Part shown: positions 1-64,000 of the stretch, piece after piece
Numbering within the stretch: position 1 is the stretch's first letter
Layout: each line of letters starts with the position of its first letter
NCBI GenBank assembly: GCA_017631315.1
Contig: JAGBTN010000007.1
Location: forward strand, 1-64,000
Direction: 5' to 3'
Source of the DNA: Bacteroidaceae bacterium
Lineage (GTDB): Bacteria > Bacteroidota > Bacteroidia > Bacteroidales > Bacteroidaceae
Length of the DNA stretch: 64,000 bases
The notes under the pieces: generated by a model
Databases searched by the model: none
What the model saw: only the letters and a program-made list of their open reading frames with translations
What the model was told of the DNA's origin: nothing
Made by a program: the position numbers and the translations under genes

Positions 1-2
1 CG

Positions 3-702
3 GAGAAGATTGCAAAGAAAAAGGGTCTTAAAATTGTCATTTGCGTTGATGAGTTCCAGAATATCAGAGTTTACCGATCCTGACTATTTCCAAAAGAAGT
101 TGCGTTCGCATTGGCAGCAGCATCAGAATGTTGCTTACTGCTTGTATGGTAGCAAACGCCATATGATGATGGAGGTATTTACCAACTCGTCTAAACCATT
201 TTACAAGTTCGGCAATCTGATGTTCCTCAATAAGATTGATACGCCTTATCTTGTGGATTTCTTTAATAGTCGCTTCGCAGATACCGGCAAGAGCATAAAT
301 GAGGATGCAGCCAATCTGATTGTGAAACTTGTAGATAATCACCCTTACTACGCACAGCAGCTCGCACAACAGTCGTGGTTGCGAACAAAGGATATCTGTA
401 CGGTTGAGATAGTGCACGAGGCACACGCAGCATTGGTAGAACAATTGAGTTTATTGTTTGTAACGATTACCGAAACATTGACCACGCAGCAACTGAACTA
501 CCTTAAAGCTCTTATTGCAGGCGAAAAGGCAATCAGTTCTACCGATGTGATGCACCGTTACAAAATATCTTCTACGACCTCAATAGCACGCTCAAAGGCG
601 GCTCTTATCAAGAATGATATTTTGGATAACAAAGCTGGAGAAATCTCGTTCCAAGACCCGATTTATGCCTATTGGTTGAAGACTGAATATTTTGCAAAGT
701 AA
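3..702 (+). pseudogene. AAA ATPase, 3' part, frameshifted
   Basis: This is the C-terminal half of a P-loop ATPase of the archaeal-ATPase (COG1672-like) type; the 5' end lies outside the window. Bases 3-80 read in frame 3 as a Walker B strand (IVICVDEFQNI) and then hit TGA at 81-83. From about base 58 the family-like sequence continues in frame 1 (ISEFTDPDYFQKKLR) to the stop at 700-702. One small indel near bases 58-70 would rejoin the two halves. The frame-1 part holds the sensor/lid region and a C-terminal winged-helix-like domain ending in DPIYAYWLKTEYF, usual for this family. It is a real frameshift or an assembly error. Role unknown; relatives are often stand-alone accessory genes. Confidence 0.65.
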
Positions 703-1250
703 AGTATTATAATGCTAATTAGTCAATAAAAATCATTGCTAATCATTACTGATTATCGCTTAAAAATCGTACCTTTGCATTAGAAATCATTTGGAACGCA
801 AATGCGGTAAGAGGCTGAATATAAATCACTTCAATTTGGTTTCTACCGAAACTTGAAAATGAGCTTGAAAAGCGCGGTACAACACGTATATCGAAATCGC
901 TGATTTTCAGCACGATGAATTTGTGAGTATTTTCCGTGTCATTGTAAAAATGCGAGTTGTACCGATTAAGAGGCTAAAACGCTTTCAATCAATAGTGTAA
1001 ATGTGTTGCATCGAAATATTGATTCTCTCATTGAACATATACTGATCTCCATGAAATCTATTAAAGAAGAAAACTCAAATATAATTTCTCATATAAGTTT
1101 CTCTAAGCCAAATACACTAAAGAATGAAGACATAGAACAATTATTAATATGATTACATGTATGGAGAAAAAATCCCAACATTTTTTTATTGGGATTCCAA
1201 TATCATGATTTAGAGTCATTGAAGAACACTTCTTTATATAGAACAAATTC
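703..1250. other. Gene-free stretch with possible gene remnants
   Basis: I see no intact gene here. A plausible Bacteroidetes -7 box (TACCTTTGC, 770-778, plus strand) reads into sequence with short protein-like stretches in different frames, for example EFVSIFRVIVKM near 920-955 and DSLIEHILISMKSIKEEN near 1020-1075, each broken by stops. This fits a decayed small gene. An inverted repeat CGGTACAAC (875-883) / GTTGTACCG (956-964) and a direct repeat AAGAGGCT (809-816 and 968-975) lie inside. The right end holds the terminator of the minus-strand gene that follows. Confidence 0.4.
1171..1196 (-). terminator. Rho-independent terminator of the TPR-protease unit
   Basis: Perfect 8-bp stem AATCCCAA (1171-1178) / TTGGGATT (1189-1196) with a 10-nt loop. 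Read on the minus strand it is followed by a T-run, and it sits about 55 nt past the stop codon at 1251. Confidence 0.7.
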
Positions 1251-3299
1251 TCACTTAACAGTTTGAGTGATTTTAAGAATATGATTACTATTATCAATTT
1301 CAATCCTTCCCAAACGACTAAGTATTGATTGTCCCAAAAGTAAGGGAGCTTTTTGGTTGCGGACTACGGATGCATGTACATTCTCCAGTTTCAAACCGCC
1401 AAAGTCAACCTTTCGAATGTTTATCAAAGTGCCTTCACTAACATTTCCGTTCGCATCAAGAAAATACTGGCTTCCAACAACATCTTTTTTGTCAAGATAT
1501 CCATTTTTCATCATGAAAGTAGCTTCTACCATGGACAACGATACCGTTGAAGCACCTGTATCAAAAACGAAATACAAAGGAAGATCATTTATCTTACATT
1601 TTACATTGCAAATACCATTTTCTTTAGTGAAAGGTACTTCCGTAGTGATTTTCACGCCTACAGTTTTCTTATCTGATGGGTGTGAGAACTTTGCTTTTGT
1701 CTCAGACTCATATTTTTCTAAAAGAACTTTAAACTCCGGCAAATCTCTAAGGAAATCCATATCATGGTCAATTCTTATATGAGAGAATCGATTATAACCC
1801 ATTTTCAAAGACTTTTCAAGATATTCCAATGCTTTCTCTTTATTCTTCATTCTGGAATACAAACATGAAGCATCATAATAGTTTCCTTTCTTATCGTCAT
1901 CATTGGCGATAATAGTATCAATGGCAGCTATAGCCTTTTCTGTTTCTCCCAAACCTTGATATGCATAATGCAAACATTCATATTTTTCAGGAGTGTTTTC
2001 TATTTCAACCACTTTAAGGTAGTCAGCTTTTGCAAGTTCCACCTTACCCTGTCTTGAATATATGTCACCACGAGAAACATATGAATAAGAGTATTCAGGA
2101 TCAAGGGTTACAGACATTGTAAAATCCTCTATTGCACCATCCTCATCACCAGACAGAGATTTGAACCATCCGCGACGATAGTAACCAAAACCATAATCTG
2201 GATAAAGTGCTTGATGTTTATCCCATTCAGCTATAGCCTCTTTAGTGTTACCCATTTCGTATAGCACATCCGCCTTAAACGGTATAAATTGAGCCTTAGT
2301 TGAATCAAGTTCTAATGCCTGGTTAATATTACAAAGAGCATTTTCATAATCTCCCATTTCATAGTAACATTGAGCAATGCGACGAAGATTCATATCATGA
2401 GCATCTTTTCTATGAGATTCTTCATAAAATGGAATAGCCTTCTCATATTCTTCTTTATGTTCATGCATTACACCTATACAATATGGCCAGTAAGCATTGT
2501 TTGGATTCTTAGTACCTTGAATTTTCATCTTTGTCTTTAGCATTCCAAATGCTGGTTCCTTCAAATCCTGCATAAGAACAAATGCTTTATCATCCCCGTT
2601 GATAGACAGAGCCTTAATAATATCGTCAGTAGCCTCTGCCCACTTTTCTTTACCAATATATGCTTCCGCACGGAAAGAATAAACGGATGAATAGTCATTA
2701 TACATGTTCGCTACAAAGTTGAATTGTTCAATTGCTTCATCCCAAAGTTTCTGAGCATTACGGTTTCTTCCGATACCCATATATCCCATAACTCCACCCT
2801 GATCGAGTTTTATTAACTGCTTGTAATCATTATCGGCTAAATCATAGTTCTTTTGCTCATAATATATCTGAGCTCTTTTCTCATAGGAACTTTCATCTGA
2901 CGGACAAACCTTTATTGCGGAAGTATAATCGTTAAGAGCTTTTATAGTATCTTCGAGTGCCAGGTAAACTCCTGCTCTGATATTGTATGTAACAGCTATG
3001 AACTCCGAATCTTTTTTGGGTAGATTCTTCAATGCAAGATCAACAGAAGTTAAAGCTCTACCATATTCTTCCTGAGTATGACGAATCATAGCAATCCAGG
3101 TAAATGCATAACCATTCTTTGGATTATCTTCAATTTCTTTATTAAAATATATTAGTGCATCATCATAGTTTTCATTACGTAGTTCTTCAACTCCACGATT
3201 GTAGTTATATGTATCAGGACGCTTAATTGAGTTCTGCGAAAATGCAAAATCACTTGTTAAGACAAGTGTTGTCATTAACAAAAAAATAACTTTTCTCAT
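1251..3299 (-). CDS. Exported TPR-repeat protein with C-terminal retropepsin-like aspartic protease domain
   Basis: 682 residues. The N-terminus is a signal peptide (MRKVIFLLMTTLVLTSDFAFSQ), so the protein should act in the periplasm or cell envelope. Residues about 30-510 are tandem TPR repeats (patterns such as YEKAIPFYEESHRKD and GAIEDFTMSVTLDPEY). The last 150 residues form a clan-AA aspartic protease fold with the catalytic motif FDTGAS near residue 577 and the strand LLLGQSILSRLGRIEID. Single-domain retropepsins work as dimers. It lies 20 nt after the DUF3127 gene and shares its promoter at 3864-3899, which carries the island operator. TPR and protease assignments are firm; the substrate is unknown. 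An envelope protease co-regulated with a retron could be a sensor or an effector. Confidence 0.8.
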   Translation of the reverse strand: MRKVIFLLMTTLVLTSDFAFSQNSIKRPDTYNYNRGVEELRNENYDDALIYFNKEIEDNPKNGYAFTWIAMIRHTQEEYGRALTSVDLALKNLPKKDSEFIAVTYNIRAGVYLALEDTIKALNDYTSAIKVCPSDESSYEKRAQIYYEQKNYDLADNDYKQLIKLDQGGVMGYMGIGRNRNAQKLWDEAIEQFNFVANMYNDYSSVYSFRAEAYIGKEKWAEATDDIIKALSINGDDKAFVLMQDLKEPAFGMLKTKMKIQGTKNPNNAYWPYCIGVMHEHKEEYEKAIPFYEESHRKDAHDMNLRRIAQCYYEMGDYENALCNINQALELDSTKAQFIPFKADVLYEMGNTKEAIAEWDKHQALYPDYGFGYYRRGWFKSLSGDEDGAIEDFTMSVTLDPEYSYSYVSRGDIYSRQGKVELAKADYLKVVEIENTPEKYECLHYAYQGLGETEKAIAAIDTIIANDDDKKGNYYDASCLYSRMKNKEKALEYLEKSLKMGYNRFSHIRIDHDMDFLRDLPEFKVLLEKYESETKAKFSHPSDKKTVGVKITTEVPFTKENGICNVKCKINDLPLYFVFDTGASTVSLSMVEATFMMKNGYLDKKDVVGSQYFLDANGNVSEGTLINIRKVDFGGLKLENVHASVVRNQKAPLLLGQSILSRLGRIEIDNSNHILKITQTVK

Positions 3300-3319
3300 T
3301 GTTCGTGTATAAATTATTA

Positions 3320-3700
3320 TTAGAATGGAGGTTCATTATTATTCTCGAATGTTAATGCATCTGTCTCTGGTAGAGGAGGAAATGGTTCCATGGGAACAGG
3401 AGATTGGGCATTTTGATACACCTTTTCTGTTTGGCGTTCAACTTTCCATGCCCGAATCTGATTATACCATTTTCCATTGTATTCACGAGCATCAACATCA
3501 AAGAACACAGTGAGTTCTTCTCCTATATGAATGTTCATGGAATGTATCTTTTCTTCCCCGAATACTTCAAACAATATTTTCTTGGGATATTGTTCTATTG
3601 TTTCCAACACATACTGACCACAACGCCAGTTATTACCAGTTCTCTGCGAAGTACCACTTTTTTCTTCAAGTACTGCCAAAATCCTACCTTTTATCTCCAT
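3320..3700 (-). CDS. DUF3127 OB-fold protein (SSB-like)
   Basis: 126 residues. Residues 1-95 match the Bacteroidetes DUF3127 pattern (MEIKGRILAVLEEKSGTSQR, then NWRCGQYVLET, then GKWYNQIRAWKVE), a domain with an oligonucleotide-binding fold related to single-stranded-DNA-binding proteins. A proline-rich linker leads to the tail NNNEPPF, which resembles the short C-terminal tip of bacterial SSB through which partners are recruited. It is the first gene of a two-gene unit with the TPR-protease and has its own promoter with an island-type operator. Single-stranded nucleic-acid binding is inferred from the family; it could serve the neighbouring helicases. Confidence 0.7.
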   Translation of the reverse strand: MEIKGRILAVLEEKSGTSQRTGNNWRCGQYVLETIEQYPKKILFEVFGEEKIHSMNIHIGEELTVFFDVDAREYNGKWYNQIRAWKVERQTEKVYQNAQSPVPMEPFPPLPETDALTFENNNEPPF

Positions 3701-3831
3701 ACTAAACGTCCTCCTTTGCCGGTTAAATGTGAAAACACTACAGATTTATGTTTTGAGAGACGATGAGATAAAACTTGCTCAATCCTTTCGGGTAATAGAG
3801 CAAGGAAAAGTCCGAATAGAATAAAATAAAA

Positions 3832-3912
3832 ATCGTTCATAGATGCTTTTGAATTATAATGGTGCAAAATTAATCACCCACTATGAACCCTTTGTTCGCA
3901 ACTATGAACGAT
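3832..3912. repeat. 11-bp inverted repeats flanking a promoter
   Basis: ATCGTTCATAG (3832-3842) and CTATGAACGAT (3902-3912) are perfect inverted copies 59 nt apart. They flank the DUF3127 promoter. Each contains the GAAC/GTTC half-site of the island operator, so they may be auxiliary regulator sites that allow looping. Confidence 0.6.
3864..3899 (-). promoter_or_regulatory. Promoter with WYL-type operator for DUF3127/TPR-protease
   Basis: On the minus strand: GCGAAC-AAAGG-GTTCAT (3899-3883), a 10-nt spacer (3882-3873), then the -7 box TAATTTTGC (3872-3864). Arrangement and spacing are the same as at the three plus-strand promoters of the island at 15225, 16380 and 18250. The inverted repeat covers the place of the -33 element. 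Confidence 0.75.
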
Positions 3913-3934
3913 TATAAAAAAGAGATTTTATTTG

Positions 3935-5830
3935 TTAGTTCTTTTTATATAATCTCGGTGGCACTTTATCTAAAGGTGAAGCCAAATTGAGAGTATTATA
4001 CATTAGATACAACTGATGCATAGTACGTGTCATAGCAACATAAAGTGCTTTTCTTGCTTCTTCAGTATTTGCTCCTTCAAACATTGGTATTATGACTATA
4101 TCAAACTGAAGTCCTTTGGCACTATGGTAAGTCATTACCTTCGGTAAGTTATTTGTAAAGTGAAGTTCTCCCTGAGCTCTTTTATCCTGAGCTTCCGTTT
4201 TAAACTTAAATTCATAATCAAAATCTTTTGATTTAAGTTTTTCGCATACTTCTATTACCTGTTGATTGCTTGGAAGCAGTACACCTATACTCATTTCTGG
4301 ATTGGAAGATGAAATTTCTATAATCTTATTTATTTGTTCATCAACAGTCTCGAAATGAATGAAATGAGGTAACTCTTTTTCTTTGTTCTGGTATACCTTT
4401 TCTTCATATCGCATAACATTTACACCTACATAGTCTTGTGTAATCTTAGCAACATTACGTGGAAGTCGGTAATTGTTATATAGTTTAAGAGGAACAAGCC
4501 CTGTCATATCGGCAATTTCTTCAATAGACAGAGTTTTTTTTCCGAAATGGTTATAGATAGACTGAGCTGAATCACCAAAAAAGAAGTAATGTTTAGCTGC
4601 TGCCTCTATGAACTCCTCAATTTCTTCACGTTCAAAATCTTGGATTTCATCAACAATAATATAGTCAGCAGAGGGCATGCCCAGATACTTCCAATAATGA
4701 TAATGATAAAACATGTAAGAGCTACAGCTTCTACCAGTTTGCATGAAACTATTAAGAGAACGTGTAAGAGATATAAGTATCACGGAGTTTCCCTTTTTTG
4801 CAATCTGTTCTGCTTTATGCATTGCAATAACAGACTTTCCACTTCCAGCACAGCCTGTAACCAACATTGATTGGTCAATTGTTATATCAATCAAATCAAG
4901 CTGATCGTCATCTAAAGACTCTTCATCTAAATCCCAGTCTTCAACAGCAAGACGCATTCGCTCCTTTAAATGTTTCTCTCTTTTTGGTTTGTAGACAATC
5001 GGAATTTCTGGAATCTCCTCTTCTTCAGTTGTAGGAGTTTCCATAATATGGGATTTGTTGAGCAACTCCCTTAACTCCTCTATTTCCCTTTGTTTTTCTG
5101 CTAAAAGAGTTTCAACTTCAGATGTCCTCACTTGTGATGCCAAGTGTTGTTCCTCCACTTCAGCCAACTGTTTCTTTGCAACCATCAAAGCTGCTTCCTT
5201 CTCATCAATAGTCTTGTTGGCAATATCTATTTGATTCTTCACCTGATTTAACTCTTTCTCTCTAACAGAATTAAAAGAGAAAGACTGCAATCCATTCAGA
5301 AACTCAACAGTTTCGGTTGAAATTATCGCATTTCCTTTTAAGAAGTCAAGAAAACCAGGAATACATGTAGCACAACCTCTTGCTTGTTCTTCTTCTTGCA
5401 TTGTGGAACCACCTGTATGACTTCCGAACTCGCTTGCAAAGCTATACCAACGACACAATTCAGAGCTATAACTTTCAATACTAAATTTTAATCTTTTCTT
5501 ATGTACATCTTCTCTTGCACTGTACACATCTGGATGATGCATAAAGTAAACACGAGGGAATATTGCAGTAAAGATACTACCTGTTGGTTTTCTTGAAGTA
5601 GGTCTTGTATCAATAAAAAAGATATTATCCCTGCCCTTTTGAATTGATTTACGACCTTCCATAATGTCGGCAGAAATTACATCATTTTTAATAATATCGT
5701 AAATAACAAGCTTGCACAACAGTTCTATAGCAGGTCGAATGTTTCTAAAGAAAGATGTATAATCCTTCTTGTTGAAGCAATCTACAGCTAAGTTGAAATC
5801 GTGCTTAAAACTATTCTTTATTGTTTCCAT
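3935..5830 (-). CDS. Superfamily 1 helicase (UvrD/DUF2075-like) with long N-terminal region
   Basis: 631 residues. Helicase motifs run in order: Walker A GCAGSGKS (about residue 330), Walker B IIVDEIQDF (about 392), motif III FFFGDSAQSIY, motif IV NYRLPRNVAKI, motif V YHSAKGLQFD (about 575), motif VI ALYVAMTRT. This is a complete SF1 set, so ATP-driven translocation on nucleic acid is expected. Residues 1-190 form an alpha-helical domain I cannot assign; residues about 195-265 are a Glu/Lys-rich coiled coil. It starts 11 nt after the giant helicase gene and is almost surely co-transcribed with it. It probably works in the same complex; its exact substrate is unknown. Confidence 0.8.
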   Translation of the reverse strand: METIKNSFKHDFNLAVDCFNKKDYTSFFRNIRPAIELLCKLVIYDIIKNDVISADIMEGRKSIQKGRDNIFFIDTRPTSRKPTGSIFTAIFPRVYFMHHPDVYSAREDVHKKRLKFSIESYSSELCRWYSFASEFGSHTGGSTMQEEEQARGCATCIPGFLDFLKGNAIISTETVEFLNGLQSFSFNSVREKELNQVKNQIDIANKTIDEKEAALMVAKKQLAEVEEQHLASQVRTSEVETLLAEKQREIEELRELLNKSHIMETPTTEEEEIPEIPIVYKPKREKHLKERMRLAVEDWDLDEESLDDDQLDLIDITIDQSMLVTGCAGSGKSVIAMHKAEQIAKKGNSVILISLTRSLNSFMQTGRSCSSYMFYHYHYWKYLGMPSADYIIVDEIQDFEREEIEEFIEAAAKHYFFFGDSAQSIYNHFGKKTLSIEEIADMTGLVPLKLYNNYRLPRNVAKITQDYVGVNVMRYEEKVYQNKEKELPHFIHFETVDEQINKIIEISSSNPEMSIGVLLPSNQQVIEVCEKLKSKDFDYEFKFKTEAQDKRAQGELHFTNNLPKVMTYHSAKGLQFDIVIIPMFEGANTEEARKALYVAMTRTMHQLYLMYNTLNLASPLDKVPPRLYKKN

Positions 5831-5841
5831 TCGTTGTCATT

Positions 5842-8800
5842 TTAGGCAGGAGTTCCAAAACCTGCAATTTGTACTACGTATATATAACCCAAATTACGTG
5901 CTTCTTGACACCAATCTTTGGCAAAATTGGTACCGTTAGCTTCGTCTGATTTTAAAGTATCCTCATAAGTCCATACACTAACATCACTTACAAAAAATCC
6001 TCTTAGCCTTCTGATGCCATACAAGTTAGCTTGATGGGCAATCTCACTTACACTTGAGAGTCTGGCTACAAAATCTTGTCCATGCTGAATAAAGTATCTA
6101 CCATAATTATCAGCCACGATAATAACCTCATCATCCTTCTTGACACGAGTAGCAATTATCTGATTTTCAGAAAAATTCCCTTCCCTTACATTTTGTGATA
6201 GATAATATTTATTCATCCCCGGTTCACGTTCAGCATAGAGAACATTTCCATCTTTTATAGGCAGATAAACACGATTGGCTTCTTCAATGGCGATTTCACG
6301 TAGACCTTTGTAAACATGCAGATATTTCTTCGCACGAGTATATGCAACAAACATCAAACGACGTTCTTCTTCAATATCAGCTTTATCATCTAATTGAAGT
6401 TCCTGACCTATGCTGTATGCACGATGTGGTTTCAATGGCAAAGATAAAGATGAAGATGTAATAAATACTGCATCGAACTCGAGACCTTTTACTTTATGCA
6501 TAGTTGTAAGAATGATGGTAAGAGCATCTTCTTGTAAAATGCGTTGCTCCTTGTAACGATCATATATTTTGTATACTTGACCGCCATCATCCCTTCCAGC
6601 TACTTCTAAAATATAGTTGGCCAATTCAGAATATGTATGAATAGATTCGTCAGAACGAATGGATTCCAGATAATTAAGCACAATTGTGTATGCCAAATCA
6701 ATGTTATAGGCATCCCAAGATGGGTTGTCTTCTATTTTCTTTTTCAAGAAATCCTTCATACTGCGAGCTGTTCTATCATCATCTAGCAACAATTCTGTAT
6801 CTGGATGTTGATTCAAGAAGTGTATCAAGTCATACACTTCTCTTTCTCGCCATAACTCACAAGTGCTTGCCCCTTGAATACGTATTCTAACATCATCAGG
6901 TACTTGTGATCTAATATCTGCATATCCTCGATAGACTTCATTGTTTGTTCTGAAGAACACTGCAATGTTATTTATTATTGCATGTTCATTCCCATTAGTT
7001 GCAGCTATTTCATTCTTATTCTTAATGTCGTTGATATATAATAACAAATCATCTGTCCACGATGCAGAACTATCACTGAATATGGTGTATGGCTCTTGCG
7101 GTTCATGTACCATTAAGGATGAAGCAGAGACTGGCAAATTACTATCAGCAGGAACAAACTTAGATGAGCTGTCGAGTATTTTCTGATATGAGCGATAGTT
7201 GGTAAACATCGTCAACTGATTCGGATGAAGCTCTTCATCTAATTTCTTATAATAAGCGTCTGGATTTAACCATGCAGCATATGTCGCAGGATTATTCATC
7301 GTCTGTGTATGACCATTATTATCTTTTGGTAATCTGTCAAATCCATAGATACTCTGATTCTTATCCCCGATCGTAAAGAACTTTACATCAGGATAAATCT
7401 TCCTAATTTCAAGTAATGAAAGTAGTCTATCACGCGTTATATCCTGGAACTCATCCACAAGAACGTATTCTATCTGAGGAAATAATCCTCTGAACTCTAA
7501 TATATTATTCTGCAAGAATTGTAGGAACAATTTCTCCCAAAGTTCTGTAGGAACATTGTCCAAACGACTGCCCATACATATCTTTGCAAGTGCATGGAAC
7601 GTATGAACATGTAGATGATGTCCAATACGGCTCATACCCAACTTCGTAAAGAGATTGTCGAGTCGGTTTTTAAGTTCGACAACAACTGCTCTATTATAAG
7701 CTAGTATTAAAAGATGGCTTGGCTCCACATGTTCCTTATAAATTAACTTAGCACATCTCATCGTCAACATATGAGTCTTACCAGAACCAGGACCTGCCAA
7801 TACATTTATTATTTCATTCTTCGGTTGCTCGTAAATTTTGATCTGTTCTTCATTTCTCAAATATCCCTTTTCTTTATCACCATAAAATTTCTTTTCCTCT
7901 TCTCGGAGAGCTTCTTCTGTTAGTTCAGACATTATATCAGAACCCTCAGGAGCATACTCACCTGCCAAAGCAAGATAATCATTGTAGTTACGGCACATAA
8001 AGTATCTACGAATGAAATCACCTTGTTGTTCTTTTTCAATCAACGAGAAAATGTGCATTGCAGTAAGACGAACTTTTTTGACTTTTTCTTGTTCGTCAAA
8101 GTCCTGTCTGAAATCGTACATTTCAGATTCCTTATCAGTTCCCTCATCAATGTAAGACTCTGTCTTGTCATTGGTAAGAATTTCAATACCCGAGCTGATC
8201 AATGGAGTATGTTCTATGTATGACAGCAGTCTAAGAACTGTCAACACCTTCTCAAAATACCCATACTTATTTCCATTGTCATGAAAATCGAGTTCTTGCA
8301 GTTTTTCAGCCCAATTAAAAGGACCAGATTGATTGCATACGAACTTAATCCAGTTAAAACAATCTTCCTCAAAGTATTCTAGAAACCCTTTCCATTGTTC
8401 ATTCTTGACCTTAACATGAAAATCGAATTTCTCTTCAACTTGCTTTACATGAAACTCTACTCCTGGTATATAGCGAAGAATAGAGAAGATTTGTGGACCT
8501 ACTCTAGTGATAATATTACGTTTGAATGTTTCTGCAATAGTAACAGCCCCTTTAGGTGGATTCTGAATTTCATTTTTCCAAGGCATGTATATTATTGTCT
8601 CAACCTTTTTTCTGCGCTTCTTTTCTTCCTTGATTGTTTCGTAATGAACATCATCAAGAAGATGTTTATATATTCTTTCCCTTCTATCTACATCATATAT
8701 ATGTGTAACGCCTATTTTACATTCATATAGCAGATTACGAACGCCCTCCATAGCAACATGAAGCGCAAACGTGTTATCATTATGATTAACCATGTATTTT

Positions 8801-11800
8801 GCTTCGCAGAATCTTCTTGTCTTTATTTCACAGCGCATTGTCTCATTGAATGAGAGCAATTTCTGCGAGTGACAATAAAGAATGGCATTCATTATCTGCT
8901 GGAACGACATCTTGTACTCCTTAAATGCTGTTCTCATATCTGTTATCGAAAACAGTGATGGACAATCAAGACTCTCTGCATTTCTTTTGAGATAGTCGTA
9001 GACAAATTGAAAACGTTGATCTCTGAAATTAACATCCACAGCTTCAGACATGATAGTCATATCATAGTATGCGGGACTCAAGTATTTCAACTTTATGAAA
9101 CCCATTGTTTCAAGCCAATGAAATGCTAAACGTGACGCTGTTGTATCTGTAAAATGTTCTGAATCATCATTTTTTGTCCACACATTATAAGGTACAACTA
9201 ATGGCTTAATCATAGTATCTTCTATTGTCCTGAACTTTTTTATGAAGGCCACAATCTTATCCTTACAGTCTGTAAGATCAGACCAACTCATCTGACTACG
9301 AACAAGCAGATCTTTCAGTTTATGGAAGTCTTCGTCTGATGTAATACATACAGCTGGTAGTTCATTATGAGAAAGATAGAATTCAGGTCGTTCTGAAGGA
9401 TTTTCCTGATAGTCTCGTCCTGCTCGTCCAACTTCCTGCAAGTAATCTTCAAGAACTGAAGGTGGAGTATAATGTACCAAGTAGTGAACATTCGGAATGT
9501 CCATCCCCATACCAAATGCCTTAGTCGCACACAAGATGTATATATGTTCTGATTCTGCAACTGGTACATCTTCCCCATTCTCTTTACGAGTTTTCTTGAA
9601 TCTACAATATTTCTCGTTACGTTCTTCTGCATCCAGCCCAGCATGGAAATAATCTATATGGTCAAAGCATCTGTGCAAAATGGAATTTTCTGGAGCCTTT
9701 TCGCATAGTGCATTCAGAGCTTCTGCTGTCTCTGAACATTGATTATGTGTTCTACAGAAAATGAGCATACAACTTTCTTTAAAATCAATCTCATTCTCTG
9801 TTATATATTGTGCTATCGCCTTAACACGTGCATCATCATTATGACCCTGTTTTCGCTTGCCGGAATTAGTGACAGCAAAAGAAATACCAATATGGTTTCG
9901 TATTGGATTATATTCTTCTGCTGATTGACCTAATCTCGTAATATCAGGCATAAATTTCTTAAAGTCTGCCTCTACCTGAGTTGTCACTGTTGCAGAGAAC
10001 ATGGCTATCATTATGTCAAAAGTCTGTTGCAACTCTACACAACGGACTATCGCATTTCTGTAATCAGGCCTAAAATCCTGCCCCCATTGTGATACACAAT
10101 GTGCTTCGTCAAAAACAACGTATTCTAAACCATTATCCAAACGAAGACGTTGGTACAAAACATCCATGAAAGATCTAACTCTGAATCGTTCAGGGGTTAT
10201 ATACAAAAGTGCTATCTCACCAGATTGGATACGTCTGTATATCTGCTGAGTTTCAGCAAGCATTCTGTCACCACTAAGATAATCAACGTTACTTACGAAC
10301 CCTTTCGACTGCAATTCCTCAACTTGATCCTGCATCAGAGCACGTAGAGGGGTTACTACCAATGTCAGTTTGTGGGATGTAATAGCCCTACATAAAGCAG
10401 GACCTTGGAATAGTACGGATTTACCGCCACCTGTTGGTATAGAAATCACACAGTTACCAGATTTGGATAGCATGTGGTCAACTATTTCTTCCTGTCCATT
10501 TCTCCATCCACTATACCCCCAGTTAGAAAGTATCATCTGTTTCATCTGGTCAATTCCTAACTGGTCAGTTTCAGCCACATTATCCTTAAAGAACAAAGAA
10601 GCCCCTTCTAAAATATTACGGAACTCATCATCATTCTTCCACAGTTGGAACTCTACACTCTTTGATTTACATGCCTTTGCTAATCCAGAGTAATCTTCAA
10701 AGTGTGGATCGGTGATATAGAACATTGTTTCAGGGCTATTTGCCATTGCTAAAGAGCAGTAATGCTCAAATATAGGCCATGCAGCTAGAACACATTGTCT
10801 TGCAGTAGTCCGTTTATGATGCTCATCAGCATCAGAATCAGAAGAATCTTCGTAATCACCATCAAAAGGTAATGTATCCCACATAACCATATATCGGTCA
10901 ATATCCATATTGTCCCAGATATAACAAAATGGTTTGTCTGTTCTATAACTACCTAGTCCTGTCACAAACTGATCCTTAGAAATGATAATCATTCCATCTG
11001 GATGATTGCCTATATATTCAAGTTTTCTGAAACCATTACCTTCTTCAGGTATAAAATACCCCTTGGAAGTAGCATATCTATTTAATTCGACATATTCATC
11101 AAGAGTGTTTATAACATATACAATCGGAAGACTTCTGTTTTGCTCATGAATCTTATCAATAAGAGCAAATTGGTATGCCCAGTAGTTGCTTCTTCTGGTA
11201 GTCACAGGATTTACACGCAATACGGAAGCATCGTACGTATCTCGCAATTGTGTTCGAACTTGTATTATATTCTGTGTATCAGACTTTTCTCCTTTTATTT
11301 CCCAATATATTGGATTATGCTTTATACCAGTAAAATGAGACAAGAAATTATCTCTGTATTTCTGATACTGATAGTTCTGATATATAGCAAAAGTGCCATT
11401 ATGCTGTCTTTCACACCAAACATTAGCGGTCAAAGGATGTTTCTTTATACCTAGTTTTGTTTGATCATCATCAGAAATAACTGCAATATTGGTTGCCGCC
11501 ATTTGCATAGGCAGTTTGCTACCGACTTCTAGCAAATCCGAGAATTTCCATTCTCGTTGTTCTTTACATTTATGTACTCTGTCCTGTCTTTCCGACCCGA
11601 TAAAGTATATGTGTTTATAGTCTTTTGCGTAAATTTCTTTAGATTGGAATGAATCTATATCGATACAATCTATCCGACTATTAGACATCTCCACAAATCG
11701 TGAAAGTATGCTGTTAGTGAAGGTAATCTTATCACTACCTTCATTTTCAATTCTTAAATACTGTGCTAGATTTGCAACGATTGGTGTGGCTGAAACCTTG

Positions 11801-13935
11801 CAGAATCTGTGTAAAACAGTATTCCACAAATGTGATGACATTGGATATTCGTTAAGTTGATCTTCATTTATAGCCATGTATTCAATGTTATCCCCAACGC
11901 AAGGGAATCGAAGAGGTATTATTTGAGCAATTCGAGGCCATAAATCCTTAGGAGCGATAACCAATACGTCATTATCGTCTGTTTCAGCAACTATGTTAGA
12001 AATTTGAGTACGAACCTTATCAGACAGGGGTCTCAGTTCTTGAAAAAAGTGTCTGTCTTCATTTGCTGACATTCTGAAATACTCAGCAAACGCCGGTAAT
12101 TGCAAAGTACTAAGAATCGTATTAATCTCAGACGGGAGGAAGTCCTTTAGCTCTAAGCATACACCTTTGTCCAAAGACAATCTATATAACTGGTTCCAAA
12201 ACAACTCGTTTTCCAATTCGGTGTCATCTGTAGCGTTATGTTCCGTTCTGAGAGAATATGCATATCGACATGGATTGAGTAGAATCTCAATCTCTAATGT
12301 ATCCCAGACAAATGAATCTGTTGAAATCCCCTTTTTTCCTAAAATAGGCAAATCCCATTGCTTAATGTTGTGTCCAACAATAATTGGAGTTTTTGTTACG
12401 GCTCTTCCAAGACTTGACAATTGGGCCTCTGATGTATAAGAACGTACATTTCCTTCTTTCAGAAATGCAAATTCTGTAATATTCTCTCCATCAGATTCAA
12501 TGTCGAACACTACGTATGGGACTTCAGCTTTGCATTTATTCCATTTTTCACCAATATAACTTTTAAACAGTTCAGTACCTTTGAAGTAATTATACACCAC
12601 ATCTATACCAAGATTATCTTCAAGGGTGATAACAAATTGATACTGAGCGTCATCATCCATTAGCCTCACTCCCTTAGAAATTGCTTCTGCACGCAAAGAA
12701 GACATAAACTCATGGTATAATTCTTCATCAAGAGATTCTGATGCTATATTCAGGAAAGATTTAATTTTGAGAGGTATCTGGTTAGACATCCACTTCATTG
12801 AATTGTCTATATCGCTAATGCTGTTTATACAGCTCACGTTATTAGACAATAGAAATGTTTCCATCAGCAATAGGTCATCGCTAATAGAACATTCTGCGAT
12901 GAAGTCTGAAAGTAGCTGTTCTTGTTCTGAGTTAAGTTTAAGTTGTTGCCATGTTAAGGAGAACGAAATAAAATTAGATTTTATCTGATTATTCCATTCG
13001 CTAATTACACAAGGATGCATTATCCACTTGATATCTGAAGTTCTTTCTGTGAAGTAATAACGCAATGAAGCATTTGGATTGAACTTCTTGTGACTAAAAT
13101 TCCGCTCAATTTCATCCACAGACATTAATTCTAGGAACTTTCTGCATTGAGTTCTATTATCAATGAAATTATGATTAACAAAGTTCCAAAGTTCCCGTTG
13201 ATAATCCTCAATTGAAACTTTTGAGCTATATCTTACAAATTCAGGATAGTTATAACTCTTTAACGCTAACAGTAGTTGTTTCTTTAGCAAATCAAAGGCA
13301 TAAGATATGTCAGCTTGAGAGTCAAGAATCTCGTCTGCTTGTTCTGTGAGACCTACAATTCGCACATCTTTTTTTATGTTGGCATCCAGGATGTTTACTA
13401 CATCACTTTCGTTATTCCTTATCTGGTTAAGCAAGTCAATTAACACAATTTTCTTTCCTTCATCAGTATTCAGAAAAAAATCGTGAATATCTTTTTGGAA
13501 ATCTTTTGAAACGTAGTTTCCTCTAATTGTACCTATTACATGAGAGTATTGGTCAACGTAAGCTTTTCCTAATTCATAATCCTCAACAGTGCAAGCAAAA
13601 GGCTTTATATTAACAGCTTTCTCCTTGTTGTCACCACGTTTACAGATACTGAACGTTATTAAAAGATTTGTCGATATTTCAGAATCTCCTTGCCAGTCTG
13701 ATTTATGAAAAAAGATTTCCTTGGCTCTTGTCACAGCACCTGTATCAAAACCTTGACCGTTTGTTACAATAAATGCATATCCCTCATTTTCATTGAAATA
13801 ATGAACATAACCAATATATCTTGTGTTATCAACATTATCAAACACTGGAAAATCGGGCAAGTTCTCCAAATTCAACTTGTCCAACGGGATATTACCCTTA
13901 ATATATTTCGATTTTACATTGATGATCTCTTCCAT
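5842..13935 (-). CDS. Giant CSD / DEDDh exonuclease / RecQ helicase / UvrD helicase fusion
   Basis: About 2,697 residues from the ATG at 13935 (a TTG lies 12 nt upstream). Domains in order: cold-shock-like OB fold near 38-115 (GYVHYFNENEGYAFI, IFFHKSDW); an unassigned helical region; a DEDDh 3'-5' exonuclease near 475-600 (VVFDIESDG, VGHNIKQWDLPIL, HNATDDTELE); an unassigned region near 600-1130; a RecQ-type SF2 helicase with Walker A IPTGGGKS (about 1170), FDEAHCVSQWG (about 1280) and QEVGRAGRD (about 1505); then a UvrD-type SF1 helicase with LAGPGSGKT (about 2050), VDEFQD (about 2160) and MHKVKGLEFD (about 2485). All key residues look intact. It is second in line after the S1 gene (26-nt gap). 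It plausibly senses, unwinds and degrades foreign nucleic acid, which is inference. Confidence 0.85.
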   Translation of the reverse strand: MEEIINVKSKYIKGNIPLDKLNLENLPDFPVFDNVDNTRYIGYVHYFNENEGYAFIVTNGQGFDTGAVTRAKEIFFHKSDWQGDSEISTNLLITFSICKRGDNKEKAVNIKPFACTVEDYELGKAYVDQYSHVIGTIRGNYVSKDFQKDIHDFFLNTDEGKKIVLIDLLNQIRNNESDVVNILDANIKKDVRIVGLTEQADEILDSQADISYAFDLLKKQLLLALKSYNYPEFVRYSSKVSIEDYQRELWNFVNHNFIDNRTQCRKFLELMSVDEIERNFSHKKFNPNASLRYYFTERTSDIKWIMHPCVISEWNNQIKSNFISFSLTWQQLKLNSEQEQLLSDFIAECSISDDLLLMETFLLSNNVSCINSISDIDNSMKWMSNQIPLKIKSFLNIASESLDEELYHEFMSSLRAEAISKGVRLMDDDAQYQFVITLEDNLGIDVVYNYFKGTELFKSYIGEKWNKCKAEVPYVVFDIESDGENITEFAFLKEGNVRSYTSEAQLSSLGRAVTKTPIIVGHNIKQWDLPILGKKGISTDSFVWDTLEIEILLNPCRYAYSLRTEHNATDDTELENELFWNQLYRLSLDKGVCLELKDFLPSEINTILSTLQLPAFAEYFRMSANEDRHFFQELRPLSDKVRTQISNIVAETDDNDVLVIAPKDLWPRIAQIIPLRFPCVGDNIEYMAINEDQLNEYPMSSHLWNTVLHRFCKVSATPIVANLAQYLRIENEGSDKITFTNSILSRFVEMSNSRIDCIDIDSFQSKEIYAKDYKHIYFIGSERQDRVHKCKEQREWKFSDLLEVGSKLPMQMAATNIAVISDDDQTKLGIKKHPLTANVWCERQHNGTFAIYQNYQYQKYRDNFLSHFTGIKHNPIYWEIKGEKSDTQNIIQVRTQLRDTYDASVLRVNPVTTRRSNYWAYQFALIDKIHEQNRSLPIVYVINTLDEYVELNRYATSKGYFIPEEGNGFRKLEYIGNHPDGMIIISKDQFVTGLGSYRTDKPFCYIWDNMDIDRYMVMWDTLPFDGDYEDSSDSDADEHHKRTTARQCVLAAWPIFEHYCSLAMANSPETMFYITDPHFEDYSGLAKACKSKSVEFQLWKNDDEFRNILEGASLFFKDNVAETDQLGIDQMKQMILSNWGYSGWRNGQEEIVDHMLSKSGNCVISIPTGGGKSVLFQGPALCRAITSHKLTLVVTPLRALMQDQVEELQSKGFVSNVDYLSGDRMLAETQQIYRRIQSGEIALLYITPERFRVRSFMDVLYQRLRLDNGLEYVVFDEAHCVSQWGQDFRPDYRNAIVRCVELQQTFDIMIAMFSATVTTQVEADFKKFMPDITRLGQSAEEYNPIRNHIGISFAVTNSGKRKQGHNDDARVKAIAQYITENEIDFKESCMLIFCRTHNQCSETAEALNALCEKAPENSILHRCFDHIDYFHAGLDAEERNEKYCRFKKTRKENGEDVPVAESEHIYILCATKAFGMGMDIPNVHYLVHYTPPSVLEDYLQEVGRAGRDYQENPSERPEFYLSHNELPAVCITSDEDFHKLKDLLVRSQMSWSDLTDCKDKIVAFIKKFRTIEDTMIKPLVVPYNVWTKNDDSEHFTDTTASRLAFHWLETMGFIKLKYLSPAYYDMTIMSEAVDVNFRDQRFQFVYDYLKRNAESLDCPSLFSITDMRTAFKEYKMSFQQIMNAILYCHSQKLLSFNETMRCEIKTRRFCEAKYMVNHNDNTFALHVAMEGVRNLLYECKIGVTHIYDVDRRERIYKHLLDDVHYETIKEEKKRRKKVETIIYMPWKNEIQNPPKGAVTIAETFKRNIITRVGPQIFSILRYIPGVEFHVKQVEEKFDFHVKVKNEQWKGFLEYFEEDCFNWIKFVCNQSGPFNWAEKLQELDFHDNGNKYGYFEKVLTVLRLLSYIEHTPLISSGIEILTNDKTESYIDEGTDKESEMYDFRQDFDEQEKVKKVRLTAMHIFSLIEKEQQGDFIRRYFMCRNYNDYLALAGEYAPEGSDIMSELTEEALREEEKKFYGDKEKGYLRNEEQIKIYEQPKNEIINVLAGPGSGKTHMLTMRCAKLIYKEHVEPSHLLILAYNRAVVVELKNRLDNLFTKLGMSRIGHHLHVHTFHALAKICMGSRLDNVPTELWEKLFLQFLQNNILEFRGLFPQIEYVLVDEFQDITRDRLLSLLEIRKIYPDVKFFTIGDKNQSIYGFDRLPKDNNGHTQTMNNPATYAAWLNPDAYYKKLDEELHPNQLTMFTNYRSYQKILDSSSKFVPADSNLPVSASSLMVHEPQEPYTIFSDSSASWTDDLLLYINDIKNKNEIAATNGNEHAIINNIAVFFRTNNEVYRGYADIRSQVPDDVRIRIQGASTCELWREREVYDLIHFLNQHPDTELLLDDDRTARSMKDFLKKKIEDNPSWDAYNIDLAYTIVLNYLESIRSDESIHTYSELANYILEVAGRDDGGQVYKIYDRYKEQRILQEDALTIILTTMHKVKGLEFDAVFITSSSLSLPLKPHRAYSIGQELQLDDKADIEEERRLMFVAYTRAKKYLHVYKGLREIAIEEANRVYLPIKDGNVLYAEREPGMNKYYLSQNVREGNFSENQIIATRVKKDDEVIIVADNYGRYFIQHGQDFVARLSSVSEIAHQANLYGIRRLRGFFVSDVSVWTYEDTLKSDEANGTNFAKDWCQEARNLGYIYVVQIAGFGTPA

Positions 13936-13961
13936 ATTGATAGACAAGTTTTGTATACTTA

Positions 13962-14726
13962 TTACTCCTTAGATGGAGTTTTCATTGACATCTTGCGGTT
14001 TTCTGCATCAATCATACTGATTTCAAGTGTCAAGCTATCCCCAACATTATATAAATCCTTCATCTTTTTTCCTTTGCCCACATTCATTTCAGAACGATGA
14101 TACAAAGCATCAAGACCAGGCTCTAGTTCAACAAACACTCCATAATCCTGTATCACCTTAATTTTGCGAGTAAGGATTTGGCCAACAACATAATTCTGGG
14201 TAACATTATCCCATGGATTAATAAGAAATGGAAGTATGGACAAACTTATTCTTCTTTTATTGTTATCGAGTTCTATTATTTCTGCATCTAAAGTCTGCCC
14301 TAAAGAAACAAAATCATTGGGATCATTAACTAAACCAAATGATAATTGTTTTTTGTGAATAAGACCTCTCAGACCTGGTTCAAGTTCGACAAATGCACCG
14401 ATGTCTGTAATGTTTACAACAGAAACCTTCAATTGATCACCTATCTTATAACGCAATTGTAGATTATCCCAAGGGTTGTTCTCCAAACGTTTTATACTTA
14501 ACATCACCTGCCCATTCTCAATTTTTACAACAACAGCTTGAATTTCATCGTTCATCTTGACATTGCAACGAAGTTTATCGCTCCACGTCATTTCGGAAGT
14601 AGGAAGGACACATTTAATAGTATCGACTATTACTATCGAATATAATTTGGTAATGTATGTTACTTTTCCTTGTACAATGGTACCTACATGTAGAGATTGT
14701 ACATTATCATTTAGAATATTGTCCAT
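13962..14726 (-). CDS. Triple S1-domain RNA-binding protein
   Basis: 254 residues from the ATG at 14726; a TTG 15 nt upstream is in frame but less likely. Three consecutive S1 OB-fold domains occupy the whole protein: residues about 14-75 (VGTIVQGKVTYITKLYSIVI, divergent), 85-160 (IGDQLKVSVVNITDIGAFVE, then LRGLIHKKQL) and 168-245 (VGQILTRKIKVIQDYGVFVE). Repeats 2 and 3 are the best conserved and resemble those of ribosomal protein S1, but the protein is much shorter than S1 (which has six repeats). It is encoded between the XRE gene and the giant helicase in one minus-strand run, so it probably gives that machine RNA or single-strand binding. Confidence 0.8.
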   Translation of the reverse strand: MDNILNDNVQSLHVGTIVQGKVTYITKLYSIVIVDTIKCVLPTSEMTWSDKLRCNVKMNDEIQAVVVKIENGQVMLSIKRLENNPWDNLQLRYKIGDQLKVSVVNITDIGAFVELEPGLRGLIHKKQLSFGLVNDPNDFVSLGQTLDAEIIELDNNKRRISLSILPFLINPWDNVTQNYVVGQILTRKIKVIQDYGVFVELEPGLDALYHRSEMNVGKGKKMKDLYNVGDSLTLEISMIDAENRKMSMKTPSKE

Positions 14727-14753
14727 AACAAGATAAGGCAATCTTTAGGATTA

Positions 14754-14966
14754 TCATTTTGCTGTACTGATTAACAATTCACGAATATCAACATTCAAGA
14801 GTTCAGCAATCTTTAACAGCGTTTGCAAATCAGGCTGTGTAGTATTAGTACACCACTTGCTTACAGTAACAGGATCTTTCCCAAGTTGCTCTGCCAACCA
14901 CTTGTTTGTTTGATTCGCATCAGCAAGCACAGCCTTCAATCGATTAATATTTTGGGCATTGTCCAT
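14754..14966 (-). CDS. XRE-family helix-turn-helix regulator
   Basis: 70 residues (MDNAQNINRLKAVLADANQT start), a minimal Cro/C1-type HTH domain: WLAEQLGKDPVTVSKWC is the turn and recognition helix, followed by QPDLQTLLKIAELLNVD. The reading frame stays open upstream to a TTG at 15041, but a -7 box TAAATTTGC at 14997-14989 (minus strand) points to the ATG at 14966. It is the first gene of the S1 / giant helicase / SF1 helicase run and is divergent from the WYL gene. It likely represses its own operon, as small XRE proteins at the head of defence operons often do. Confidence 0.8.
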   Translation of the reverse strand: MDNAQNINRLKAVLADANQTNKWLAEQLGKDPVTVSKWCTNTTQPDLQTLLKIAELLNVDIRELLISTAK

Positions 14967-14988
14967 ATTTAAATAATTAACGTTGAAT

Positions 14989-14997
14989 GCAAATTTA
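14989..14997 (-). promoter_or_regulatory. Promoter -7 box of the XRE-helicase operon
   Basis: TAAATTTGC on the minus strand, 23 nt upstream of the XRE start codon, matches the Bacteroidetes TAnnTTTGC consensus. No RCGAAC-N5-GTTCGT operator is found upstream of it, unlike the neighbouring promoters. Confidence 0.6.
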
Positions 14998-15224
14998 CTA
15001 ATTTTTAATGAAATAAAAAAAACTACTGCTACATTCTGCAAGAACTGATAAATATTTGTTGATTTTTCAAATAAAAAGGGTAAAAAGTAATAGAATTAAT
15101 TAATCATCTGTTGGCATTTCATGCGACACGAACTTCACAACATTTTAAATTCCTGACGGAAAGTCTAATGATTTAATGAAGATTCATTAAAAAATAAATT
15201 ATTATAGGCACTTTTACGTATCCT

Positions 15225-15259
15225 ACGAACATAGAATTCGTATCTTTTCATTAATTTTG
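15225..15259 (+). promoter_or_regulatory. Promoter and operator of the WYL regulator gene
   Basis: Inverted repeat ACGAAC-ATAGA-ATTCGT (15225-15241), a 10-nt spacer, then the -7 box TAATTTTG (15252-15259); ATG at 15286. This is one of four promoters in the island with identical layout and suggests autoregulation. Confidence 0.75.
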
Positions 15260-15285
15260 TGACAGAAATTAAAATTCAGTAAATT

Positions 15286-16368
15286 ATGCCAGCTAACAAG
15301 AACGCAATGACAAGATATAAGATACTTGATGAACTATTAAGCAGCAGGTATCATAACTACTCTCTTGATGATTTAACAGAAAAGGTAAGCAACAGGTTGG
15401 CAGATATGTACCCTGATACAAATGGTGTTGTCAGACGTACAATAGAAAAGGACATATATTATCTTGAATACGAAGGTCCATTTATGGTTGAGATTGAAAG
15501 ATATTCTGTCCCTAGTTATAGCAAGGAAAAGCAAAAGTCATACATGAAGCAGTGCTTACGATATGCCCAACCTTCATTTTCAATTTTCAAAAAAGAAATG
15601 ACAGAAGATGAGGAGTATCTTTTATCAGAAGCCTTATCATTACTAGGACAATTCGATGGTTTACCTAATCTTGATGCTCTGGAAGGTCTGAGGTTAGGTT
15701 TGGGGGTTAAACGCAACGAACGACATATTATTTCATTTACCAAAAATCCTCTAGAAAATTCAAATCTTCTGGGTGAACTCTTTACCGCAGCATCGCAAAA
15801 ACAGGTAATAGAGATACATTATCATAAGTTCTCCGCTCCAGACCAAGAACTTGTAGTTAATCTTCATCCATACCTATTAAAAGAATACAATAGAAGATGG
15901 TATCTATTTGCGGCTGCAGAAGATGATGAAAAAATGCTTTGCTTCGGTTTAGACAGAATAGATAAGGTCGTTCCACTTCCATCACACAAATATGTAGAAT
16001 ACAATGGAGATCTTAACGAACGCTTTGAGGATATTGTGGGTGTAACACTATTTGAAAACAGTCCTGTTTATCCAATCATTTTCTGGGTAAGCGATTTTTC
16101 AAAGGATTATGTGTTGACAAAACCAATACATGATTCACAGAAAAGAGTAAACGAGAAGAAAGCGTTAAGTTTAAGAGAACAATATCCATCTCTTAATAAT
16201 GGAATATTTCTTCAGATAGATTGCCGAGACAATTATGAATTAATCAGAGAGCTTTCATCTTTTGGCAAAGATTTAATAGTGTTATCACCAAGCGTTATAC
16301 AGGATAAAGTATGGAATCGCATTAATTCCATGAATGAAGAATATATAAAAATAAGAAGCTCAAAGTAA
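15286..16368 (+). CDS. WYL-domain transcriptional regulator
   Basis: 360 residues. The N-terminal third is a winged-helix DNA-binding domain (MTRYKILDELLSS, then VVRRTIEKDIYYLE). The middle holds the WYL ligand-sensing domain with the signature RRWYLFAA near residue 205, followed by LCFGLDRIDKVVPL; the C-terminal part is a WCX-like extension. WYL proteins of the CapW/BrxR kind repress phage-defence operons and are thought to respond to nucleic-acid ligands. The gene is divergent from the XRE-helicase operon, and its own promoter and three others nearby share an inverted-repeat operator, so it is the natural candidate for binding them. The family is clear; the targets are inferred. Confidence 0.85.
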   Translation: MPANKNAMTRYKILDELLSSRYHNYSLDDLTEKVSNRLADMYPDTNGVVRRTIEKDIYYLEYEGPFMVEIERYSVPSYSKEKQKSYMKQCLRYAQPSFSIFKKEMTEDEEYLLSEALSLLGQFDGLPNLDALEGLRLGLGVKRNERHIISFTKNPLENSNLLGELFTAASQKQVIEIHYHKFSAPDQELVVNLHPYLLKEYNRRWYLFAAAEDDEKMLCFGLDRIDKVVPLPSHKYVEYNGDLNERFEDIVGVTLFENSPVYPIIFWVSDFSKDYVLTKPIHDSQKRVNEKKALSLREQYPSLNNGIFLQIDCRDNYELIRELSSFGKDLIVLSPSVIQDKVWNRINSMNEEYIKIRSSK

Positions 16369-16379
16369 AAAAAAAGACT

Positions 16380-16415
16380 ACGAACATTGAGTTCGAATAT
16401 GCCAGGTAATTTTGC
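16380..16415 (+). promoter_or_regulatory. Promoter and operator of the HD/unknown/WG unit
   Basis: ACGAAC-ATTGA-GTTCGA (16380-16396), a 10-nt spacer, then TAATTTTGC (16407-16415). It begins 11 nt after the WYL stop codon, so the next gene has its own regulated start of transcription. Confidence 0.75.
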
Positions 16416-16431
16416 ATAAAATTCAAAGAAA

Positions 16432-17034
16432 ATGGATTACAAGAAAGAATTTATAGAACATCTAAAGACTACCAATCGTCAAGGAATCGACGATTTGGTA
16501 ACAGAACTTGAAGACATGGGGTTTTTCAAGGCACCGGCAAGTACAAAGTTTCATTTGAATGAGGAAGAAGGTTTGGTAAAACATTCCTTAAATGTATGCA
16601 AAGCTGCTTTAAACATAAGGAAGTCGATGATAGAACTAGATGACACATTACTGGAAGAACTACCAAAAGACAGTGTCATAATAGCTTCTCTACTACATGA
16701 TACTTGCAAAGCAGATATTTACAAGCCTACGATGAAGAAAGAAAAAAATAGATTTGGAACATGGTGTGAGGTTCCTGGTTATGATGTGGATTATTCCAAC
16801 TTTCCTCTCGGTCATGGAGAAAAGTCTGTCATTGTATTACTCCGTTCAGGTTTTGAACTTACTGATGATGAAATAATGGCAATACGCTGGCACATGAACG
16901 CATGGGATCTCCCATTTCAATCTTATGACATTAAAAGCAATTTCAATAAGGCAAAAGAAATATGCCCATTACTCTCATTGGTTCAAGCAGCTGATTGTTT
17001 AGCTTCAAACCTTTTAGAAAGGAAAGTTGAATAA
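16432..17034 (+). CDS. HD-domain phosphohydrolase
   Basis: 200 residues. Metal-binding HD signature residues are visible in order: KHSLNVCKAA (first His), LLHDTCKADIY (HD pair), later GHGEKSV and IRWHMNAWD, and AADCLASN (distal Asp). HD proteins cleave phosphate esters, often nucleotides or cyclic nucleotides. The protein is short, with the HD fold filling most of it. It leads a three-gene unit (HD, unknown, WG repeat) behind an island-type operator. A second, different HD gene lies at 23349. Nucleotide hydrolysis is likely; the substrate cannot be told from sequence. Confidence 0.8.
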   Translation: MDYKKEFIEHLKTTNRQGIDDLVTELEDMGFFKAPASTKFHLNEEEGLVKHSLNVCKAALNIRKSMIELDDTLLEELPKDSVIIASLLHDTCKADIYKPTMKKEKNRFGTWCEVPGYDVDYSNFPLGHGEKSVIVLLRSGFELTDDEIMAIRWHMNAWDLPFQSYDIKSNFNKAKEICPLLSLVQAADCLASNLLERKVE

Positions 17035-17091
17035 TACATAGTTTTACAACAAATAGTTATCTTCTGAATATAATAAATAGCTATCACAATT

Positions 17092-17658
17092 ATGTTAAAC
17101 AGAATCCTTAAAAGATTTAGGACGCCACTTTCTATCGAATATATTAATAAGCAATTACGGTCAAAAGGAATTGCGACTAATCAGAGTGGTGAGAATAACT
17201 TATCTTTCAAATTGTACGATATGAACTGGGATCTTTATTATGAAAAAGATCGCTTTAGTCTACGTAATTCATTCAATATCAGTAGTGAAACAGACAAAGA
17301 ATGCTTATTGAAGGCTGCAAATAAACTCAATAACAATAGATGGATTGCTAAAGCATTCATTGATGAATATATTGCAGAGAATGATAGTCTAAAGAAAAAA
17401 GAAACTATATCATCTATCATTTTTTCATTTGAGAGTTTTTGCTACTCAGAGATGGATTTTATGAACATGTATGAATTTGCTATATATGCAATGACAGATG
17501 CCATAGAATTTCACCGTAAATGCTACGCTGAGTTAATGAAGGAAAAGGAATCAACATCCTCAAATAACCCCATAGGCTTCAATGCTAGAAGGAATAACAA
17601 TGAAGATAGCACTGTGGTAGAAAATAAAAAAACAAGAACAAGAATAGGGTTTATATAA
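17092..17658 (+). CDS. Unknown protein, small alpha/beta fold
   Basis: 188 residues; I do not recognise a named family. The first 150 residues alternate short strands and helices (LSIEYINKQLRSKGI, FKLYDMNWDLYYEKDRFSL, a helical stretch KECLLKAANKLNNNRWIAKAF, then SIIFSFESFCYSEMDF). This order resembles YbjN or secretion-chaperone-like folds, but that is only an impression. The last 40 residues are polar, low-complexity and basic (KTRTRIGFI end). It stands 57 nt after the HD gene and 3 nt before the WG-repeat gene, so the three are probably translated from one transcript. Confidence 0.55.
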   Translation: MLNRILKRFRTPLSIEYINKQLRSKGIATNQSGENNLSFKLYDMNWDLYYEKDRFSLRNSFNISSETDKECLLKAANKLNNNRWIAKAFIDEYIAENDSLKKKETISSIIFSFESFCYSEMDFMNMYEFAIYAMTDAIEFHRKCYAELMKEKESTSSNNPIGFNARRNNNEDSTVVENKKTRTRIGFI

Positions 17659-17661
17659 AAA

Positions 17662-18201
17662 ATGGTATACAGAAACGAACACATATATGGAAACAGAATT
17701 GTAGCGCAACGCTCTGATTTCAAGTGGGGTGTTTGTGACTTGTCAGGTACTATTATTGTACCATTCGGCAAATACGATTGGATTGATGGGTTTGAGAAAG
17801 GGTTAGCAAGAGTAAAACTAGGTCATGAATCAAATGCCATTGCAAATAATAGCAACAAATGGGGTATAATCAATATGAACGGCGAGGAAGTACTTCCTGT
17901 AGTTTATGACAACATATGGAATTTTCTTGGAAAGAAGATGTTTTCTACACGCGTTGAGAAAGACGGTGAAGTTAAACACATCAATTTTCATGACCTAAAC
18001 CCAGAGTTGCCTAAAGTAGCCATAAATAGAGAAGATCACGAACCGTCAGATACACCGGACCTTGATAATGAAGAGGAAAATTATGGTACTACTTTTAGTA
18101 AGTATTCCGGAACATATGCCCAAGACATTGCAGGCTTCAGTGATGATATTATAGATGATGTTTTTGAAGGTGATCCTGAAGCTTACTGGAACATCGATTA
18201 G
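17662..18201 (+). CDS. WG-repeat protein, cytoplasmic
   Basis: 179 residues. Residues about 8-95 contain two WG-type beta repeats (FKWGVCDLSGTIIVPFGKYD and NKWGIINMNGEEVLPVVYDN); the C-terminal 70 residues are acidic and unstructured-looking (PDLDNEEENYG). There is no signal peptide or membrane segment. WG repeats form beta-rich binding modules of largely unknown function. It is the last gene of the HD/unknown/WG unit, directly upstream of the retron promoter. A membrane-anchored relative is encoded at 21188, so the two may bind the same partner. Confidence 0.75.
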   Translation: MVYRNEHIYGNRIVAQRSDFKWGVCDLSGTIIVPFGKYDWIDGFEKGLARVKLGHESNAIANNSNKWGIINMNGEEVLPVVYDNIWNFLGKKMFSTRVEKDGEVKHINFHDLNPELPKVAINREDHEPSDTPDLDNEEENYGTTFSKYSGTYAQDIAGFSDDIIDDVFEGDPEAYWNID

Positions 18202-18249
18202 ATATAAGAACAACAATATTACATTAAAAAAATACGTTTTTTAAAAATC

Positions 18250-18284
18250 ACGAACAATCAGTTCGTACATATGACGTAACTTTG
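18250..18284 (+). promoter_or_regulatory. Promoter and operator of the retron
   Basis: The most symmetrical operator of the four: ACGAAC-AATCA-GTTCGT (18250-18266), a 10-nt spacer, then the -7 box TAACTTTG (18277-18284). Transcription should start near 18291, about 14 nt before the retron RNA a1 arm. Confidence 0.8.
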
Positions 18285-18304
18285 AATCAGAATTAAGAAA
18301 CAAA

Positions 18305-18564
18305 GCGGTCTTTGACATTTCTTGAAAACTGGAATTACATTTTGAACCTTCGTCCAGCGTGGCATAAGCCCTGCCTTATCAGGTAGATTCGCAGGATGTC
18401 TTCTTGTTCTAAGGAACCTGAAGATAAACAATGTTATCACGTTAACGTTGATACTTGACATACTATGTATGTTTTTATTGTTTTTATGTTATATATTATT
18501 TATCATATTTAGTGTATTTACATAAAGAAAAGACATTCCAAATTTCAAGTCTGTCAGAGACCGC
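18305..18564 (+). ncRNA. Retron msr-msd RNA
   Basis: The ends are complementary over about 30 bases: the 5' arm (18305-18335, beginning GCGGTCTTTGACA) pairs with the 3' arm (18534-18564, ending TGTCAGAGACCGC), with one G-U pair and a few mismatches. This is the a1/a2 layout of retrons, and the RT start codon follows 13 nt later. Inside are a hairpin CTTCTTGTTC/GAACCTGAAG (18400-18423), the palindrome CGTTAACG (18440-18447) and an AT-rich 3' half (18450-18530) that would be the msd template. The branching G and exact msr/msd border cannot be fixed by eye. Confidence 0.8.
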
Positions 18565-18577
18565 CTATTATATAATA

Positions 18578-20137
18578 ATGAGAATGGATAAAGAACAAAT
18601 AGCAAAACTTGCACATCAGATGGAGACCAAAGATGATCTCGTGACTCTTCTTAACCGTATAAAGAAAGAGGAGATGGCAGAAATGGGCTTTGCGGACAAA
18701 TATTATCCGTTCTCACAGAAGCTCATGAACTATTATTGTAATCCGAAGAATTCATTTCACCGCTACAAGCAATTTAAAATTAAGAAGAAATCTGGTGGAT
18801 TCAGACAGATTACAGCACCAAGGAATCGTAGTTTCATGTTAATGCTTTCGTATGTAAACGTCATTTTGAAGGCTCTTTATACTCCTTCTAAGTATACAAT
18901 GGGGTTTACAGAAGGACGTTCTGTTGTAGATAATGCCCAAAAGCATCTTGGGATGAATTATGTACTTAACTTGGACTTAAAAGATTTCTTCCCAAGTATA
19001 GTACAACCACGAGTATGGAAGCGTTTACAATTGAAACCTTTCAATTTTCCTGTACCAGTAGCAAGTGCTATTGCTGGATTGTGTTGCATGAAAGAGATTC
19101 GTGAAGATACAGATGGCAAGAAGACCGAACACTTTGTATTACCACAAGGAGCACCAACTTCACCTATCATAACCAATATGATATGTGACAAGCTAGACCA
19201 CAGGCTTGCAGGTCTAGCTAAAAGATTCGGTCTCAATTACACCAGATATGCCGATGATATTACGTTCAGTTCAATGCACAACGTATATCAAAAGCACGGA
19301 GAGTTCTTTGCGGAACTCTATAGAATCATTGAAGGCCAGGGTTTTACCGTTAATGAGAAGAAGACTCGTTTACAAAAAAATGGTTCTAGACAAGAAGTAA
19401 CAGGTATTACGGTTAGCGAAAAGCTTAATGTTACTCAGAAATATGTTAATGACCTACGTAATATTATTTATATATGGGATAGATATGGATATAGTGTTGC
19501 ATACAGCAAATTCTTTCCTAAGTACAAGCAAGAAAAAGGACATGTCAAGAAGGGAAACCCGGATTTGGTCAATGTTATTGATGGAAAATTAATGTACCTG
19601 AAGATGGTGAAAGGTGACGAAGATTCTGTTTACAAAAGACTTCATGGGAAATTCATAAAGTTATTAAGCAATCTAAATGATCCAGCAAAAAAGACAGAAC
19701 AGAATATCACCTATGTAGATACATTGCCATTACTAGAATTTGAAAAGAGAAATAATACAGAAGTTTTAGTATGTTTTTCTGAAGAAAAGTACGAATTAAC
19801 TTTCGATAATGGTATTGTTGTACAGATGTCTGAAGAACATTATGAGATACTAAAAGACAAAACGCCAAAAGAAGAAATAAAATCTACGAGGTTTGTTCCG
19901 TCACGACGTTACGCCTATTTCAAGCTTCACAACAAAAAGGTTTATGTTTCAATTAACAAAAGTGTAAAGCCTGAGGAAGAGCATAACAAAGAACTACTTG
20001 CAATTTCTGTTTGTCGAGATTCAAAGAACAAGGAATTTTGGTTGTTACACAAGCTAGACAAAGTAACAGTCTCTACTCAAGTTGAATTAGATTTGGATGA
20101 ATTGAATAATGATTTAGACTCACTTCTGAACTCATAA
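18578..20137 (+). CDS. Retron reverse transcriptase with C-terminal extension
   Basis: 519 residues from the ATG at 18578 (a second ATG lies at 18584). RT motifs: retron region X VVDNAQKHLG, palm motif A LNLDLKDFFPSI, motif B LPQGAPTSPIITN, catalytic YTRYADDITFS, and the retron-typical VTG in EVTGITVSEKLN. The RT core ends near residue 360; the last 150 residues are an extension I cannot name (contains EVLVCFSEEKYELTFDNG). The enzyme should copy msd of the RNA encoded just upstream into msDNA. The next gene follows after 1 nt, so translation is probably coupled. Retrons act as tripartite toxin-antitoxin phage-defence systems; here the likely toxin is the HEPN protein. Confidence 0.9.
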   Translation: MRMDKEQIAKLAHQMETKDDLVTLLNRIKKEEMAEMGFADKYYPFSQKLMNYYCNPKNSFHRYKQFKIKKKSGGFRQITAPRNRSFMLMLSYVNVILKALYTPSKYTMGFTEGRSVVDNAQKHLGMNYVLNLDLKDFFPSIVQPRVWKRLQLKPFNFPVPVASAIAGLCCMKEIREDTDGKKTEHFVLPQGAPTSPIITNMICDKLDHRLAGLAKRFGLNYTRYADDITFSSMHNVYQKHGEFFAELYRIIEGQGFTVNEKKTRLQKNGSRQEVTGITVSEKLNVTQKYVNDLRNIIYIWDRYGYSVAYSKFFPKYKQEKGHVKKGNPDLVNVIDGKLMYLKMVKGDEDSVYKRLHGKFIKLLSNLNDPAKKTEQNITYVDTLPLLEFEKRNNTEVLVCFSEEKYELTFDNGIVVQMSEEHYEILKDKTPKEEIKSTRFVPSRRYAYFKLHNKKVYVSINKSVKPEEEHNKELLAISVCRDSKNKEFWLLHKLDKVTVSTQVELDLDELNNDLDSLLNS

Positions 20138-20138
20138 T

Positions 20139-20966
20139 ATGGAAGATAAAATGAAGTCCACACTGGACAAAGTCATAAGATTAGCTAGGCAAAATCCGGA
20201 ATTTGATTCCGAATTAAGAAAAGCCTTGGGGATTACCGCTTCATCCAACCAGACTAAGGTTGATGATAGCAGACTTAAACACATAGAAAAGTATTTGGGG
20301 CTTGACTATTATGTTGATTCCCAGAACTCATCTGTTGATTACAATTTTGTAGATATGGCTGATGTAAGAGCACAACTTATATCAGACAACCGTGAAATGA
20401 TGAGGTTTAGATATGGCACTCGCTATCATGAAATAGATTTTCTTGAGTTTTGCCGGTATGCGCAGCTTCAGACAGAAATGCTTCTAAATTATTATTATGA
20501 CAAAAAAAATAATTCTGTATTATCTGATATTAGAAGCCATATAAAAACATTTAATCCAACAGCATTAGGTCTTGATTCTGCCAAATCATTAGCTTCAATA
20601 CCATACAATGTAAAACTTTGGGCTTTTCAAAACGAATACAAAGACCATAAGTTTATAGAATTATGGAATAATGTTCGAGAGGTGAGGAACGACTTAAGCC
20701 ATCGTTCCCCCGAAGGTTTCTCTGTACAAATAGAAGAATATCAGAAGATGCTTATCTCATTAGGAATTTCCCTAAATAAAGACGGATCCGTTAATTGGCG
20801 TAAAGTTACAGCCAATGAACAAGTCAAAAGTATTTATGAGAGCCAAATAGTAAAGTCTGAAGACTTTAAACGATACCGTTATCTTTTATGGTTAACCAGC
20901 AAACCATTTGATTCTATTATAGAAGGATTAAGAAACATTTCTAAAATAGTATCTGATAATTTATAA
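20139..20966 (+). CDS. HEPN-motif protein, candidate retron effector
   Basis: 275 residues, mostly helical. Residues 183-188 read RNDLSH within VREVRNDLSHRS, the Rx4H catalytic pattern of HEPN ribonucleases, in a region with the helix spacing expected of that fold (upstream FCRYAQLQTEMLLNYYYD). It starts 1 nt after the retron RT stop. HEPN proteins are common RNA-cutting toxins in abortive-infection and toxin-antitoxin systems, so a role as the effector held in check by the RT-msDNA complex is reasonable. No other domain is recognised; the first 60 residues look like a separate small helical module. Motif seen directly; function inferred. Confidence 0.65.
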   Translation: MEDKMKSTLDKVIRLARQNPEFDSELRKALGITASSNQTKVDDSRLKHIEKYLGLDYYVDSQNSSVDYNFVDMADVRAQLISDNREMMRFRYGTRYHEIDFLEFCRYAQLQTEMLLNYYYDKKNNSVLSDIRSHIKTFNPTALGLDSAKSLASIPYNVKLWAFQNEYKDHKFIELWNNVREVRNDLSHRSPEGFSVQIEEYQKMLISLGISLNKDGSVNWRKVTANEQVKSIYESQIVKSEDFKRYRYLLWLTSKPFDSIIEGLRNISKIVSDNL

Positions 20967-21187
20967 CTATGAACTTATTTTTACTTATAGAGGAATCTAA
21001 AGGTTAGCATAACACTATTGTGTAAAATCATTAGTGTCCACTATTATTTGAATATGTTCTTTAAAATGATGATGCATTTCGGTAACAGCAAATCAATGTA
21101 TTAAATGCCGAAGTATATCATCAGAATGACTATTATTAGAGTGTTGGATTACAGCAGTAACTTTTAAAACAATTATATTTAAACTAT

Positions 21188-22087
21188 ATGGAAAAGAAAT
21201 CATTAATTACTTGGAAGGACGCCATAAAACTGGCCTTCGGAATTGCTGTAGGACTATTAATTACAACAATTTGTTTCTACTGTTTTGCAACATGCAGTGA
21301 TAATAGGACAAGAAACGGAAGTGCTAGAATAGTCAACAGTAACAACTATGGAGGTACATATCAAAAAAGATTAGTTGTCTCAGGTGTAGTAGCCGACGAC
21401 TATGATACATTTGGCAATGATACTATTGGAATTTTCAAGAAAAATGAAAAATATGGATATTATAATACAAAAAAGAAGTCAATTGTGATACCAGCTAAAT
21501 ATGAAAATGCATGGAGATTTTCAGAAGGATTAGCTGGCGTTATTATGAATGGCAAATTAGGATTTATAAATATCAAAGACGAAACCGTTATCGGTTTCAA
21601 CTATGGTTATCATGAAAGTCACTTATATGAATTTGTATTTCGTTGGGGGCATTGTGCCGTGCCAAATGAAAAAGGTCTATGTGGTATCATTGATAAAAAC
21701 GGTAAATGGGTTATCAAACCCATATATGAGTTAGCAAATGTAGCAAGTGCGAATTACGCAATCGTAAATGTAAAAAATGGTTTTAAGATACAGGTTGATT
21801 ATAATGGGAACATTCTTAATCCACATGTAATAGACGAAGTGGAAAGACTTACATATACTAAAAACATTAAGGATGTGTCAAATGAAGAGTATATAGAATA
21901 CCCTACCTCCTATTATAAATATAAGGTTAATTATAATGTTGGCTTAATGGATATGAATGGTAAAATCATTACCCAACCCATATATCACGAAATATCTGCT
22001 TTAGATGAGAAACTCTTTTCAGCGACTTTAAAAGATGCTGCATCTATAGTAATAATCGATGAAAATGGCAACGTTATTAATAATTAA
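21188..22087 (+). CDS. Membrane-anchored WG-repeat protein
   Basis: 299 residues. One N-terminal transmembrane segment (LAFGIAVGLLITTICFYCF, about residues 13-32) is followed by a cysteine and a polar linker. From residue 85 at least four WG-like beta repeats follow (KYGYYNTKKKSIVIPAKYEN, KLGFINIKDETVIGFNYG, GLCGIIDKNGKWVIKPIYEL, NVGLMDMNGKIITQPIYHEI). Topology suggests the repeats lie on the periplasmic side. It comes 221 nt after the HEPN gene, where I see no convincing promoter, and 6 nt before the FtsZ paralogue. A membrane partner for that filament-forming GTPase is an attractive but untested idea. Confidence 0.75.
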   Translation: MEKKSLITWKDAIKLAFGIAVGLLITTICFYCFATCSDNRTRNGSARIVNSNNYGGTYQKRLVVSGVVADDYDTFGNDTIGIFKKNEKYGYYNTKKKSIVIPAKYENAWRFSEGLAGVIMNGKLGFINIKDETVIGFNYGYHESHLYEFVFRWGHCAVPNEKGLCGIIDKNGKWVIKPIYELANVASANYAIVNVKNGFKIQVDYNGNILNPHVIDEVERLTYTKNIKDVSNEEYIEYPTSYYKYKVNYNVGLMDMNGKIITQPIYHEISALDEKLFSATLKDAASIVIIDENGNVINN

Positions 22088-22093
22088 AGACTT

Positions 22094-23329
22094 ATGGAAA
22101 AAAGAGATACAATCATGCCTTTCGCATTCGAAGAAGCAACAAAGGATAAATCACAGAATATCATCAAAGTTATAGGAGTTGGTGGTGGAGGCAGTAATGC
22201 TGTTATAAATATGTATAAACAAGGTGTCCATAATGTGCTATTCGCTATATGCAACACCGACAGCCAAGCACTGGCACAAGCAGATATACCTATTAAAATT
22301 CAGTTAGGAAGTGCGGGTTTGGGTGTGGGCGGTAAACCTGAAAAAGGAAGAGAAGCAGCAGAATCGAGTATAGATGCTATTCAAACCCTATTTGAAGATG
22401 ACACAGAAATGGTCTTTATAACTTGCGGAATGGGTGGCGGAACTGGAACTGGTGCAGCACCAGTTATAGCAGGTTTGGCCAAAGAAAAAGGAATCCTTAC
22501 CGTAGGAGTCGTAACGATACCATTCGCATTTGAAGGTAAAGTAAAGATTAAAAAAGCCTTGCAAGGTGTTGAAGAAATGAGGAAAAAAGTCGATTCTCTT
22601 TTAGTGATTAATAACGAACGGCTATGCGAGATATATTCAAATGAAATATTACGTTTGGAAGACGGATTGGCAAAAGCCGATGAAGTTGTCACTATCGCCG
22701 CTAAGAGTATTTCCGAAATAATCACAATGAGAGGTATTATCAATCGAGACTTCTGCGATGTACAAACGGTAATGAAAGACGGAGGTGATGCAATCATGTC
22801 TGTAGGTTATGCTAGTGGTGAGAATAGAATTGGAAAGGCTTTTATAGAAGCTTTAAAATCTCCTTTGCTTAATAATACAGAAATAGAGAAAGCTCGTAGA
22901 ATGTTATATATTATTTATTCCAGTGACGAGCATCAAGTTGCTATTTCAGAGCTCAATGAAATTCGATTTTTCATGAATGATTTGGCCGAAGATATTGAAG
23001 TATTGTGGGGCGTTTACCGAGATAATTCTTTAGGTGAACAAGTAAAAGTAACTTTAATTGCTACCGATTTTGTTGAACAAAACATTAATCAATCATCAAA
23101 GAACAGCGCTACAAACATGAATGAGCCACAGAAAAACCTTCTGGAAATGTATTATGGTGAACGTAACCCAAAGGTTGAAAAAGAACTTGAAGAAGTTGAA
23201 ATAAATAAATCAACAACTGAATGTAAAGAAGTTACAACAGAATCTTCAAGTCAACCATGTCATCAGAAAATCAGGTTTATAGATCGTTTTTTAAAGAAAC
23301 TAGGTGAAGTTGTAGAAGCATTGGATTAA
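22094..23329 (+). CDS. FtsZ paralogue (tubulin-like GTPase) in the island
   Basis: 411 residues. The tubulin/FtsZ core is complete: KVIGVGGGGSNAV near the N-terminus, the GTP-binding loop CGMGGGTGTGAAPV, VTIPFAFEGKVK, and the T7 loop NRDFCDVQTVMKDGG with both catalytic aspartates, so GTPase and polymerisation are expected. After a variable linker it ends in a basic amphipathic stretch (KIRFIDRFLKKLGEVVEALD) in place of the usual FtsZ tail that binds FtsA. The setting among WG, HD and retron genes, rather than with ftsA/murC, shows it is not the cell-division copy. It may form filaments at the membrane or poison the host divisome. Confidence 0.85.
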   Translation: MEKRDTIMPFAFEEATKDKSQNIIKVIGVGGGGSNAVINMYKQGVHNVLFAICNTDSQALAQADIPIKIQLGSAGLGVGGKPEKGREAAESSIDAIQTLFEDDTEMVFITCGMGGGTGTGAAPVIAGLAKEKGILTVGVVTIPFAFEGKVKIKKALQGVEEMRKKVDSLLVINNERLCEIYSNEILRLEDGLAKADEVVTIAAKSISEIITMRGIINRDFCDVQTVMKDGGDAIMSVGYASGENRIGKAFIEALKSPLLNNTEIEKARRMLYIIYSSDEHQVAISELNEIRFFMNDLAEDIEVLWGVYRDNSLGEQVKVTLIATDFVEQNINQSSKNSATNMNEPQKNLLEMYYGERNPKVEKELEEVEINKSTTECKEVTTESSSQPCHQKIRFIDRFLKKLGEVVEALD

Positions 23330-23348
23330 TCCTATAGAATGAGATAAT

Positions 23349-23915
23349 ATGACAAACTGGATTAAAAGTATTTGCGGTAAGAAAAGAAAATCTGAAAATA
23401 ACATACTTATTCCTAATGTTTCAGAAGCTGATATTATCGAAATAAGGAATTTTGCTTTAAAAGGTTGGGAACTTGGAGAAACACATGGTTTATCTCATTG
23501 GCAAAGAGTGGAGCGAAACGGAATCATATTAAGCACGTACAATGGTAAAATCCGTGAAGGTATAAATATGAAGATCGTTCGATTCTTTGCTTACCTGCAT
23601 GACAAATGTCGATTAAATGATTGGGCAGACTTGGAACATGGAGTAAGAGCAGCAGATATGTTACCTATCATTAGAGACACAATATTGAAAGATTTTACAG
23701 ATGAAGAAGTTTCTTTATTGGATAGAGCTTGCAGATACCATACAACAGAACTTCGTACAGGAAATCCAACCATTGATGTTTGCTTTGATGCTGACAGATT
23801 GGATTTGGGTAGAGTCGGGATAGTTCCGAATCCAAAGAGAATGGCTACGGAACAAGGTGCTTATTATGCAGCAAACATTCATTTGATTAACGAACTTAAT
23901 GGCATTATCTTTTAA
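23349..23915 (+). CDS. HD-domain hydrolase
   Basis: 188 residues. Metal ligands of an HD phosphohydrolase are visible: GLSHWQRVERNG (first His), FFAYLHDKCR (HD), LEHGVRAADM, CRYHTTELR and DADRLDLGRVG. Compared with the HD protein at 16432, motif spacing differs, so they are separate subfamilies and not a duplication. It lies 19 nt after the FtsZ paralogue and ends the plus-strand run, followed by a strong hairpin. Nucleotide or phospho-ester hydrolysis is likely; the substrate is unknown. Confidence 0.8.
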   Translation: MTNWIKSICGKKRKSENNILIPNVSEADIIEIRNFALKGWELGETHGLSHWQRVERNGIILSTYNGKIREGINMKIVRFFAYLHDKCRLNDWADLEHGVRAADMLPIIRDTILKDFTDEEVSLLDRACRYHTTELRTGNPTIDVCFDADRLDLGRVGIVPNPKRMATEQGAYYAANIHLINELNGIIF

Positions 23916-23968
23916 ATCATAAATGAAATCTTAACCATATATTTACTAATCTGAAACTACCATACAAC

Positions 23969-24013
23969 ATAATCCGCCAAATCTATAAAAAACACCGAGA
24001 TTTGGCGGATTAT
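23969..24013. terminator. Bidirectional terminator-like hairpin
   Basis: Perfect 16-bp stem: ATAATCCGCCAAATCT (23969-23984) and AGATTTGGCGGATTAT (23998-24013) with a 13-nt loop, exactly between the convergent HD and hipA genes. The T-run is weak on both sides, but the stem is very stable. Confidence 0.7.
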
Positions 24014-24015
24014 AA

Positions 24016-25269
24016 TCAATCTATAATATCAAATCTCTCCTTGAACATATTCTGTTCAGTAAGGGAAAGACCGATTGAAGTGGCTAATTTCGACCAAGAG
24101 GACATGGATTCCTTCACTTCACTGATGATAGAACTTGCAACTTTAGAGGAAATCATATAATCATCACACGAATCCAATAGAATATCCAAATTGGACTCTG
24201 TTGTATAGGCATTGATAAGAAGACTTTGGTCACGAGCCAATGTCGGGTTCAAATCATAGGCAGGTGAAAGTGTCCAGCCCTTAGGAGTCAATAGGAATCC
24301 ATGATTGCGGAAGTGGTCATCGGTATTTCCTATGGCTATATTGAAGGCTACTCTTCGATAGAGTTCCTGAAGATTCTTCTCTACATCGCAACATCCTTGC
24401 AAGATAAAATCCACGATATCGAGATACCCGTTGCCTGTTGAAGCATTCTGTCCGTCCGTCAATCCCAACATAGTCATTGCAGAAGCAAAATGGATTCGCT
24501 TTCCTGCCTCATTACGATCAAAACGTTTGGATAGCAGCGTATGATACTTGCTTCCGGCCGTAATTACCCTTGTTTCCGCACAATTAATACCTGCTGATTT
24601 GGCCATCAGATGAGCAAAGTGCTCCCAAAGACCCACATCATACAAATCCTTACGTGAAGGAAACTTTGCCACATACAAATGTTTGTTTTCATCGATTACA
24701 GAAGCTTTAGGACGGGCACCACCCAAAGAAGTACCAGGTTGAACAAGCTGCATAATCCATCTTTTCTCGGGCAAAGAATTCTTTTCTTCGCTCAGTTCGA
24801 CCTCTTGACTGGCCGCAATCAGTTCACGAATACTGGCTATTGGCGGAATCTGAAGTTCATGGGCGCAATTGATGAATTCTCCATCCAGAGACTCCTTAAA
24901 ACGGAAACCTCCCATTCGGGTTGCATCATCAATACCAAGAAGATAATCCATTGACGAGAGTCTTCGTACTGGACGCTTCTCTTCTGCTGCAAGTATCTGT
25001 TCACGACGGAGAACCAACGTACGTCCCCAACGGTCGGGCAAGGAATCGGAAAAACAACCGAATATATCCTTACCAGGTTGGCCATATTGCATACCCACAT
25101 AGTTGTTGAGGTCATCACTCAACGACACACTACCATGCTTCTTCAACCAGGAAGGTTCAAACTTGAAACCATACGTCTCTCCACCACGAATACTGTCCAT
25201 AGTGAGTTCACCAACCAGTTCTATATTTTCAAGCCAATCGAAATCGGCAAAGACAAACAATCGTTTCAT
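24016..25269 (-). CDS. hipA: HipA-family toxin kinase
   Basis: 417 residues, a full-length HipA-type serine/threonine kinase of a type II toxin-antitoxin system. The N-terminal subdomain holds GCFSDSLPDRWGR. The glycine-rich loop GTSLGGARPKASV is followed by ATP-site lysine YVAKFPS; the catalytic loop is AIGNTDDHFRNHGF and the metal motif SPAYDLNPT. E. coli HipA phosphorylates glutamyl-tRNA synthetase and stops growth. It sits 3 nt after hipB in the usual antitoxin-first order. All active-site residues are present, so it looks functional. Confidence 0.9.
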   Translation of the reverse strand: MKRLFVFADFDWLENIELVGELTMDSIRGGETYGFKFEPSWLKKHGSVSLSDDLNNYVGMQYGQPGKDIFGCFSDSLPDRWGRTLVLRREQILAAEEKRPVRRLSSMDYLLGIDDATRMGGFRFKESLDGEFINCAHELQIPPIASIRELIAASQEVELSEEKNSLPEKRWIMQLVQPGTSLGGARPKASVIDENKHLYVAKFPSRKDLYDVGLWEHFAHLMAKSAGINCAETRVITAGSKYHTLLSKRFDRNEAGKRIHFASAMTMLGLTDGQNASTGNGYLDIVDFILQGCCDVEKNLQELYRRVAFNIAIGNTDDHFRNHGFLLTPKGWTLSPAYDLNPTLARDQSLLINAYTTESNLDILLDSCDDYMISSKVASSIISEVKESMSSWSKLATSIGLSLTEQNMFKERFDIID

Positions 25270-25272
25270 ACG

Positions 25273-25593
25273 TTACACCTTTTTAGTTGCTCTTTCCCTT
25301 CTCTTCAACTGCAAATCCTGCAATCCTCTACCTATTGGATCTTCCATTGCTATCAGTAGAATATCATCATCAAGCTGGAGTGCATAGAGTACACGCAAAT
25401 AGATGCCGATGCTGACAGTTGGCAAACCCTTCTCTACACGAGACAAGGTGAGTTCGGAGCATGTAGCACGTTCTGCCACCTGGGCCATACTCAGGTTTCT
25501 ACGAAGTCGGGCAAGCTTTATTTGCTCACCTACGATTTGCATCTTCTCCGTAAGCTTTCTGGGAAGCTTAGTGCTCATTGTATTCTTTGTCAT
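25273..25593 (-). CDS. hipB: HipB-family antitoxin, XRE repressor
   Basis: 106 residues. The HTH domain is VGEQIKLARLRRNLSMAQVA, then ATCSELTLSRVEKG and YLRVLYALQLDD; a basic tail (LKRRERATKK) follows. HipB binds and neutralises HipA and represses the operon. Its promoter is the -7 box TAACTTTGC at 25627-25619 (minus strand), close enough to the start codon for autorepression. Confidence 0.85.
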   Translation of the reverse strand: MTKNTMSTKLPRKLTEKMQIVGEQIKLARLRRNLSMAQVAERATCSELTLSRVEKGLPTVSIGIYLRVLYALQLDDDILLIAMEDPIGRGLQDLQLKRRERATKKV

Positions 25594-26391
25594 ATCATCT
25601 CAACATTTATTTCCGTATGCAAAGTTACAACTATTTCTTTATTTTATGATAGGTTGATTGAATTATATTCGATTTAAAACACACATTTAACGTATTTTAC
25701 CCACAAACCTGCCATTTCAATAAGGAGAAAAGCATTATCAAGCACCAAGTTTATGTTAAAATCATGTATATATACATGTAATCTAAACCCGAAAATTAAA
25801 CTCAAATCCACTTCCGTGAAAAGCAAATGAGTTTAAGTTTTATCATATATATGTATATGTCAATTTAAACCTAAACTTAAACTCAAAGACAATCCAAAAA
25901 CAGAGATTATCTACTAACTATCAAGGGAATACGAAGTAGCCACCGATGAGATTCTGTACAATATCTTTCAAATGTTCCAGAACGCTTCCAAATGATTTTT
26001 CAAGCAAATTTTGGCAGATTTTGGCCCAAATTTTTTCTGGTCTTTAATGCCGTCATTGTAATTGTTAATCTAAATAGAGCAAAACAGCATAAAATCGGAT
26101 AAAATACTGAGTGATAGCACTTAATAAAAGTTAAATATGTTAAATATCAACTTTTTAAAGAAAAATTCTTTCTCCTTTCTGAAATTAAAAATTATCTTTG
26201 TAACACGTTGAAAATATGGGAGTTATGAGCTTGGCTCAAATTTTATTCCTATTTTTTACAAATTATTGATTATCAAAATGTTAACTTTGCTGCATCGTAA
26301 TATATAATTACACAAAGTTTTATCGGACACCAATAAAAATATTATTCTGCATCCGAATATAACCACAAGAGATGGTTAAAATTTAGATATC
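25594..26391. other. Island/core junction, gene-free, repeat-bearing
   Basis: 800 AT-rich bases with no recognisable gene. They contain the hipB promoter (25619-25627), a 16-bp palindrome CATGTATATATACATG (25763-25778), two imperfect 47-bp direct repeats (25761-25807 and 25842-25888), and possible plus-strand -7 boxes TATCTTTG (26193-26200) and TAACTTTGC (26282-26290). Downstream of the first, an ATG at 26216 opens an 17-codon hydrophobic reading frame (MSLAQILFLFFTNY inside) that could be a leader peptide. A short RNA from 26282 to the hairpin at 26400 is possible. Nothing here is proved. Confidence 0.45.
25761..25888. repeat. Imperfect 47-bp direct repeats with 13-bp inverted repeat
   Basis: Copies at 25761-25807 and 25842-25888 agree at roughly three quarters of positions and both end in TTAAACTCAAA or a near form. 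TGAGTTTAAGTTT (25828-25840) and AAACTTAAACTCA (25873-25885) are perfect inverted copies that can fold over the second repeat. Confidence 0.6.
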
Positions 26392-26430
26392 AAAAAAGCC
26401 TCTCCCTTTTTGCACAGGGAGAGACTTTTA
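26392..26430 (-). terminator. Terminator of asnS (possibly bidirectional)
   Basis: Stem CTCTCCC (26400-26406) / GGGAGAG (26417-26423). On the minus strand a run of six T follows, which makes it a strong asnS terminator; the plus strand has a shorter T-run. Confidence 0.8.
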
Positions 26431-26459
26431 CTTATATATATTATATAATGTGTAGATCT

Positions 26460-27899
26460 TTAGAACTCTGCGTTTCTGGGTGTTCTGGGGAAGGGAATGA
26501 CGTCGCGGATGTTCTGCATGCCGGTAACGAAGAGGATGAGTCTTTCGAAACCGAGACCGAAGCCGGCATGTGGACATGAACCGTACTTGCGGGTGTCGAG
26601 ATACCACCAAAGGTGCGTCATATCCATGTCGCGACGATTGACCTCTGCCATCAACTTGTCGTAACTCTCTTCGCGAACGCTGCCACCGATAATCTCACCA
26701 ATGGAGGGGAAAAGAACGTCGGTGCCTTGCATTGTGGGACCAGGAGCAACAGCTCCCTTATAGCCAATGCTGCCACCGTCGGCTGTCTCCTGGTTCTGCT
26801 TCATGTAGAAGGACTTGAACGAACGTGGGTAGTCGGTCATGATGACTGGCTTCTTGAAGTATTCCTCTACAAGGTAACGCTCGTGCTCGCTTGCTAAGTC
26901 ATCGCCCCACTCGCATGGGAACTCAAACTTCTTGCCGTTTGCCTTTGCTTCCTGCAGAATCTTAATGCCTTCGGTGTAAGGCAGACGAACGAAGTCTTCC
27001 TTCAAGACACCTTCAAGACGCTCGATGAGTGTCTTGTCTATCATTTTGTTGAGGAATTCGAGGTCGTCCTTGCAGTTGTCGAGTGCCCACTTAACACAAT
27101 ACTTGATGAAGTCCTCTTCAAGATCCATAAGTTCTTCCTGATCGAGGAAAGCAACCTCTGGCTCAATCATCCAGAACTCTGCAAGGTGGCGAGGTGTGTT
27201 GCTGTTCTCGGCACGGAATGTCGGACCGAAGGTGTAGATGGCACCAAGAGCGGTTGCACCAAGTTCGCCTTCAAGCTGACCGGAAACGGTCAGAGATGTT
27301 TGTTCAGCAAAGAAGTCGTCGTCGAAGATAATCTTACCTTGTTCGTCCTTCTTCAGGTCGTAAAGGTTCTTGGTTGTTACCTGGAACATGTTGCCGGCAC
27401 CCTCGCAGTCACTTGCCGTAATGAGAGGTGTGTGGAAGTAGAAGTAGCCATGCTCGTGGAAATAAGTATGGATGGCCATTGCCATGTTGTGACGTATGCG
27501 AAGGATGGCTCCAAAGGTGTTCGTGCGTGGACGAAGGTGTGCCACAGTGCGGAGGTATTCCCAAGAAGCACCTTTCTTCTGCAAAGGATAGGTGTTGTCG
27601 CAGTCGCCAAGGATCTCAATGGTAGTTGCCTGTATCTCACTTGCCTGTCCGGCAGCAGGACTCTCAACCAACTTTCCGTCGATGCTCAAGCAGGCACCGG
27701 TCGTGATACGCTTCAGTGTCTCTTCGTCGAAGTTGGCTTCGTCGCCTACAATCTGAACGTTCTTGATGGTACTGCCATCGTTCAAGGCAATAAAGAAGAT
27801 TCCCTTACTGCCACGCTTTGAGCGAACCCAACCTTTAACGTTGATGTCCGACCCGTATGCTGTGCTCTTCAGAGCATCAATAACTTTTGTACGTTTCAT
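26460..27899 (-). CDS. asnS: Asparaginyl-tRNA synthetase
   Basis: About 479 residues from the ATG at 27899 (an in-frame ATG at 27914 is equally possible). Class IIb synthetase: N-terminal OB anticodon-binding domain ([12 protein letters not shown]-like, here [19 protein letters not shown]), then the catalytic domain with motif 2 [20 protein letters not shown] and motif 3 [15 protein letters not shown]. The asparagine form is indicated by [16 protein letters not shown]. Cytoplasmic; charges tRNA-Asn. Ends at a strong terminator and marks the start of the core genome beside the island. Confidence 0.95.
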
Positions 27900-27961
27900 A
27901 TCTGTATTTAACATTTAATCATTTACCATATCACTCTTTAAAAGAGCAGATGGAGGTTTCC

Positions 27962-29194
27962 TTATTCAAATGCTCCCATCCAGAGCATACTTACCTCTTG
28001 CTCGGTAAGGAAACGCCAGTCGCCACGACGTACATTCTTCTTTGTTAAACCAGCGAAGTAAACACGGTCGAGACGGATAACCTTGTAACCAAGGTGTTCA
28101 AAGATGCGACGCACAATACGGTTGCGACCACTGTGTATCTCAATGCCAACCTGCTTGCGGTCTGTCTCGCTTGCATATTCAATGGCGTCTGCATGTATTT
28201 CTCCGTCCTCGAGCATGATGCCATCTGCAATCTGCTTTATGTCGGCAGCAGTGACATTCTTGTCGAGATGGACATGATAGATTTTCTTCTTGAGGTATTG
28301 GGGATGTGTAAGTTTAGTAGCCAACTCACCATCGTTTGTAAGCAGAAGAACACCGGTTGTGTTGCGGTCGAGACGACCAACAGGATAAATGCGTTCGCGA
28401 CAAGCACCCTTCACAAGGTCCATAACGGTCTTGCGGTTCTGTGGGTCGTCGCTGGTTGTTACATAGTCTTTTGGTTTGTTGAGCAAGACATAGACTTTCT
28501 TCTCAATATTGACTTGTTGGTCGTGGAAGAGAACGATGTCGGTACGTTTTACCTTTGTGCCGAGTTCTATTACAATCTCTCCGTTTACCTTTACTACACC
28601 AGCCTGGATGAAGTCGTCTGCTTCACGACGAGAGCAAACACCAGCATTGGCGAGGTATTTGTTCAGACGGATTGGTTCGTCTGGATCGTAATGTTTCTCC
28701 TTATACTCAATCTGTTTCTTCATGCTGTACTTTGCATGAGGATTGTAGCCGGCAGTACGGGGACGACGATTGTAGCCGCCTTCTCTTTGCTGATAGCCTC
28801 CTTCACGAGACTGATAACCACCTTCACGATTATAACGGGGACGTGACTGATAGCCGCCTTCTCTTTGCTGATAGCCTTCGCGTGACTGGTACCCGCCTTC
28901 GCGATTATAACGGGGACGTGGCTGATAGCCGCCTTCTCTTTGTTGATAACCATCGCGTGACTGGTAACCGCCCTCACGATTGTAGCGAGGACGAGACTGA
29001 TAACCACCTTCACGAGATTGGTAGCCATCTTGTCCGTTATAGCTGCTGTTAGGGCGATTGGTACGTGGACGCATTGGACGTCCGTAGCTTCCTTGTCTTT
29101 CATAGTTGTTACCCTGAGGGCGATAGCCATCACGGTGACCGCCGTTCTCATCATCGGAGAATTTGTTTCTCCAGTTTTCTTTTTCGTTAATCAT
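27962..29194 (-). CDS. RsuA/RluB-family rRNA pseudouridine synthase with repetitive N-terminal tail
   Basis: 410 residues. The C-terminal 235 residues are the enzyme: an S4 RNA-binding domain (IRLNKYLANAGVCSRREAD) and the catalytic loop YPVGRLDRNTTGVLLLTNDG with the essential Asp near residue 275. This family makes pseudouridine in rRNA (23S for RluB, 16S for RsuA). Residues about 20-150 are a low-complexity tail of repeated GGYQSRPRYNRE, GGYQSR and GGYQQRE units, rich in Gly, Tyr, Arg and Gln like an RGG-type RNA-binding region. Such tails are common in Bacteroidetes versions, but copy number varies. Confidence 0.85.
   Translation of the reverse strand: MINEKENWRNKFSDDENGGHRDGYRPQGNNYERQGSYGRPMRPRTNRPNSSYNGQDGYQSREGGYQSRPRYNREGGYQSRDGYQQREGGYQPRPRYNREGGYQSREGYQQREGGYQSRPRYNREGGYQSREGGYQQREGGYNRRPRTAGYNPHAKYSMKKQIEYKEKHYDPDEPIRLNKYLANAGVCSRREADDFIQAGVVKVNGEIVIELGTKVKRTDIVLFHDQQVNIEKKVYVLLNKPKDYVTTSDDPQNRKTVMDLVKGACRERIYPVGRLDRNTTGVLLLTNDGELATKLTHPQYLKKKIYHVHLDKNVTAADIKQIADGIMLEDGEIHADAIEYASETDRKQVGIEIHSGRNRIVRRIFEHLGYKVIRLDRVYFAGLTKKNVRRGDWRFLTEQEVSMLWMGAFE
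28755..29045. repeat. In-frame tandem repeats coding a Gly/Tyr/Arg-rich tail
   Basis: Units of about 24-36 bp recur with few changes and keep the reading frame, coding GGYQSRPRYNRE and GGYQQRE type units. Unit length is a multiple of three, so slippage would change tail length without breaking the gene. Confidence 0.75.
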
Positions 29195-29292
29195 TGTTAC
29201 ATTTACAATTTAATCATTTCATTTTACCATCTCCCCTTTTTATGGGGCGAAATAGTGTTTTTCTTCTCTCTGGTCTTTGTTATGGGTATATA

Positions 29293-30636
29293 TTATATGC
29301 CTGTATAGGTATATGGTGTAATGGCACGCAATTCTTCCTTCACGGATTCGTTGACGTCCAATTCTTCAATGAAGTTCTTGATTGTTGCTTCGTCGATACC
29401 TTTGCCGGTGCGTGTGAGTGCCTTCAGTGCCTCATATGGATGTGGATATGCTTCGCGGCGAAGAATCGTTTGAATGGCTTCTGCACAAACTGCCCAACAG
29501 CCTTCAAGGTCACGACGTACTGCTTCTTCGTTCAGGACAAGTTTGCGCAAACCCTTAAGAGTGCTTTGAATGCTGATAAGCATATGCCCTACTGGCACAC
29601 CGACATTGCGAAGGACAGTGCTGTCGGTCAAGTCGCGTTGCAAACGGCTGATGGGAAGTTTCTGGCTGAGATGTGAAAGGATGGCATTGGCGATGCCAAG
29701 GTTGCCTTCCGAGTTCTCGAAGTCGATGGGGTTGACCTTGTGGGGCATTGCGCTTGAACCAACTTCGCCTGCCTTAATCTTTTGACGGAAGTACTCCATT
29801 GATACGTATTGCCAGAAGTCGCGGTCGAGGTCGATGATAATGGTATTGATACGTTTCATTGCATCGAATATTGCACCGAGACAATCGTAGTTGCTTATCT
29901 GTGTTGTGTATTCTTCACGCTCGAGTCCTAAACTTTCGCGTGTGAAGTTGCGACCGAACTCGCGCCAATCATACTGTGGGAATGCTACATGATGGGCATT
30001 GAAGTTGCCTGTTGCACCGCCGAACTTTGCGGTATGGGGGCATGCACGAAGCATTTCGAGCTGGCGTTGCAGACGGTAGACAAACACCATTACTTCCTTT
30101 CCCAGGCGTGTGGGGCTTGCAGGTTGTCCGTGAGTCTTAGCAAGCATTGGGATGTCTTTCCACTCTTCTGCGAATTGTTGCAACTGGGCAATGAGTTCTT
30201 CAATGAGGGGATAGTACACCTGCTCCAGTGCTTCTTTGATGCTCAAAGGTACGCTGGTGTTGTTGATGTCTTGGCTTGTAAGACCGAAGTGTATGAATTC
30301 CTTGTAGGATTCGAGGTTGCCTATTTCGTCGAACTTCTCCTTGATGTAGTACTCCACAGCCTTCACGTCGTGGTTGGTAACTGCTTCGATGTCCTTGACG
30401 CGCTGTGCGTCTTCTTCTGTGAAGTTGCGATAGATGTCGCGCAACTGTTCGTCGTCGACGGGGATGTCTTGCAATTGTGACAGCGGCAGGTGCTTGAGGG
30501 CTATGAAATACTCAATCTCTACACGTACACGATAGCGAATGAGTGCATATTCTGAAAAGTATGCTGCCAGGGATTCTGTCTTGTCTCTGTATCGTCCGTC
30601 GATGGGTGAAACGGCTGTGAGTTTATCAAGTGCCAT
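29293..30636 (-). CDS. purB: Adenylosuccinate lyase
   Basis: 447 residues, fumarase/aspartase superfamily. Visible signatures: SPIDGRYRDKTESLAAYFSE at the N-terminus, GLTSQDINNTSVPL, KTHGQPASPTRLGKE, and the mobile-loop signature GSSAMPHKVNPIDFENSEGN with the catalytic serine. It acts twice in purine synthesis, releasing fumarate from SAICAR and from adenylosuccinate. The length is that of the E. coli-type enzyme. A -7 box TATATTTGC lies at 30690-30682 on the minus strand, upstream of the start. Confidence 0.95.
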   Translation of the reverse strand: MALDKLTAVSPIDGRYRDKTESLAAYFSEYALIRYRVRVEIEYFIALKHLPLSQLQDIPVDDEQLRDIYRNFTEEDAQRVKDIEAVTNHDVKAVEYYIKEKFDEIGNLESYKEFIHFGLTSQDINNTSVPLSIKEALEQVYYPLIEELIAQLQQFAEEWKDIPMLAKTHGQPASPTRLGKEVMVFVYRLQRQLEMLRACPHTAKFGGATGNFNAHHVAFPQYDWREFGRNFTRESLGLEREEYTTQISNYDCLGAIFDAMKRINTIIIDLDRDFWQYVSMEYFRQKIKAGEVGSSAMPHKVNPIDFENSEGNLGIANAILSHLSQKLPISRLQRDLTDSTVLRNVGVPVGHMLISIQSTLKGLRKLVLNEEAVRRDLEGCWAVCAEAIQTILRREAYPHPYEALKALTRTGKGIDEATIKNFIEELDVNESVKEELRAITPYTYTGI

Positions 30637-30681
30637 GTTATATTAGTTTTTATTATTATGAATTCATAATTAAAATGTTTG

Positions 30682-30690
30682 CAAATATAT
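30682..30690 (-). promoter_or_regulatory. purB promoter -7 box
   Basis: TATATTTGC on the minus strand, 45 nt upstream of the purB ATG, fits TAnnTTTGC. Confidence 0.55.
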
Positions 30691-30818
30691 ACAAAAAAAA
30701 CGAAACGGCAGTTTTTTTGCGATGATTTTTTGCTTTATATGTTTTGAAAGGGTGTTTCTTGTTGGGGTGTCTTAAGTGTGGTTTATCGGTTTGAGGGTTG
30801 AAAAAACGGGTGAATTCA

Positions 30819-30850
30819 TTTGTGATGTGCTTGCTTATTCGTACCTTTGC
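30819..30850 (+). promoter_or_regulatory. Promoter of the symporter/GH51 unit
   Basis: -33 TTTG (30819-30822), 19-nt spacer, -7 TACCTTTGC (30842-30850): a full match to the Bacteroidetes sigma-70-type promoter. It rules out in-frame starts upstream of about 30856 for the next gene. Confidence 0.75.
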
Positions 30851-30911
30851 GCCTGCAATGCTGTTTGAATATATCAAGAATTGTTGTTTTTGCCTGAAGA
30901 AAAGGGCTTTG

Positions 30912-32447
30912 ATGTGGTGTGTTTTTTCGATGCTTTCCATGGGGTTTGGCATGGGAAAAAATCCCATTGACGGGCCTGGCAGTTCCGATTCGGCTTTTGG
31001 TATGGCGAATTGGGCTGTGCTGATTCTCTATTTTGCTGTATTGATGGGTATGGGCATCTATTTCGTGCGCAGGGAAAAGGGGGTAGATGATTTCTTCAAG
31101 GGCGGCGGACGTATTCCCTGGTGGGCTGCGGGTATGAGCATTTATGCCACGATGATAAGTGCCATCACTTATTTGGCGATTCCTGCTCAGGCGTATGCCG
31201 CAGATTGGACATATTACCCGATGTTATGGATGGCCTTGTTGGTTTGTGTTCTTGTGGTGCGCTACTATCTGCCCTACTTCAGGCGTTCCGGGGCTGCATC
31301 GGCATATGCGATACTGGAGGAGCGCTTCAATGTGGCAACCCGACTGATGGCATCTGCGCTTTTTTGTGCTTTCATGGTGGCACGCATGGCACTTGTGATG
31401 TATCTGCCTTCGCTTGCGTTGAGTGCTGTGACCGGGGTCGATATTTGTCTTTGTATTGTGCTTATGGGATTGGTTACGATTGCTTATTCTACGATGGGTG
31501 GCGTCGAAGCTGTTGTTTGGGGCGATGTTCTGCAGGGAGTTATCCTTGTGGGAGGTGCAGTTTTTGCAGCCTTGTATCTGTGGGCTAATACGGAAGGTGG
31601 TTTTGCTGGAGCATGGAAGATTGCCGTCGACGGTGACAAGATGCGTCTTTTTGTCTGGAGTCTCGACTATCGTCGGGTCACCTTTTGGGTGGCTATTTTA
31701 GGCGGAGGCATAGCCAACAACCTTATCTCTTACACCAGCGACCAGTCTGTTATCCAGCGATACATGGCTACAAGAGATGAGAGAAGTTCCGGGCGCAGTT
31801 TGTTCCTTAATGGCTTTATGAATGTCTTTGTCTCGGTTGTTTTTTATTTCATCGGGACGGGACTCTATACTTTCTACAAGTCGCACCCGGAAAGTCTTGA
31901 TGTTGGTTTGCTTCACACCGATGCCATCTTTCCGTACTTCATGTCGAACCAAATGCCTGCGGGCGTGGCAGGGTTGCTTATTGCTGCTGTTTTTGCTGCG
32001 ACGATGAGTACAGTTTCGGGCAATATCAACTCTGTCAGTACGGTTATTAGTATTGATTTTGTGCAACGACTTTGTCCGAAGATTACGGACAGGGCATTGC
32101 TTCGTGTGGCACGATGGGCAAGTTTTATGAGTGGCACGATGGGATTATGCATCGCCCTGCTGATGACAACGTGGAACATCGCTTCGTCCTTAGACTACTT
32201 TAATACGGTTCTTGGCTTGCTGACAAGTGGCCTGGGCGGACTCTTTGCAATGGCAGTATTTGTGCCTCGCATAAAGGGAAAAGCGGCCTTGACGGGTTTT
32301 GTTGCAGGCGAAGCAGTCGTTTTTCTGCTGTTTCTTTATACCGATGTTAATTTCTTTCTCTTTGGCGGCATTGGCATCGTTGTAAGTATCTTTGTGGCAT
32401 GGCTTGCCAGCCTTTTCATAAATGAACAGTTAGAAGGCCGTGTTTAA
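30912..32447 (+). CDS. Sodium:solute symporter (SSS family)
   Basis: About 511 residues from the ATG at 30912. An open frame runs further up to 30798, but the promoter at 30819-30850 lies inside it. About 13 hydrophobic segments are visible, beginning with NWAVLILYFAVLMGMGIYFV, and the family motifs FFKGGGRIPWWAAGMSIYATMISAITYLAIP (broken here by its first helix), NLISYTSDQSVIQRYMAT and AAVFAATMSTVSGNINSVST. Inner-membrane, sodium-driven uptake. The neighbouring GH51 arabinofuranosidase suggests a sugar or sugar-derived substrate, but SSS members also carry sialic acid and amino acids. Confidence 0.85.
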   Translation: MWCVFSMLSMGFGMGKNPIDGPGSSDSAFGMANWAVLILYFAVLMGMGIYFVRREKGVDDFFKGGGRIPWWAAGMSIYATMISAITYLAIPAQAYAADWTYYPMLWMALLVCVLVVRYYLPYFRRSGAASAYAILEERFNVATRLMASALFCAFMVARMALVMYLPSLALSAVTGVDICLCIVLMGLVTIAYSTMGGVEAVVWGDVLQGVILVGGAVFAALYLWANTEGGFAGAWKIAVDGDKMRLFVWSLDYRRVTFWVAILGGGIANNLISYTSDQSVIQRYMATRDERSSGRSLFLNGFMNVFVSVVFYFIGTGLYTFYKSHPESLDVGLLHTDAIFPYFMSNQMPAGVAGLLIAAVFAATMSTVSGNINSVSTVISIDFVQRLCPKITDRALLRVARWASFMSGTMGLCIALLMTTWNIASSLDYFNTVLGLLTSGLGGLFAMAVFVPRIKGKAALTGFVAGEAVVFLLFLYTDVNFFLFGGIGIVVSIFVAWLASLFINEQLEGRV

Positions 32448-32471
32448 TATAAAACCTTAATACATTCAAAT

Positions 32472-34832
32472 ATGTACCGTCCAAACATTCTACTTTATCC
32501 TTTCGTTCTCACACTTTTCCCATTTCTTTCTCTCAATGCACAGACGCTGAGCGTAGATGCAGGAAAGGTCGTATGCGATGTAGAACCGTTGATATATGGT
32601 GCAGGCGTAGAGGATGTGAACCATGAAATCTATGGCGGTCTGTATGACCAGAAGATATTCGGTGAAGGGTTTGAAGAACCTGCAATGGTCAGAATCAAAG
32701 GCTTTAAGGCATACGACGGTCAATGGGGCGTTGCATCAGGTTTGGCCGTCATAGAGACCACAAATCACGGAAAACTAATTTATGAAGACCGTCAGATTTC
32801 AAAAGGGACAGTTGAGGTTGACGTGAGGATGGACAACATAGATGCTATAGCCGGACTCGTTTTCAACGTTGGCAATGCAGGCAACGGTGCAGATGCTTTC
32901 GATGGCTATGAGGTGGCTCTAAATGCTCGGAAGGGTACGCTTGTACTTGGCAAGCATCAACAGAATTGGCAACCCATTTCGGAAGCCAAGACAGCATTCA
33001 ATCCTTTGGGAGAATGGAACAAGTTGCGTGTTGTTATTGATGGCGCAAAGCAGTCTGTCTATCTCAACGACAAACTTATGAAGTCATATCAAGACGCTGA
33101 CAGCCCGCTCATGTCGGGTTTCATAGGCATACGTTCCTTTGGAGGTTCTGCAACATTCAGAAACCTGACGCTGGATGGAACACTCATCCCATTTGAAAAC
33201 GATGCTCCTGATGTATCTGGCATGTGGACGCCATATGGGAACGGAACATTCGAACTCGACGCATCTCGAGCGTTTACGGGTAAACATTCGCAGAAGATAG
33301 CAGCCTCACAACCGTATGGAGGAGACAAGACGGGCATCTTCAACATGGGACTCAACCGTTGGGGTATCGGCATACAGCAAGGCAAGACTCTGCATGTGTC
33401 TCTTTACATGAAAGGAAATGCAGAGAAGGTTCAAGTCGTTTTGCAGTCGGCAAATGGTAGCAAGGAGTATGCCCGAGCAGAATTCAAAGGCATTGGGACA
33501 GAATGGAAACGCTTTGATGCGGACTTAATTCCTAACGATACTGACCCAGCCGGCCGTTTCTGCATTGAACTTGCCGAGGGTTGCATATGGGCAGATCAGG
33601 TATTGCTTTGCACCGACTCCTATCCTTTTCGTTCTGACATTACCGATGCTTTCCGCCAAGAGCATCTTACTTTCCTGCGATATGGTGGAACGATGGTTAA
33701 TGCAAAGGAGTACATGACGCGAAATATGATTGGTAATCGACTGGAGCGACAGCCCTACTATGGTCATTGGTACCGCTATGCTACTAATGGATTTGCTATT
33801 CCTGAGTTTATGGAATTTGCAAGGCTTATCGGTACAGAACCAACCTTTGCTATTAACATAGAAGACAATCCAGAAGATGTTATCGCCATGCTTCGTGAAA
33901 TAGAGCCCTACGGATTGAAGTACATAGAGATAGGTAACGAAGAGAATCTTTTCAGCAAAGCACGTCGCGACTACGAGCATTATGTGGAGCGTTACCTTAT
34001 TTTATATAATGCCATCCACGAGATTTGGCCAGAACTTCAGTTTATCAATGCCGCCTGGTGGCGTCCCGACGAGGTGGGAACCATGAAGTATGTCTTTATG
34101 CAACTCGATGGGAAGTGCGACTATTGGGACTATCATCCTTGGACAGAGACACCGCAACAGGCTATAAAGATTGAGGCAGAGATAGCACGCATGAGGGCTT
34201 TGTTTATGGAATGGAATCCGAATACGAAGATGCGGTGTGCCATTCTTGAAGAAAACGGCAACACACACGACATGGCTCGTGCTTTGGCTCATGCCGTTAT
34301 GCTCAACGTGGTGAGACGGTCGGCAGGCTTTGTTCCCTTCGACAGCCCGGCCAATGCCTTGCAGCCTATGGGGCAGAACGACAACGGATGGGACCAGGGA
34401 CAGATTTTCTTCTCTCCTTCACAGGTATGGATGCAGCCGCCTTTCTACGCACAGCAAATGGCTGCAACGAACCATCAGCCACTCCTCGTAGAGAGCACGT
34501 GTTCGCCGATTACCGATTTGGACTATACTGCCACTCGCAACGAAATGGGCGACACGCTGGTGCTCCACATCGTTAATTACTCTACCACAGAAAGAAGCCT
34601 CACACTCGACTTGTCTGGCTTTGGAAAGATAGGCAGCATACGCTCCTACTCTCTCAGCGGAACGGAAAAAGGTAGGAATACATCCGACAGACCTACACGC
34701 TTTGTTCCCGTAGAATCGACTGTAGAACCAGGTGAAAATCTGCCATTAAAAGCATATAGTTATACCGTCTTTGTTGTTGCCGGCAAAGGGAACCGTTCCG
34801 CCAAGAAACATCACAAAGCGAGAAAACACTGA
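32472..34832 (+). CDS. GH51 alpha-L-arabinofuranosidase, exported
   Basis: 786 residues with a signal peptide (ILLYPFVLTLFPFLSLNAQT). After an N-terminal beta region that includes a carbohydrate-binding-like beta-sandwich (residues about 80-240, 3-keto-disaccharide-hydrolase/LamG-like look), the TIM barrel of GH51 carries YIEIGNEENLF (acid/base Glu) and MRCAILEENGNTHD (nucleophile Glu), with DYHPW between. It releases arabinose side chains from arabinan or arabinoxylan. It follows the symporter by 24 nt, so both are probably one transcript for use of plant polysaccharide fragments. The final residues are basic (RSAKKHHKARKH). Confidence 0.9.
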   Translation: MYRPNILLYPFVLTLFPFLSLNAQTLSVDAGKVVCDVEPLIYGAGVEDVNHEIYGGLYDQKIFGEGFEEPAMVRIKGFKAYDGQWGVASGLAVIETTNHGKLIYEDRQISKGTVEVDVRMDNIDAIAGLVFNVGNAGNGADAFDGYEVALNARKGTLVLGKHQQNWQPISEAKTAFNPLGEWNKLRVVIDGAKQSVYLNDKLMKSYQDADSPLMSGFIGIRSFGGSATFRNLTLDGTLIPFENDAPDVSGMWTPYGNGTFELDASRAFTGKHSQKIAASQPYGGDKTGIFNMGLNRWGIGIQQGKTLHVSLYMKGNAEKVQVVLQSANGSKEYARAEFKGIGTEWKRFDADLIPNDTDPAGRFCIELAEGCIWADQVLLCTDSYPFRSDITDAFRQEHLTFLRYGGTMVNAKEYMTRNMIGNRLERQPYYGHWYRYATNGFAIPEFMEFARLIGTEPTFAINIEDNPEDVIAMLREIEPYGLKYIEIGNEENLFSKARRDYEHYVERYLILYNAIHEIWPELQFINAAWWRPDEVGTMKYVFMQLDGKCDYWDYHPWTETPQQAIKIEAEIARMRALFMEWNPNTKMRCAILEENGNTHDMARALAHAVMLNVVRRSAGFVPFDSPANALQPMGQNDNGWDQGQIFFSPSQVWMQPPFYAQQMAATNHQPLLVESTCSPITDLDYTATRNEMGDTLVLHIVNYSTTERSLTLDLSGFGKIGSIRSYSLSGTEKGRNTSDRPTRFVPVESTVEPGENLPLKAYSYTVFVVAGKGNRSAKKHHKARKH

Positions 34833-34910
34833 TTCTTTGTAAATACCTGACGCCCAAATTATTATAAATATATTTGTTCTTTTCCGGAACAAGGTGTGGG
34901 ATGTCTGAAA

Positions 34911-35007
34911 AATAGGTTAAGCATTATTCGAATAATGCTTAACCATTATTGACGAAAAGGTTAACCATTATCGGCAGAAAGGTTAACCATTCCGGGCACA
35001 CCCTATT
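34911..35007. repeat. Intergenic repeat A (TTAACCATT modules)
   Basis: Four TTAAgCATT/TTAACCATT modules in tandem, bounded by inverted AATAGG (34911-34916) and CCTATT (35002-35007). Same family as repeats at 42511, 46797, 50139, 52647 and 59941. Confidence 0.75.
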
Positions 35008-35042
35008 CGGCCATTACGCATTACAGCATTTTGGCACAAAAA

Positions 35043-35072
35043 AATACCGGCAGAACGCAGTCCGTCGGTATT
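35043..35072. terminator. Possible bidirectional terminator
   Basis: AATACCG (35043-35049) / CGGTATT (35066-35072) stem between the convergent GH51 and DedA genes, with A-rich sequence before it. No long T-run on the plus side, but a T-rich side for the minus strand. Confidence 0.55.
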
Positions 35073-35121
35073 AGATATCTGACCCTTGTCTGTTGCCTTT
35101 AGAACGGCAACATCCGGATGT

Positions 35122-35745
35122 TTATTTCTTCAGGCCTTTGTATGCAAGGTATAGCACAACGGCTGCACCAAGTATGAGCATGACAATCTTCAGTTCGCCA
35201 CTGTACTCGGCAACCTTTTCCTCGAGTTGTCCGCTATAGTTACGACCTATGTACCATCCCATAGCCGCAAGGATGCAGTTCCAAATGCCGGCACCGAGTG
35301 TCGTGTATAAAAAGAAACGTGCAATGTTCATGCGTGCCAAACCGGCAGGAATACTGATGAGCTGGCGCACTGCAGGCACCAGTCGGCCAAAGAAAGTGCC
35401 TACGGCTCCATGCTTGTCGAAGTAGCGTTCTGCATTCTCCACCTTGGCACCATCGAGCAGACACATGTGGCCGAAACGGCTCTCGGCAAAGCGATATATG
35501 AGCGGACGCCCAAGATAAAGCGCAAGATAGTAGTTGACGGCTGCACCAATGCACGCACCTATGGTTGAGAACAGAACAACGAGAAAGATGTTCAGTTCGC
35601 CCGTAGTTGCTGCCTTATAGGCAGCCGGAGGCACAACAACCTCGCTGGGAAAGGGAATAAAACTGCTCTCAATGGCCATCAGCAAAGTGATGACCCAATA
35701 ATTAAGATGCTCGAGGCACCAGGCTATAAAAGGGATTGATTCCAT
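35122..35745 (-). CDS. DedA-family membrane protein
   Basis: 207 residues, inner membrane. Family signatures: MAIESSFIPFPSEVVVPPAA near the N-terminus, the conserved GRPLIYRFAESRFG stretch, and FFGRLVPAVRQLISIPAGLARM with the two arginines typical of DedA proteins. Four or five membrane or re-entrant helices are visible. DedA proteins belong to the VTT/SNARE-associated superfamily; several flip phospholipid carriers or undecaprenyl phosphate. It stands alone, convergent with the GH51 gene. Confidence 0.9.
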   Translation of the reverse strand: MESIPFIAWCLEHLNYWVITLLMAIESSFIPFPSEVVVPPAAYKAATTGELNIFLVVLFSTIGACIGAAVNYYLALYLGRPLIYRFAESRFGHMCLLDGAKVENAERYFDKHGAVGTFFGRLVPAVRQLISIPAGLARMNIARFFLYTTLGAGIWNCILAAMGWYIGRNYSGQLEEKVAEYSGELKIVMLILGAAVVLYLAYKGLKK

Positions 35746-35801
35746 ATTGTCATGTAAAAAATTTATAGATTCATCAATATATTTTTGGAAGAAAACTCCC
35801 G

Positions 35802-36407
35802 TTACAATTTAACAGTAATGCGTGTCGCTGCCGACTTGTCAATCCATACGCGTCTCTTCACCTTTGGAGAATTGAATTTTTCGTGTTTGAGAAAAAACTC
35901 ACGGCGATAAACAATAAACTCATGGAACAGCCTGTAAAGTGCACACTTACGTGCAAGCACAGGCCATGCAAGTTGCCTCCAGTACTGCTTTATGCGCTTC
36001 CTTTTGTCAGCCCCCCCTTCGCTACGCTCGTAATTGACAGAGCCAACCACGATGTCAGCCTGGTCATTCAGTCCGTTTGCAAGATGGCCGAGCCAATCAT
36101 CGGATGGCAAAAGCGCATCGGGCGTAAGGAATACAAGCCAATCGAAACTGGCAGCCTTTGCTCCTAAAGTAAAGGCAAGCCTCTGAAGGTTGATGCCTCT
36201 CGAAGTAGAAGGACAGAAAGTGTGGCTCAGGTGCCGATAGTTTGCTTCCATATCTTCAAGCCATTCCAGGAAATCCTTATCGTGCATAGTGTCAACAACC
36301 ACCACCTCATATTCGCCTCCGTAGTGTAACGAAAGTACCTGAGGCAGTAGTCTGCGGAGTTGCATCTGTTGCTTTCCGCAAGTAATTATGATGCTGACAC
36401 TTTGCAT
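35802..36407 (-). CDS. Small family-2-like glycosyltransferase
   Basis: 201 residues. The N-terminal Rossmann-like half is typical of GT-A enzymes (SVSIIITCGKQQMQLRRLLP, then YEVVVVDTMHD). Where the metal-binding DXD is expected the sequence reads WLVFLTPDALLPSDDW, with a single Asp (TPDA) as in many divergent GT2 members. It is shorter than most GT2 enzymes and lacks membrane segments. It begins 3 nt after lysA stops, and is the last gene of that unit. Donor and acceptor are unknown. Confidence 0.75.
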   Translation of the reverse strand: MQSVSIIITCGKQQMQLRRLLPQVLSLHYGGEYEVVVVDTMHDKDFLEWLEDMEANYRHLSHTFCPSTSRGINLQRLAFTLGAKAASFDWLVFLTPDALLPSDDWLGHLANGLNDQADIVVGSVNYERSEGGADKRKRIKQYWRQLAWPVLARKCALYRLFHEFIVYRREFFLKHEKFNSPKVKRRVWIDKSAATRITVKL

Positions 36408-36410
36408 TTA

Positions 36411-37583
36411 TCAAGCGAAATCTTCCGTTGTGTATGACTTGGGCAGTTCGCGGCAATTGTATTGGCTGGACATTGTCTCACCATATGCACCGGCAGAACG
36501 AATAACAAGGAGGTCGCCACGCTTTGTCTCGGGCAACAGACGACCTTTGGCAAAGGTGTCGCTGCTTTCACAAATCGGACCCACCACATCATAAGTTTGC
36601 TCGGGGGCTGTGCTGCAGATATTCTGGATGCAGTGATATGCGTCGTAAAGAGCAGGGCGGAGCAACTCCGTCATACCTGCATCGGCAATAACAAACTGCT
36701 TGGAATCAGTCTTTTTGACATAGAGACATCGAGTAACAAGTGAACCACATTGCCCCACAACCGCTCTGCCGAGTTCGAAGTGAAGACGCTGCCCCAGACG
36801 TAACTTCAAATGCTTGGCATACGTCTGGAAGTAGGCCTTGAAGTCAGGGACAGCATTCTCGTCTGGATTTTGATAGTCAATTCCCAGACCACCGCCTACG
36901 TTGATGTTCTTAACCTCAGTAATGCCTTCCGCTTCGAGCATATCCTGAAGTTCATTAACACGTAAGCATAGAGCCTTGAAGTCGTCCATCTTCAGTATCT
37001 GACTACCGATGTGGAAATGCAATCCCACAAAGCGTATGCTCTTAAATTGACTGCAAGTACGGATTGTACCTACCATATCCTTCATTGCAATACCAAACTT
37101 GTTTTCTGCAAGTCCGGTCGTAATGTTGGCATGAGTATGTGCCCCTACATTAGGATTGATACGGAAACTGACATCAGCAAACTTGCCCATCCTCTCGGCA
37201 ATCTCAGCAATAACCTCCAGCTCGGGAATGCTTTCCACATTGAAATACTGTATGCCGGCATTGAGAGCCAACTCAATCTCCCAGTCAGCCTTGCCCACAC
37301 CCGCAAAAACAATCTCGTTTGCCGGAAATCCACTCTCTATACAAGCCTTGATCTCCCCTCCGCTTACACAGTCGGCACCAAAGCCTGCCTGCTGAATTTG
37401 TTTGAGAATCCTGGGGTTGGCACATGCCTTGACAGCATAATGTATGTGGCAATCAGCAATCTTATCCGCTTCCTTTTTTATAGATTCGAGCGTCTCGGCA
37501 AGCAAAACAGTGTCGTAATAATAAAAAGGAGTATGGATTTTCTCAAAGTCATTCCTTAGCTCCTGAAACAATCTTTTTACCAT
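36411..37583 (-). CDS. lysA: Diaminopimelate decarboxylase
   Basis: 390 residues, fold-III PLP enzyme. The PLP lysine is in HYAVKACANP near the N-terminus; other signatures are GFGADCVSGGEI, GLHFHIGSQI, NVGGGLGIDY, the substrate-site FELGRAVVGQCG and GPICESSDTFAKGR with the active-site cysteine from the partner subunit. It converts meso-diaminopimelate to lysine, the final step of lysine synthesis. It lies 6 nt after the aspartate kinase gene, so the first and last steps of the pathway are co-transcribed. Confidence 0.95.
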   Translation of the reverse strand: MVKRLFQELRNDFEKIHTPFYYYDTVLLAETLESIKKEADKIADCHIHYAVKACANPRILKQIQQAGFGADCVSGGEIKACIESGFPANEIVFAGVGKADWEIELALNAGIQYFNVESIPELEVIAEIAERMGKFADVSFRINPNVGAHTHANITTGLAENKFGIAMKDMVGTIRTCSQFKSIRFVGLHFHIGSQILKMDDFKALCLRVNELQDMLEAEGITEVKNINVGGGLGIDYQNPDENAVPDFKAYFQTYAKHLKLRLGQRLHFELGRAVVGQCGSLVTRCLYVKKTDSKQFVIADAGMTELLRPALYDAYHCIQNICSTAPEQTYDVVGPICESSDTFAKGRLLPETKRGDLLVIRSAGAYGETMSSQYNCRELPKSYTTEDFA

Positions 37584-37589
37584 AATGAC

Positions 37590-38906
37590 TTATTTGAACA
37601 GCGTATCACTGAGTGCCTGAAGTGTCTGTTTCTTATCTGCGTCTTTTACGACGAATGATATGTTGTGCGGCGAACCACCATAACTAATCATACGAACAGG
37701 CACATCCTTAAGTGCCATACAAACCTTGGTTTCGAAACCGATATTGTCACTTGCAAGATCGCCAACAACACAAATAATGCACATGTCTTCCTCAACATTG
37801 ACCGTACCGTATTTCTTAAGTTCGTTGATGATGTCTGCCAAATGGTTTCGGTTGTCGATAGTTACACTGACACCAACTTCACTCGTGCATACCATATCAA
37901 TACTTGTCTTGTATGTCTCGAAGATTTCAAAAACCTTACGCAAGAAACCATATGCCAGAAGCATACGACTGCTGTTTATCTGTATGCAGATATTGCCATC
38001 TCTTGCAGCAACAGCCTTAATGGTTCCACGCTGGAAATCGTTATTGATAATAGTTCCAGGTGCAGTAGGATCCATTGTGTTAAGCAGGCGAACAGGAACA
38101 CGAGCAAACTTGGCTGGCTGTATGCATGTCGGGTGCAATATCTTTGCACCAAAATATGCAAGTTCTGCAGCTTCTTCAAAATAAAGTTGACGAACAGGCT
38201 CTGTATGGTCTACATAACGGGGATCATTGTTATGCATACCGTCAATATCTGTCCATATTTGAATTTCTTCGGCCTGAATTGCCGCACCAATCAAACAAGC
38301 AGAATAGTCGCTTCCGCCACGTAACAAGTTGTCAATTTCACCGTAAGCATTTCGACAAATGAAGCCCTGTGTTACATAAATCTGATAACCTGGATTATTC
38401 TCCAGCATCTTGGTTATCTTGTCCTTTATGTAGTTCATGTCCGGCTCTGCATTCTTGTCTGTACGTATGATGTCAAGAGCGTTGACGAGGAAAGCCTTAA
38501 TGCCACATTCTTGAAGATAATTTGTCACCATGTTGGTGCTAATTATCTCGCCTTGAGCTAAAATGACCTTTTCCTCAAAAGATGTGAAATGAACCTTAGT
38601 GAATGAACGGAGATAGTCGAATTCTTCATGAAGGAATTCCAAAGTCTTTTGCTTAACTTCTTCTGTGCGGTAAAGAGCATTTATATGTTCAACATATTTC
38701 TGCTCAAGTTGATTGATAATAGTGTTAGCTCCTTCTGGATTCTTCTTATAAAGATATCCTGATATCTCAACAAGCGAGTTGGTTGTACCAGACATTGCGG
38801 ACAGGACAACTACTTTTGTTTCTCCATCATCTGTAATAAGTTTAGAGACGTCCTGCATTCTCTGCGGTGACCCAACTGAAGTGCCACCAAACTTGAGTAC
38901 TTTCAT
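37590..38906 (-). CDS. lysC: Aspartate kinase (monofunctional)
   Basis: 438 residues. The amino-acid kinase domain begins [16 protein letters not shown] and includes [16 protein letters not shown] and [17 protein letters not shown]. Two C-terminal ACT domains ([19 protein letters not shown]-like start and [17 protein letters not shown]) bind lysine or threonine for feedback control. It makes aspartyl phosphate for lysine, threonine and methionine. It is placed directly before lysA, which favours the lysine-linked isoenzyme. No homoserine dehydrogenase domain is fused. Confidence 0.92.
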
Positions 38907-38933
38907 ATTGTTGTGTTTTTATTTAGTTTTGAA

Positions 38934-39605
38934 TTATTGTCCTGCTTCCTTTATCAATTTGCCATCGACACAACGATAGACGGTGCCGGGGAAGTATTCG
39001 GGCCATTGCATATTATGTGTGCTTAGAATAATGGCGGTATGCTTTTGGCGGCGAATTTCATCGAGGAGGGCAAGAATAAGTTCTCCGTTTTCTGCATCAA
39101 GATTTCCTGTTGGTTCATCGGCAACTATGACTTTTGGCTCATTCAAAATGGAACGCGCTATGCAGATTCGTTGTTGTTCGCCACCTGATAGTTCGTAGAT
39201 GAATTTATCTTTTTTGTTGCTTAGCTTTACCATTTCCAGAACTTCCTCGATGCGTTTCTCTCTATCTGTTTTCTGTTTCCATCCTGTGGAACGGAGTACA
39301 AAATCGAGGTTGCGGTGGACTGTACGGTCTCGTAAGAGTTGAAAATCCTGAAAGACAATACCCATCTGTCGACGGAGTGCTGGTTGTTGTCTGGTCTTTA
39401 AAAGATTCATGTTAAAGCCAAGGACTTTAGCGCTTTTGCCTTCAACGGGTATTTCTCCGTAGATGCTTTTTAGCAGTGATGACTTTCCACTTCCGACTTG
39501 ACCAGTCAGATATACCATTTCTCCTTCATCTACATGAAGGTTTACTCCTTTGAGAACTAGGTGTTCGTCTTGGTAGATGTCGATGTCTTTGTAGTCAAGT
39601 ATCAT
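38934..39605 (-). CDS. ftsE: ABC transporter ATPase FtsE
   Basis: 223 residues. Walker A GQVGSGKSSLL, Q-loop IVFQDFQLL, signature LSGGEQQRI, Walker B KVIVADEPTGNLD and the switch His in STHNMQ are all intact. The sequence follows the FtsE pattern of Bacteroidetes (MILDYKDIDIYQDEHLVLKG). FtsE with FtsX forms the FtsEX complex that activates peptidoglycan hydrolases at division. ftsX is not in the window; the gene instead sits between hisIE (10-nt gap) and lysC. Related LolD-type ATPases are the main alternative. Confidence 0.85.
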   Translation of the reverse strand: MILDYKDIDIYQDEHLVLKGVNLHVDEGEMVYLTGQVGSGKSSLLKSIYGEIPVEGKSAKVLGFNMNLLKTRQQPALRRQMGIVFQDFQLLRDRTVHRNLDFVLRSTGWKQKTDREKRIEEVLEMVKLSNKKDKFIYELSGGEQQRICIARSILNEPKVIVADEPTGNLDAENGELILALLDEIRRQKHTAIILSTHNMQWPEYFPGTVYRCVDGKLIKEAGQ

Positions 39606-39615
39606 TTTTGTTGGT

Positions 39616-40233
39616 TTAATGCTTTTTCCATCCTGGATTGTGACGTTCCATCAGTTCTGCTGCCATATCTTCGATACGCATTCCTTTACTTGTCAGTAAT
39701 ACGATGAGATGGTAGAGCATGTCGGAACCTTCGTAGATGAGACGCTCGTTGGTGCCGTTTGTGGCTTCTATGACAAGTTCAAGGGCTTCTTCTCCGACTT
39801 TTTGTGCCATGCGGTTCAATCCATCTTTGAAGAGAGAGGTTGTGTAGCTGCCTTCTGGCATTTCCTTGTAGCGTTGTTCTATGAAGTCATTGAGTTCGGA
39901 GAGGAAGAGTAATGGATTGGGGGTGTTCTCTTCGCCCCAGCATGTGTCGGTGCCGGTATGACAGGTTGGACCGTCCGGATTTGCTTGGATTAGTAGTGTG
40001 TCGTTGTCGCAGTCGCTTTTGATGCTGACCATGCGAAGGTGGTTTCCACTTGTTTCTCCTTTTGTCCAAAGGCATAGGCGTGAGCGGCTATAAAAGGTGA
40101 CCAGGCCTGTCTCTTCTGTTTTGCGCAGCGCCTCTTCGTTCATATAGCCGAGCATTAGTACGGTTTTTGTTTTTGCATCTTGAATGATTGCAGGCACAAG
40201 ACCACCGCATTTCTGGAAGTCTACTTTTGTCAT
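39616..40233 (-). CDS. hisI: Phosphoribosyl-AMP cyclohydrolase / phosphoribosyl-ATP pyrophosphatase
   Basis: 205 residues from the ATG at 40233, which overlaps the hisF stop as ATGA. A longer open frame upstream is only the shadow of hisF. The HisI part comes first ([35 protein letters not shown], zinc-site cysteines in [11 protein letters not shown]), then the HisE part ([20 protein letters not shown]). The fusion performs steps 2 and 3 of histidine synthesis. Confidence 0.93.
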
Positions 40234-40985
40234 ATTCTTACGTTTATGTTTTCTTCTTTGAGATATTCTTTTAGTTGTGGTATGCTTATTTGTCCAAAGT
40301 GGAAGACGCTGGCTGCGAGTGCTGCGTCGGCGTGTCCTTGTGCAAAGACATCGCGGAAGTCCTGCATCTTGCCTGCTCCGCCGCTGGCAATGACAGGTAT
40401 TGTGAGTGTTGAGGAGAGTTGATTGAGTGCTTCGCAGGCAAATCCTTGCTTTACACCATCGTGATTCATGCTGGTGAACAGTATTTCTCCTGCTCCTCGT
40501 TCGTTGACTTCCTTTGCCCACTCGAAGAGGTTTCGTTCTGTTGGAATGCGTCCTCCGTTGAGGTAGCAGGTCCATCCGTTTTCGTCTTGTTTTGCGTCGA
40601 TGGCTACAACGCAAACTTGGCTGCCGAAGCGTTTAGCTATTTCGTCAATAAGTTGTGGCCGACGCAGTGCTGCGCTGTTGATGCTTATCTTGTCGGCTCC
40701 CGCGGAAAGCATGCGTTCCACGTCGGCAAGTTCGCTTATGCCGCCTCCGACTGTGAACGGGATATCTATTTCGGCTGCTACTTTCTGCACCATGTCGGTG
40801 AATGTCTTTCTTCCTTCGTGGCTGGCGGTGATGTCGAGGAACACGAGTTCGTCGGCGCCTTGCTGGCTGTAGGTTTTGCCCAGTTCTATGGGGTCGCCGG
40901 CTTGTCTGAGCTGCAGGAAGTTGGTGCCTTTGACTGTTTGTCCGTCTTTGACGTCGAGGCAGGGGATGATGCGTTTTGCTAACAT
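40230..40985 (-). CDS. hisF: Imidazole glycerol phosphate synthase, cyclase subunit
   Basis: 251 residues, a beta/alpha barrel. [15 protein letters not shown] holds the first catalytic Asp; [30 protein letters not shown] and [12 protein letters not shown] follow, with [13 protein letters not shown] near the end. With HisH it forms IGP and AICAR from PRFAR. It overlaps hisA by 7 nt and hisI by 4 nt, indicating translational coupling. Confidence 0.95.
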
Positions 40986-41740
40986 ACGGTACCCTTTGTT
41001 TCTCCTTCTGTGGAGGATTTATGGTTGTTTGTTTCTAATAGTTTGGCTATGTCGATGCGCCCTTCGTAGAAGGCTTTGCCGAATACGACGGCTGGGATGC
41101 CTATGTTGTCGAGGGCGAGGATGTCTTCTGTGCTGCCGACGCCGCCGCTTGCTATGAGGTGGCAGTCGGGGTAGCGTTCCATGATGTTTTGGTAGAGTTT
41201 GAAGGCGGGTCCTTCGAGTGTGCCGTCTTTGCTTATTTCGGTGCAGAGTACGTTTTTTGTGCCTGCCTTCATGTAGCGTTCAAGGAAGTCTTCGAGTTTG
41301 ACATCTGAGTCTTCTTTCCAGCCATTGATTGAGACGAGTCCGTTTCTTACGTCGGCTCCGAGTATGATGTGCTGTGCTCCGTACTTTTCGAGCCAGGAGA
41401 GATAGCGCTCTGGGTCGGTAATGGCGATGCTGCCTGCTGTGACGAGTGTTGCTCCGGCGTCGAAGGCTCGTTCCAGGTCGTCGTCTGTTTTCACACCTCC
41501 TCCAAAGTCGACGGTGAGCTTTGTGTGTGTGGTGATTGCTTTCAGGGCATCGATGTTTACGACGTGTTTGCTTTTTGCTCCGTCTAAATCCACTACATGC
41601 AGGCGTTTCATTCCCATGTCTTCGAACTGGAGGGCCATGTCGAGTGGGTTGCCATAGACTTTCTTTGTGTCGTAGTCGCCTTTTGTCAGGCGGACACATT
41701 TGCCTTCGATGATATCAATAGCGGGAATGAGTTCTATCAT
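40979..41740 (-). CDS. hisA: Phosphoribosylformimino-AICAR-P isomerase
   Basis: 253 residues, a beta/alpha barrel related to HisF. The start [20 protein letters not shown] contains the first catalytic Asp; [31 protein letters not shown] and [17 protein letters not shown] (second Asp) follow, with [13 protein letters not shown]. It isomerises ProFAR to PRFAR. Overlaps hisH by 4 nt and hisF by 7 nt. Confidence 0.95.
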
Positions 41741-42330
41741 AGTTCAAGGAAGTTTCGGAGAATTTGTTGTCCCACTTCGCCACTTTTTTCGGGGTGGAAC
41801 TGTGTGGCGTAGAAGTTGTCTTTGTGCATTGCGGCACTAAACGGGTGTATGTAGTCTGTTGCTGCGGCGGTGTGTTCCGACACTGGTACGTAGAAACTGT
41901 GCACGAAATAGACAAACTCGCCTCCTTTGAAGTTGCGGAAGATGCCTTCCGGCTGTGAGATTTGCAGGCTGTTCCAGCCCATGTGAGGTATTTTGTCTTC
42001 GTGTCGGGCGGGTATGAATCGTTTCACATCGACGTCGAAGATATTGAGGCAGTCCACATTGCCTTCTTCCGAGTGGCGGCACATGAGTTGCTGTCCGATG
42101 CAGATGCCGAGTACGGGCTGCCGGAGTGAAGGGATGATGCGGTCCAAGCCATGCTCCTGAAGGTAGCGCATCGCTCCCGAGGCTTCACCTTGTCCGGGGA
42201 ACACAACTTTGTCTGCGCTTTGCAACTCCTCGGCGGAATCGGTCAGGAGTGGTTCAACGCCCAGGCGCCTCAAGGCGTGGATTACGGAAAACACGTTTCC
42301 GGCATTGTATTTCACAACGGCTACTTTCAT
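41737..42330 (-). CDS. hisH: Imidazole glycerol phosphate synthase, glutaminase subunit
   Basis: 197 residues, class I glutamine amidotransferase. The oxyanion strand VFPGQGEASGAM, nucleophile Cys in VLGICIGQQLM and the His/Glu pair in YATQFHPEKSGEVG are present. It passes ammonia to HisF. First gene of the visible his run and probably of the operon, since a -7 box TATCTTTGC lies 28 nt upstream. Confidence 0.93.
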   Translation of the reverse strand: MKVAVVKYNAGNVFSVIHALRRLGVEPLLTDSAEELQSADKVVFPGQGEASGAMRYLQEHGLDRIIPSLRQPVLGICIGQQLMCRHSEEGNVDCLNIFDVDVKRFIPARHEDKIPHMGWNSLQISQPEGIFRNFKGGEFVYFVHSFYVPVSEHTAAATDYIHPFSAAMHKDNFYATQFHPEKSGEVGQQILRNFLEL

Positions 42331-42357
42331 GCTGTAATTCTATATTATATTTTGGGC

Positions 42358-42366
42358 GCAAAGATA
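42358..42366 (-). promoter_or_regulatory. Promoter -7 box of the his/ftsE/lys unit
   Basis: TATCTTTGC on the minus strand (plus GCAAAGATA). No leader peptide rich in His codons is seen, so attenuation is not evident. Confidence 0.6.
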
Positions 42367-42510
42367 CATAAAAATACCGAAACCAAGGCCTATAGAGGGC
42401 AGTTTTTTTGCATTACTGGTGTTTCTGTGCCTCTCTGAGCGCCCTCGATGGGTGCTTATTCGAATCCTTTCTCAGTCGGGCCCACAAAAATGCCCTTGTG
42501 CCTCGAAAAA

Positions 42511-42594
42511 TAAAGGTGTAGCATTACGACAATAATGGTTAAGCATTATGGCCATAATGGTACACCTATTTGGCAATAATCCTTAACCTATTTT
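42511..42594. repeat. Intergenic repeat B (TTAAGCATT modules)
   Basis: Contains AATGGTTAAGCATTATGG and AATCCTTAACCTATT, framed by AGGTGTA and TACACCT. Same family as repeat A; lies between hisH and DUF3276. The rest of 42331-42676 holds the his promoter and nothing else I can name. Confidence 0.75.
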
Positions 42595-42676
42595 GCAGAC
42601 ATCCACAAGGGAAGGATTATCAAAGCACTAAGGTTGTTATCAAATAGCTGTCGGAAAAGGACCTTCTCCGTCGTTC

Positions 42677-43033
42677 TTAGAAATCCAGGTCCAACTTGAT
42701 TGCACCCTCCTCCTCTTGCTTCGGAAGGTCTTCCTGCTGACGCTCTTGAGCATCGCCCTGTTCATTGGTTACGAAACTGAAAGCGTCGCGCAGCGCATCG
42801 TCGAACTTGCTGAAATCTTCGCGAAAGAGAAATATCTTGTGCTTCTCGTAGTTGACAGTCGGCATGTCCTGGCTTCCACTCTGCATCTTCTTGCTCTCTG
42901 TGATACAAAGATACATCTCGCCACGACGGTTCTGCTTTACATCAATGTAATAAATACGCTGTCCGGCCTTAATAGTTCTTGAAAAAAGGATGTCGGCATC
43001 ACGTCCTTCTTGGTTTTTCTTTTCTGTGTCCAT
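42677..43033 (-). CDS. DUF3276 PUR-alpha-like nucleic-acid-binding protein
   Basis: 118 residues from the ATG at 43033. The PUR-like domain spans residues about 15-85: ILFSRTIKAGQRIYYIDVKQ, GEMYLCITESKK, and KIFLFREDFSKFDDALRDAF, matching the Bacteroidetes family related to human Pur-alpha that binds single-stranded DNA or RNA. An acidic Gln/Glu tail ends in AIKLDLDF. It is divergent from nusB. The biological role is not established. Confidence 0.88.
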   Translation of the reverse strand: MDTEKKNQEGRDADILFSRTIKAGQRIYYIDVKQNRRGEMYLCITESKKMQSGSQDMPTVNYEKHKIFLFREDFSKFDDALRDAFSFVTNEQGDAQERQQEDLPKQEEEGAIKLDLDF

Positions 43034-43130
43034 GTGCAATTAGGCTGCTATTGTCCCCCAAATTTCATCATATTTGCGCGAACTGCCAAAAAAAGATGCG
43101 GGAAATTATCGTATTTTGTGCGAAAATGAC

Positions 43131-43139
43131 TAATTTTGC
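43131..43139 (+). promoter_or_regulatory. nusB promoter -7 box
   Basis: TAATTTTGC, 26 nt upstream of the nusB ATG at 43165. Likely drives the whole nusB-to-DUF5606 run. Confidence 0.65.
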
Positions 43140-43164
43140 AAACTCTAATATATAAAGGTGCTCT

Positions 43165-44109
43165 ATGATAAACCGTGAATTGATTCGATTAAAGCTCGTG
43201 CAAGTGCTCTACTCACACCTTCAAAAAGGCAGTCATAATCCCGATGCCAGCGAGAAGGAATTGCTCCTGAGTCTGGACAAAGCATACGACCTCTATAACT
43301 ATATGCTACTGTTGATGGTAGAAGTGGGACGCATGTCTGTCCGCATGTTCGAAGTATATCAAAACCGAAGCAAGAAACTCAACGACGGCATACAGTGGAG
43401 CCGTAAATTCGTAGACAACCGCTTCATCCTACAACTCGAATCGAACAAACAACTCCGAGCCTACTGCGACGAACAAGCCCTAAGCTGGGCCGACCATGAA
43501 GATTTCGTACGAAATCTCTATTATAAGGTAGAAGAAAGCGACTTCTACAAAGAATACATGGCGTCCGAAACATCCACCTACGAAGAAGATCGCGAAGTGT
43601 GGCGACTCATCTACCGACGTCTCATCGTCGATAACGAAGAACTCTCCGACCTGCTCGAAGACATAAACGTCTATTGGAACGACGACAAAACAATCGTCGA
43701 CACCTTCGTACTCAAAACCATCAACCGCTTCACCTCCGAAAGCAACTCTGCCTTCCCCCTCATGCCCGAATATAAAAGCGACACAGATCGCGACTTCGCA
43801 ACCAAACTTCTGCGCAGAGCAATCACCGGGCACGAATACTTCAGCAGCCTCATCGGCTCAAACACACGCGGATGGGACCCCAACCGAATCGCCCTGATGG
43901 ACCGCATCATACTTCAACTCGGACTGGCAGAAATAACCACATTCCCCAACATACCCATCAGCGTTAGCATCAATGAATACGTCGAAATAGCCAAGATGTA
44001 TAGCACCCCGAAGAGCGGAAAATACGTCAACGCAACACTCGATACCATCGCAAAACAACTGATGGAAGAAGGAAAGCTCGTAAAAAGCGAACAAAACTCC
44101 AATAATTAA
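43165..44109 (+). CDS. nusB: Transcription antitermination factor NusB, long form
   Basis: 314 residues, twice the E. coli length, as usual in Bacteroidetes. The start MINRELIRLKLVQVLYSHLQ and the C-terminal all-helical NusB core (WDPNRIALMDRIILQLGLAE, then PISVSINEYVEIAKMYSTPK and KYVNATLDTIAKQL) are clear; the middle 150 residues are a lineage-specific helical insertion. NusB with NusE (S10) binds boxA RNA for rRNA antitermination. First of a five-gene run. Confidence 0.92.
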   Translation: MINRELIRLKLVQVLYSHLQKGSHNPDASEKELLLSLDKAYDLYNYMLLLMVEVGRMSVRMFEVYQNRSKKLNDGIQWSRKFVDNRFILQLESNKQLRAYCDEQALSWADHEDFVRNLYYKVEESDFYKEYMASETSTYEEDREVWRLIYRRLIVDNEELSDLLEDINVYWNDDKTIVDTFVLKTINRFTSESNSAFPLMPEYKSDTDRDFATKLLRRAITGHEYFSSLIGSNTRGWDPNRIALMDRIILQLGLAEITTFPNIPISVSINEYVEIAKMYSTPKSGKYVNATLDTIAKQLMEEGKLVKSEQNSNN

Positions 44110-44199
44110 GTAACATATTCAATCATTAAAACTGCCCACAATCCTATATTGCAGTTCCCACGTCTATAACAAGACAGGGTAAGGGAAAGGATCTATATT

Positions 44200-44502
44200 A
44201 TGCTTACATTACTTCAAGCTCAAGGTGGAGGCAATATGTCATTCCTCCTTATGATGGTCATCATCTTCGGTATCATGTGGTTCTTCATGATACGTCCACA
44301 GCAGAAAAAGCAAAAGGAAATACAGAACTTCCGCAACAACATTGCCCGCGGACAGCAAATCGTCACAGCCGGTGGCATCTATGGCACAGTCAAAGATATC
44401 GACGAGACCGCAAACACACTCAAGGTGGAAATAGCCAATGGCGTTTGCATCACAGTAGATCGCGGCAGTGTCTTTGCATTTCCACAGCCTACCGTTAAGT
44501 AA
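44200..44502 (+). CDS. yajC: Preprotein translocase subunit YajC
   Basis: 100 residues. One membrane helix (FLLMMVIIFGIMWFFMIRPQ) is followed by the family hallmark QQKKQKEIQNFRNNIARGQQ and a small beta domain (VTAGGIYGTVKDIDE). It is an accessory of the SecDF complex in the inner membrane. Placed 90 nt after nusB. Confidence 0.93.
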   Translation: MLTLLQAQGGGNMSFLLMMVIIFGIMWFFMIRPQQKKQKEIQNFRNNIARGQQIVTAGGIYGTVKDIDETANTLKVEIANGVCITVDRGSVFAFPQPTVK

Positions 44503-44542
44503 AACAACAAGGATGTAACGTCCCTCTGCCCTACCCGACAAT

Positions 44543-45553
44543 ATGTCGAAGACAGAAATCATCAAGCAGATAAAAGATAAGCTGTTCGGGGAAAGAAGCC
44601 ACGAGCTGCTTGTCTTTTGCTTTTTTCTCTTCGTTTCATTCTGTTTCTGGTTGTTGCAGGTGTCGGGCGAAATACAAAAGCGTGAGATTTCTGTCAGCCT
44701 TCAGCTCGACAGTGTTCCCGCCGATGTGGTAATCATCGATTCATTGCCCTCCACGCTTGCTGTCACCATACAAGACAGGGGTTTGGCATTGGCACGACAA
44801 GGCTTTTTGTCTTTCTTCCGTAACAAGTGCGTTAGTATTGACTTCTCTAAATATGACAGAGGACAAAGCGATGCAGAAGTGTACATTTCTGCACTTGATA
44901 TTCAGCGAATAGTGTCTCGCGAGTTCTCTGCATCAACAGAGATTTTGTCTGTTCGCCCTGACACTTTGCGCTACACATACAACCATGGTCTTTCTCGCAC
45001 TTTGCCTGTCAGAATAGCGGGCACAATCAAGACATCGCAACAGAACTACGTTCAGAACATCAGCATTGAACCTGACTCGGTGAAAGTCTTTGCTCCTGTT
45101 GCCGTACTCGACACGATGCGGGCTGCCTACACTCAGGCTTTCACGTTGGATGGCTTGCAGGAGTCTGTGAATTACGATGTCGAATTGTGCAAACACAAGT
45201 TCATAAAGTATGACCCACAGCAGGTTCGCATCAATGTTGGGATAGGCTATTACACGGAAAAGACGGTTCGTGTTCCTGTAATCGGCCTTAATTTCCCGGC
45301 AGAGAAGCGGCTCAGGACTTTTCCTTCTGAAGTGTCTGTTACTTTTCGCATTGAGTCTGGTCGTTTTCACAGTATAACGTCGGAGGATTTCTTGCTTGCA
45401 ACTACATACGAGGAACTGCTTCAGAACACGGGGGATGGTAAGCTTTTGTTGCATATGAAGGCGACCCCAGAGGGTGTGTCGGACGTTAAGATTTCTCCAC
45501 AAGAGGTGGATTATCTTATTGAACAGGTTATTAACGAGGATATTGAACTCTGA
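44543..45553 (+). CDS. YbbR-domain protein (CdaR-like)
   Basis: 336 residues. One N-terminal membrane helix (LLVFCFFLFVSFCFWLLQV), then YbbR repeats outside the membrane (for example IEPDSVKVFAPVAVLDTM and VRVPVIGLNFPAEKRLRTFP). In Firmicutes, CdaR with this domain regulates the c-di-AMP cyclase; in Bacteroidetes the role is unproved. It lies between yajC and coaE (3-nt gap to coaE), an arrangement I regard as conserved in Bacteroidales. Confidence 0.85.
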   Translation: MSKTEIIKQIKDKLFGERSHELLVFCFFLFVSFCFWLLQVSGEIQKREISVSLQLDSVPADVVIIDSLPSTLAVTIQDRGLALARQGFLSFFRNKCVSIDFSKYDRGQSDAEVYISALDIQRIVSREFSASTEILSVRPDTLRYTYNHGLSRTLPVRIAGTIKTSQQNYVQNISIEPDSVKVFAPVAVLDTMRAAYTQAFTLDGLQESVNYDVELCKHKFIKYDPQQVRINVGIGYYTEKTVRVPVIGLNFPAEKRLRTFPSEVSVTFRIESGRFHSITSEDFLLATTYEELLQNTGDGKLLLHMKATPEGVSDVKISPQEVDYLIEQVINEDIEL

Positions 45554-45556
45554 CAG

Positions 45557-46165
45557 ATGGAAGGGCTTTGTATCTTGGGAATAACTGGAGGGATTGGTTG
45601 CGGAAAGAGTTTCGTATCGTCTATTTTGAAGGAATGCTACTCTATTCCGGTTTATGATTGCGACAGAGAAGCCAAACGTCTTATGTCTTCCGACGAGGGG
45701 ATACGCGGGAAACTCATTGGTCTTGTAGGCGAAGAGGTTTATAGCGGTGAGGTGTTGAACAGGAAGTTTCTGGCCGATTTTCTTTTTTCCAATGCGGATA
45801 ATGCCCAATGCGTCAATGCCATTGTGCATCCTGCTGTATGGAGCGACTTCTTGCGTTGGGCGAAGGATCAGAGATGTCCGTTGGTTGCGTTGGAGAGTGC
45901 TATTCTTTTCGAGTGTGGATTCAATGCCAGAATGGATTATGTACTCTTCGTGGATGCTCCGGAAGATATGCGTTTGCATAGAGCCATGCAGCGCGATTCG
46001 GCTTCGGAGGAGCAGATTAGGGCGCGAATGAGCATGCAACATCCCGTGGAATACCGGCAGTTGTCGGATTTCATCGTTGACAATAGCAGGAGTGACGACA
46101 AGTCTCTCCTTGAAGTTTTGAATAGGATTTTAAACGAAATAAAGCGTAATGCAGTAATTAATTAA
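45557..46165 (+). CDS. coaE: Dephospho-CoA kinase
   Basis: 202 residues. P-loop GITGGIGCGKSFVSSIL, the substrate-binding Asp in VYDCDREAKRLM, VNAIVHPAVWSDF, and lid arginines in LHRAMQRDSASEEQIRARM. It phosphorylates the 3'-hydroxyl of dephospho-CoA, the last step of CoA synthesis. Typical length. Confidence 0.95.
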   Translation: MEGLCILGITGGIGCGKSFVSSILKECYSIPVYDCDREAKRLMSSDEGIRGKLIGLVGEEVYSGEVLNRKFLADFLFSNADNAQCVNAIVHPAVWSDFLRWAKDQRCPLVALESAILFECGFNARMDYVLFVDAPEDMRLHRAMQRDSASEEQIRARMSMQHPVEYRQLSDFIVDNSRSDDKSLLEVLNRILNEIKRNAVIN

Positions 46166-46177
46166 ACAGGTAATAAT

Positions 46178-46618
46178 ATGCTTGAAACTATTTTAGCCAT
46201 TTCCGGAAAGCCCGGACTCTACAAACTTGTATCGCGTGGTAACAACAATCTCATCGTAGAAACCATCGATGCACAGAAGAAACGTTTCCCCGCTTTTGCG
46301 GCAGACAAAGTTATTTCACTGGCGGACATCGCGATGTACACCGACGAGAAGGAGGTTCCTCTTCGTGAAGTTCTGAACAGCATCAAGACGAAGGAGGGCG
46401 GCAAGGTTGCCTCTATCGATTATCGTAAGGCATCGAAGGAGGAACTGTTTGCATACCTGGGTGAGGTTCTCCCCAACTTCGACCGCGACCGTGTTTATCC
46501 TGCTGATGCAAAGAAGCTTGTTCAGTGGTATAACTTGCTTGTGGAAAACGGTTTGGACAACTTTGACGAAACTCTCCAGGAAACTGAGGGTGACAACATC
46601 GACGACAGAAAGGCATAA
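46178..46618 (+). CDS. DUF5606 protein
   Basis: 146 residues. It matches the Bacteroidetes DUF5606 pattern: LETILAISGKPGLYKLVSRG at the N-terminus (SH3-like beta domain), then DKVISLADIAMYT and a helical part with YRKASKEELFAYLGEVLPNF. The C-terminus is acidic. Function unknown; it follows coaE by 12 nt and ends the nusB run at a strong terminator. The first 50 residues look like a nucleic-acid or protein-binding barrel, which is only a structural impression. Confidence 0.8.
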   Translation: MLETILAISGKPGLYKLVSRGNNNLIVETIDAQKKRFPAFAADKVISLADIAMYTDEKEVPLREVLNSIKTKEGGKVASIDYRKASKEELFAYLGEVLPNFDRDRVYPADAKKLVQWYNLLVENGLDNFDETLQETEGDNIDDRKA

Positions 46619-46655
46619 GTTTTCCATAGCCTGATGTTGGTCCGAAGGACTATCG

Positions 46656-46705
46656 GCACAGATGTTTTCGCGTTGGGCGAAAGTATCTGTGCTGTTTTGT
46701 TTTTG
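46656..46705 (+). terminator. Rho-independent terminator of the nusB run
   Basis: Nested perfect stems GCACAGAT/ATCTGTGC (46656-46663, 46685-46692) and TTTCGC/GCGAAA (46666-46671, 46677-46682), followed by TGTTTTGTTTTTG. Confidence 0.85.
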
Positions 46706-46796
46706 TAGGATTATTTGCGGACATTCCGCCGTGACAAGAGGCGGTATGGATGCTCTTCGGCATGACGTCGTAACACATCCTCGGTGAGGGCAGAAA

Positions 46797-46880
46797 AATA
46801 GGTGTGCCTTGTTGGCAATAATGGTTAACCATTCTGCCAATAATGCTTAACCATTCCGACCGATTTGGCAGTAGATGTTT
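46797..46880. repeat. Intergenic repeat C
   Basis: AATAGGTGTGCC start, then AATGGTTAACCATT (a perfect palindrome) and AATGCTTAACCATT, then TTGGCAGTAGATGTTT. It joins both module types of the family in one element. The remainder of 46619-47057 holds two terminators and no gene. Confidence 0.75.
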
Positions 46881-46991
46881 CCCGACACGCCACTGGAGAC
46901 GTAACAGCCTGATAGGCAGCAGTATTGATTTCTCTGCTGGTGACAAGAAGGTATGGGTGCCTAAAGCCTACCCTAATCATTGAGAAAAACA

Positions 46992-47029
46992 AATGGGAGC
47001 CATATGACGTTGCATCATAAGCTCCCATT
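46992..47029 (-). terminator. Terminator of the Na/Pi cotransporter gene
   Basis: AATGGGAGC (46992-47000) / GCTCCCATT (47021-47029), 9-bp perfect stem; on the minus strand TTTGTTTTTC follows. Confidence 0.8.
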
Positions 47030-47057
47030 GTTGTATGGTGTTCTATGAGGACGAAAT

Positions 47058-48794
47058 CTATTTCTTCACAAATGCCCTCTTGAGGTCCTGCGACACATTT
47101 ATCATATAGTCGCCCATGTGTTCGAAGGTATTAACGATGTCCATGAAATAAACATTCGTCTGATAGTTCTTACCGTCGTTGTCGATGTTCTCAATAACCG
47201 AATCCCTGTAGTTGTTTCGGAGCGTGTTCAGGTGCTCCTCGGCATTGTATGCGTTCGTTATGTCTGTGAGTTCACCCTTGTGTGCTGCCTGCAGATTTGC
47301 AATCATCACATCGTATGCCTCGCAAACAGCATCGGCCATGGAGTTGAGATTCTTCATCGTCTCGGCATCGAAACTCTTCTTGTGTATGTTCTTTCTCGAT
47401 AGAATACGACTGATTGTCTCGCCCGAATCGCCCAACGACTCCAGTTCGCCAATGATTTTATACATAGCCTTTATCTTCGCAGAGGTGCTCTCGCTAATCT
47501 CTTCGGAAGAGACTCCGTTCAAAAACGATGCTATCTCATATTCGATACGGTCGGATATCTCTTCGTACTTGACAAGTTTCTCCCTGTACTCTTCGAAGCG
47601 GTCTGTGTCGGCTTCGTTGATGGCATTCTTCGCATAGAGCGCACCATTCTTCGACACTTGGGCAAAATGTATAATCTCCTCGAAAGCCTGCTCTACAGAC
47701 AACTCCGGTGTTGCAAGCGAACCGGCAGAAATGTATTTGAGCCTAAAGACCTCCTTCTCCTGGTTCTCCGGTGTACGGATAATGTAACTGACTGCCTTAG
47801 AAATCCATCCCGTAAACCAGATGAGGAGCAACGTATTTATAGTGTTGAACAAAGTGTGGAGCATCGACAAACCATACAAAGCAGCAGTCCCCTCTTCAGC
47901 CCCTGTATCTGTCACAGCAAAACCTTCGGCAGCAGGATTAGGCAAACCGAACATGTTTTCTGTAATCACACCAACAAAATTCAGGAAAGGATTGTAAAGA
48001 GCCAATGCCCAGGCAACACCAAAAACATTAAAGATCGTATGAGACAAGGCTGCACGCTTTGCCTGAGTGTTACCAATGGAAGCCGCAATGTTGGCAGTTA
48101 TAGTAGTGCCTATGTTCTCACCCAACACCATTGCGCAAGCCATGTTGAAGGGAATCCAGCCCATGCTAAGCATGATAAGCGTAATTGCCATTGTGGCAGA
48201 AGATGACTGCAACACGAGCGTGAGAATAGTGCCAAAGGCAAGGAAAAGCAATACAGAGCCAAAACCATAGGAAGACCAAGTCCTTACAAACTCTAAAACC
48301 TCAGGTGTCTCGCGAAGGTCTGGCACAGATTCCTTCATAAAGGACAGGCCTAAGAACAACAACGAGAATCCAACTATCAACTCACCAATGTTCCGGCGTT
48401 GATTCTTCTTCGAGTTTGAGAAAAGAAAGCCAAACATCATCAAAGGAACAGCCAGTATGGAGATGTCGGCCTTGAAGCCTAACCACGACACCATCCAAGC
48501 AGTTACGGTCGTACCTATATTGGCACCCATAATGACTCCGATAGCCTGTGTCAGCGTGAGAAGACCGGCATTAACGAAACTGACTACCATTACAGTTGTT
48601 GCCGACGAAGACTGAATGACGGAAGTTATGCCTAATCCTGTCATCACTCCCTTGAAGGGATTCGATGTCATTGCAGACAAAAAGCTCCTCAATCTATCGC
48701 CTGCAGCCTTTTGCAAGCCTGCACTCATCATGTTCATTCCGTAGAGGAACATGCCTAATGCTCCGAGAAGAGTAAATAATTGTAATAAGCCCAT
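47058..48794 (-). CDS. Na/Pi cotransporter with PhoU domain
   Basis: 578 residues. Two inverted Na/Pi-cotransporter repeats, each with the QSSSAT signature (VIQSSSATTVMVVSFVNAG and LVLQSSSATMAITLIMLSMG), about ten membrane helices, then a cytoplasmic PhoU-like helical domain from residue 355 (AMYKIIGELESLGDSGETIS). It imports phosphate with sodium at the inner membrane. The promoter -7 box TATTTTTGC lies at 48837-48829. A porin and a two-component system follow upstream, which may form a phosphate-response neighbourhood. Confidence 0.9.
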   Translation of the reverse strand: MGLLQLFTLLGALGMFLYGMNMMSAGLQKAAGDRLRSFLSAMTSNPFKGVMTGLGITSVIQSSSATTVMVVSFVNAGLLTLTQAIGVIMGANIGTTVTAWMVSWLGFKADISILAVPLMMFGFLFSNSKKNQRRNIGELIVGFSLLFLGLSFMKESVPDLRETPEVLEFVRTWSSYGFGSVLLFLAFGTILTLVLQSSSATMAITLIMLSMGWIPFNMACAMVLGENIGTTITANIAASIGNTQAKRAALSHTIFNVFGVAWALALYNPFLNFVGVITENMFGLPNPAAEGFAVTDTGAEEGTAALYGLSMLHTLFNTINTLLLIWFTGWISKAVSYIIRTPENQEKEVFRLKYISAGSLATPELSVEQAFEEIIHFAQVSKNGALYAKNAINEADTDRFEEYREKLVKYEEISDRIEYEIASFLNGVSSEEISESTSAKIKAMYKIIGELESLGDSGETISRILSRKNIHKKSFDAETMKNLNSMADAVCEAYDVMIANLQAAHKGELTDITNAYNAEEHLNTLRNNYRDSVIENIDNDGKNYQTNVYFMDIVNTFEHMGDYMINVSQDLKRAFVKK

Positions 48795-48828
48795 AGTTTA
48801 ATATGTACGTTAAATTGTTCTATCAACT

Positions 48829-48837
48829 GCAAAAATA
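48829..48837 (-). promoter_or_regulatory. Promoter -7 box of the Na/Pi cotransporter gene
   Basis: TATTTTTGC on the minus strand, 34 nt before the ATG. Confidence 0.55.
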
Positions 48838-48940
48838 CAATATATTTGTTTCATAATTATTACAGCCGAGGAATTTCTTTTATAATAATTAGGCAGAAGA
48901 TTGGCAGGAGGTTGTTCTGCTGGGAGAATTATTCAGGTGT

Positions 48941-49981
48941 TTAGTCTATGTTGAGATAGTAGTTGAGGAATGCAGAATAGGTTGTTTTGCCTCCTGGTTC
49001 TTTAGGCATATTCATTCTGACGTTGGGTGCCACTTTTACGTATTTGCCTATCTTAATCTGTGTGCCCAGCATTGCTGTTGATTCGTCGTTGGCAATGTTC
49101 CAATCGCTTTTGGAGTACAAATCGTCGAATCGGGCATAGAGTGATACGATCTTTGAGAGCTTTACGGAGCCGTATACGGAGTAGCCATATCGGTCGGCAT
49201 TGTCTTTGTTTGATGCATTTGTCATGTAGCTATATTCTGCTCCGACATCGAATTTCTTGTGATTGTAACCGGCGAAGGCTGCTAAGTTGGTGATGTTCTT
49301 CTTGCCTTCTTCTCCGCTTTCGTTGATGCCTCCGTACAGGCGGAACTTAAGTCCCTTTACGGGAGTGAGTGTGACGCCTACGCCGTAGTTCAATCCGGCG
49401 TTAATCTGCAGTTTCTTGTAGCCTTCGCCATTCACGATGGTTGCATCGGCAGATATCCAATCGGCGAATTCGTAATCGACCGAGAGGCCAAGGTCTGCGC
49501 TGCTGCCAAACTTGTATTCGTCCTGAAAAGACTTCATGATGTAGCGGTGTCCCCAGAATTTCTCCTGGTATCTGAACTGGCGGGTTGGAATGATACCTAC
49601 TTTCAAGGTGAAATCATTCTTCTCCCATGTGGCGAATGCCTGCTTGATGTAGACAACTCTTTGGCTGCCGCTATTGTCTGCTGCTTTGCCGACATACAGC
49701 ACTGCCTTAGCGGAGAATCCGTTTTTGAACTCGTATTCATAACCGAGTTGGTTTGCCTCGATGTCGAATCCACGCTCTTTGTTCTTGCTTCCGAAGCCGG
49801 TGTGGAAGTCGCCCATCAGTTTTATGATGACCTGCCCCTCTGCTTTTTCTTCATCGTCATCTTCTTCGGCATGGAGTGTCATGCAGGTACAAGCCATGAG
49901 GCAAGTCATAAAGAGCATGAGTTTCATCTTTGTCTGTTGCGACAAACGGAAGTTGAAGATAGATAGGCAAAAACGTTTCAT
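48941..49981 (-). CDS. Outer-membrane beta-barrel porin
   Basis: 346 residues from the ATG at 49981; the ATG at 49927 gives a cleaner signal peptide (MKLMLFMTCLMACTCMTLHA). After an acidic stretch (EEDDDEEKAE) the rest is alternating amphipathic strands ending in an aromatic-rich strand (YSAFLNYYLNID), typical of a porin. Residues such as FDIEANQLGYEYEF and TLKVGIIPTRQFRYQEKFWG recall phosphate-selective porins OprO/OprP, which would fit the adjacent Na/Pi transporter. Promoter -7 box TACTTTTGC at 50039-50031 (minus). Confidence 0.75.
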   Translation of the reverse strand: MKRFCLSIFNFRLSQQTKMKLMLFMTCLMACTCMTLHAEEDDDEEKAEGQVIIKLMGDFHTGFGSKNKERGFDIEANQLGYEYEFKNGFSAKAVLYVGKAADNSGSQRVVYIKQAFATWEKNDFTLKVGIIPTRQFRYQEKFWGHRYIMKSFQDEYKFGSSADLGLSVDYEFADWISADATIVNGEGYKKLQINAGLNYGVGVTLTPVKGLKFRLYGGINESGEEGKKNITNLAAFAGYNHKKFDVGAEYSYMTNASNKDNADRYGYSVYGSVKLSKIVSLYARFDDLYSKSDWNIANDESTAMLGTQIKIGKYVKVAPNVRMNMPKEPGGKTTYSAFLNYYLNID

Positions 49982-50030
49982 ATTCGCTGTTTCAGTTGTG
50001 TTTTTAGATAGTTTGTTTTGTTTTTCGGTT

Positions 50031-50039
50031 GCAAAAGTA
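50031..50039 (-). promoter_or_regulatory. Porin promoter -7 box
   Basis: TACTTTTGC on the minus strand; transcription would start near 50024, upstream of both candidate start codons. Confidence 0.6.
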
Positions 50040-50138
50040 CGACTTTATTGTTTCATAATTGTTTCAAAAAAATTAGTCTTTAATTAAATTTTGCTGAAAC
50101 TTGTATGGGACGAAAATCTATACCCTGTGCCTTAGCCC

Positions 50139-50225
50139 AAAACATCTACTACCAAATTGGTCAATTAGGCGTGCCTTTCCGGGCAACTTGGCAGTAGATG
50201 TTGCCCAACTTGGCAGTAGATGTTT
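50139..50225. repeat. Intergenic repeat D (AACATCTACT modules)
   Basis: Bounded by perfect 12-bp inverted copies AAAACATCTACT (50139-50150) and AGTAGATGTTTT (50214-50225), with an internal GGCAGTAGATGTTGCC. It lacks the TTAACCATT module. It lies in the 440-base gap between the divergent porin and response-regulator genes. Confidence 0.7.
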
Positions 50226-50414
50226 TTGGGTAAGACTTAAGAAGTGTAATGATTTGATAAGCAAAACCATAAAAAGAAGGTTATCTAAGCAGTATTGTAG
50301 GGGCAGGCAGTTTCGTGGAAGATTGTTGTGTATATATAATATTGTAATAGGCACATATTTCATGACGCAAACCAAAAAACTTCCCGAAAACGGCTGTTAT
50401 ACGAAATAATTCAC

Positions 50415-50422
50415 TAATTTTG
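50415..50422 (+). promoter_or_regulatory. Promoter -7 box of the two-component system
   Basis: TAATTTTG on the plus strand, 40 nt before the ATG at 50462. It lies across an in-frame TTG at 50420 and so argues for one of the later ATGs as start. Confidence 0.55.
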
Positions 50423-50467
50423 TCTTCGGTAACTGCCTCGATTGTGGTTAGTAAAACATTGATGTAT

Positions 50468-51163
50468 ATGGCAACAGAACGTATATTGATTGTCGATGAC
50501 GAGGAAACATTGTGCGAAGTCCTGAAGCTCAATCTCGAGAACGAGGGCTACGATGTCGATACGGCTTTAAGTGCTGAGGAAGCCTTGCAGTTAGACCTGA
50601 AGAAATACTCCTTGATATTGCTCGACATTATGATGGGAGAAATCAGCGGCATCAAGATGGCTAAAATGCTGAAGGAAGACGTCACCACAGCCGAAATACC
50701 AATCATCTTCTGCACGGCACGCGATTCGGAAGACGACATGGTGATGGGATTGAACCTTGGAGCCGACGACTACATCATGAAACCCTACACGATTCGCAAT
50801 GTCCTGGCTCGTGTGAAAAGCGTACTAAGACGTACTTCCGGACATAAAGCAACCGTCAAGGAAGAAAAGCCCAACGTGCTGAAAGAAGGCGGACTACAAC
50901 TCGATTTGGAATTCAGACGCTGCCTTATAGATGGAGAAGAAGTGAAACTAACCCGCAAAGAGTTCGAACTTCTGGCATACTTGATAAAGCATCGTGGCAA
51001 AATATGTTCTCGCGAACAGATATTAAGCCGAGTCTGGAGCGACGAGGTGCTTGTACTCGACCGCACAATAGACGTAAACATCACCCGTTTACGTTCAAAG
51101 ATTGGTGCCTATGGCTCATACATCGTAACCCGTTCAGGCTTTGGCTATGGCTTCCGTGATTAA
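50468..51163 (+). CDS. OmpR/PhoB-family response regulator
   Basis: 231 residues from the ATG at 50468 (another ATG at 50462). The receiver domain has ERILIVDDEETL (acidic pocket), the phospho-acceptor in LILLDIMMGE, the Thr in IIFCTARDSED and the Lys in DDYIMKPYT. The winged helix of the OmpR type occupies the C-terminus (KLTRKEFELLAYLIKHRGKI, VLDRTIDVNITRLRSKIG). It overlaps the kinase gene by 17 nt. The nearby phosphate transporter and porin make a PhoB-like role possible, which is inference. Confidence 0.9.
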   Translation: MATERILIVDDEETLCEVLKLNLENEGYDVDTALSAEEALQLDLKKYSLILLDIMMGEISGIKMAKMLKEDVTTAEIPIIFCTARDSEDDMVMGLNLGADDYIMKPYTIRNVLARVKSVLRRTSGHKATVKEEKPNVLKEGGLQLDLEFRRCLIDGEEVKLTRKEFELLAYLIKHRGKICSREQILSRVWSDEVLVLDRTIDVNITRLRSKIGAYGSYIVTRSGFGYGFRD

Positions 51164-52583
51164 GCTTCCCTACCACAGACGGCTGTTCCTGATGCTGCTT
51201 GCCTTCTCGTGGACGATTATTCTCTGCTTCATGGGATTCCAGTATCTACGAGAGAAGCAGTACAAATCGGACTACTTGAATGCCCAACTCCAGATATACA
51301 ATCATCACATACTCGAGTTGCTGAACGACGGTTTGTTGTACGACGAATACATCACGACACACGACAAACCCTTCGAAGACCTGCGCATATCGGTGATAAC
51401 ACACTCCGGAACTGTTATTTACGACAACATGATTGCCCTGGATTCACTTGACAATCATCACAACCGACCTGAAATTATCAAAGCCTTGAGTGATGGTCAG
51501 GGCAATAACATCGGCCGACTCTCGGAGAGCGACGGACGAGAATACTTTTACTCGGCAACGAGAGGAGACAAAGTGATTATCCGCACAGCAATCCCCTACT
51601 CTTCTTCGTTGCGCGAGTTGTTGAAGGCGGACATGACTTTCCTTGTTCTGATGACCGCAATTAGTCTTGCCATGAGTGTGTTGGCCTATTTTGCAACCCG
51701 CCGTTTGGGCAAGACAATCGAACAACTGAACCGCTTTGCCGACAAGGCGCAGAAGGGCGAGGCGTTCGACGAAGACGTGCCTTTCCCAAACGATGAACTG
51801 GGCTCTATCTCCAACCATATTGTGCAACTCTATGCACAATGGCAGCAAACGATTAAGGACCGCGATAGTGCTCACGAAACGGCTTTGCGCGAAGAGCAGG
51901 AAAAGATACGCATCAAGAGACAACTTACCAATAACATCAACCACGAACTCAAGACGCCTGTTGCCTCCATACAGGTATGCCTGGAGACGCTTCTCTCGGG
52001 CATTAACCTCAGCGAGGAGAAGAAACAGGAACTCATTGAGCGTTGCTATGTGAACAACGAACGACTGAGGCGTCTGCTTGGCGATGTCTCGCTCATTACT
52101 CGCATGGAGGATGGCAATGCAATTATCGGTAAAGAGAAAATCGTTGTCAACGACATTTTGTCGGAGATTGCCGACGAACTCGACATTTTACCCGACGAAG
52201 AACGCATGGAACTGCATACGGATTTCCATGAACAGGTTGTCATAGACGGCAATCTCTCACTGATTGGTTCCATTTTCCGCAACCTTACGCAAAACGCCAT
52301 CGCCTACTCCGAGGGCAAGAACATCTATATTTCACTGGTTGAAAACAACGACACGGAATGCCACATCCGCTTCGAGGACGACGGATGCGGTGTGGAAGAC
52401 AAGCAACTGGGGCGTTTGTTTGAGAGGTTCTACCGAGTGGATAAAGGGCGTTCCCGACAAAAGGGAGGTACCGGTTTGGGCCTTGCCATCGTGAAACATG
52501 CTGTGTTGTTCCATGGCGGAACAATAACCGCAAGCAATCGTCCGGGCGGAGGTTTGCGCTTCGATTTCACGCTGAAGAAGTAG
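51147..52583 (+). CDS. Sensor histidine kinase
   Basis: 478 residues from the ATG at 51147. Two membrane helices (LFLMLLAFSWTIILCFMGF and MTFLVLMTAISLAMSVLAYF) flank a periplasmic sensor of about 130 residues. A HAMP-like linker, H-box NNINHELKTPVASIQ, N-box IFRNLTQNAIAYS, and ATP-lid motifs FEDDGCGVED and GGTGLGLAIVKHAV follow. It phosphorylates the response regulator whose gene overlaps it. It is of PhoR-like overall build; the signal is unknown. Confidence 0.92.
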   Translation: MASVIKLPYHRRLFLMLLAFSWTIILCFMGFQYLREKQYKSDYLNAQLQIYNHHILELLNDGLLYDEYITTHDKPFEDLRISVITHSGTVIYDNMIALDSLDNHHNRPEIIKALSDGQGNNIGRLSESDGREYFYSATRGDKVIIRTAIPYSSSLRELLKADMTFLVLMTAISLAMSVLAYFATRRLGKTIEQLNRFADKAQKGEAFDEDVPFPNDELGSISNHIVQLYAQWQQTIKDRDSAHETALREEQEKIRIKRQLTNNINHELKTPVASIQVCLETLLSGINLSEEKKQELIERCYVNNERLRRLLGDVSLITRMEDGNAIIGKEKIVVNDILSEIADELDILPDEERMELHTDFHEQVVIDGNLSLIGSIFRNLTQNAIAYSEGKNIYISLVENNDTECHIRFEDDGCGVEDKQLGRLFERFYRVDKGRSRQKGGTGLGLAIVKHAVLFHGGTITASNRPGGGLRFDFTLKK

Positions 52584-52646
52584 CCTTCGCACCGAAAGTT
52601 ATATCCTTCTTCAAATCATCTGTTTACATCCAAAGCAGGCAGCCCG

Positions 52647-52756
52647 AAAACATCTACTGCCTAATTGCCCGAAAAGGTTAACCATTATGCCCGTAATGGT
52701 TAAGCATTATTGCCAACAAGCCACACCTATTTTTCCGACTTGTCTGCGGATGTTTT
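52647..52756. repeat. Intergenic repeat E (both module types)
   Basis: Begins AAAACATCTACTGCC, contains GGTTAACCATTATGCC and AATGGTTAAGCATTATTGCC, then ACACCTATT, and closes with GATGTTTT, the inverse of its first bases. Lies between the convergent kinase and rlmD genes. Confidence 0.75.
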
Positions 52757-52809
52757 TGGTCGTCCGCTTTTCTTCCTCTAAGCTAAGACATTGACTTCCT
52801 TGTAAAAGC

Positions 52810-52841
52810 AGAGCCCCTGCGTCTGGCAGAGGCTCTTTTGT
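52810..52841. terminator. Bidirectional terminator
   Basis: AGAGCC (52810-52815) / GGCTCT (52831-52836) with an inner CTGC/GGCAG stem. TTTTG follows on the plus strand and CTTTTAC on the minus strand. Serves the kinase gene and rlmD. Confidence 0.75.
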
Positions 52842-52843
52842 GG

Positions 52844-54280
52844 TTATCTTTTCTCGAGCAAAACAACATTTTCGACGTGCTGTGTGTGGGGGAACATATC
52901 AACCGGCTGTATGCGTTTCACTTCGTATCTGTCGTTGAGCAACTGGAGGTCGCGTGCCTGTGTGGCAGGATTGCAACTTACATATACAATGCGTTGTGGG
53001 TCGGCAAAGAGAATGGTGTCGATAACATCCTGATGCATTCCGGCTCTTGGCGGGTCGGTGATGATGACATCCGGCTTGCCGTGCACCTCTATGAAATCCC
53101 TGTTGAGAATGTCCTTCATGTCGCCAGCAAAGAATTCCGTGTTCGCAATGCCATTAATCTGAGAGTTTATTTTTGCATCCTCAATGGCTTCCGGCACGTA
53201 TTCTATACCGATAACCTTACGGGCAGCACCGGCAACGAAATTGGCAATAGTGCCAGTACCAGTGTATAGGTCATAGACCAACTCATTCCCCGTCAAGCCA
53301 GCAAAGTCACGGGCAACCTTATATAATATATAGGCCTGTTCCGTATTCGTCTGGTAGAAACTCTTTGGGCCAACCTTAAATCGCAGATTCTCCATCTCGA
53401 GGAATATGTGGTCGGTGCCGCTGTAGAGCTGAATGTCAAGGTCTCCAATGGTGTCGTTGAACTTTTCGTTGTTCACCCAAAGCAAACTCGACACCTCCGG
53501 GAAAGTCTCATGCATCCATTGCAACATCTCCAGTGCCTGGTTGCGAAGTTGTTCTGCAGACAATGTGCCGAAAGGAGCAAAGCAGAATTGCATGACAACC
53601 ATCAGTTCGCCAGTGTTAGAGAGGCGTACCATCATGTTGCGCAGCAGACCACGATGCTCACGTGCGTTGAAGAAAGTAAGGTCATGCTCGTAGGCATACT
53701 GCTGCGTACCATTGCGAAGACGATTGTTGATGTCCTCCATAAGATGGCACTCACGAATGGGCAATATCTTATCGAAAGCACCCGACGTATGAAAACCTAC
53801 AGCCCCTGGCTGCTCAAACTTCTTGCCCGAACGGATTTCATCTTCAGTAAGCCAAATCTTATCCGAGAAGCCAAACTCAAGTTTGTTGCGGTAGCATTGC
53901 GTCTTTTCCGAACCAAGTATAGGGTCACATTCCGGCAAAGGAATCTTACCAATGCGCTGCAAGTTGTCCATCACCTGCTTCTGTTTGTAATACAACTGGT
54001 CCTCGTAAGGCAAAATCTGCCATTTGCAGCCACCACAAACACCATAATGTGGGCAAAACTGTTCAACCCTGCGGTCGCTCTTCTTGTGAATATGAGCGCA
54101 AAGCGCTTCAGCATAGTTGTGCTTCTTGCGAGTAAGACGGAGGTCAACAACATCGCCCGGAACAACATAAGGCACAAAAATAACCAGGTCATTCATGCGG
54201 ACAAGAGCCTTGCCTTCCGCTGCTACATCCTGTATTTCTACTTCCTTATATACGGGAAGTTCTTTCTTTTTTCTTGACAT
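52844..54280 (-). CDS. rlmD: 23S rRNA (uracil-C5)-methyltransferase
   Basis: 478 residues, RumA/RlmD-type. An N-terminal TRAM domain (residues about 8-65), an iron-sulfur cluster site CPHYGVCGGCKWQ, the SAM-binding motif VYDLYTGTGTIANFVAG, and the catalytic Cys in VSCNPATQARDL with TDPPRAGM before it. It methylates a specific uridine of 23S rRNA (U1939 in E. coli). Promoter -7 box TAATTTTGC at 54317-54309, minus strand, divergent from ppdK. Confidence 0.92.
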   Translation of the reverse strand: MSRKKKELPVYKEVEIQDVAAEGKALVRMNDLVIFVPYVVPGDVVDLRLTRKKHNYAEALCAHIHKKSDRRVEQFCPHYGVCGGCKWQILPYEDQLYYKQKQVMDNLQRIGKIPLPECDPILGSEKTQCYRNKLEFGFSDKIWLTEDEIRSGKKFEQPGAVGFHTSGAFDKILPIRECHLMEDINNRLRNGTQQYAYEHDLTFFNAREHRGLLRNMMVRLSNTGELMVVMQFCFAPFGTLSAEQLRNQALEMLQWMHETFPEVSSLLWVNNEKFNDTIGDLDIQLYSGTDHIFLEMENLRFKVGPKSFYQTNTEQAYILYKVARDFAGLTGNELVYDLYTGTGTIANFVAGAARKVIGIEYVPEAIEDAKINSQINGIANTEFFAGDMKDILNRDFIEVHGKPDVIITDPPRAGMHQDVIDTILFADPQRIVYVSCNPATQARDLQLLNDRYEVKRIQPVDMFPHTQHVENVVLLEKR

Positions 54281-54308
54281 CTTTACAGTGTTTATTGTCT
54301 ATTTGAAT

Positions 54309-54317
54309 GCAAAATTA
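54309..54317 (-). promoter_or_regulatory. rlmD promoter -7 box
   Basis: TAATTTTGC on the minus strand, 28 nt from the start codon. Confidence 0.6.
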
Positions 54318-54346
54318 AGTATTTTATCATAATTTTCAACAAATTC

Positions 54347-54379
54347 TTTGCTTTAATAAAGAAATTAGAATAATTTTGC
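54347..54379 (+). promoter_or_regulatory. ppdK promoter
   Basis: -33 TTTG (54347-54350), 20-nt spacer, -7 TAATTTTGC (54371-54379); ATG at 54422. Confidence 0.75.
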
Positions 54380-54421
54380 AAAATAGTAAATTATATACAA
54401 CCAAAAGGTATTTTTAATATT

Positions 54422-57142
54422 ATGAGTCAAAAACGTGTTTACACCTTCGGCAACGGACAAGCCGAAGGAAAGGCAGATATGAGAAATCTGCTTGGCGGTA
54501 AAGGCGCAAACCTGGCAGAGATGAACCTCATCGGTGTACCTGTGCCTCCCGGTTTCACCATCACTACTGATGTTTGTAACGAATACTACGAAGTAGGCAA
54601 GGAAAAGGTAGTGGAGTTGCTGAAGGAAGATGTGCTTAAGGCTGTTGCCAACATCGAAAACCTGATGAACTCAAAGTTCGGCGACGTAGAGAACCCCTTG
54701 CTCGTATCTGTACGTTCAGGTGCTCGTGCATCAATGCCTGGCATGATGGATACCATCTTGAACTTGGGCTTGAACGACGAGGTTGTTGAAGGCATGATCC
54801 GCAAGACAGGTCGTCCCCGCTTCGCATGGGACTCTTATCGTCGTTTCGTACAGATGTATGGCGACGTTGTGCTCGGCATGAAGCCCGTCAATAAGGAAGA
54901 CATCGATCCATTCGAAGCCATCATCGAAGAAGTTAAGGAAGCCAAAGGCGTTAAACTCGATAACGAACTTGAAGTAGAAGACCTCAAAGAACTCGTGAAG
55001 AAATTCAAGGCTGCCGTGAAGGAACAAACCGGCAAGGACTTCCCCACCGACGCATACGAACAGCTTTGGGGTGCCATCTGTGCTGTATTCGACAGCTGGA
55101 TGAACGAACGTGCCATCCTCTACCGTAAGATGGAAGGCATTCCTGCAGAATGGGGTACAGCCGTTAACGTTCAGGCCATGGTGTTTGGTAACATGGGCGA
55201 CACCTCTGCAACAGGTGTATGCTTCAGCCGCGATGCCGGTAATGGTGAGAACCTCTTCAATGGTGAGTATCTCATCAATGCACAGGGTGAAGACGTGGTT
55301 GCAGGTATTCGCACACCTCAGCAGATCACAAAGATTGGTTCACAGCGTTGGGCTGAACGCGCAGGCATTTCTGAAGAAGAGCGCGTAGCAAAGTATCCTT
55401 CAATGGAAGAGGCAATGCCCGAAATCTATAAGGAACTCGACATGCTCCAGAACAAGCTTGAGAACCACTACCGCGACATGCAGGACATGGAGTTCACTGT
55501 CCAGGAAGGCAAACTCTGGTTCTTGCAGACACGTAACGGCAAGCGTACAGGTTCTGCCATGGTTAAGATTGCCATGGACCTCCTCCACGAAGGACTTATC
55601 GACGAGAAGACTGCTCTCTTGCGTTGCGAACCCCAGAAGCTCGACGAGCTCCTGCACCCCGTATTCGACAAGAAGGCTTTGTCTGCAGCCAAAGTGCTCA
55701 CACGCGGTCTTCCTGCTTCTCCCGGTGCTGCTTGCGGACAGATTGTATTCTTTGCCGACGATGCAGCCGCTTGGGCAGAAGATGGCAAGAAGGTGGTAAT
55801 GGTACGTATTGAGACTTCACCCGAAGACCTCGCAGGTATGGCTGTTGCAGAAGGCATCCTTACCGCACGTGGTGGCATGACATCACACGCAGCTGTTGTG
55901 GCTCGTGGTATGGGTAAGTGCTGCGTATCTGGTGCAGGTGCCCTCAATATTGACTACAAGGCTCGTACCGTAGAAATCGACGGAGTTCTCCTCAAGGAAG
56001 GCGATTACATCTCCATCAACGGCACAACAGGCGAAATCTATCAGGGTCAGGTTGAGACGAAGGCTGCCGAGGTATCTGGCGACTTTGCTGAACTCATGGA
56101 CCTCTGCCAGAAATATTCTAAACTGGTTGTTCGCACCAATGCAGACACACCACACGATGCCAACGTGGCACGCAACTTCGGTGCAGTAGGTATCGGTCTT
56201 TGCCGTACTGAGCACATGTTCTTCGAGGCAGAGAAGATTGTTGCCATGCGCGAGATGATTCTCTCTCAGGATGCAGAAGGCCGCAAGGCTGCTCTCGCCA
56301 AACTCCTCCCCTACCAAAAGGCCGACTTCTATGGCATCTTCAAGGCTATGGACGGATGCCCCGTGAACGTACGTCTGCTCGATCCTCCTTTGCACGAGTT
56401 CGTTCCCCACGATCTCAAGGGTCAGGAAGAAATGGCAAAGGCTATGGGCGTAACCGTACAGTACATCCAGCAGCGTGTAGAAAGCCTTTGCGAGGCTAAC
56501 CCCATGCTTGGACATCGTGGCTGCCGTTTGGGCAACACATACCCCGAAATCACAGAGATGCAGACTCGTGCCATCCTTGGCGCAGCCATTCAAATCAAGA
56601 AGGAAGGTGGCAACCCCATGCCCGAAATCATGGTTCCCCTCACAGGTATTCTCTATGAATTCGAGGCTCAGGAAAAGGTAATCCGTGAGACCGCTGCTGC
56701 ACTCTTCGCAGAAGAAGGCGTAGAAGTAGAATTCAAGGTTGGTACAATGATTGAGATTCCACGTGCTGCCCTTACTGCAAACCGTATCGCATCACGTGCC
56801 GAGTACTTCTCATTCGGTACAAACGACCTCACACAGATGACCTTCGGCTACAGCCGCGACGACATCGCCAGCTTCTTGCCCGTATATCTCGAGAAGAAGA
56901 TCCTGAAGGTTGACCCCTTCCAGGTACTCGACCAGAACGGTGTAGGCCAGCTTGTTGAGATGGCAGTTGAGAAGGGTCGTTCCGTACGTCCTGAACTCAA
57001 GTGCGGTATCTGTGGCGAACATGGTGGCGAGCCCAGTTCTGTGAAGTTCTGTCACAAGGTTGGTTTGAACTATGTTTCATGTTCTCCCTTCCGTGTGCCC
57101 ATCGCACGTCTTGCCGCCGCACAGGCTGCAGTAGAGGAATAA
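54422..57142 (+). CDS. ppdK: Pyruvate, phosphate dikinase
   Basis: 906 residues. N-terminal ATP-grasp domain (LLGGKGANLAEMNLIGVPVP, VSVRSGARASMPGMMDTILN), the phosphohistidine domain with the catalytic His in TARGGMTSHAAVVARGMGKC, and the C-terminal PEP-binding barrel (GIGLCRTEHMFFEAEK, FSFGTNDLTQMTFGYSRDD, CGICGEHGGEP). It interconverts pyruvate, ATP and Pi with PEP, AMP and PPi, and in anaerobic Bacteroidales can serve glycolysis or gluconeogenesis. Codon use is strongly biased, as expected for a highly expressed gene. Confidence 0.97.
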   Translation: MSQKRVYTFGNGQAEGKADMRNLLGGKGANLAEMNLIGVPVPPGFTITTDVCNEYYEVGKEKVVELLKEDVLKAVANIENLMNSKFGDVENPLLVSVRSGARASMPGMMDTILNLGLNDEVVEGMIRKTGRPRFAWDSYRRFVQMYGDVVLGMKPVNKEDIDPFEAIIEEVKEAKGVKLDNELEVEDLKELVKKFKAAVKEQTGKDFPTDAYEQLWGAICAVFDSWMNERAILYRKMEGIPAEWGTAVNVQAMVFGNMGDTSATGVCFSRDAGNGENLFNGEYLINAQGEDVVAGIRTPQQITKIGSQRWAERAGISEEERVAKYPSMEEAMPEIYKELDMLQNKLENHYRDMQDMEFTVQEGKLWFLQTRNGKRTGSAMVKIAMDLLHEGLIDEKTALLRCEPQKLDELLHPVFDKKALSAAKVLTRGLPASPGAACGQIVFFADDAAAWAEDGKKVVMVRIETSPEDLAGMAVAEGILTARGGMTSHAAVVARGMGKCCVSGAGALNIDYKARTVEIDGVLLKEGDYISINGTTGEIYQGQVETKAAEVSGDFAELMDLCQKYSKLVVRTNADTPHDANVARNFGAVGIGLCRTEHMFFEAEKIVAMREMILSQDAEGRKAALAKLLPYQKADFYGIFKAMDGCPVNVRLLDPPLHEFVPHDLKGQEEMAKAMGVTVQYIQQRVESLCEANPMLGHRGCRLGNTYPEITEMQTRAILGAAIQIKKEGGNPMPEIMVPLTGILYEFEAQEKVIRETAAALFAEEGVEVEFKVGTMIEIPRAALTANRIASRAEYFSFGTNDLTQMTFGYSRDDIASFLPVYLEKKILKVDPFQVLDQNGVGQLVEMAVEKGRSVRPELKCGICGEHGGEPSSVKFCHKVGLNYVSCSPFRVPIARLAAAQAAVEE

Positions 57143-57168
57143 TCGCTCATTAGAAATAATCTATCAAT

Positions 57169-57212
57169 AATGGATAAGCACTTGTTTACTCAGGTGCTTA
57201 TCCATTTTTTTA
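57169..57212 (+). terminator. ppdK terminator
   Basis: AATGGATAAGCAC (57169-57181) / GTGCTTATCCATT (57194-57206), a 13-bp perfect stem followed by a T-run. Confidence 0.9.
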
Positions 57213-57431
57213 TTACTGTCCGGAAAACCCGCCAAAGCAGATTCCAAACACCACGCGTCCATTTTGCCAAGTGGATTGCAGGCGCAAAAATCAGCCACTC
57301 GACGCCTTCTAAAACATCTCGTGAGTAAATGCAAAACTTCTGCAGAGAAGTTGCCCGACTTCATAGCAGAAGTCGGCGAAGTTCTCTCGTGTGTTTTCTC
57401 TATACCTCCCGCAAGGATTTTACATCGAACA

Positions 57432-57833
57432 TTAAGGATTTAGGATATTATCTTCTGTTAGTGGTTCGTATGCTCCGTCTTTCATTTCTATAAGAACTGT
57501 TCCTGATTCCAATGATTTAAGGCTGTGCCATTGTCCAGGAGGTATGTTCAGCACTAAGCTTCCGGGGTGCATGTCGATTGTTTCTGTTAATCTACCTTCT
57601 TCGTCATACAGATATTCTTCGAAGTGGCCACGTATGCAAACGACTGTTTCTGAGGTGTTTTTATGTCGATGTATGGGAACGATTGTTCCTGGTTCGATTG
57701 CATTGAGCATTCGTTGTGAATTGTCTTCGCTGCTATTGCGAAGGTCGTAGTTCGTGCGGAGGCGTGGTGATGCCTTTGCTTTATCTGTCAGTTCGTCGAG
57801 TATTTGTGTGTCTATTGTCATAGTTTGATACAT
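57432..57833 (-). CDS. WbuC-family cupin protein
   Basis: 133 residues (alternative ATG at 57821). A small cupin: metal ligands in VPIHRHKNTSETVVCIRGHF and a second cupin motif in PPGQWHSLKSLESG. WbuC proteins occur in polysaccharide clusters but also alone, and the catalytic role is unclear. Here it stands 30 nt after the YolD-like gene, on the same strand as the Y-family polymerase, so it may be the last gene of that transcript. Confidence 0.82.
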   Translation of the reverse strand: MYQTMTIDTQILDELTDKAKASPRLRTNYDLRNSSEDNSQRMLNAIEPGTIVPIHRHKNTSETVVCIRGHFEEYLYDEEGRLTETIDMHPGSLVLNIPPGQWHSLKSLESGTVLIEMKDGAYEPLTEDNILNP

Positions 57834-57863
57834 TTTAATATATATAATGGTATTGGATTGGGG

Positions 57864-58058
57864 TCAATAGGTATCGTCGTTGTTTTCCTGGTCGATTATG
57901 TTTTGCTGAAACTGCTTTGCTGTTTGTTCCAGTGTGCTGTCGTGTCCGGTGAGGCAGGCAAATGGGGCAAACTGGGCGGCACGTTGGTACATGGACATTT
58001 GCGGGTGTTTCTTGGAAACGTGGTGTGGCAGGTTGATTATATCGTCATAATTTCCCAT
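57864..58058 (-). CDS. YolD-like small protein, polymerase partner
   Basis: 64 residues. The start [20 protein letters not shown] and the core [20 protein letters not shown] match the short YolD-like proteins that are coded next to UvrX/DinB-type polymerases in Firmicutes and Bacteroidetes. It starts 22 nt after the polymerase stop on the same strand. A role in lesion bypass together with the polymerase is inferred from this pairing; the molecular function is not established. Confidence 0.7.
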
Positions 58059-58080
58059 TTGTTTTGCTGTTGGGGTTGGG

Positions 58081-59508
58081 TTATGCTTTATGGCCTCCTA
58101 TTTGTTTGTGGCGTTCTCTTCCTGTTGCTCCTTCGGAGAAACTTGTGCCTTTCAGGATGGCATTGTTGCCGAAGCGGTGTTTGATTTTGAGCAGAGCTTC
58201 TTGCATGCGCCGTTCTTTTTCTAAGTCTTTTTCCTTGGCCTTTTGTGATTGGTTGATATTATTGATGTCGGTGAAGAGGTCGAGTTGTATTGCTTTGGGC
58301 GTAGAGGGGTTGGTGGTGTAGGCTTCTGCTTTTATGTGGTTTGTGCAGATGTTCAAGCGTCGGATGAGAAGTTCTTTGTTAACTATTCTGTCGTAGAGAG
58401 AGATAACGGCATTGGTTATTTCTTTACTCGAGGAGGAATGGCAGTTGAGGTTGGCTGTTCCGCGTGTGGGTTTTGGCACGGGACGTCCGTAATGGTCGGT
58501 AACTATTTCGCCTTGATAGTGTGATGATATGTTCGGATGGGTGAGACTTCCTCTGTCGTAGCCGATGGTGAGTACAAGTTGGTTTGTGGTCATGCGCTTT
58601 TCTACGAGGCTTAGACTGATGTCGTCTGCCATTTCCATGATGACGTTTCGGGCTTTGCTGAAGGTGTATGGTTCGGAGAGTACTTGTCCGCTGCTCATGG
58701 ATTTTGCTTCGGGCCGATAGTTTTTGATGTAGTTGATGGTGCATGGTTCCCAGCCCCATGCGTGGTCTATGAGGAGTTCGGCATTGATGCCAAACAGCCT
58801 GTAGAGGAGTTCTTCGTTGTCGATGGAGCAGCGGGCCACTTTGCCCATTGTGTCAATGCCGTAGCGTGCGAGTTTGTCGGCAATGCCGTGCCCTACGCGC
58901 CAGAAGTCTGTGATGGGGAAATGGTTCCAGAGTTGTTTTCTGTATGCCATTTCGTCGAGTTCGGCAATGCGTACTCCGTCGCTGTCGGCGGGCATTCGTT
59001 TGGCTACGATGTCCATTGCCACTTTGCAGAGGTACATGTTTGTGCCGATGCCTGCTGTTGCTGTGATGCCGGTGTTTTTCAGTACATCGCGTATGATGGT
59101 CATGGCCAATTGGTGGGCTGTCATCTTGTAGGAGTCCAGATAGTCTGTGACGTCCATGAAGACTTCGTCTATGCTGTAGACGTGCATGTCTTCGGGTGCG
59201 ATGTATTTGAGGTAGATGCTGTAGATGCGTGAGCTGTAGTCTATGTAGAGGGCCATGCGTGGCATGGCTATGATGAAATCTACCCCTTGTGCTTTTTGGT
59301 AGACTTCGAACAATCGTGCCCTGCCCCCGATGCCGTGTTTTTTCAGTGATGGCGTGACGGCCAGGCAGATGGTTTTGTCTGTTCGGCTTTCGTCTGCCAC
59401 GACGAGGTTTGTGGTCAGGGGGTCGAGCCCACGTTCTACGCACTCTACGCTGGCATAGAACGATTTGAGGTCGATGGCGATGTATATGCGATTGTCCTTG
59501 TTGCTCAT
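58081..59508 (-). CDS. Y-family DNA polymerase (DinB/UvrX-like)
   Basis: 475 residues, longer than DinB (about 350). Palm motifs with metal ligands: [19 protein letters not shown] (first Asp) and [15 protein letters not shown] (Asp-Glu). Helix-hairpin-helix region near [20 protein letters not shown]; little finger domain after residue 270. Translesion polymerase, error-prone, normally induced by DNA damage. Its pairing with a YolD-like protein makes it the UvrX-type rather than canonical DinB. No LexA-like site is recognisable by eye. A hairpin (59518-59565) precedes the gene. Confidence 0.88.
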
Positions 59509-59517
59509 GTTAGTTTA

Positions 59518-59565
59518 AGCCCTCCCTCTTGCGTCCGTTAGTTGTGGAGTTTGTGAGGGAGGGCT
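59518..59565 (-). terminator. Hairpin between rubredoxin and polymerase genes
   Basis: AGCCCTCCCTC (59518-59528) / GAGGGAGGGCT (59555-59565), a perfect 11-bp GC-rich stem. On the minus strand no T-run follows, so it may slow rather than stop transcription into the polymerase gene, or act as an RNA-stabilising 3' end. Confidence 0.55.
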
Positions 59566-59572
59566 GTGTTGT

Positions 59573-59731
59573 TTATTCGGCAGCGAATTGGTCTTTGCCT
59601 ACGCCGCAAAGCGGACATTCGAAATCTTCGGGTACTTCTTCCCAGGGTGTGCCGGGGGCGATGTTCTTTTCGGGTACTCCTACTTCGGGATCATATTCCC
59701 AGCCGCACACTTCGCATACATACTTTGTCAT
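59573..59731 (-). CDS. Rubredoxin
   Basis: 52 residues, full length for the family. Two CxxCG-type knuckles (KYVCEVCGWEYDPEVG and FECPLCGVGKDQF) bind one iron; the conserved aromatic and APGTPWEEVPEDF stretches are present. Small cytoplasmic electron carrier, in anaerobes often feeding rubrerythrin or superoxide reductase. The gene stands alone with its own promoter (-7 TAACTTTG at 59807-59800, minus). Confidence 0.95.
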   Translation of the reverse strand: MTKYVCEVCGWEYDPEVGVPEKNIAPGTPWEEVPEDFECPLCGVGKDQFAAE

Positions 59732-59799
59732 GGTTTCTTTGTTTTAATAGGTTTTTAAAATGTTGTTTGTGCAGAGGTGTGACTCTGTTTTTCTGTGTA

Positions 59800-59807
59800 C
59801 AAAGTTA
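59800..59807 (-). promoter_or_regulatory. Rubredoxin promoter -7 box
   Basis: TAACTTTG on the minus strand, about 70 nt upstream of the start codon. Confidence 0.55.
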
Positions 59808-59940
59808 GGTGTTTATTTTTTATTACACAAATTCTGTTGTCTAAAAAAACATAAAAACGATGTCCGAAACAGGCGGCGGCAGGATGCTTTGTTCTGCCGG
59901 TTCGGGAATGTTGTTGGGCTACATAAAAAAGAAGCACTGC

Positions 59941-60001
59941 CTTTCTTGCCATAATGGTTAACCTTTCTTGGCATAATGGTTAAGGTTTTTGGGCAGAAAG
60001 G
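59941..60001. repeat. Intergenic repeat F
   Basis: Two AATGGTTAA modules (TTGCCATAATGGTTAACC and TTGGCATAATGGTTAAGG) between CTTTC and GAAAG ends. Same family as repeats A, B, C and E. The surrounding gap 59732-60114 otherwise holds only the rubredoxin promoter. Confidence 0.7.
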
Positions 60002-60114
60002 TTGTGGTTGTTGTACGGGGCATGCAAGTTGTTGTTTAATCTTCGTGTTTTATTTTGTATATTCGTGATAATGTTGTACTTTTACAAGGTATTAACCAAC
60101 AGTTGAATAACATT

Positions 60115-60405
60115 ATGAATTTTCACGGCATCATACTCGGATTGGGGACATTTCTTTGCATCGGTCTGTTCCACCCCATTGTCATAAAAGGGGAATACTA
60201 CTTTGGCGTCAAGTGCTGGCCCGTATTCCTTATCTTAGGAATTGCCGGCTGTGTGGGCTCGCTCTTCGTGGAAAACATCTACATTTCCGTGCTGCTCGGC
60301 GTTTTCAGTTTCTCTAGTTTCTGGTCGATACTGGAACTCTTCGAACAGCGCGAACGCGTCCGCAAAGGCTGGTTCCCCAAGAACCCTAAAAGAAATAAAG
60401 ACTAA
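60115..60405 (+). CDS. DUF4491 membrane protein
   Basis: 96 residues from the ATG at 60115 (MNFHGIILGLG). Three membrane helices are visible (GIILGLGTFLCIGLFHPIVI, WPVFLILGIAGCVGSLFV, ISVLLGVFSFSSFWSILELF) and the C-terminus is basic (RKGWFPKNPKRNKD), as in the DUF4491 family of small inner-membrane proteins. Function unknown. It stands upstream of the thiamine riboswitch but has a separate transcript, since a strong promoter lies between. Confidence 0.8.
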   Translation: MNFHGIILGLGTFLCIGLFHPIVIKGEYYFGVKCWPVFLILGIAGCVGSLFVENIYISVLLGVFSFSSFWSILELFEQRERVRKGWFPKNPKRNKD

Positions 60406-60442
60406 AGTCTCGACAGCAGCAAGGGATTTTGGAATCATATAT

Positions 60443-60474
60443 TTTGATTTTTCAATAATTTCTCGTAACTTTGC
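60443..60474 (+). promoter_or_regulatory. Promoter of the thi operon
   Basis: -33 TTTG (60443-60446), 19-nt spacer, -7 TAACTTTGC (60466-60474). Transcription would start near 60481, just before the riboswitch. Confidence 0.8.
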
Positions 60475-60485
60475 AATGTCGAACA

Positions 60486-60568
60486 TCAAAAGGGTGCCCC
60501 ATTGGGGCTGAGATTATACCTTCGAACCTGATGCAGCCAATACTGCCGTAGGGATTGAGTCGCATAAA
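60486..60568 (+). promoter_or_regulatory. TPP riboswitch (THI element)
   Basis: Conserved core visible in order: AGGGTGCC, GGGGCTGAGATT (the CUGAGA core), ACCTTCGAACCTGATGCAG, CCAATACTGCCGTAGGGA. Senses thiamine pyrophosphate and controls the thi genes downstream. Confidence 0.93.
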
Positions 60569-60585
60569 CTTAACAAGCAATAAGG

Positions 60586-60618
60586 AAGGTCGTGATGTAT
60601 CGCATCATGGCCTTTTAT
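60586..60618 (+). terminator. Riboswitch expression-platform hairpin
   Basis: AAGGTCGTGATG (60586-60597) / CATCATGGCCTT (60603-60614), 12 pairs with two G-U, loop of 5, then TTAT. It would stop transcription, or hide translation signals, when TPP is bound. It ends 7 nt before the thiD ATG at 60622. Confidence 0.7.
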
Positions 60619-60621
60619 CGT

Positions 60622-61428
60622 ATGAAACACTACAGAACAGTACTCTCAATAGCCGGCAGCGACAGCGGAGGCGGGGCCGGAATACAGGCCGACATCAAGG
60701 CAATATCGGCACTTGGTTGCTATGCTTCTACGGCCATTACCGCCATCACAGTGCAGAACACCATAGGAGTGGAAGCGGTACACCCTGTGCCCATCAACAT
60801 CATAGTAGGACAGATAGAAGCCGTACTGACCGACATCGGAGCAGATGCCGTAAAGATAGGCATGCTTCAGTCTGCAGAAATAGTGCAGGCCGTCAGTCAA
60901 ACACTCCGTAAACACAAGGCAAGAAATATCGTCCTCGACCCCGTCATGGTCTCAACAAGCGGCCATCGCCTCATAGAAGAATGTGCCATACAAACACTCA
61001 AGGAAGAACTCATACCGCTTGCCAGAGTCATCACACCCAATATACCCGAGGCAGAAATACTGCTCGGAGATGTAACACTGGACTGCCAAAACACCCTCCC
61101 CGCTGCGGCAAGACAACTGGCAGAACAATACAACACTTCCGTTTTGCTCAAAGCCGGACACCTCATAGAAGACCGACTCGTCGATTATTTCTACGACATA
61201 GAAACGAAAACAATGCTCGAGCTGCCCTCGGCAAGAATAAGAACACTGAACACACACGGAACCGGATGTACCATGTCATCAGCCTTCGCAGCACAACTAG
61301 CCCAAGGCAAAACATTGCAGCAGGCTGCCATATCGGCAAAAGACTATGTGGCAAATGCCATACTCTCCGGAGCAGACTACGAAATAGGACATGGACACGG
61401 ACCCGTAAACCACTTCTACAAGTTATGA
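60622..61428 (+). CDS. thiD: HMP / HMP-phosphate kinase
   Basis: 268 residues from the ATG at 60622; in-frame starts at 60592, 60595 and 60607 fall inside the riboswitch hairpin. Signatures: LSIAGSDSGGGAGIQADIKA, KIGMLQSAEIVQAV, VLDPVMVSTSGHRL and the ribokinase-type HGTGCTMSSAFAA. It phosphorylates hydroxymethylpyrimidine twice for thiamine synthesis. Overlaps thiS by 4 nt. Confidence 0.93.
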   Translation: MKHYRTVLSIAGSDSGGGAGIQADIKAISALGCYASTAITAITVQNTIGVEAVHPVPINIIVGQIEAVLTDIGADAVKIGMLQSAEIVQAVSQTLRKHKARNIVLDPVMVSTSGHRLIEECAIQTLKEELIPLARVITPNIPEAEILLGDVTLDCQNTLPAAARQLAEQYNTSVLLKAGHLIEDRLVDYFYDIETKTMLELPSARIRTLNTHGTGCTMSSAFAAQLAQGKTLQQAAISAKDYVANAILSGADYEIGHGHGPVNHFYKL

Positions 61429-61622
61429 ATATAAACGTCAACAACAAAACAATAACCACGGACTCGGCAAATCTATCTGCACTTGCCCAAGAACTCTCCC
61501 TGCCCGAAAAAGGCGTAGCAGTAGCAATAGAAAACAAAATGGTGCCAAGAACACTCTGGGAACAAACACCCTTGGAAGAAGGCACATCAGTAGTCATCAT
61601 AAAAGCAGCCTGCGGAGGATGA
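61425..61622 (+). CDS. thiS: Sulfur carrier protein ThiS
   Basis: 65 residues, ubiquitin-like fold, ending in the Gly-Gly tail (IIKAACGG) that is adenylated and thiocarboxylated to give sulfur for the thiazole ring. Start ATG overlaps the thiD stop (ATGA), and its own stop overlaps the thiE start the same way. Confidence 0.93.
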   Translation: MNINVNNKTITTDSANLSALAQELSLPEKGVAVAIENKMVPRTLWEQTPLEEGTSVVIIKAACGG

Positions 61623-62222
61623 TACAATTCATATCACATTTTACCGAACAACACACCTATCTCGACAGCATTCGCCTCGCCCTGGAAGGCGGCATCAAAT
61701 GGGTGCAGTTGCGTATGAAAGATGCAACCGAAGACGAAATCATCAGCGTTGGAACAGAAGTAAGAAGGCTTTGCGACCAACATAGTGCAACATTCATCAT
61801 AGACGACCACGTCGAACTGGTTCATAAACTCAAAGCCGACGGCGTACATCTCGGTAAAAACGATATGCCAATCGCAGAGGCACGCAACATTCTCGGCAAA
61901 GACATTATCATCGGAGGCACAGCAAACACCTTCGAAGACATAGCAGCGCACTACCAAGCAACAGCCAATTACATCGGATGTGGTCCTTTCCGTTTTACAA
62001 CCACCAAGAAAGGACTCTCCCCCACCCTTGGCCTTGAAGGCTATCGCAACATAATGACGAAAGTCAAAGAAGCAGGCATCAACATCCCCGTCGTAGCCAT
62101 TGGCGGCATCACAGCCGAAGATATACCAGACATAATGCAAACTGGCATCTCCGGCATCGCACTCTCAGGAGCAATACTTCGAGCAGAAAATCCCATAGAA
62201 GAAATAAACAGAATACTGAAAT

Positions 62223-62230
<8 letters not shown>
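61619..62230 (+). CDS. thiE: Thiamine-phosphate synthase
   Basis: 203 residues, TIM barrel. [38 protein letters not shown] with metal ligands, GGTANTFED and the phosphate-binding [16 protein letters not shown], plus [20 protein letters not shown]. Joins HMP-PP with thiazole phosphate. Overlaps thiS by 4 nt and thiG by 8 nt. Confidence 0.93.

Positions 62231-64000
<1,770 letters not shown>

What the first reader, a model, noticed from the sequence alone, without database searches (positions are those of the whole stretch)
3864..18284. One operator shared by four promoters ties the island into a single WYL regulon
Seen: RCGAAC-N5-GTTCGT-type inverted repeats at 15225-15241, 16380-16396, 18250-18266 (plus strand) and 3899-3883 (minus strand). 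Each is followed by exactly 10 nt and then a TAATTTTG or TAACTTTG -7 box. They stand in front of the WYL gene itself, the HD/unknown/WG unit, the retron, and the DUF3127/TPR-protease unit. Known: WYL repressors of the CapW/BrxR type bind inverted repeats at defence promoters. Inference: one regulator switches on all these units together, so they form one system.
Basis: partly seen in the sequence, partly recalled or inferred. Interest (0 to 1): 0.92.

Follow-up and report, generated by a model that had tools for sequence, protein, structure and literature searches.

The report
WYL-controlled promoters shared by defence genes
Four gene groups in this bacterial defence island, one of them a retron, start from promoters that carry the same palindromic switch site, and that site recurs at the promoters of related regulator genes in other bacteria, so one regulator protein very probably controls several antiviral systems together.

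Summary
It is far above chance: in the 2.68 Mb genome, repeat plus box with up to 2 mismatches occurs seven times, these four and three in a second island with a WYL paralog. In 32 loci, 73 sites were found against 0 for a reversed matrix, before WYL, at or just after its stop codon, and before retrons, WG, AAA/OLD and HAD-DprA genes. Repeat arms change together and largely follow the WYL clade, so the WYL protein very probably reads the site. Held-out loci mostly agree. Two corrections. The regulon is not the whole island: the 11-kb Xre-helicase operon between the outer sites has no operator, nor has the WG-FtsZ group. And the geometry does not fit a CapW-type repressor: the operator replaces the -33 box (TTG in 0 of 73 versus 32 of 71 controls) at a fixed distance from the -7 box, as described for the WYL activator DriD. 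I favour an activator, about 60:30 over a repressor. Nothing was tested at the bench.

The parts
15225..15259 (+). operator (15225-15241) + 10 nt + -7 box; promoter of the WYL gene
15286..16368 (+). WYL-domain regulator, 360 aa (WYL 161-228, WCX-like 301-348, presumed N-terminal wHTH)
   Evidence: Pfam; 28 homologs aligned; wHTH not confirmed
16380..16414 (+). operator + 10 nt + -7 box, 12 nt after the WYL gene end; promoter of the HD/unknown/WG unit
16432..17034 (+). HD-domain protein, 200 aa
   Evidence: PF01966
17092..17658 (+). protein of 188 aa without a family match
17662..18201 (+). WG-repeat protein, 179 aa
   Evidence: PF14903
18250..18284 (+). operator + 10 nt + -7 box; promoter of the retron
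18305..18564 (+). predicted retron msr-msd RNA; a1 18305-18317 pairs with a2 18552-18564
   Evidence: fold z-score -8.07 for 18285-18577; positions read; alignment of 8 leaders
18578..20137 (+). retron-type reverse transcriptase, 519 aa
   Evidence: PF00078, PADLOC retron models
20139..20966 (+). RT-linked protein of 275 aa, with a homolog behind this RT in 6 of the relatives' loci; possible retron effector or partner
   Evidence: cluster c5
3865..3899 (-). operator (3899-3883) + 10 nt + -7 box; promoter of the leftward unit
3691..3840 (-). predicted 49-aa ORF, first in the leftward unit, overlaps the DUF3127 start
3320..3700 (-). DUF3127 protein, 126 aa
   Evidence: PF11325
1251..3299 (-). 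TPR protein with C-terminal retropepsin-like aspartyl protease domain, 682 aa
   Evidence: PF07719, PF13975
3935..15041 (-). NOT in the regulon by sequence: Xre-type HTH, S1 protein, 2701-aa DpdF-like/UvrD helicase, UvrD-like helicase; no operator in front

Best explanation
A dimeric WYL-domain regulator (15286-16368) binds a 17-bp palindrome that occupies the place of the -33 box in front of four transcription units of its island: its own gene, the HD/unknown/WG unit, the retron (RNA + RT + 275-aa protein), and the 49-aa/DUF3127/TPR-protease unit. Because the operator replaces the -33 box at a fixed distance from the -7 box, with a core oriented to the promoter, I infer that the protein works as an activator: on its signal (single-stranded DNA or another nucleic-acid sign of infection or damage, by analogy with DriD and PafBC) it docks RNA polymerase on promoters that are weak alone, switching the units and itself on together. 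Shown here: sites, geometry, near-restriction to WYL islands, co-variation of the arms and its relation to WYL clade. Inferred: dimer, binding, positive sign, signal. The units are probably separate defence systems sharing one switch. The paralog of the second island (C18) has the same operator type and may cross-talk.
For: Own genome: the 7 sites with up to 2 mismatches lie in the two islands with full-length WYL genes; the third WYL match (C17, residues 165-353 only) has none. Relatives: 73 sites at 18 bits or more in 655,224 bases versus 0 for the reversed matrix (18 of the 73 are the training sites); of 72 sites in loci with a called WYL ORF, 71 are on the WYL strand; 17 of 30 WYL ORFs have an operator within 110 nt upstream, 16 of 30 have one within 18 nt of their end and 3 more 213-333 nt beyond it, and 13 of 13 retron RTs have one within 695 nt upstream. 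Arms co-vary: 4/14 pair A-T in 52, C-G in 14, other in 3 of 69 distinct sites; covariation score 0.304 versus 0.141 shuffled, 0 of 500; C-G arms occur only in one WYL clade. Held-out loci: viral contig L112 has 3 sites; G111, G021 and G292 have sites beside WYL or a retron RT. Geometry: of 97 repeat-only hits, 59 have TAnnTTTG at exactly 10 nt, none at any other spacing 0-25, 38 no exact box; TTG at -33 spacing in 0 of 73 versus 32 of 71, p 1.5e-12; core AxAG on the promoter strand in 63 of 73, on the opposite strand in 0. DriD sites overlap the -35, same distance from the -10, poor -35 (PMC12340889, passages).
Against: No binding, transcript or signal data. The 0 of 73 follows from where the operator sits, so it shows replacement of the -33 box, not activation; the -33 box could not be identified in another phylum member (PMC7366714, passage). 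Up to 18 of the 59 boxed repeat hits are training sites picked with that spacing. Pfam barely sees an HTH (HTH_11 in 3 of 28 at E<=1) and no structure could be predicted (server busy). G387 has a 50%-identical WYL homolog (one stop inside) without a site near it. In 198 genomes, 46 have a match at E<=0.1 where about 20 are expected by chance, and some strong hits (G067; G082:C22; G186:C33) have no WYL homolog within their 3-kb loci. Two of ten plasmid homolog loci (L115, L121) have no site at E<=0.5. Three loci of the C-G clade have A-T or mixed arms.
Confidence: 0.6

Rival explanations
1. Same regulon, opposite sign: the WYL protein is a CapW/BrxR-like repressor that covers the promoter until infection releases it.
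For: Known defence WYL regulators BrxR and CapW repress and bind inverted repeats (PMC9122601, PMC9122588, passages); an operator over the -33 region would block polymerase.
Against: CapW sites overlap the -10 and the BrxR repeat lies downstream of a predicted -10; here the position is fixed at 10 nt before the -7 box and the -33 box is absent. The three best solved sequences are one chain named PafBC and two that I recall to be PafBC parts, ahead of CapW and BrxR, though only over WYL/WCX.
Confidence: 0.3
2. The 35-bp element is the promoter of an alternative sigma factor, not a WYL operator.
For: Fixed spacing and an oriented core are also what a -35/-10 pair looks like.
Against: Palindromic arms that co-vary and largely track the WYL clade; TAnnTTTG is the known primary-sigma box (PMC7366714, passage); sites in the own genome lie only in WYL islands.
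Confidence: 0.04
3. The sites are relics of repeat copying or shared ancestry of the promoters, not a working regulon.
For: Some sites are identical over 35 bp: the two L023 sites at 6935 and 9914, the two L032 sites at 11437 and 11916 and one in L028.
Against: Among most sites the 10-nt spacer varies while arms, core, spacing and box are kept; unrelated genes follow.
Confidence: 0.04

Closest known systems
DriD (Caulobacter WYL activator)
   Same: WYL-domain protein, pseudo-palindromic site overlapping the -35, same distance from the -10 at its promoters, poor -35, small regulon with a site at its own gene (PMC12340889, a preprint, passages)
   Different: DriD controls DNA-damage genes; here the targets look like defence units; ssDNA sensing and contacts with polymerase untested; no chain named DriD was among the sequence matches
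PafBC (mycobacterial WYL activator, sigma adaptation)
   Same: WYL activator inserted between promoter DNA and the sigma domain that usually contacts the -35 (PMC11804915, passages); a PafBC-named chain is among the best sequence matches, over the WYL part
   Different: PafBC is a heterodimer with a -26 motif; here a single protein and a palindrome
BrxR
   Same: WYL regulator of defence islands binding inverted repeats; two boxes in one island (PMC9122601, passages)
   Different: BrxR represses; 11-bp arms downstream of a predicted -10; here up to five operators of 6-nt arms at the -33 position, fixed spacing. Its text names retrons only in the introduction and references
CapW
   Same: WYL regulator of one defence system (CBASS) binding a palindrome (PMC9122588, passages)
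   Different: repressor; palindrome over the -10; one promoter region

Membership tests
WYL-domain transcription regulators | WYL domain | tested here: met
   PF13280 in 28 of 28 homologs, window E 1.1e-11
WYL-domain transcription regulators | C-terminal WCX | tested here: met
   PF25583 in 27 of 28 at E<=1; the window protein scores 21.6 against a cut-off of 23.9, so just under it
WYL-domain transcription regulators | N-terminal winged HTH | tested here: inconclusive
   HTH_11 in 3 of 28 members at E<=1; structure server busy
CapW/BrxR repressors | operator over or downstream of the -10 | tested here: not met
   operator ends 10 nt before the -7 box, over the -33 position
CapW/BrxR repressors | represses its operon | not testable with these tools
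   needs reporter or transcript data
DriD/PafBC-type WYL activators | site overlaps the -35/-33 at a fixed distance from the -10/-7 | tested here: met
   59 of 97 repeat-only hits have an exact box and all 59 have it at 10 nt; up to 18 of them are training sites
DriD/PafBC-type WYL activators | poor or absent -35/-33 element | tested here: met
   TTG 0 of 73 versus 32 of 71 controls
DriD/PafBC-type WYL activators | activation by ssDNA in the WYL domain | not testable with these tools
   biochemistry needed
Retron (third unit) | retron RT preceded by a structured RNA with a1/a2 repeats | tested here: met
   PADLOC retron models; z -8.07 and 13-bp a1/a2 closing stem
Retron (third unit) | msDNA made in the cell | not testable with these tools
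   needs DNA isolation

The most novel reading that the evidence does not exclude
A phylum-wide family of Bacteroidota WYL activators reads a portable 35-bp promoter cassette (palindrome in place of the -33 box + 10 nt + -7 box). Any defence module that acquires the cassette joins a shared alarm regulon, so retrons and other systems are switched on together by one infection or DNA-damage signal, and two islands in one genome may share it. Distant relatives on plasmids keep the geometry with changed arms (TGCA or CGCA).
Probability: 0.33. Interest if true: 0.85.

Novelty: new variant of a known kind. Interest (0 to 1): 0.7.

Why it matters
Retrons and most defence systems are studied one at a time, and how they are switched on is largely open. 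A recognisable promoter cassette makes the regulon readable from sequence: it predicts which genes belong together, points to uncharacterised units behind the operator (HD/unknown/WG, DUF3127/TPR-protease, HAD-unknown-DprA) as defence candidates, and makes the sign and signal of a defence WYL regulator directly testable.

Tried and rejected
Repressor by default: set aside as the leading reading because of geometry. Alternative sigma factor: rejected on arm co-variation. One system: rejected because the helicase operon and the FtsZ group lack operators and unit content changes between islands. Structure prediction of the WYL protein: asked twelve times, server full each time; no model, so no fold comparison. 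HTH residues that follow the arm type: looked for by eye, none clear, not pursued. Literature: nine searches of the held library; among the rows they listed (long results were capped) no title or abstract start told of a WYL regulon of retrons or of this operator; the library lacks most subscription papers and bioRxiv. Chance estimate for WYL neighbours among background hits: 6 of 27 loci of about 2-3 kb (L068-L094) hold a WYL homolog, 0.06 expected if a genome has two WYL genes in 3.5 Mb (my assumption; p 4e-11).

Full report
Observation. The four repeats, the 10-nt gaps and the TAATTTTG/TAACTTTG boxes are exactly as described. With 6-nt arms only the 18250 site is a perfect repeat; the 15225 and 16380 sites each lack one pair and the 3899 site lacks two. 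The leftward unit starts with a predicted 49-aa ORF (3840-3691) that overlaps the start of DUF3127.

Rarity in the genome. The repeat-plus-box pattern with up to 2 mismatches occurs seven times in 2.68 Mb: the four, and three on contig C18 (16090, 21337, 22423, minus). With up to 3 mismatches there are 13 hits against 4 for the backwards control. The C18 sites belong to a second island with a 52%-identical WYL paralog: one before the paralog, one before an AAA_15/OLD-like ATPase, one before a 182-aa ORF. The covariance model R1 returns the same seven and no other at E<=0.1; these seven were in its training set and the tool scored 150 of 1318 first-look candidates, so one search carries the weight.

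Relatives. A scan for the WYL protein gave 30 loci in named records; two of them (L045, L046) hold only the first codons of the gene. A matrix built from 18 WYL promoters was run on the window, C18 1-40,000 and the 30 loci, 655,224 bases: 73 sites at 18 bits or more against 0 for the reversed matrix; at 12 bits 77 against 2. The 18 training sites are among the 73. Of the 32 loci (window, C18 island, 30 relatives), 31 have at least one site and 24 have two or more; L045 has none. Of the 72 sites in loci with a called WYL ORF, 71 lie on the WYL strand; the exception is the window's own leftward site. The loci extend at most 10 kb from WYL, so closeness to WYL is partly built in; strand, count and control are not.

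What follows the sites (first called gene on the strand within 800 nt). Of 73: WYL 17, retron RT 11, AAA/OLD-like ATPase 6, WG 6, WD40-like 3, HAD 3, HATPase 2, PIF1-like 1, c15 1, other small clusters 19, none 4. Leaders before the named protein genes are 18-108 nt, mostly under 40; before RTs 238-405 nt. All 13 RTs of the cluster have an operator within 695 nt upstream, 11 within 405. In 16 of 30 loci an operator starts within 18 nt of the WYL end, in 3 more 213-333 nt beyond it.

Retron. The 293 nt between the promoter box and the RT fold at -87.6 kcal/mol, z -8.07, with a 13-bp closing stem 18305-18317/18552-18564. Seven leaders of relatives were aligned with it; by eye most share the a1 and a2 ends, L037 and L055 least. 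The RT matches retron models, closest to type XI/XII in PADLOC, the match covering only the RT part of those models.

Who reads the site. In the alignment of 73 sites paired arm positions co-vary: 87.0% of cells paired versus 76.4% shuffled; score 0.304 versus 0.141, 0 of 500 shuffles; slid versions at most 0.088. Two measures did not exceed the shuffles (pairs with a change on both sides, further pair types). Position 4/14 is A-T in 52 and C-G in 14 of 69 distinct sites. C-G arms occur only in loci of one WYL clade (10 rows, SH-aLRT 98), and the majority label needs 2 changes on the tree; within that clade three loci (L030, L034, L037) are A-T or mixed, and outside it L039 has one A/G site. 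The truncated L046 row has an extreme branch and should be ignored.

Held-out tests. R1 was built without these. L112 (viral contig, WYL 74% identical): three sites, at 5945, 7074 and 8002. G111: sites on both sides of WYL; G021: at the WYL end and before an RT; G292: before an RT, 7.8 kb from WYL; G387: none near its WYL, whose frame holds a stop. Across 198 genomes of the order (stricter filters), 46 have a match at E<=0.1 with about 20 expected, the E-values being rough. The tool gave loci for the best hits; of the 27 outside the close-WYL genomes, 6 contain a WYL homolog of 27-34% identity within 2-3 kb. Further pairs are seen in G082, G186 and G193, and a second one in G081. Of ten plasmid loci taken from 19 hits, one per genus, sites at E<=0.05 lie within 230 nt before the WYL start in L116, L117, L118 and L122, and 0.3 and 3.2 kb after WYL in L120; weaker ones at the WYL end in L113 (E 0.08, aligned by the model with an insertion) and L114 (E 0.16); L119 has one 2.4 kb away (E 0.09); L115 and L121 have none at E<=0.5.

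Mode. Repeat-only scan: 97 hits of 12 bits or more; 59 have TAnnTTTG and all 59 at 10 nt; 38 have no exact box, and 27 of these are not among the 73 sites. Most of the 27 are weak, but L034 12286 (19.1 bits) has only a degenerate box, about 7 nt away, and L031 12791 (15.0 bits) a degraded one at 10 nt; they are possible exceptions or decayed sites. Up to 18 of the 59 are training sites that were picked with this spacing. Control promoters (exact TAnnTTTG 6-70 nt before ORFs of 120 aa or more, not operators): TTG 18-22 nt upstream in 32 of 71; operator promoters 0 of 73 (p 1.5e-12). This must be so if the repeat sits there, so it demonstrates replacement, not activation. The core AxAG is on the promoter strand in 63 of 73 and on the other in 0. 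A repressor needs neither a fixed phase nor an oriented core; an activator docking polymerase does (inference). The DriD preprint describes sites overlapping the -35 at one distance from the -10 with poor -35 matches (PMC12340889, passages); PafBC inserts between promoter and sigma domain 4 (PMC11804915, passages). CapW sites overlap the -10 (PMC9122588, passages) and the BrxR repeat lies below a predicted -10 (PMC9122601, passages). Sequence search places the protein nearest to three chains of which one is named PafBC and two 'Transcriptional regulator-like protein' (that these are PafBC parts is recall), then CapW and BrxR, over WYL/WCX only.

Limits of the regulon. The minus-strand operon 3935-15041 (Xre HTH, S1, 2701-aa DpdF-like/UvrD protein, UvrD-like helicase) lies between the leftward site and the WYL promoter and has no site before or within it. 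The group 21188-23915 (WG, FtsZ-like, unknown) has neither an operator nor a TAnnTTTG box in the 20960-21190 gap, but could be read through from the retron. Shared control is thus likely for four units; a single system is not shown.

Verdict. Real, far from chance, and very probably a WYL regulon (about 0.88 for WYL reading the site). The sign is open: activator about 0.6, repressor about 0.3. New variant of a known kind.

Noticed in passing
G000 contig C18 16090-22457 (locus L015): Second defence-like island in the same genome with a WYL paralog (52% identity) and three copies of the operator, before the paralog, an AAA_15/OLD-like ATPase unit and a 182-aa ORF; possible cross-talk with the window island.
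   Followed up: partly
window 22094-23329: A second FtsZ (above the TIGR00065 cut-off) between a WG-repeat gene and an unknown gene in the island; the other copy, 55% identical over 295 aa, lies on contig C3 beside what looks like FtsA (named by reading the sequence, not by a search).
   Followed up: partly
window 5842-13947: One 2701-aa minus-strand ORF with both a DpdF-like DEAD helicase and a UvrD-like helicase, after an Xre HTH and an S1 protein gene; no WYL operator.
   Followed up: no
L045 2745-2852 and L046 10001-10078: Two different loci keep only about the first 26 codons of the WYL gene and, by eye, break at nearly the same codon (RYHNYS/T); L046 keeps the operator promoter in front and runs into a protein that looks TPR-like by eye.
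   Followed up: no
L122 6001-8981 (Segatella copri plasmid NZ_CP085933.1): A distant WYL gene annotated in two pieces separated by an IS607 transposase and a TnpB gene, with the operator still in front.
   Followed up: no
L113-L120: Distant WYL homologs on Bacteroidota plasmids stand beside restriction-modification, type III-B CRISPR, ThiF/multiubiquitin and PDDEXK nuclease genes; some have TGCA-type arms in the same 17+10+8 geometry.
   Followed up: partly
window 60480-60571: TPP riboswitch above its Rfam threshold.
   Followed up: no
L027, L036, L022 (c16-c18) and L052: A recurring three-gene unit, HAD phosphatase, unknown and DprA-like protein, directly behind the operator at the WYL end (L027, L036, L052) or after a retron unit (L022); a candidate defence module.
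   Followed up: no
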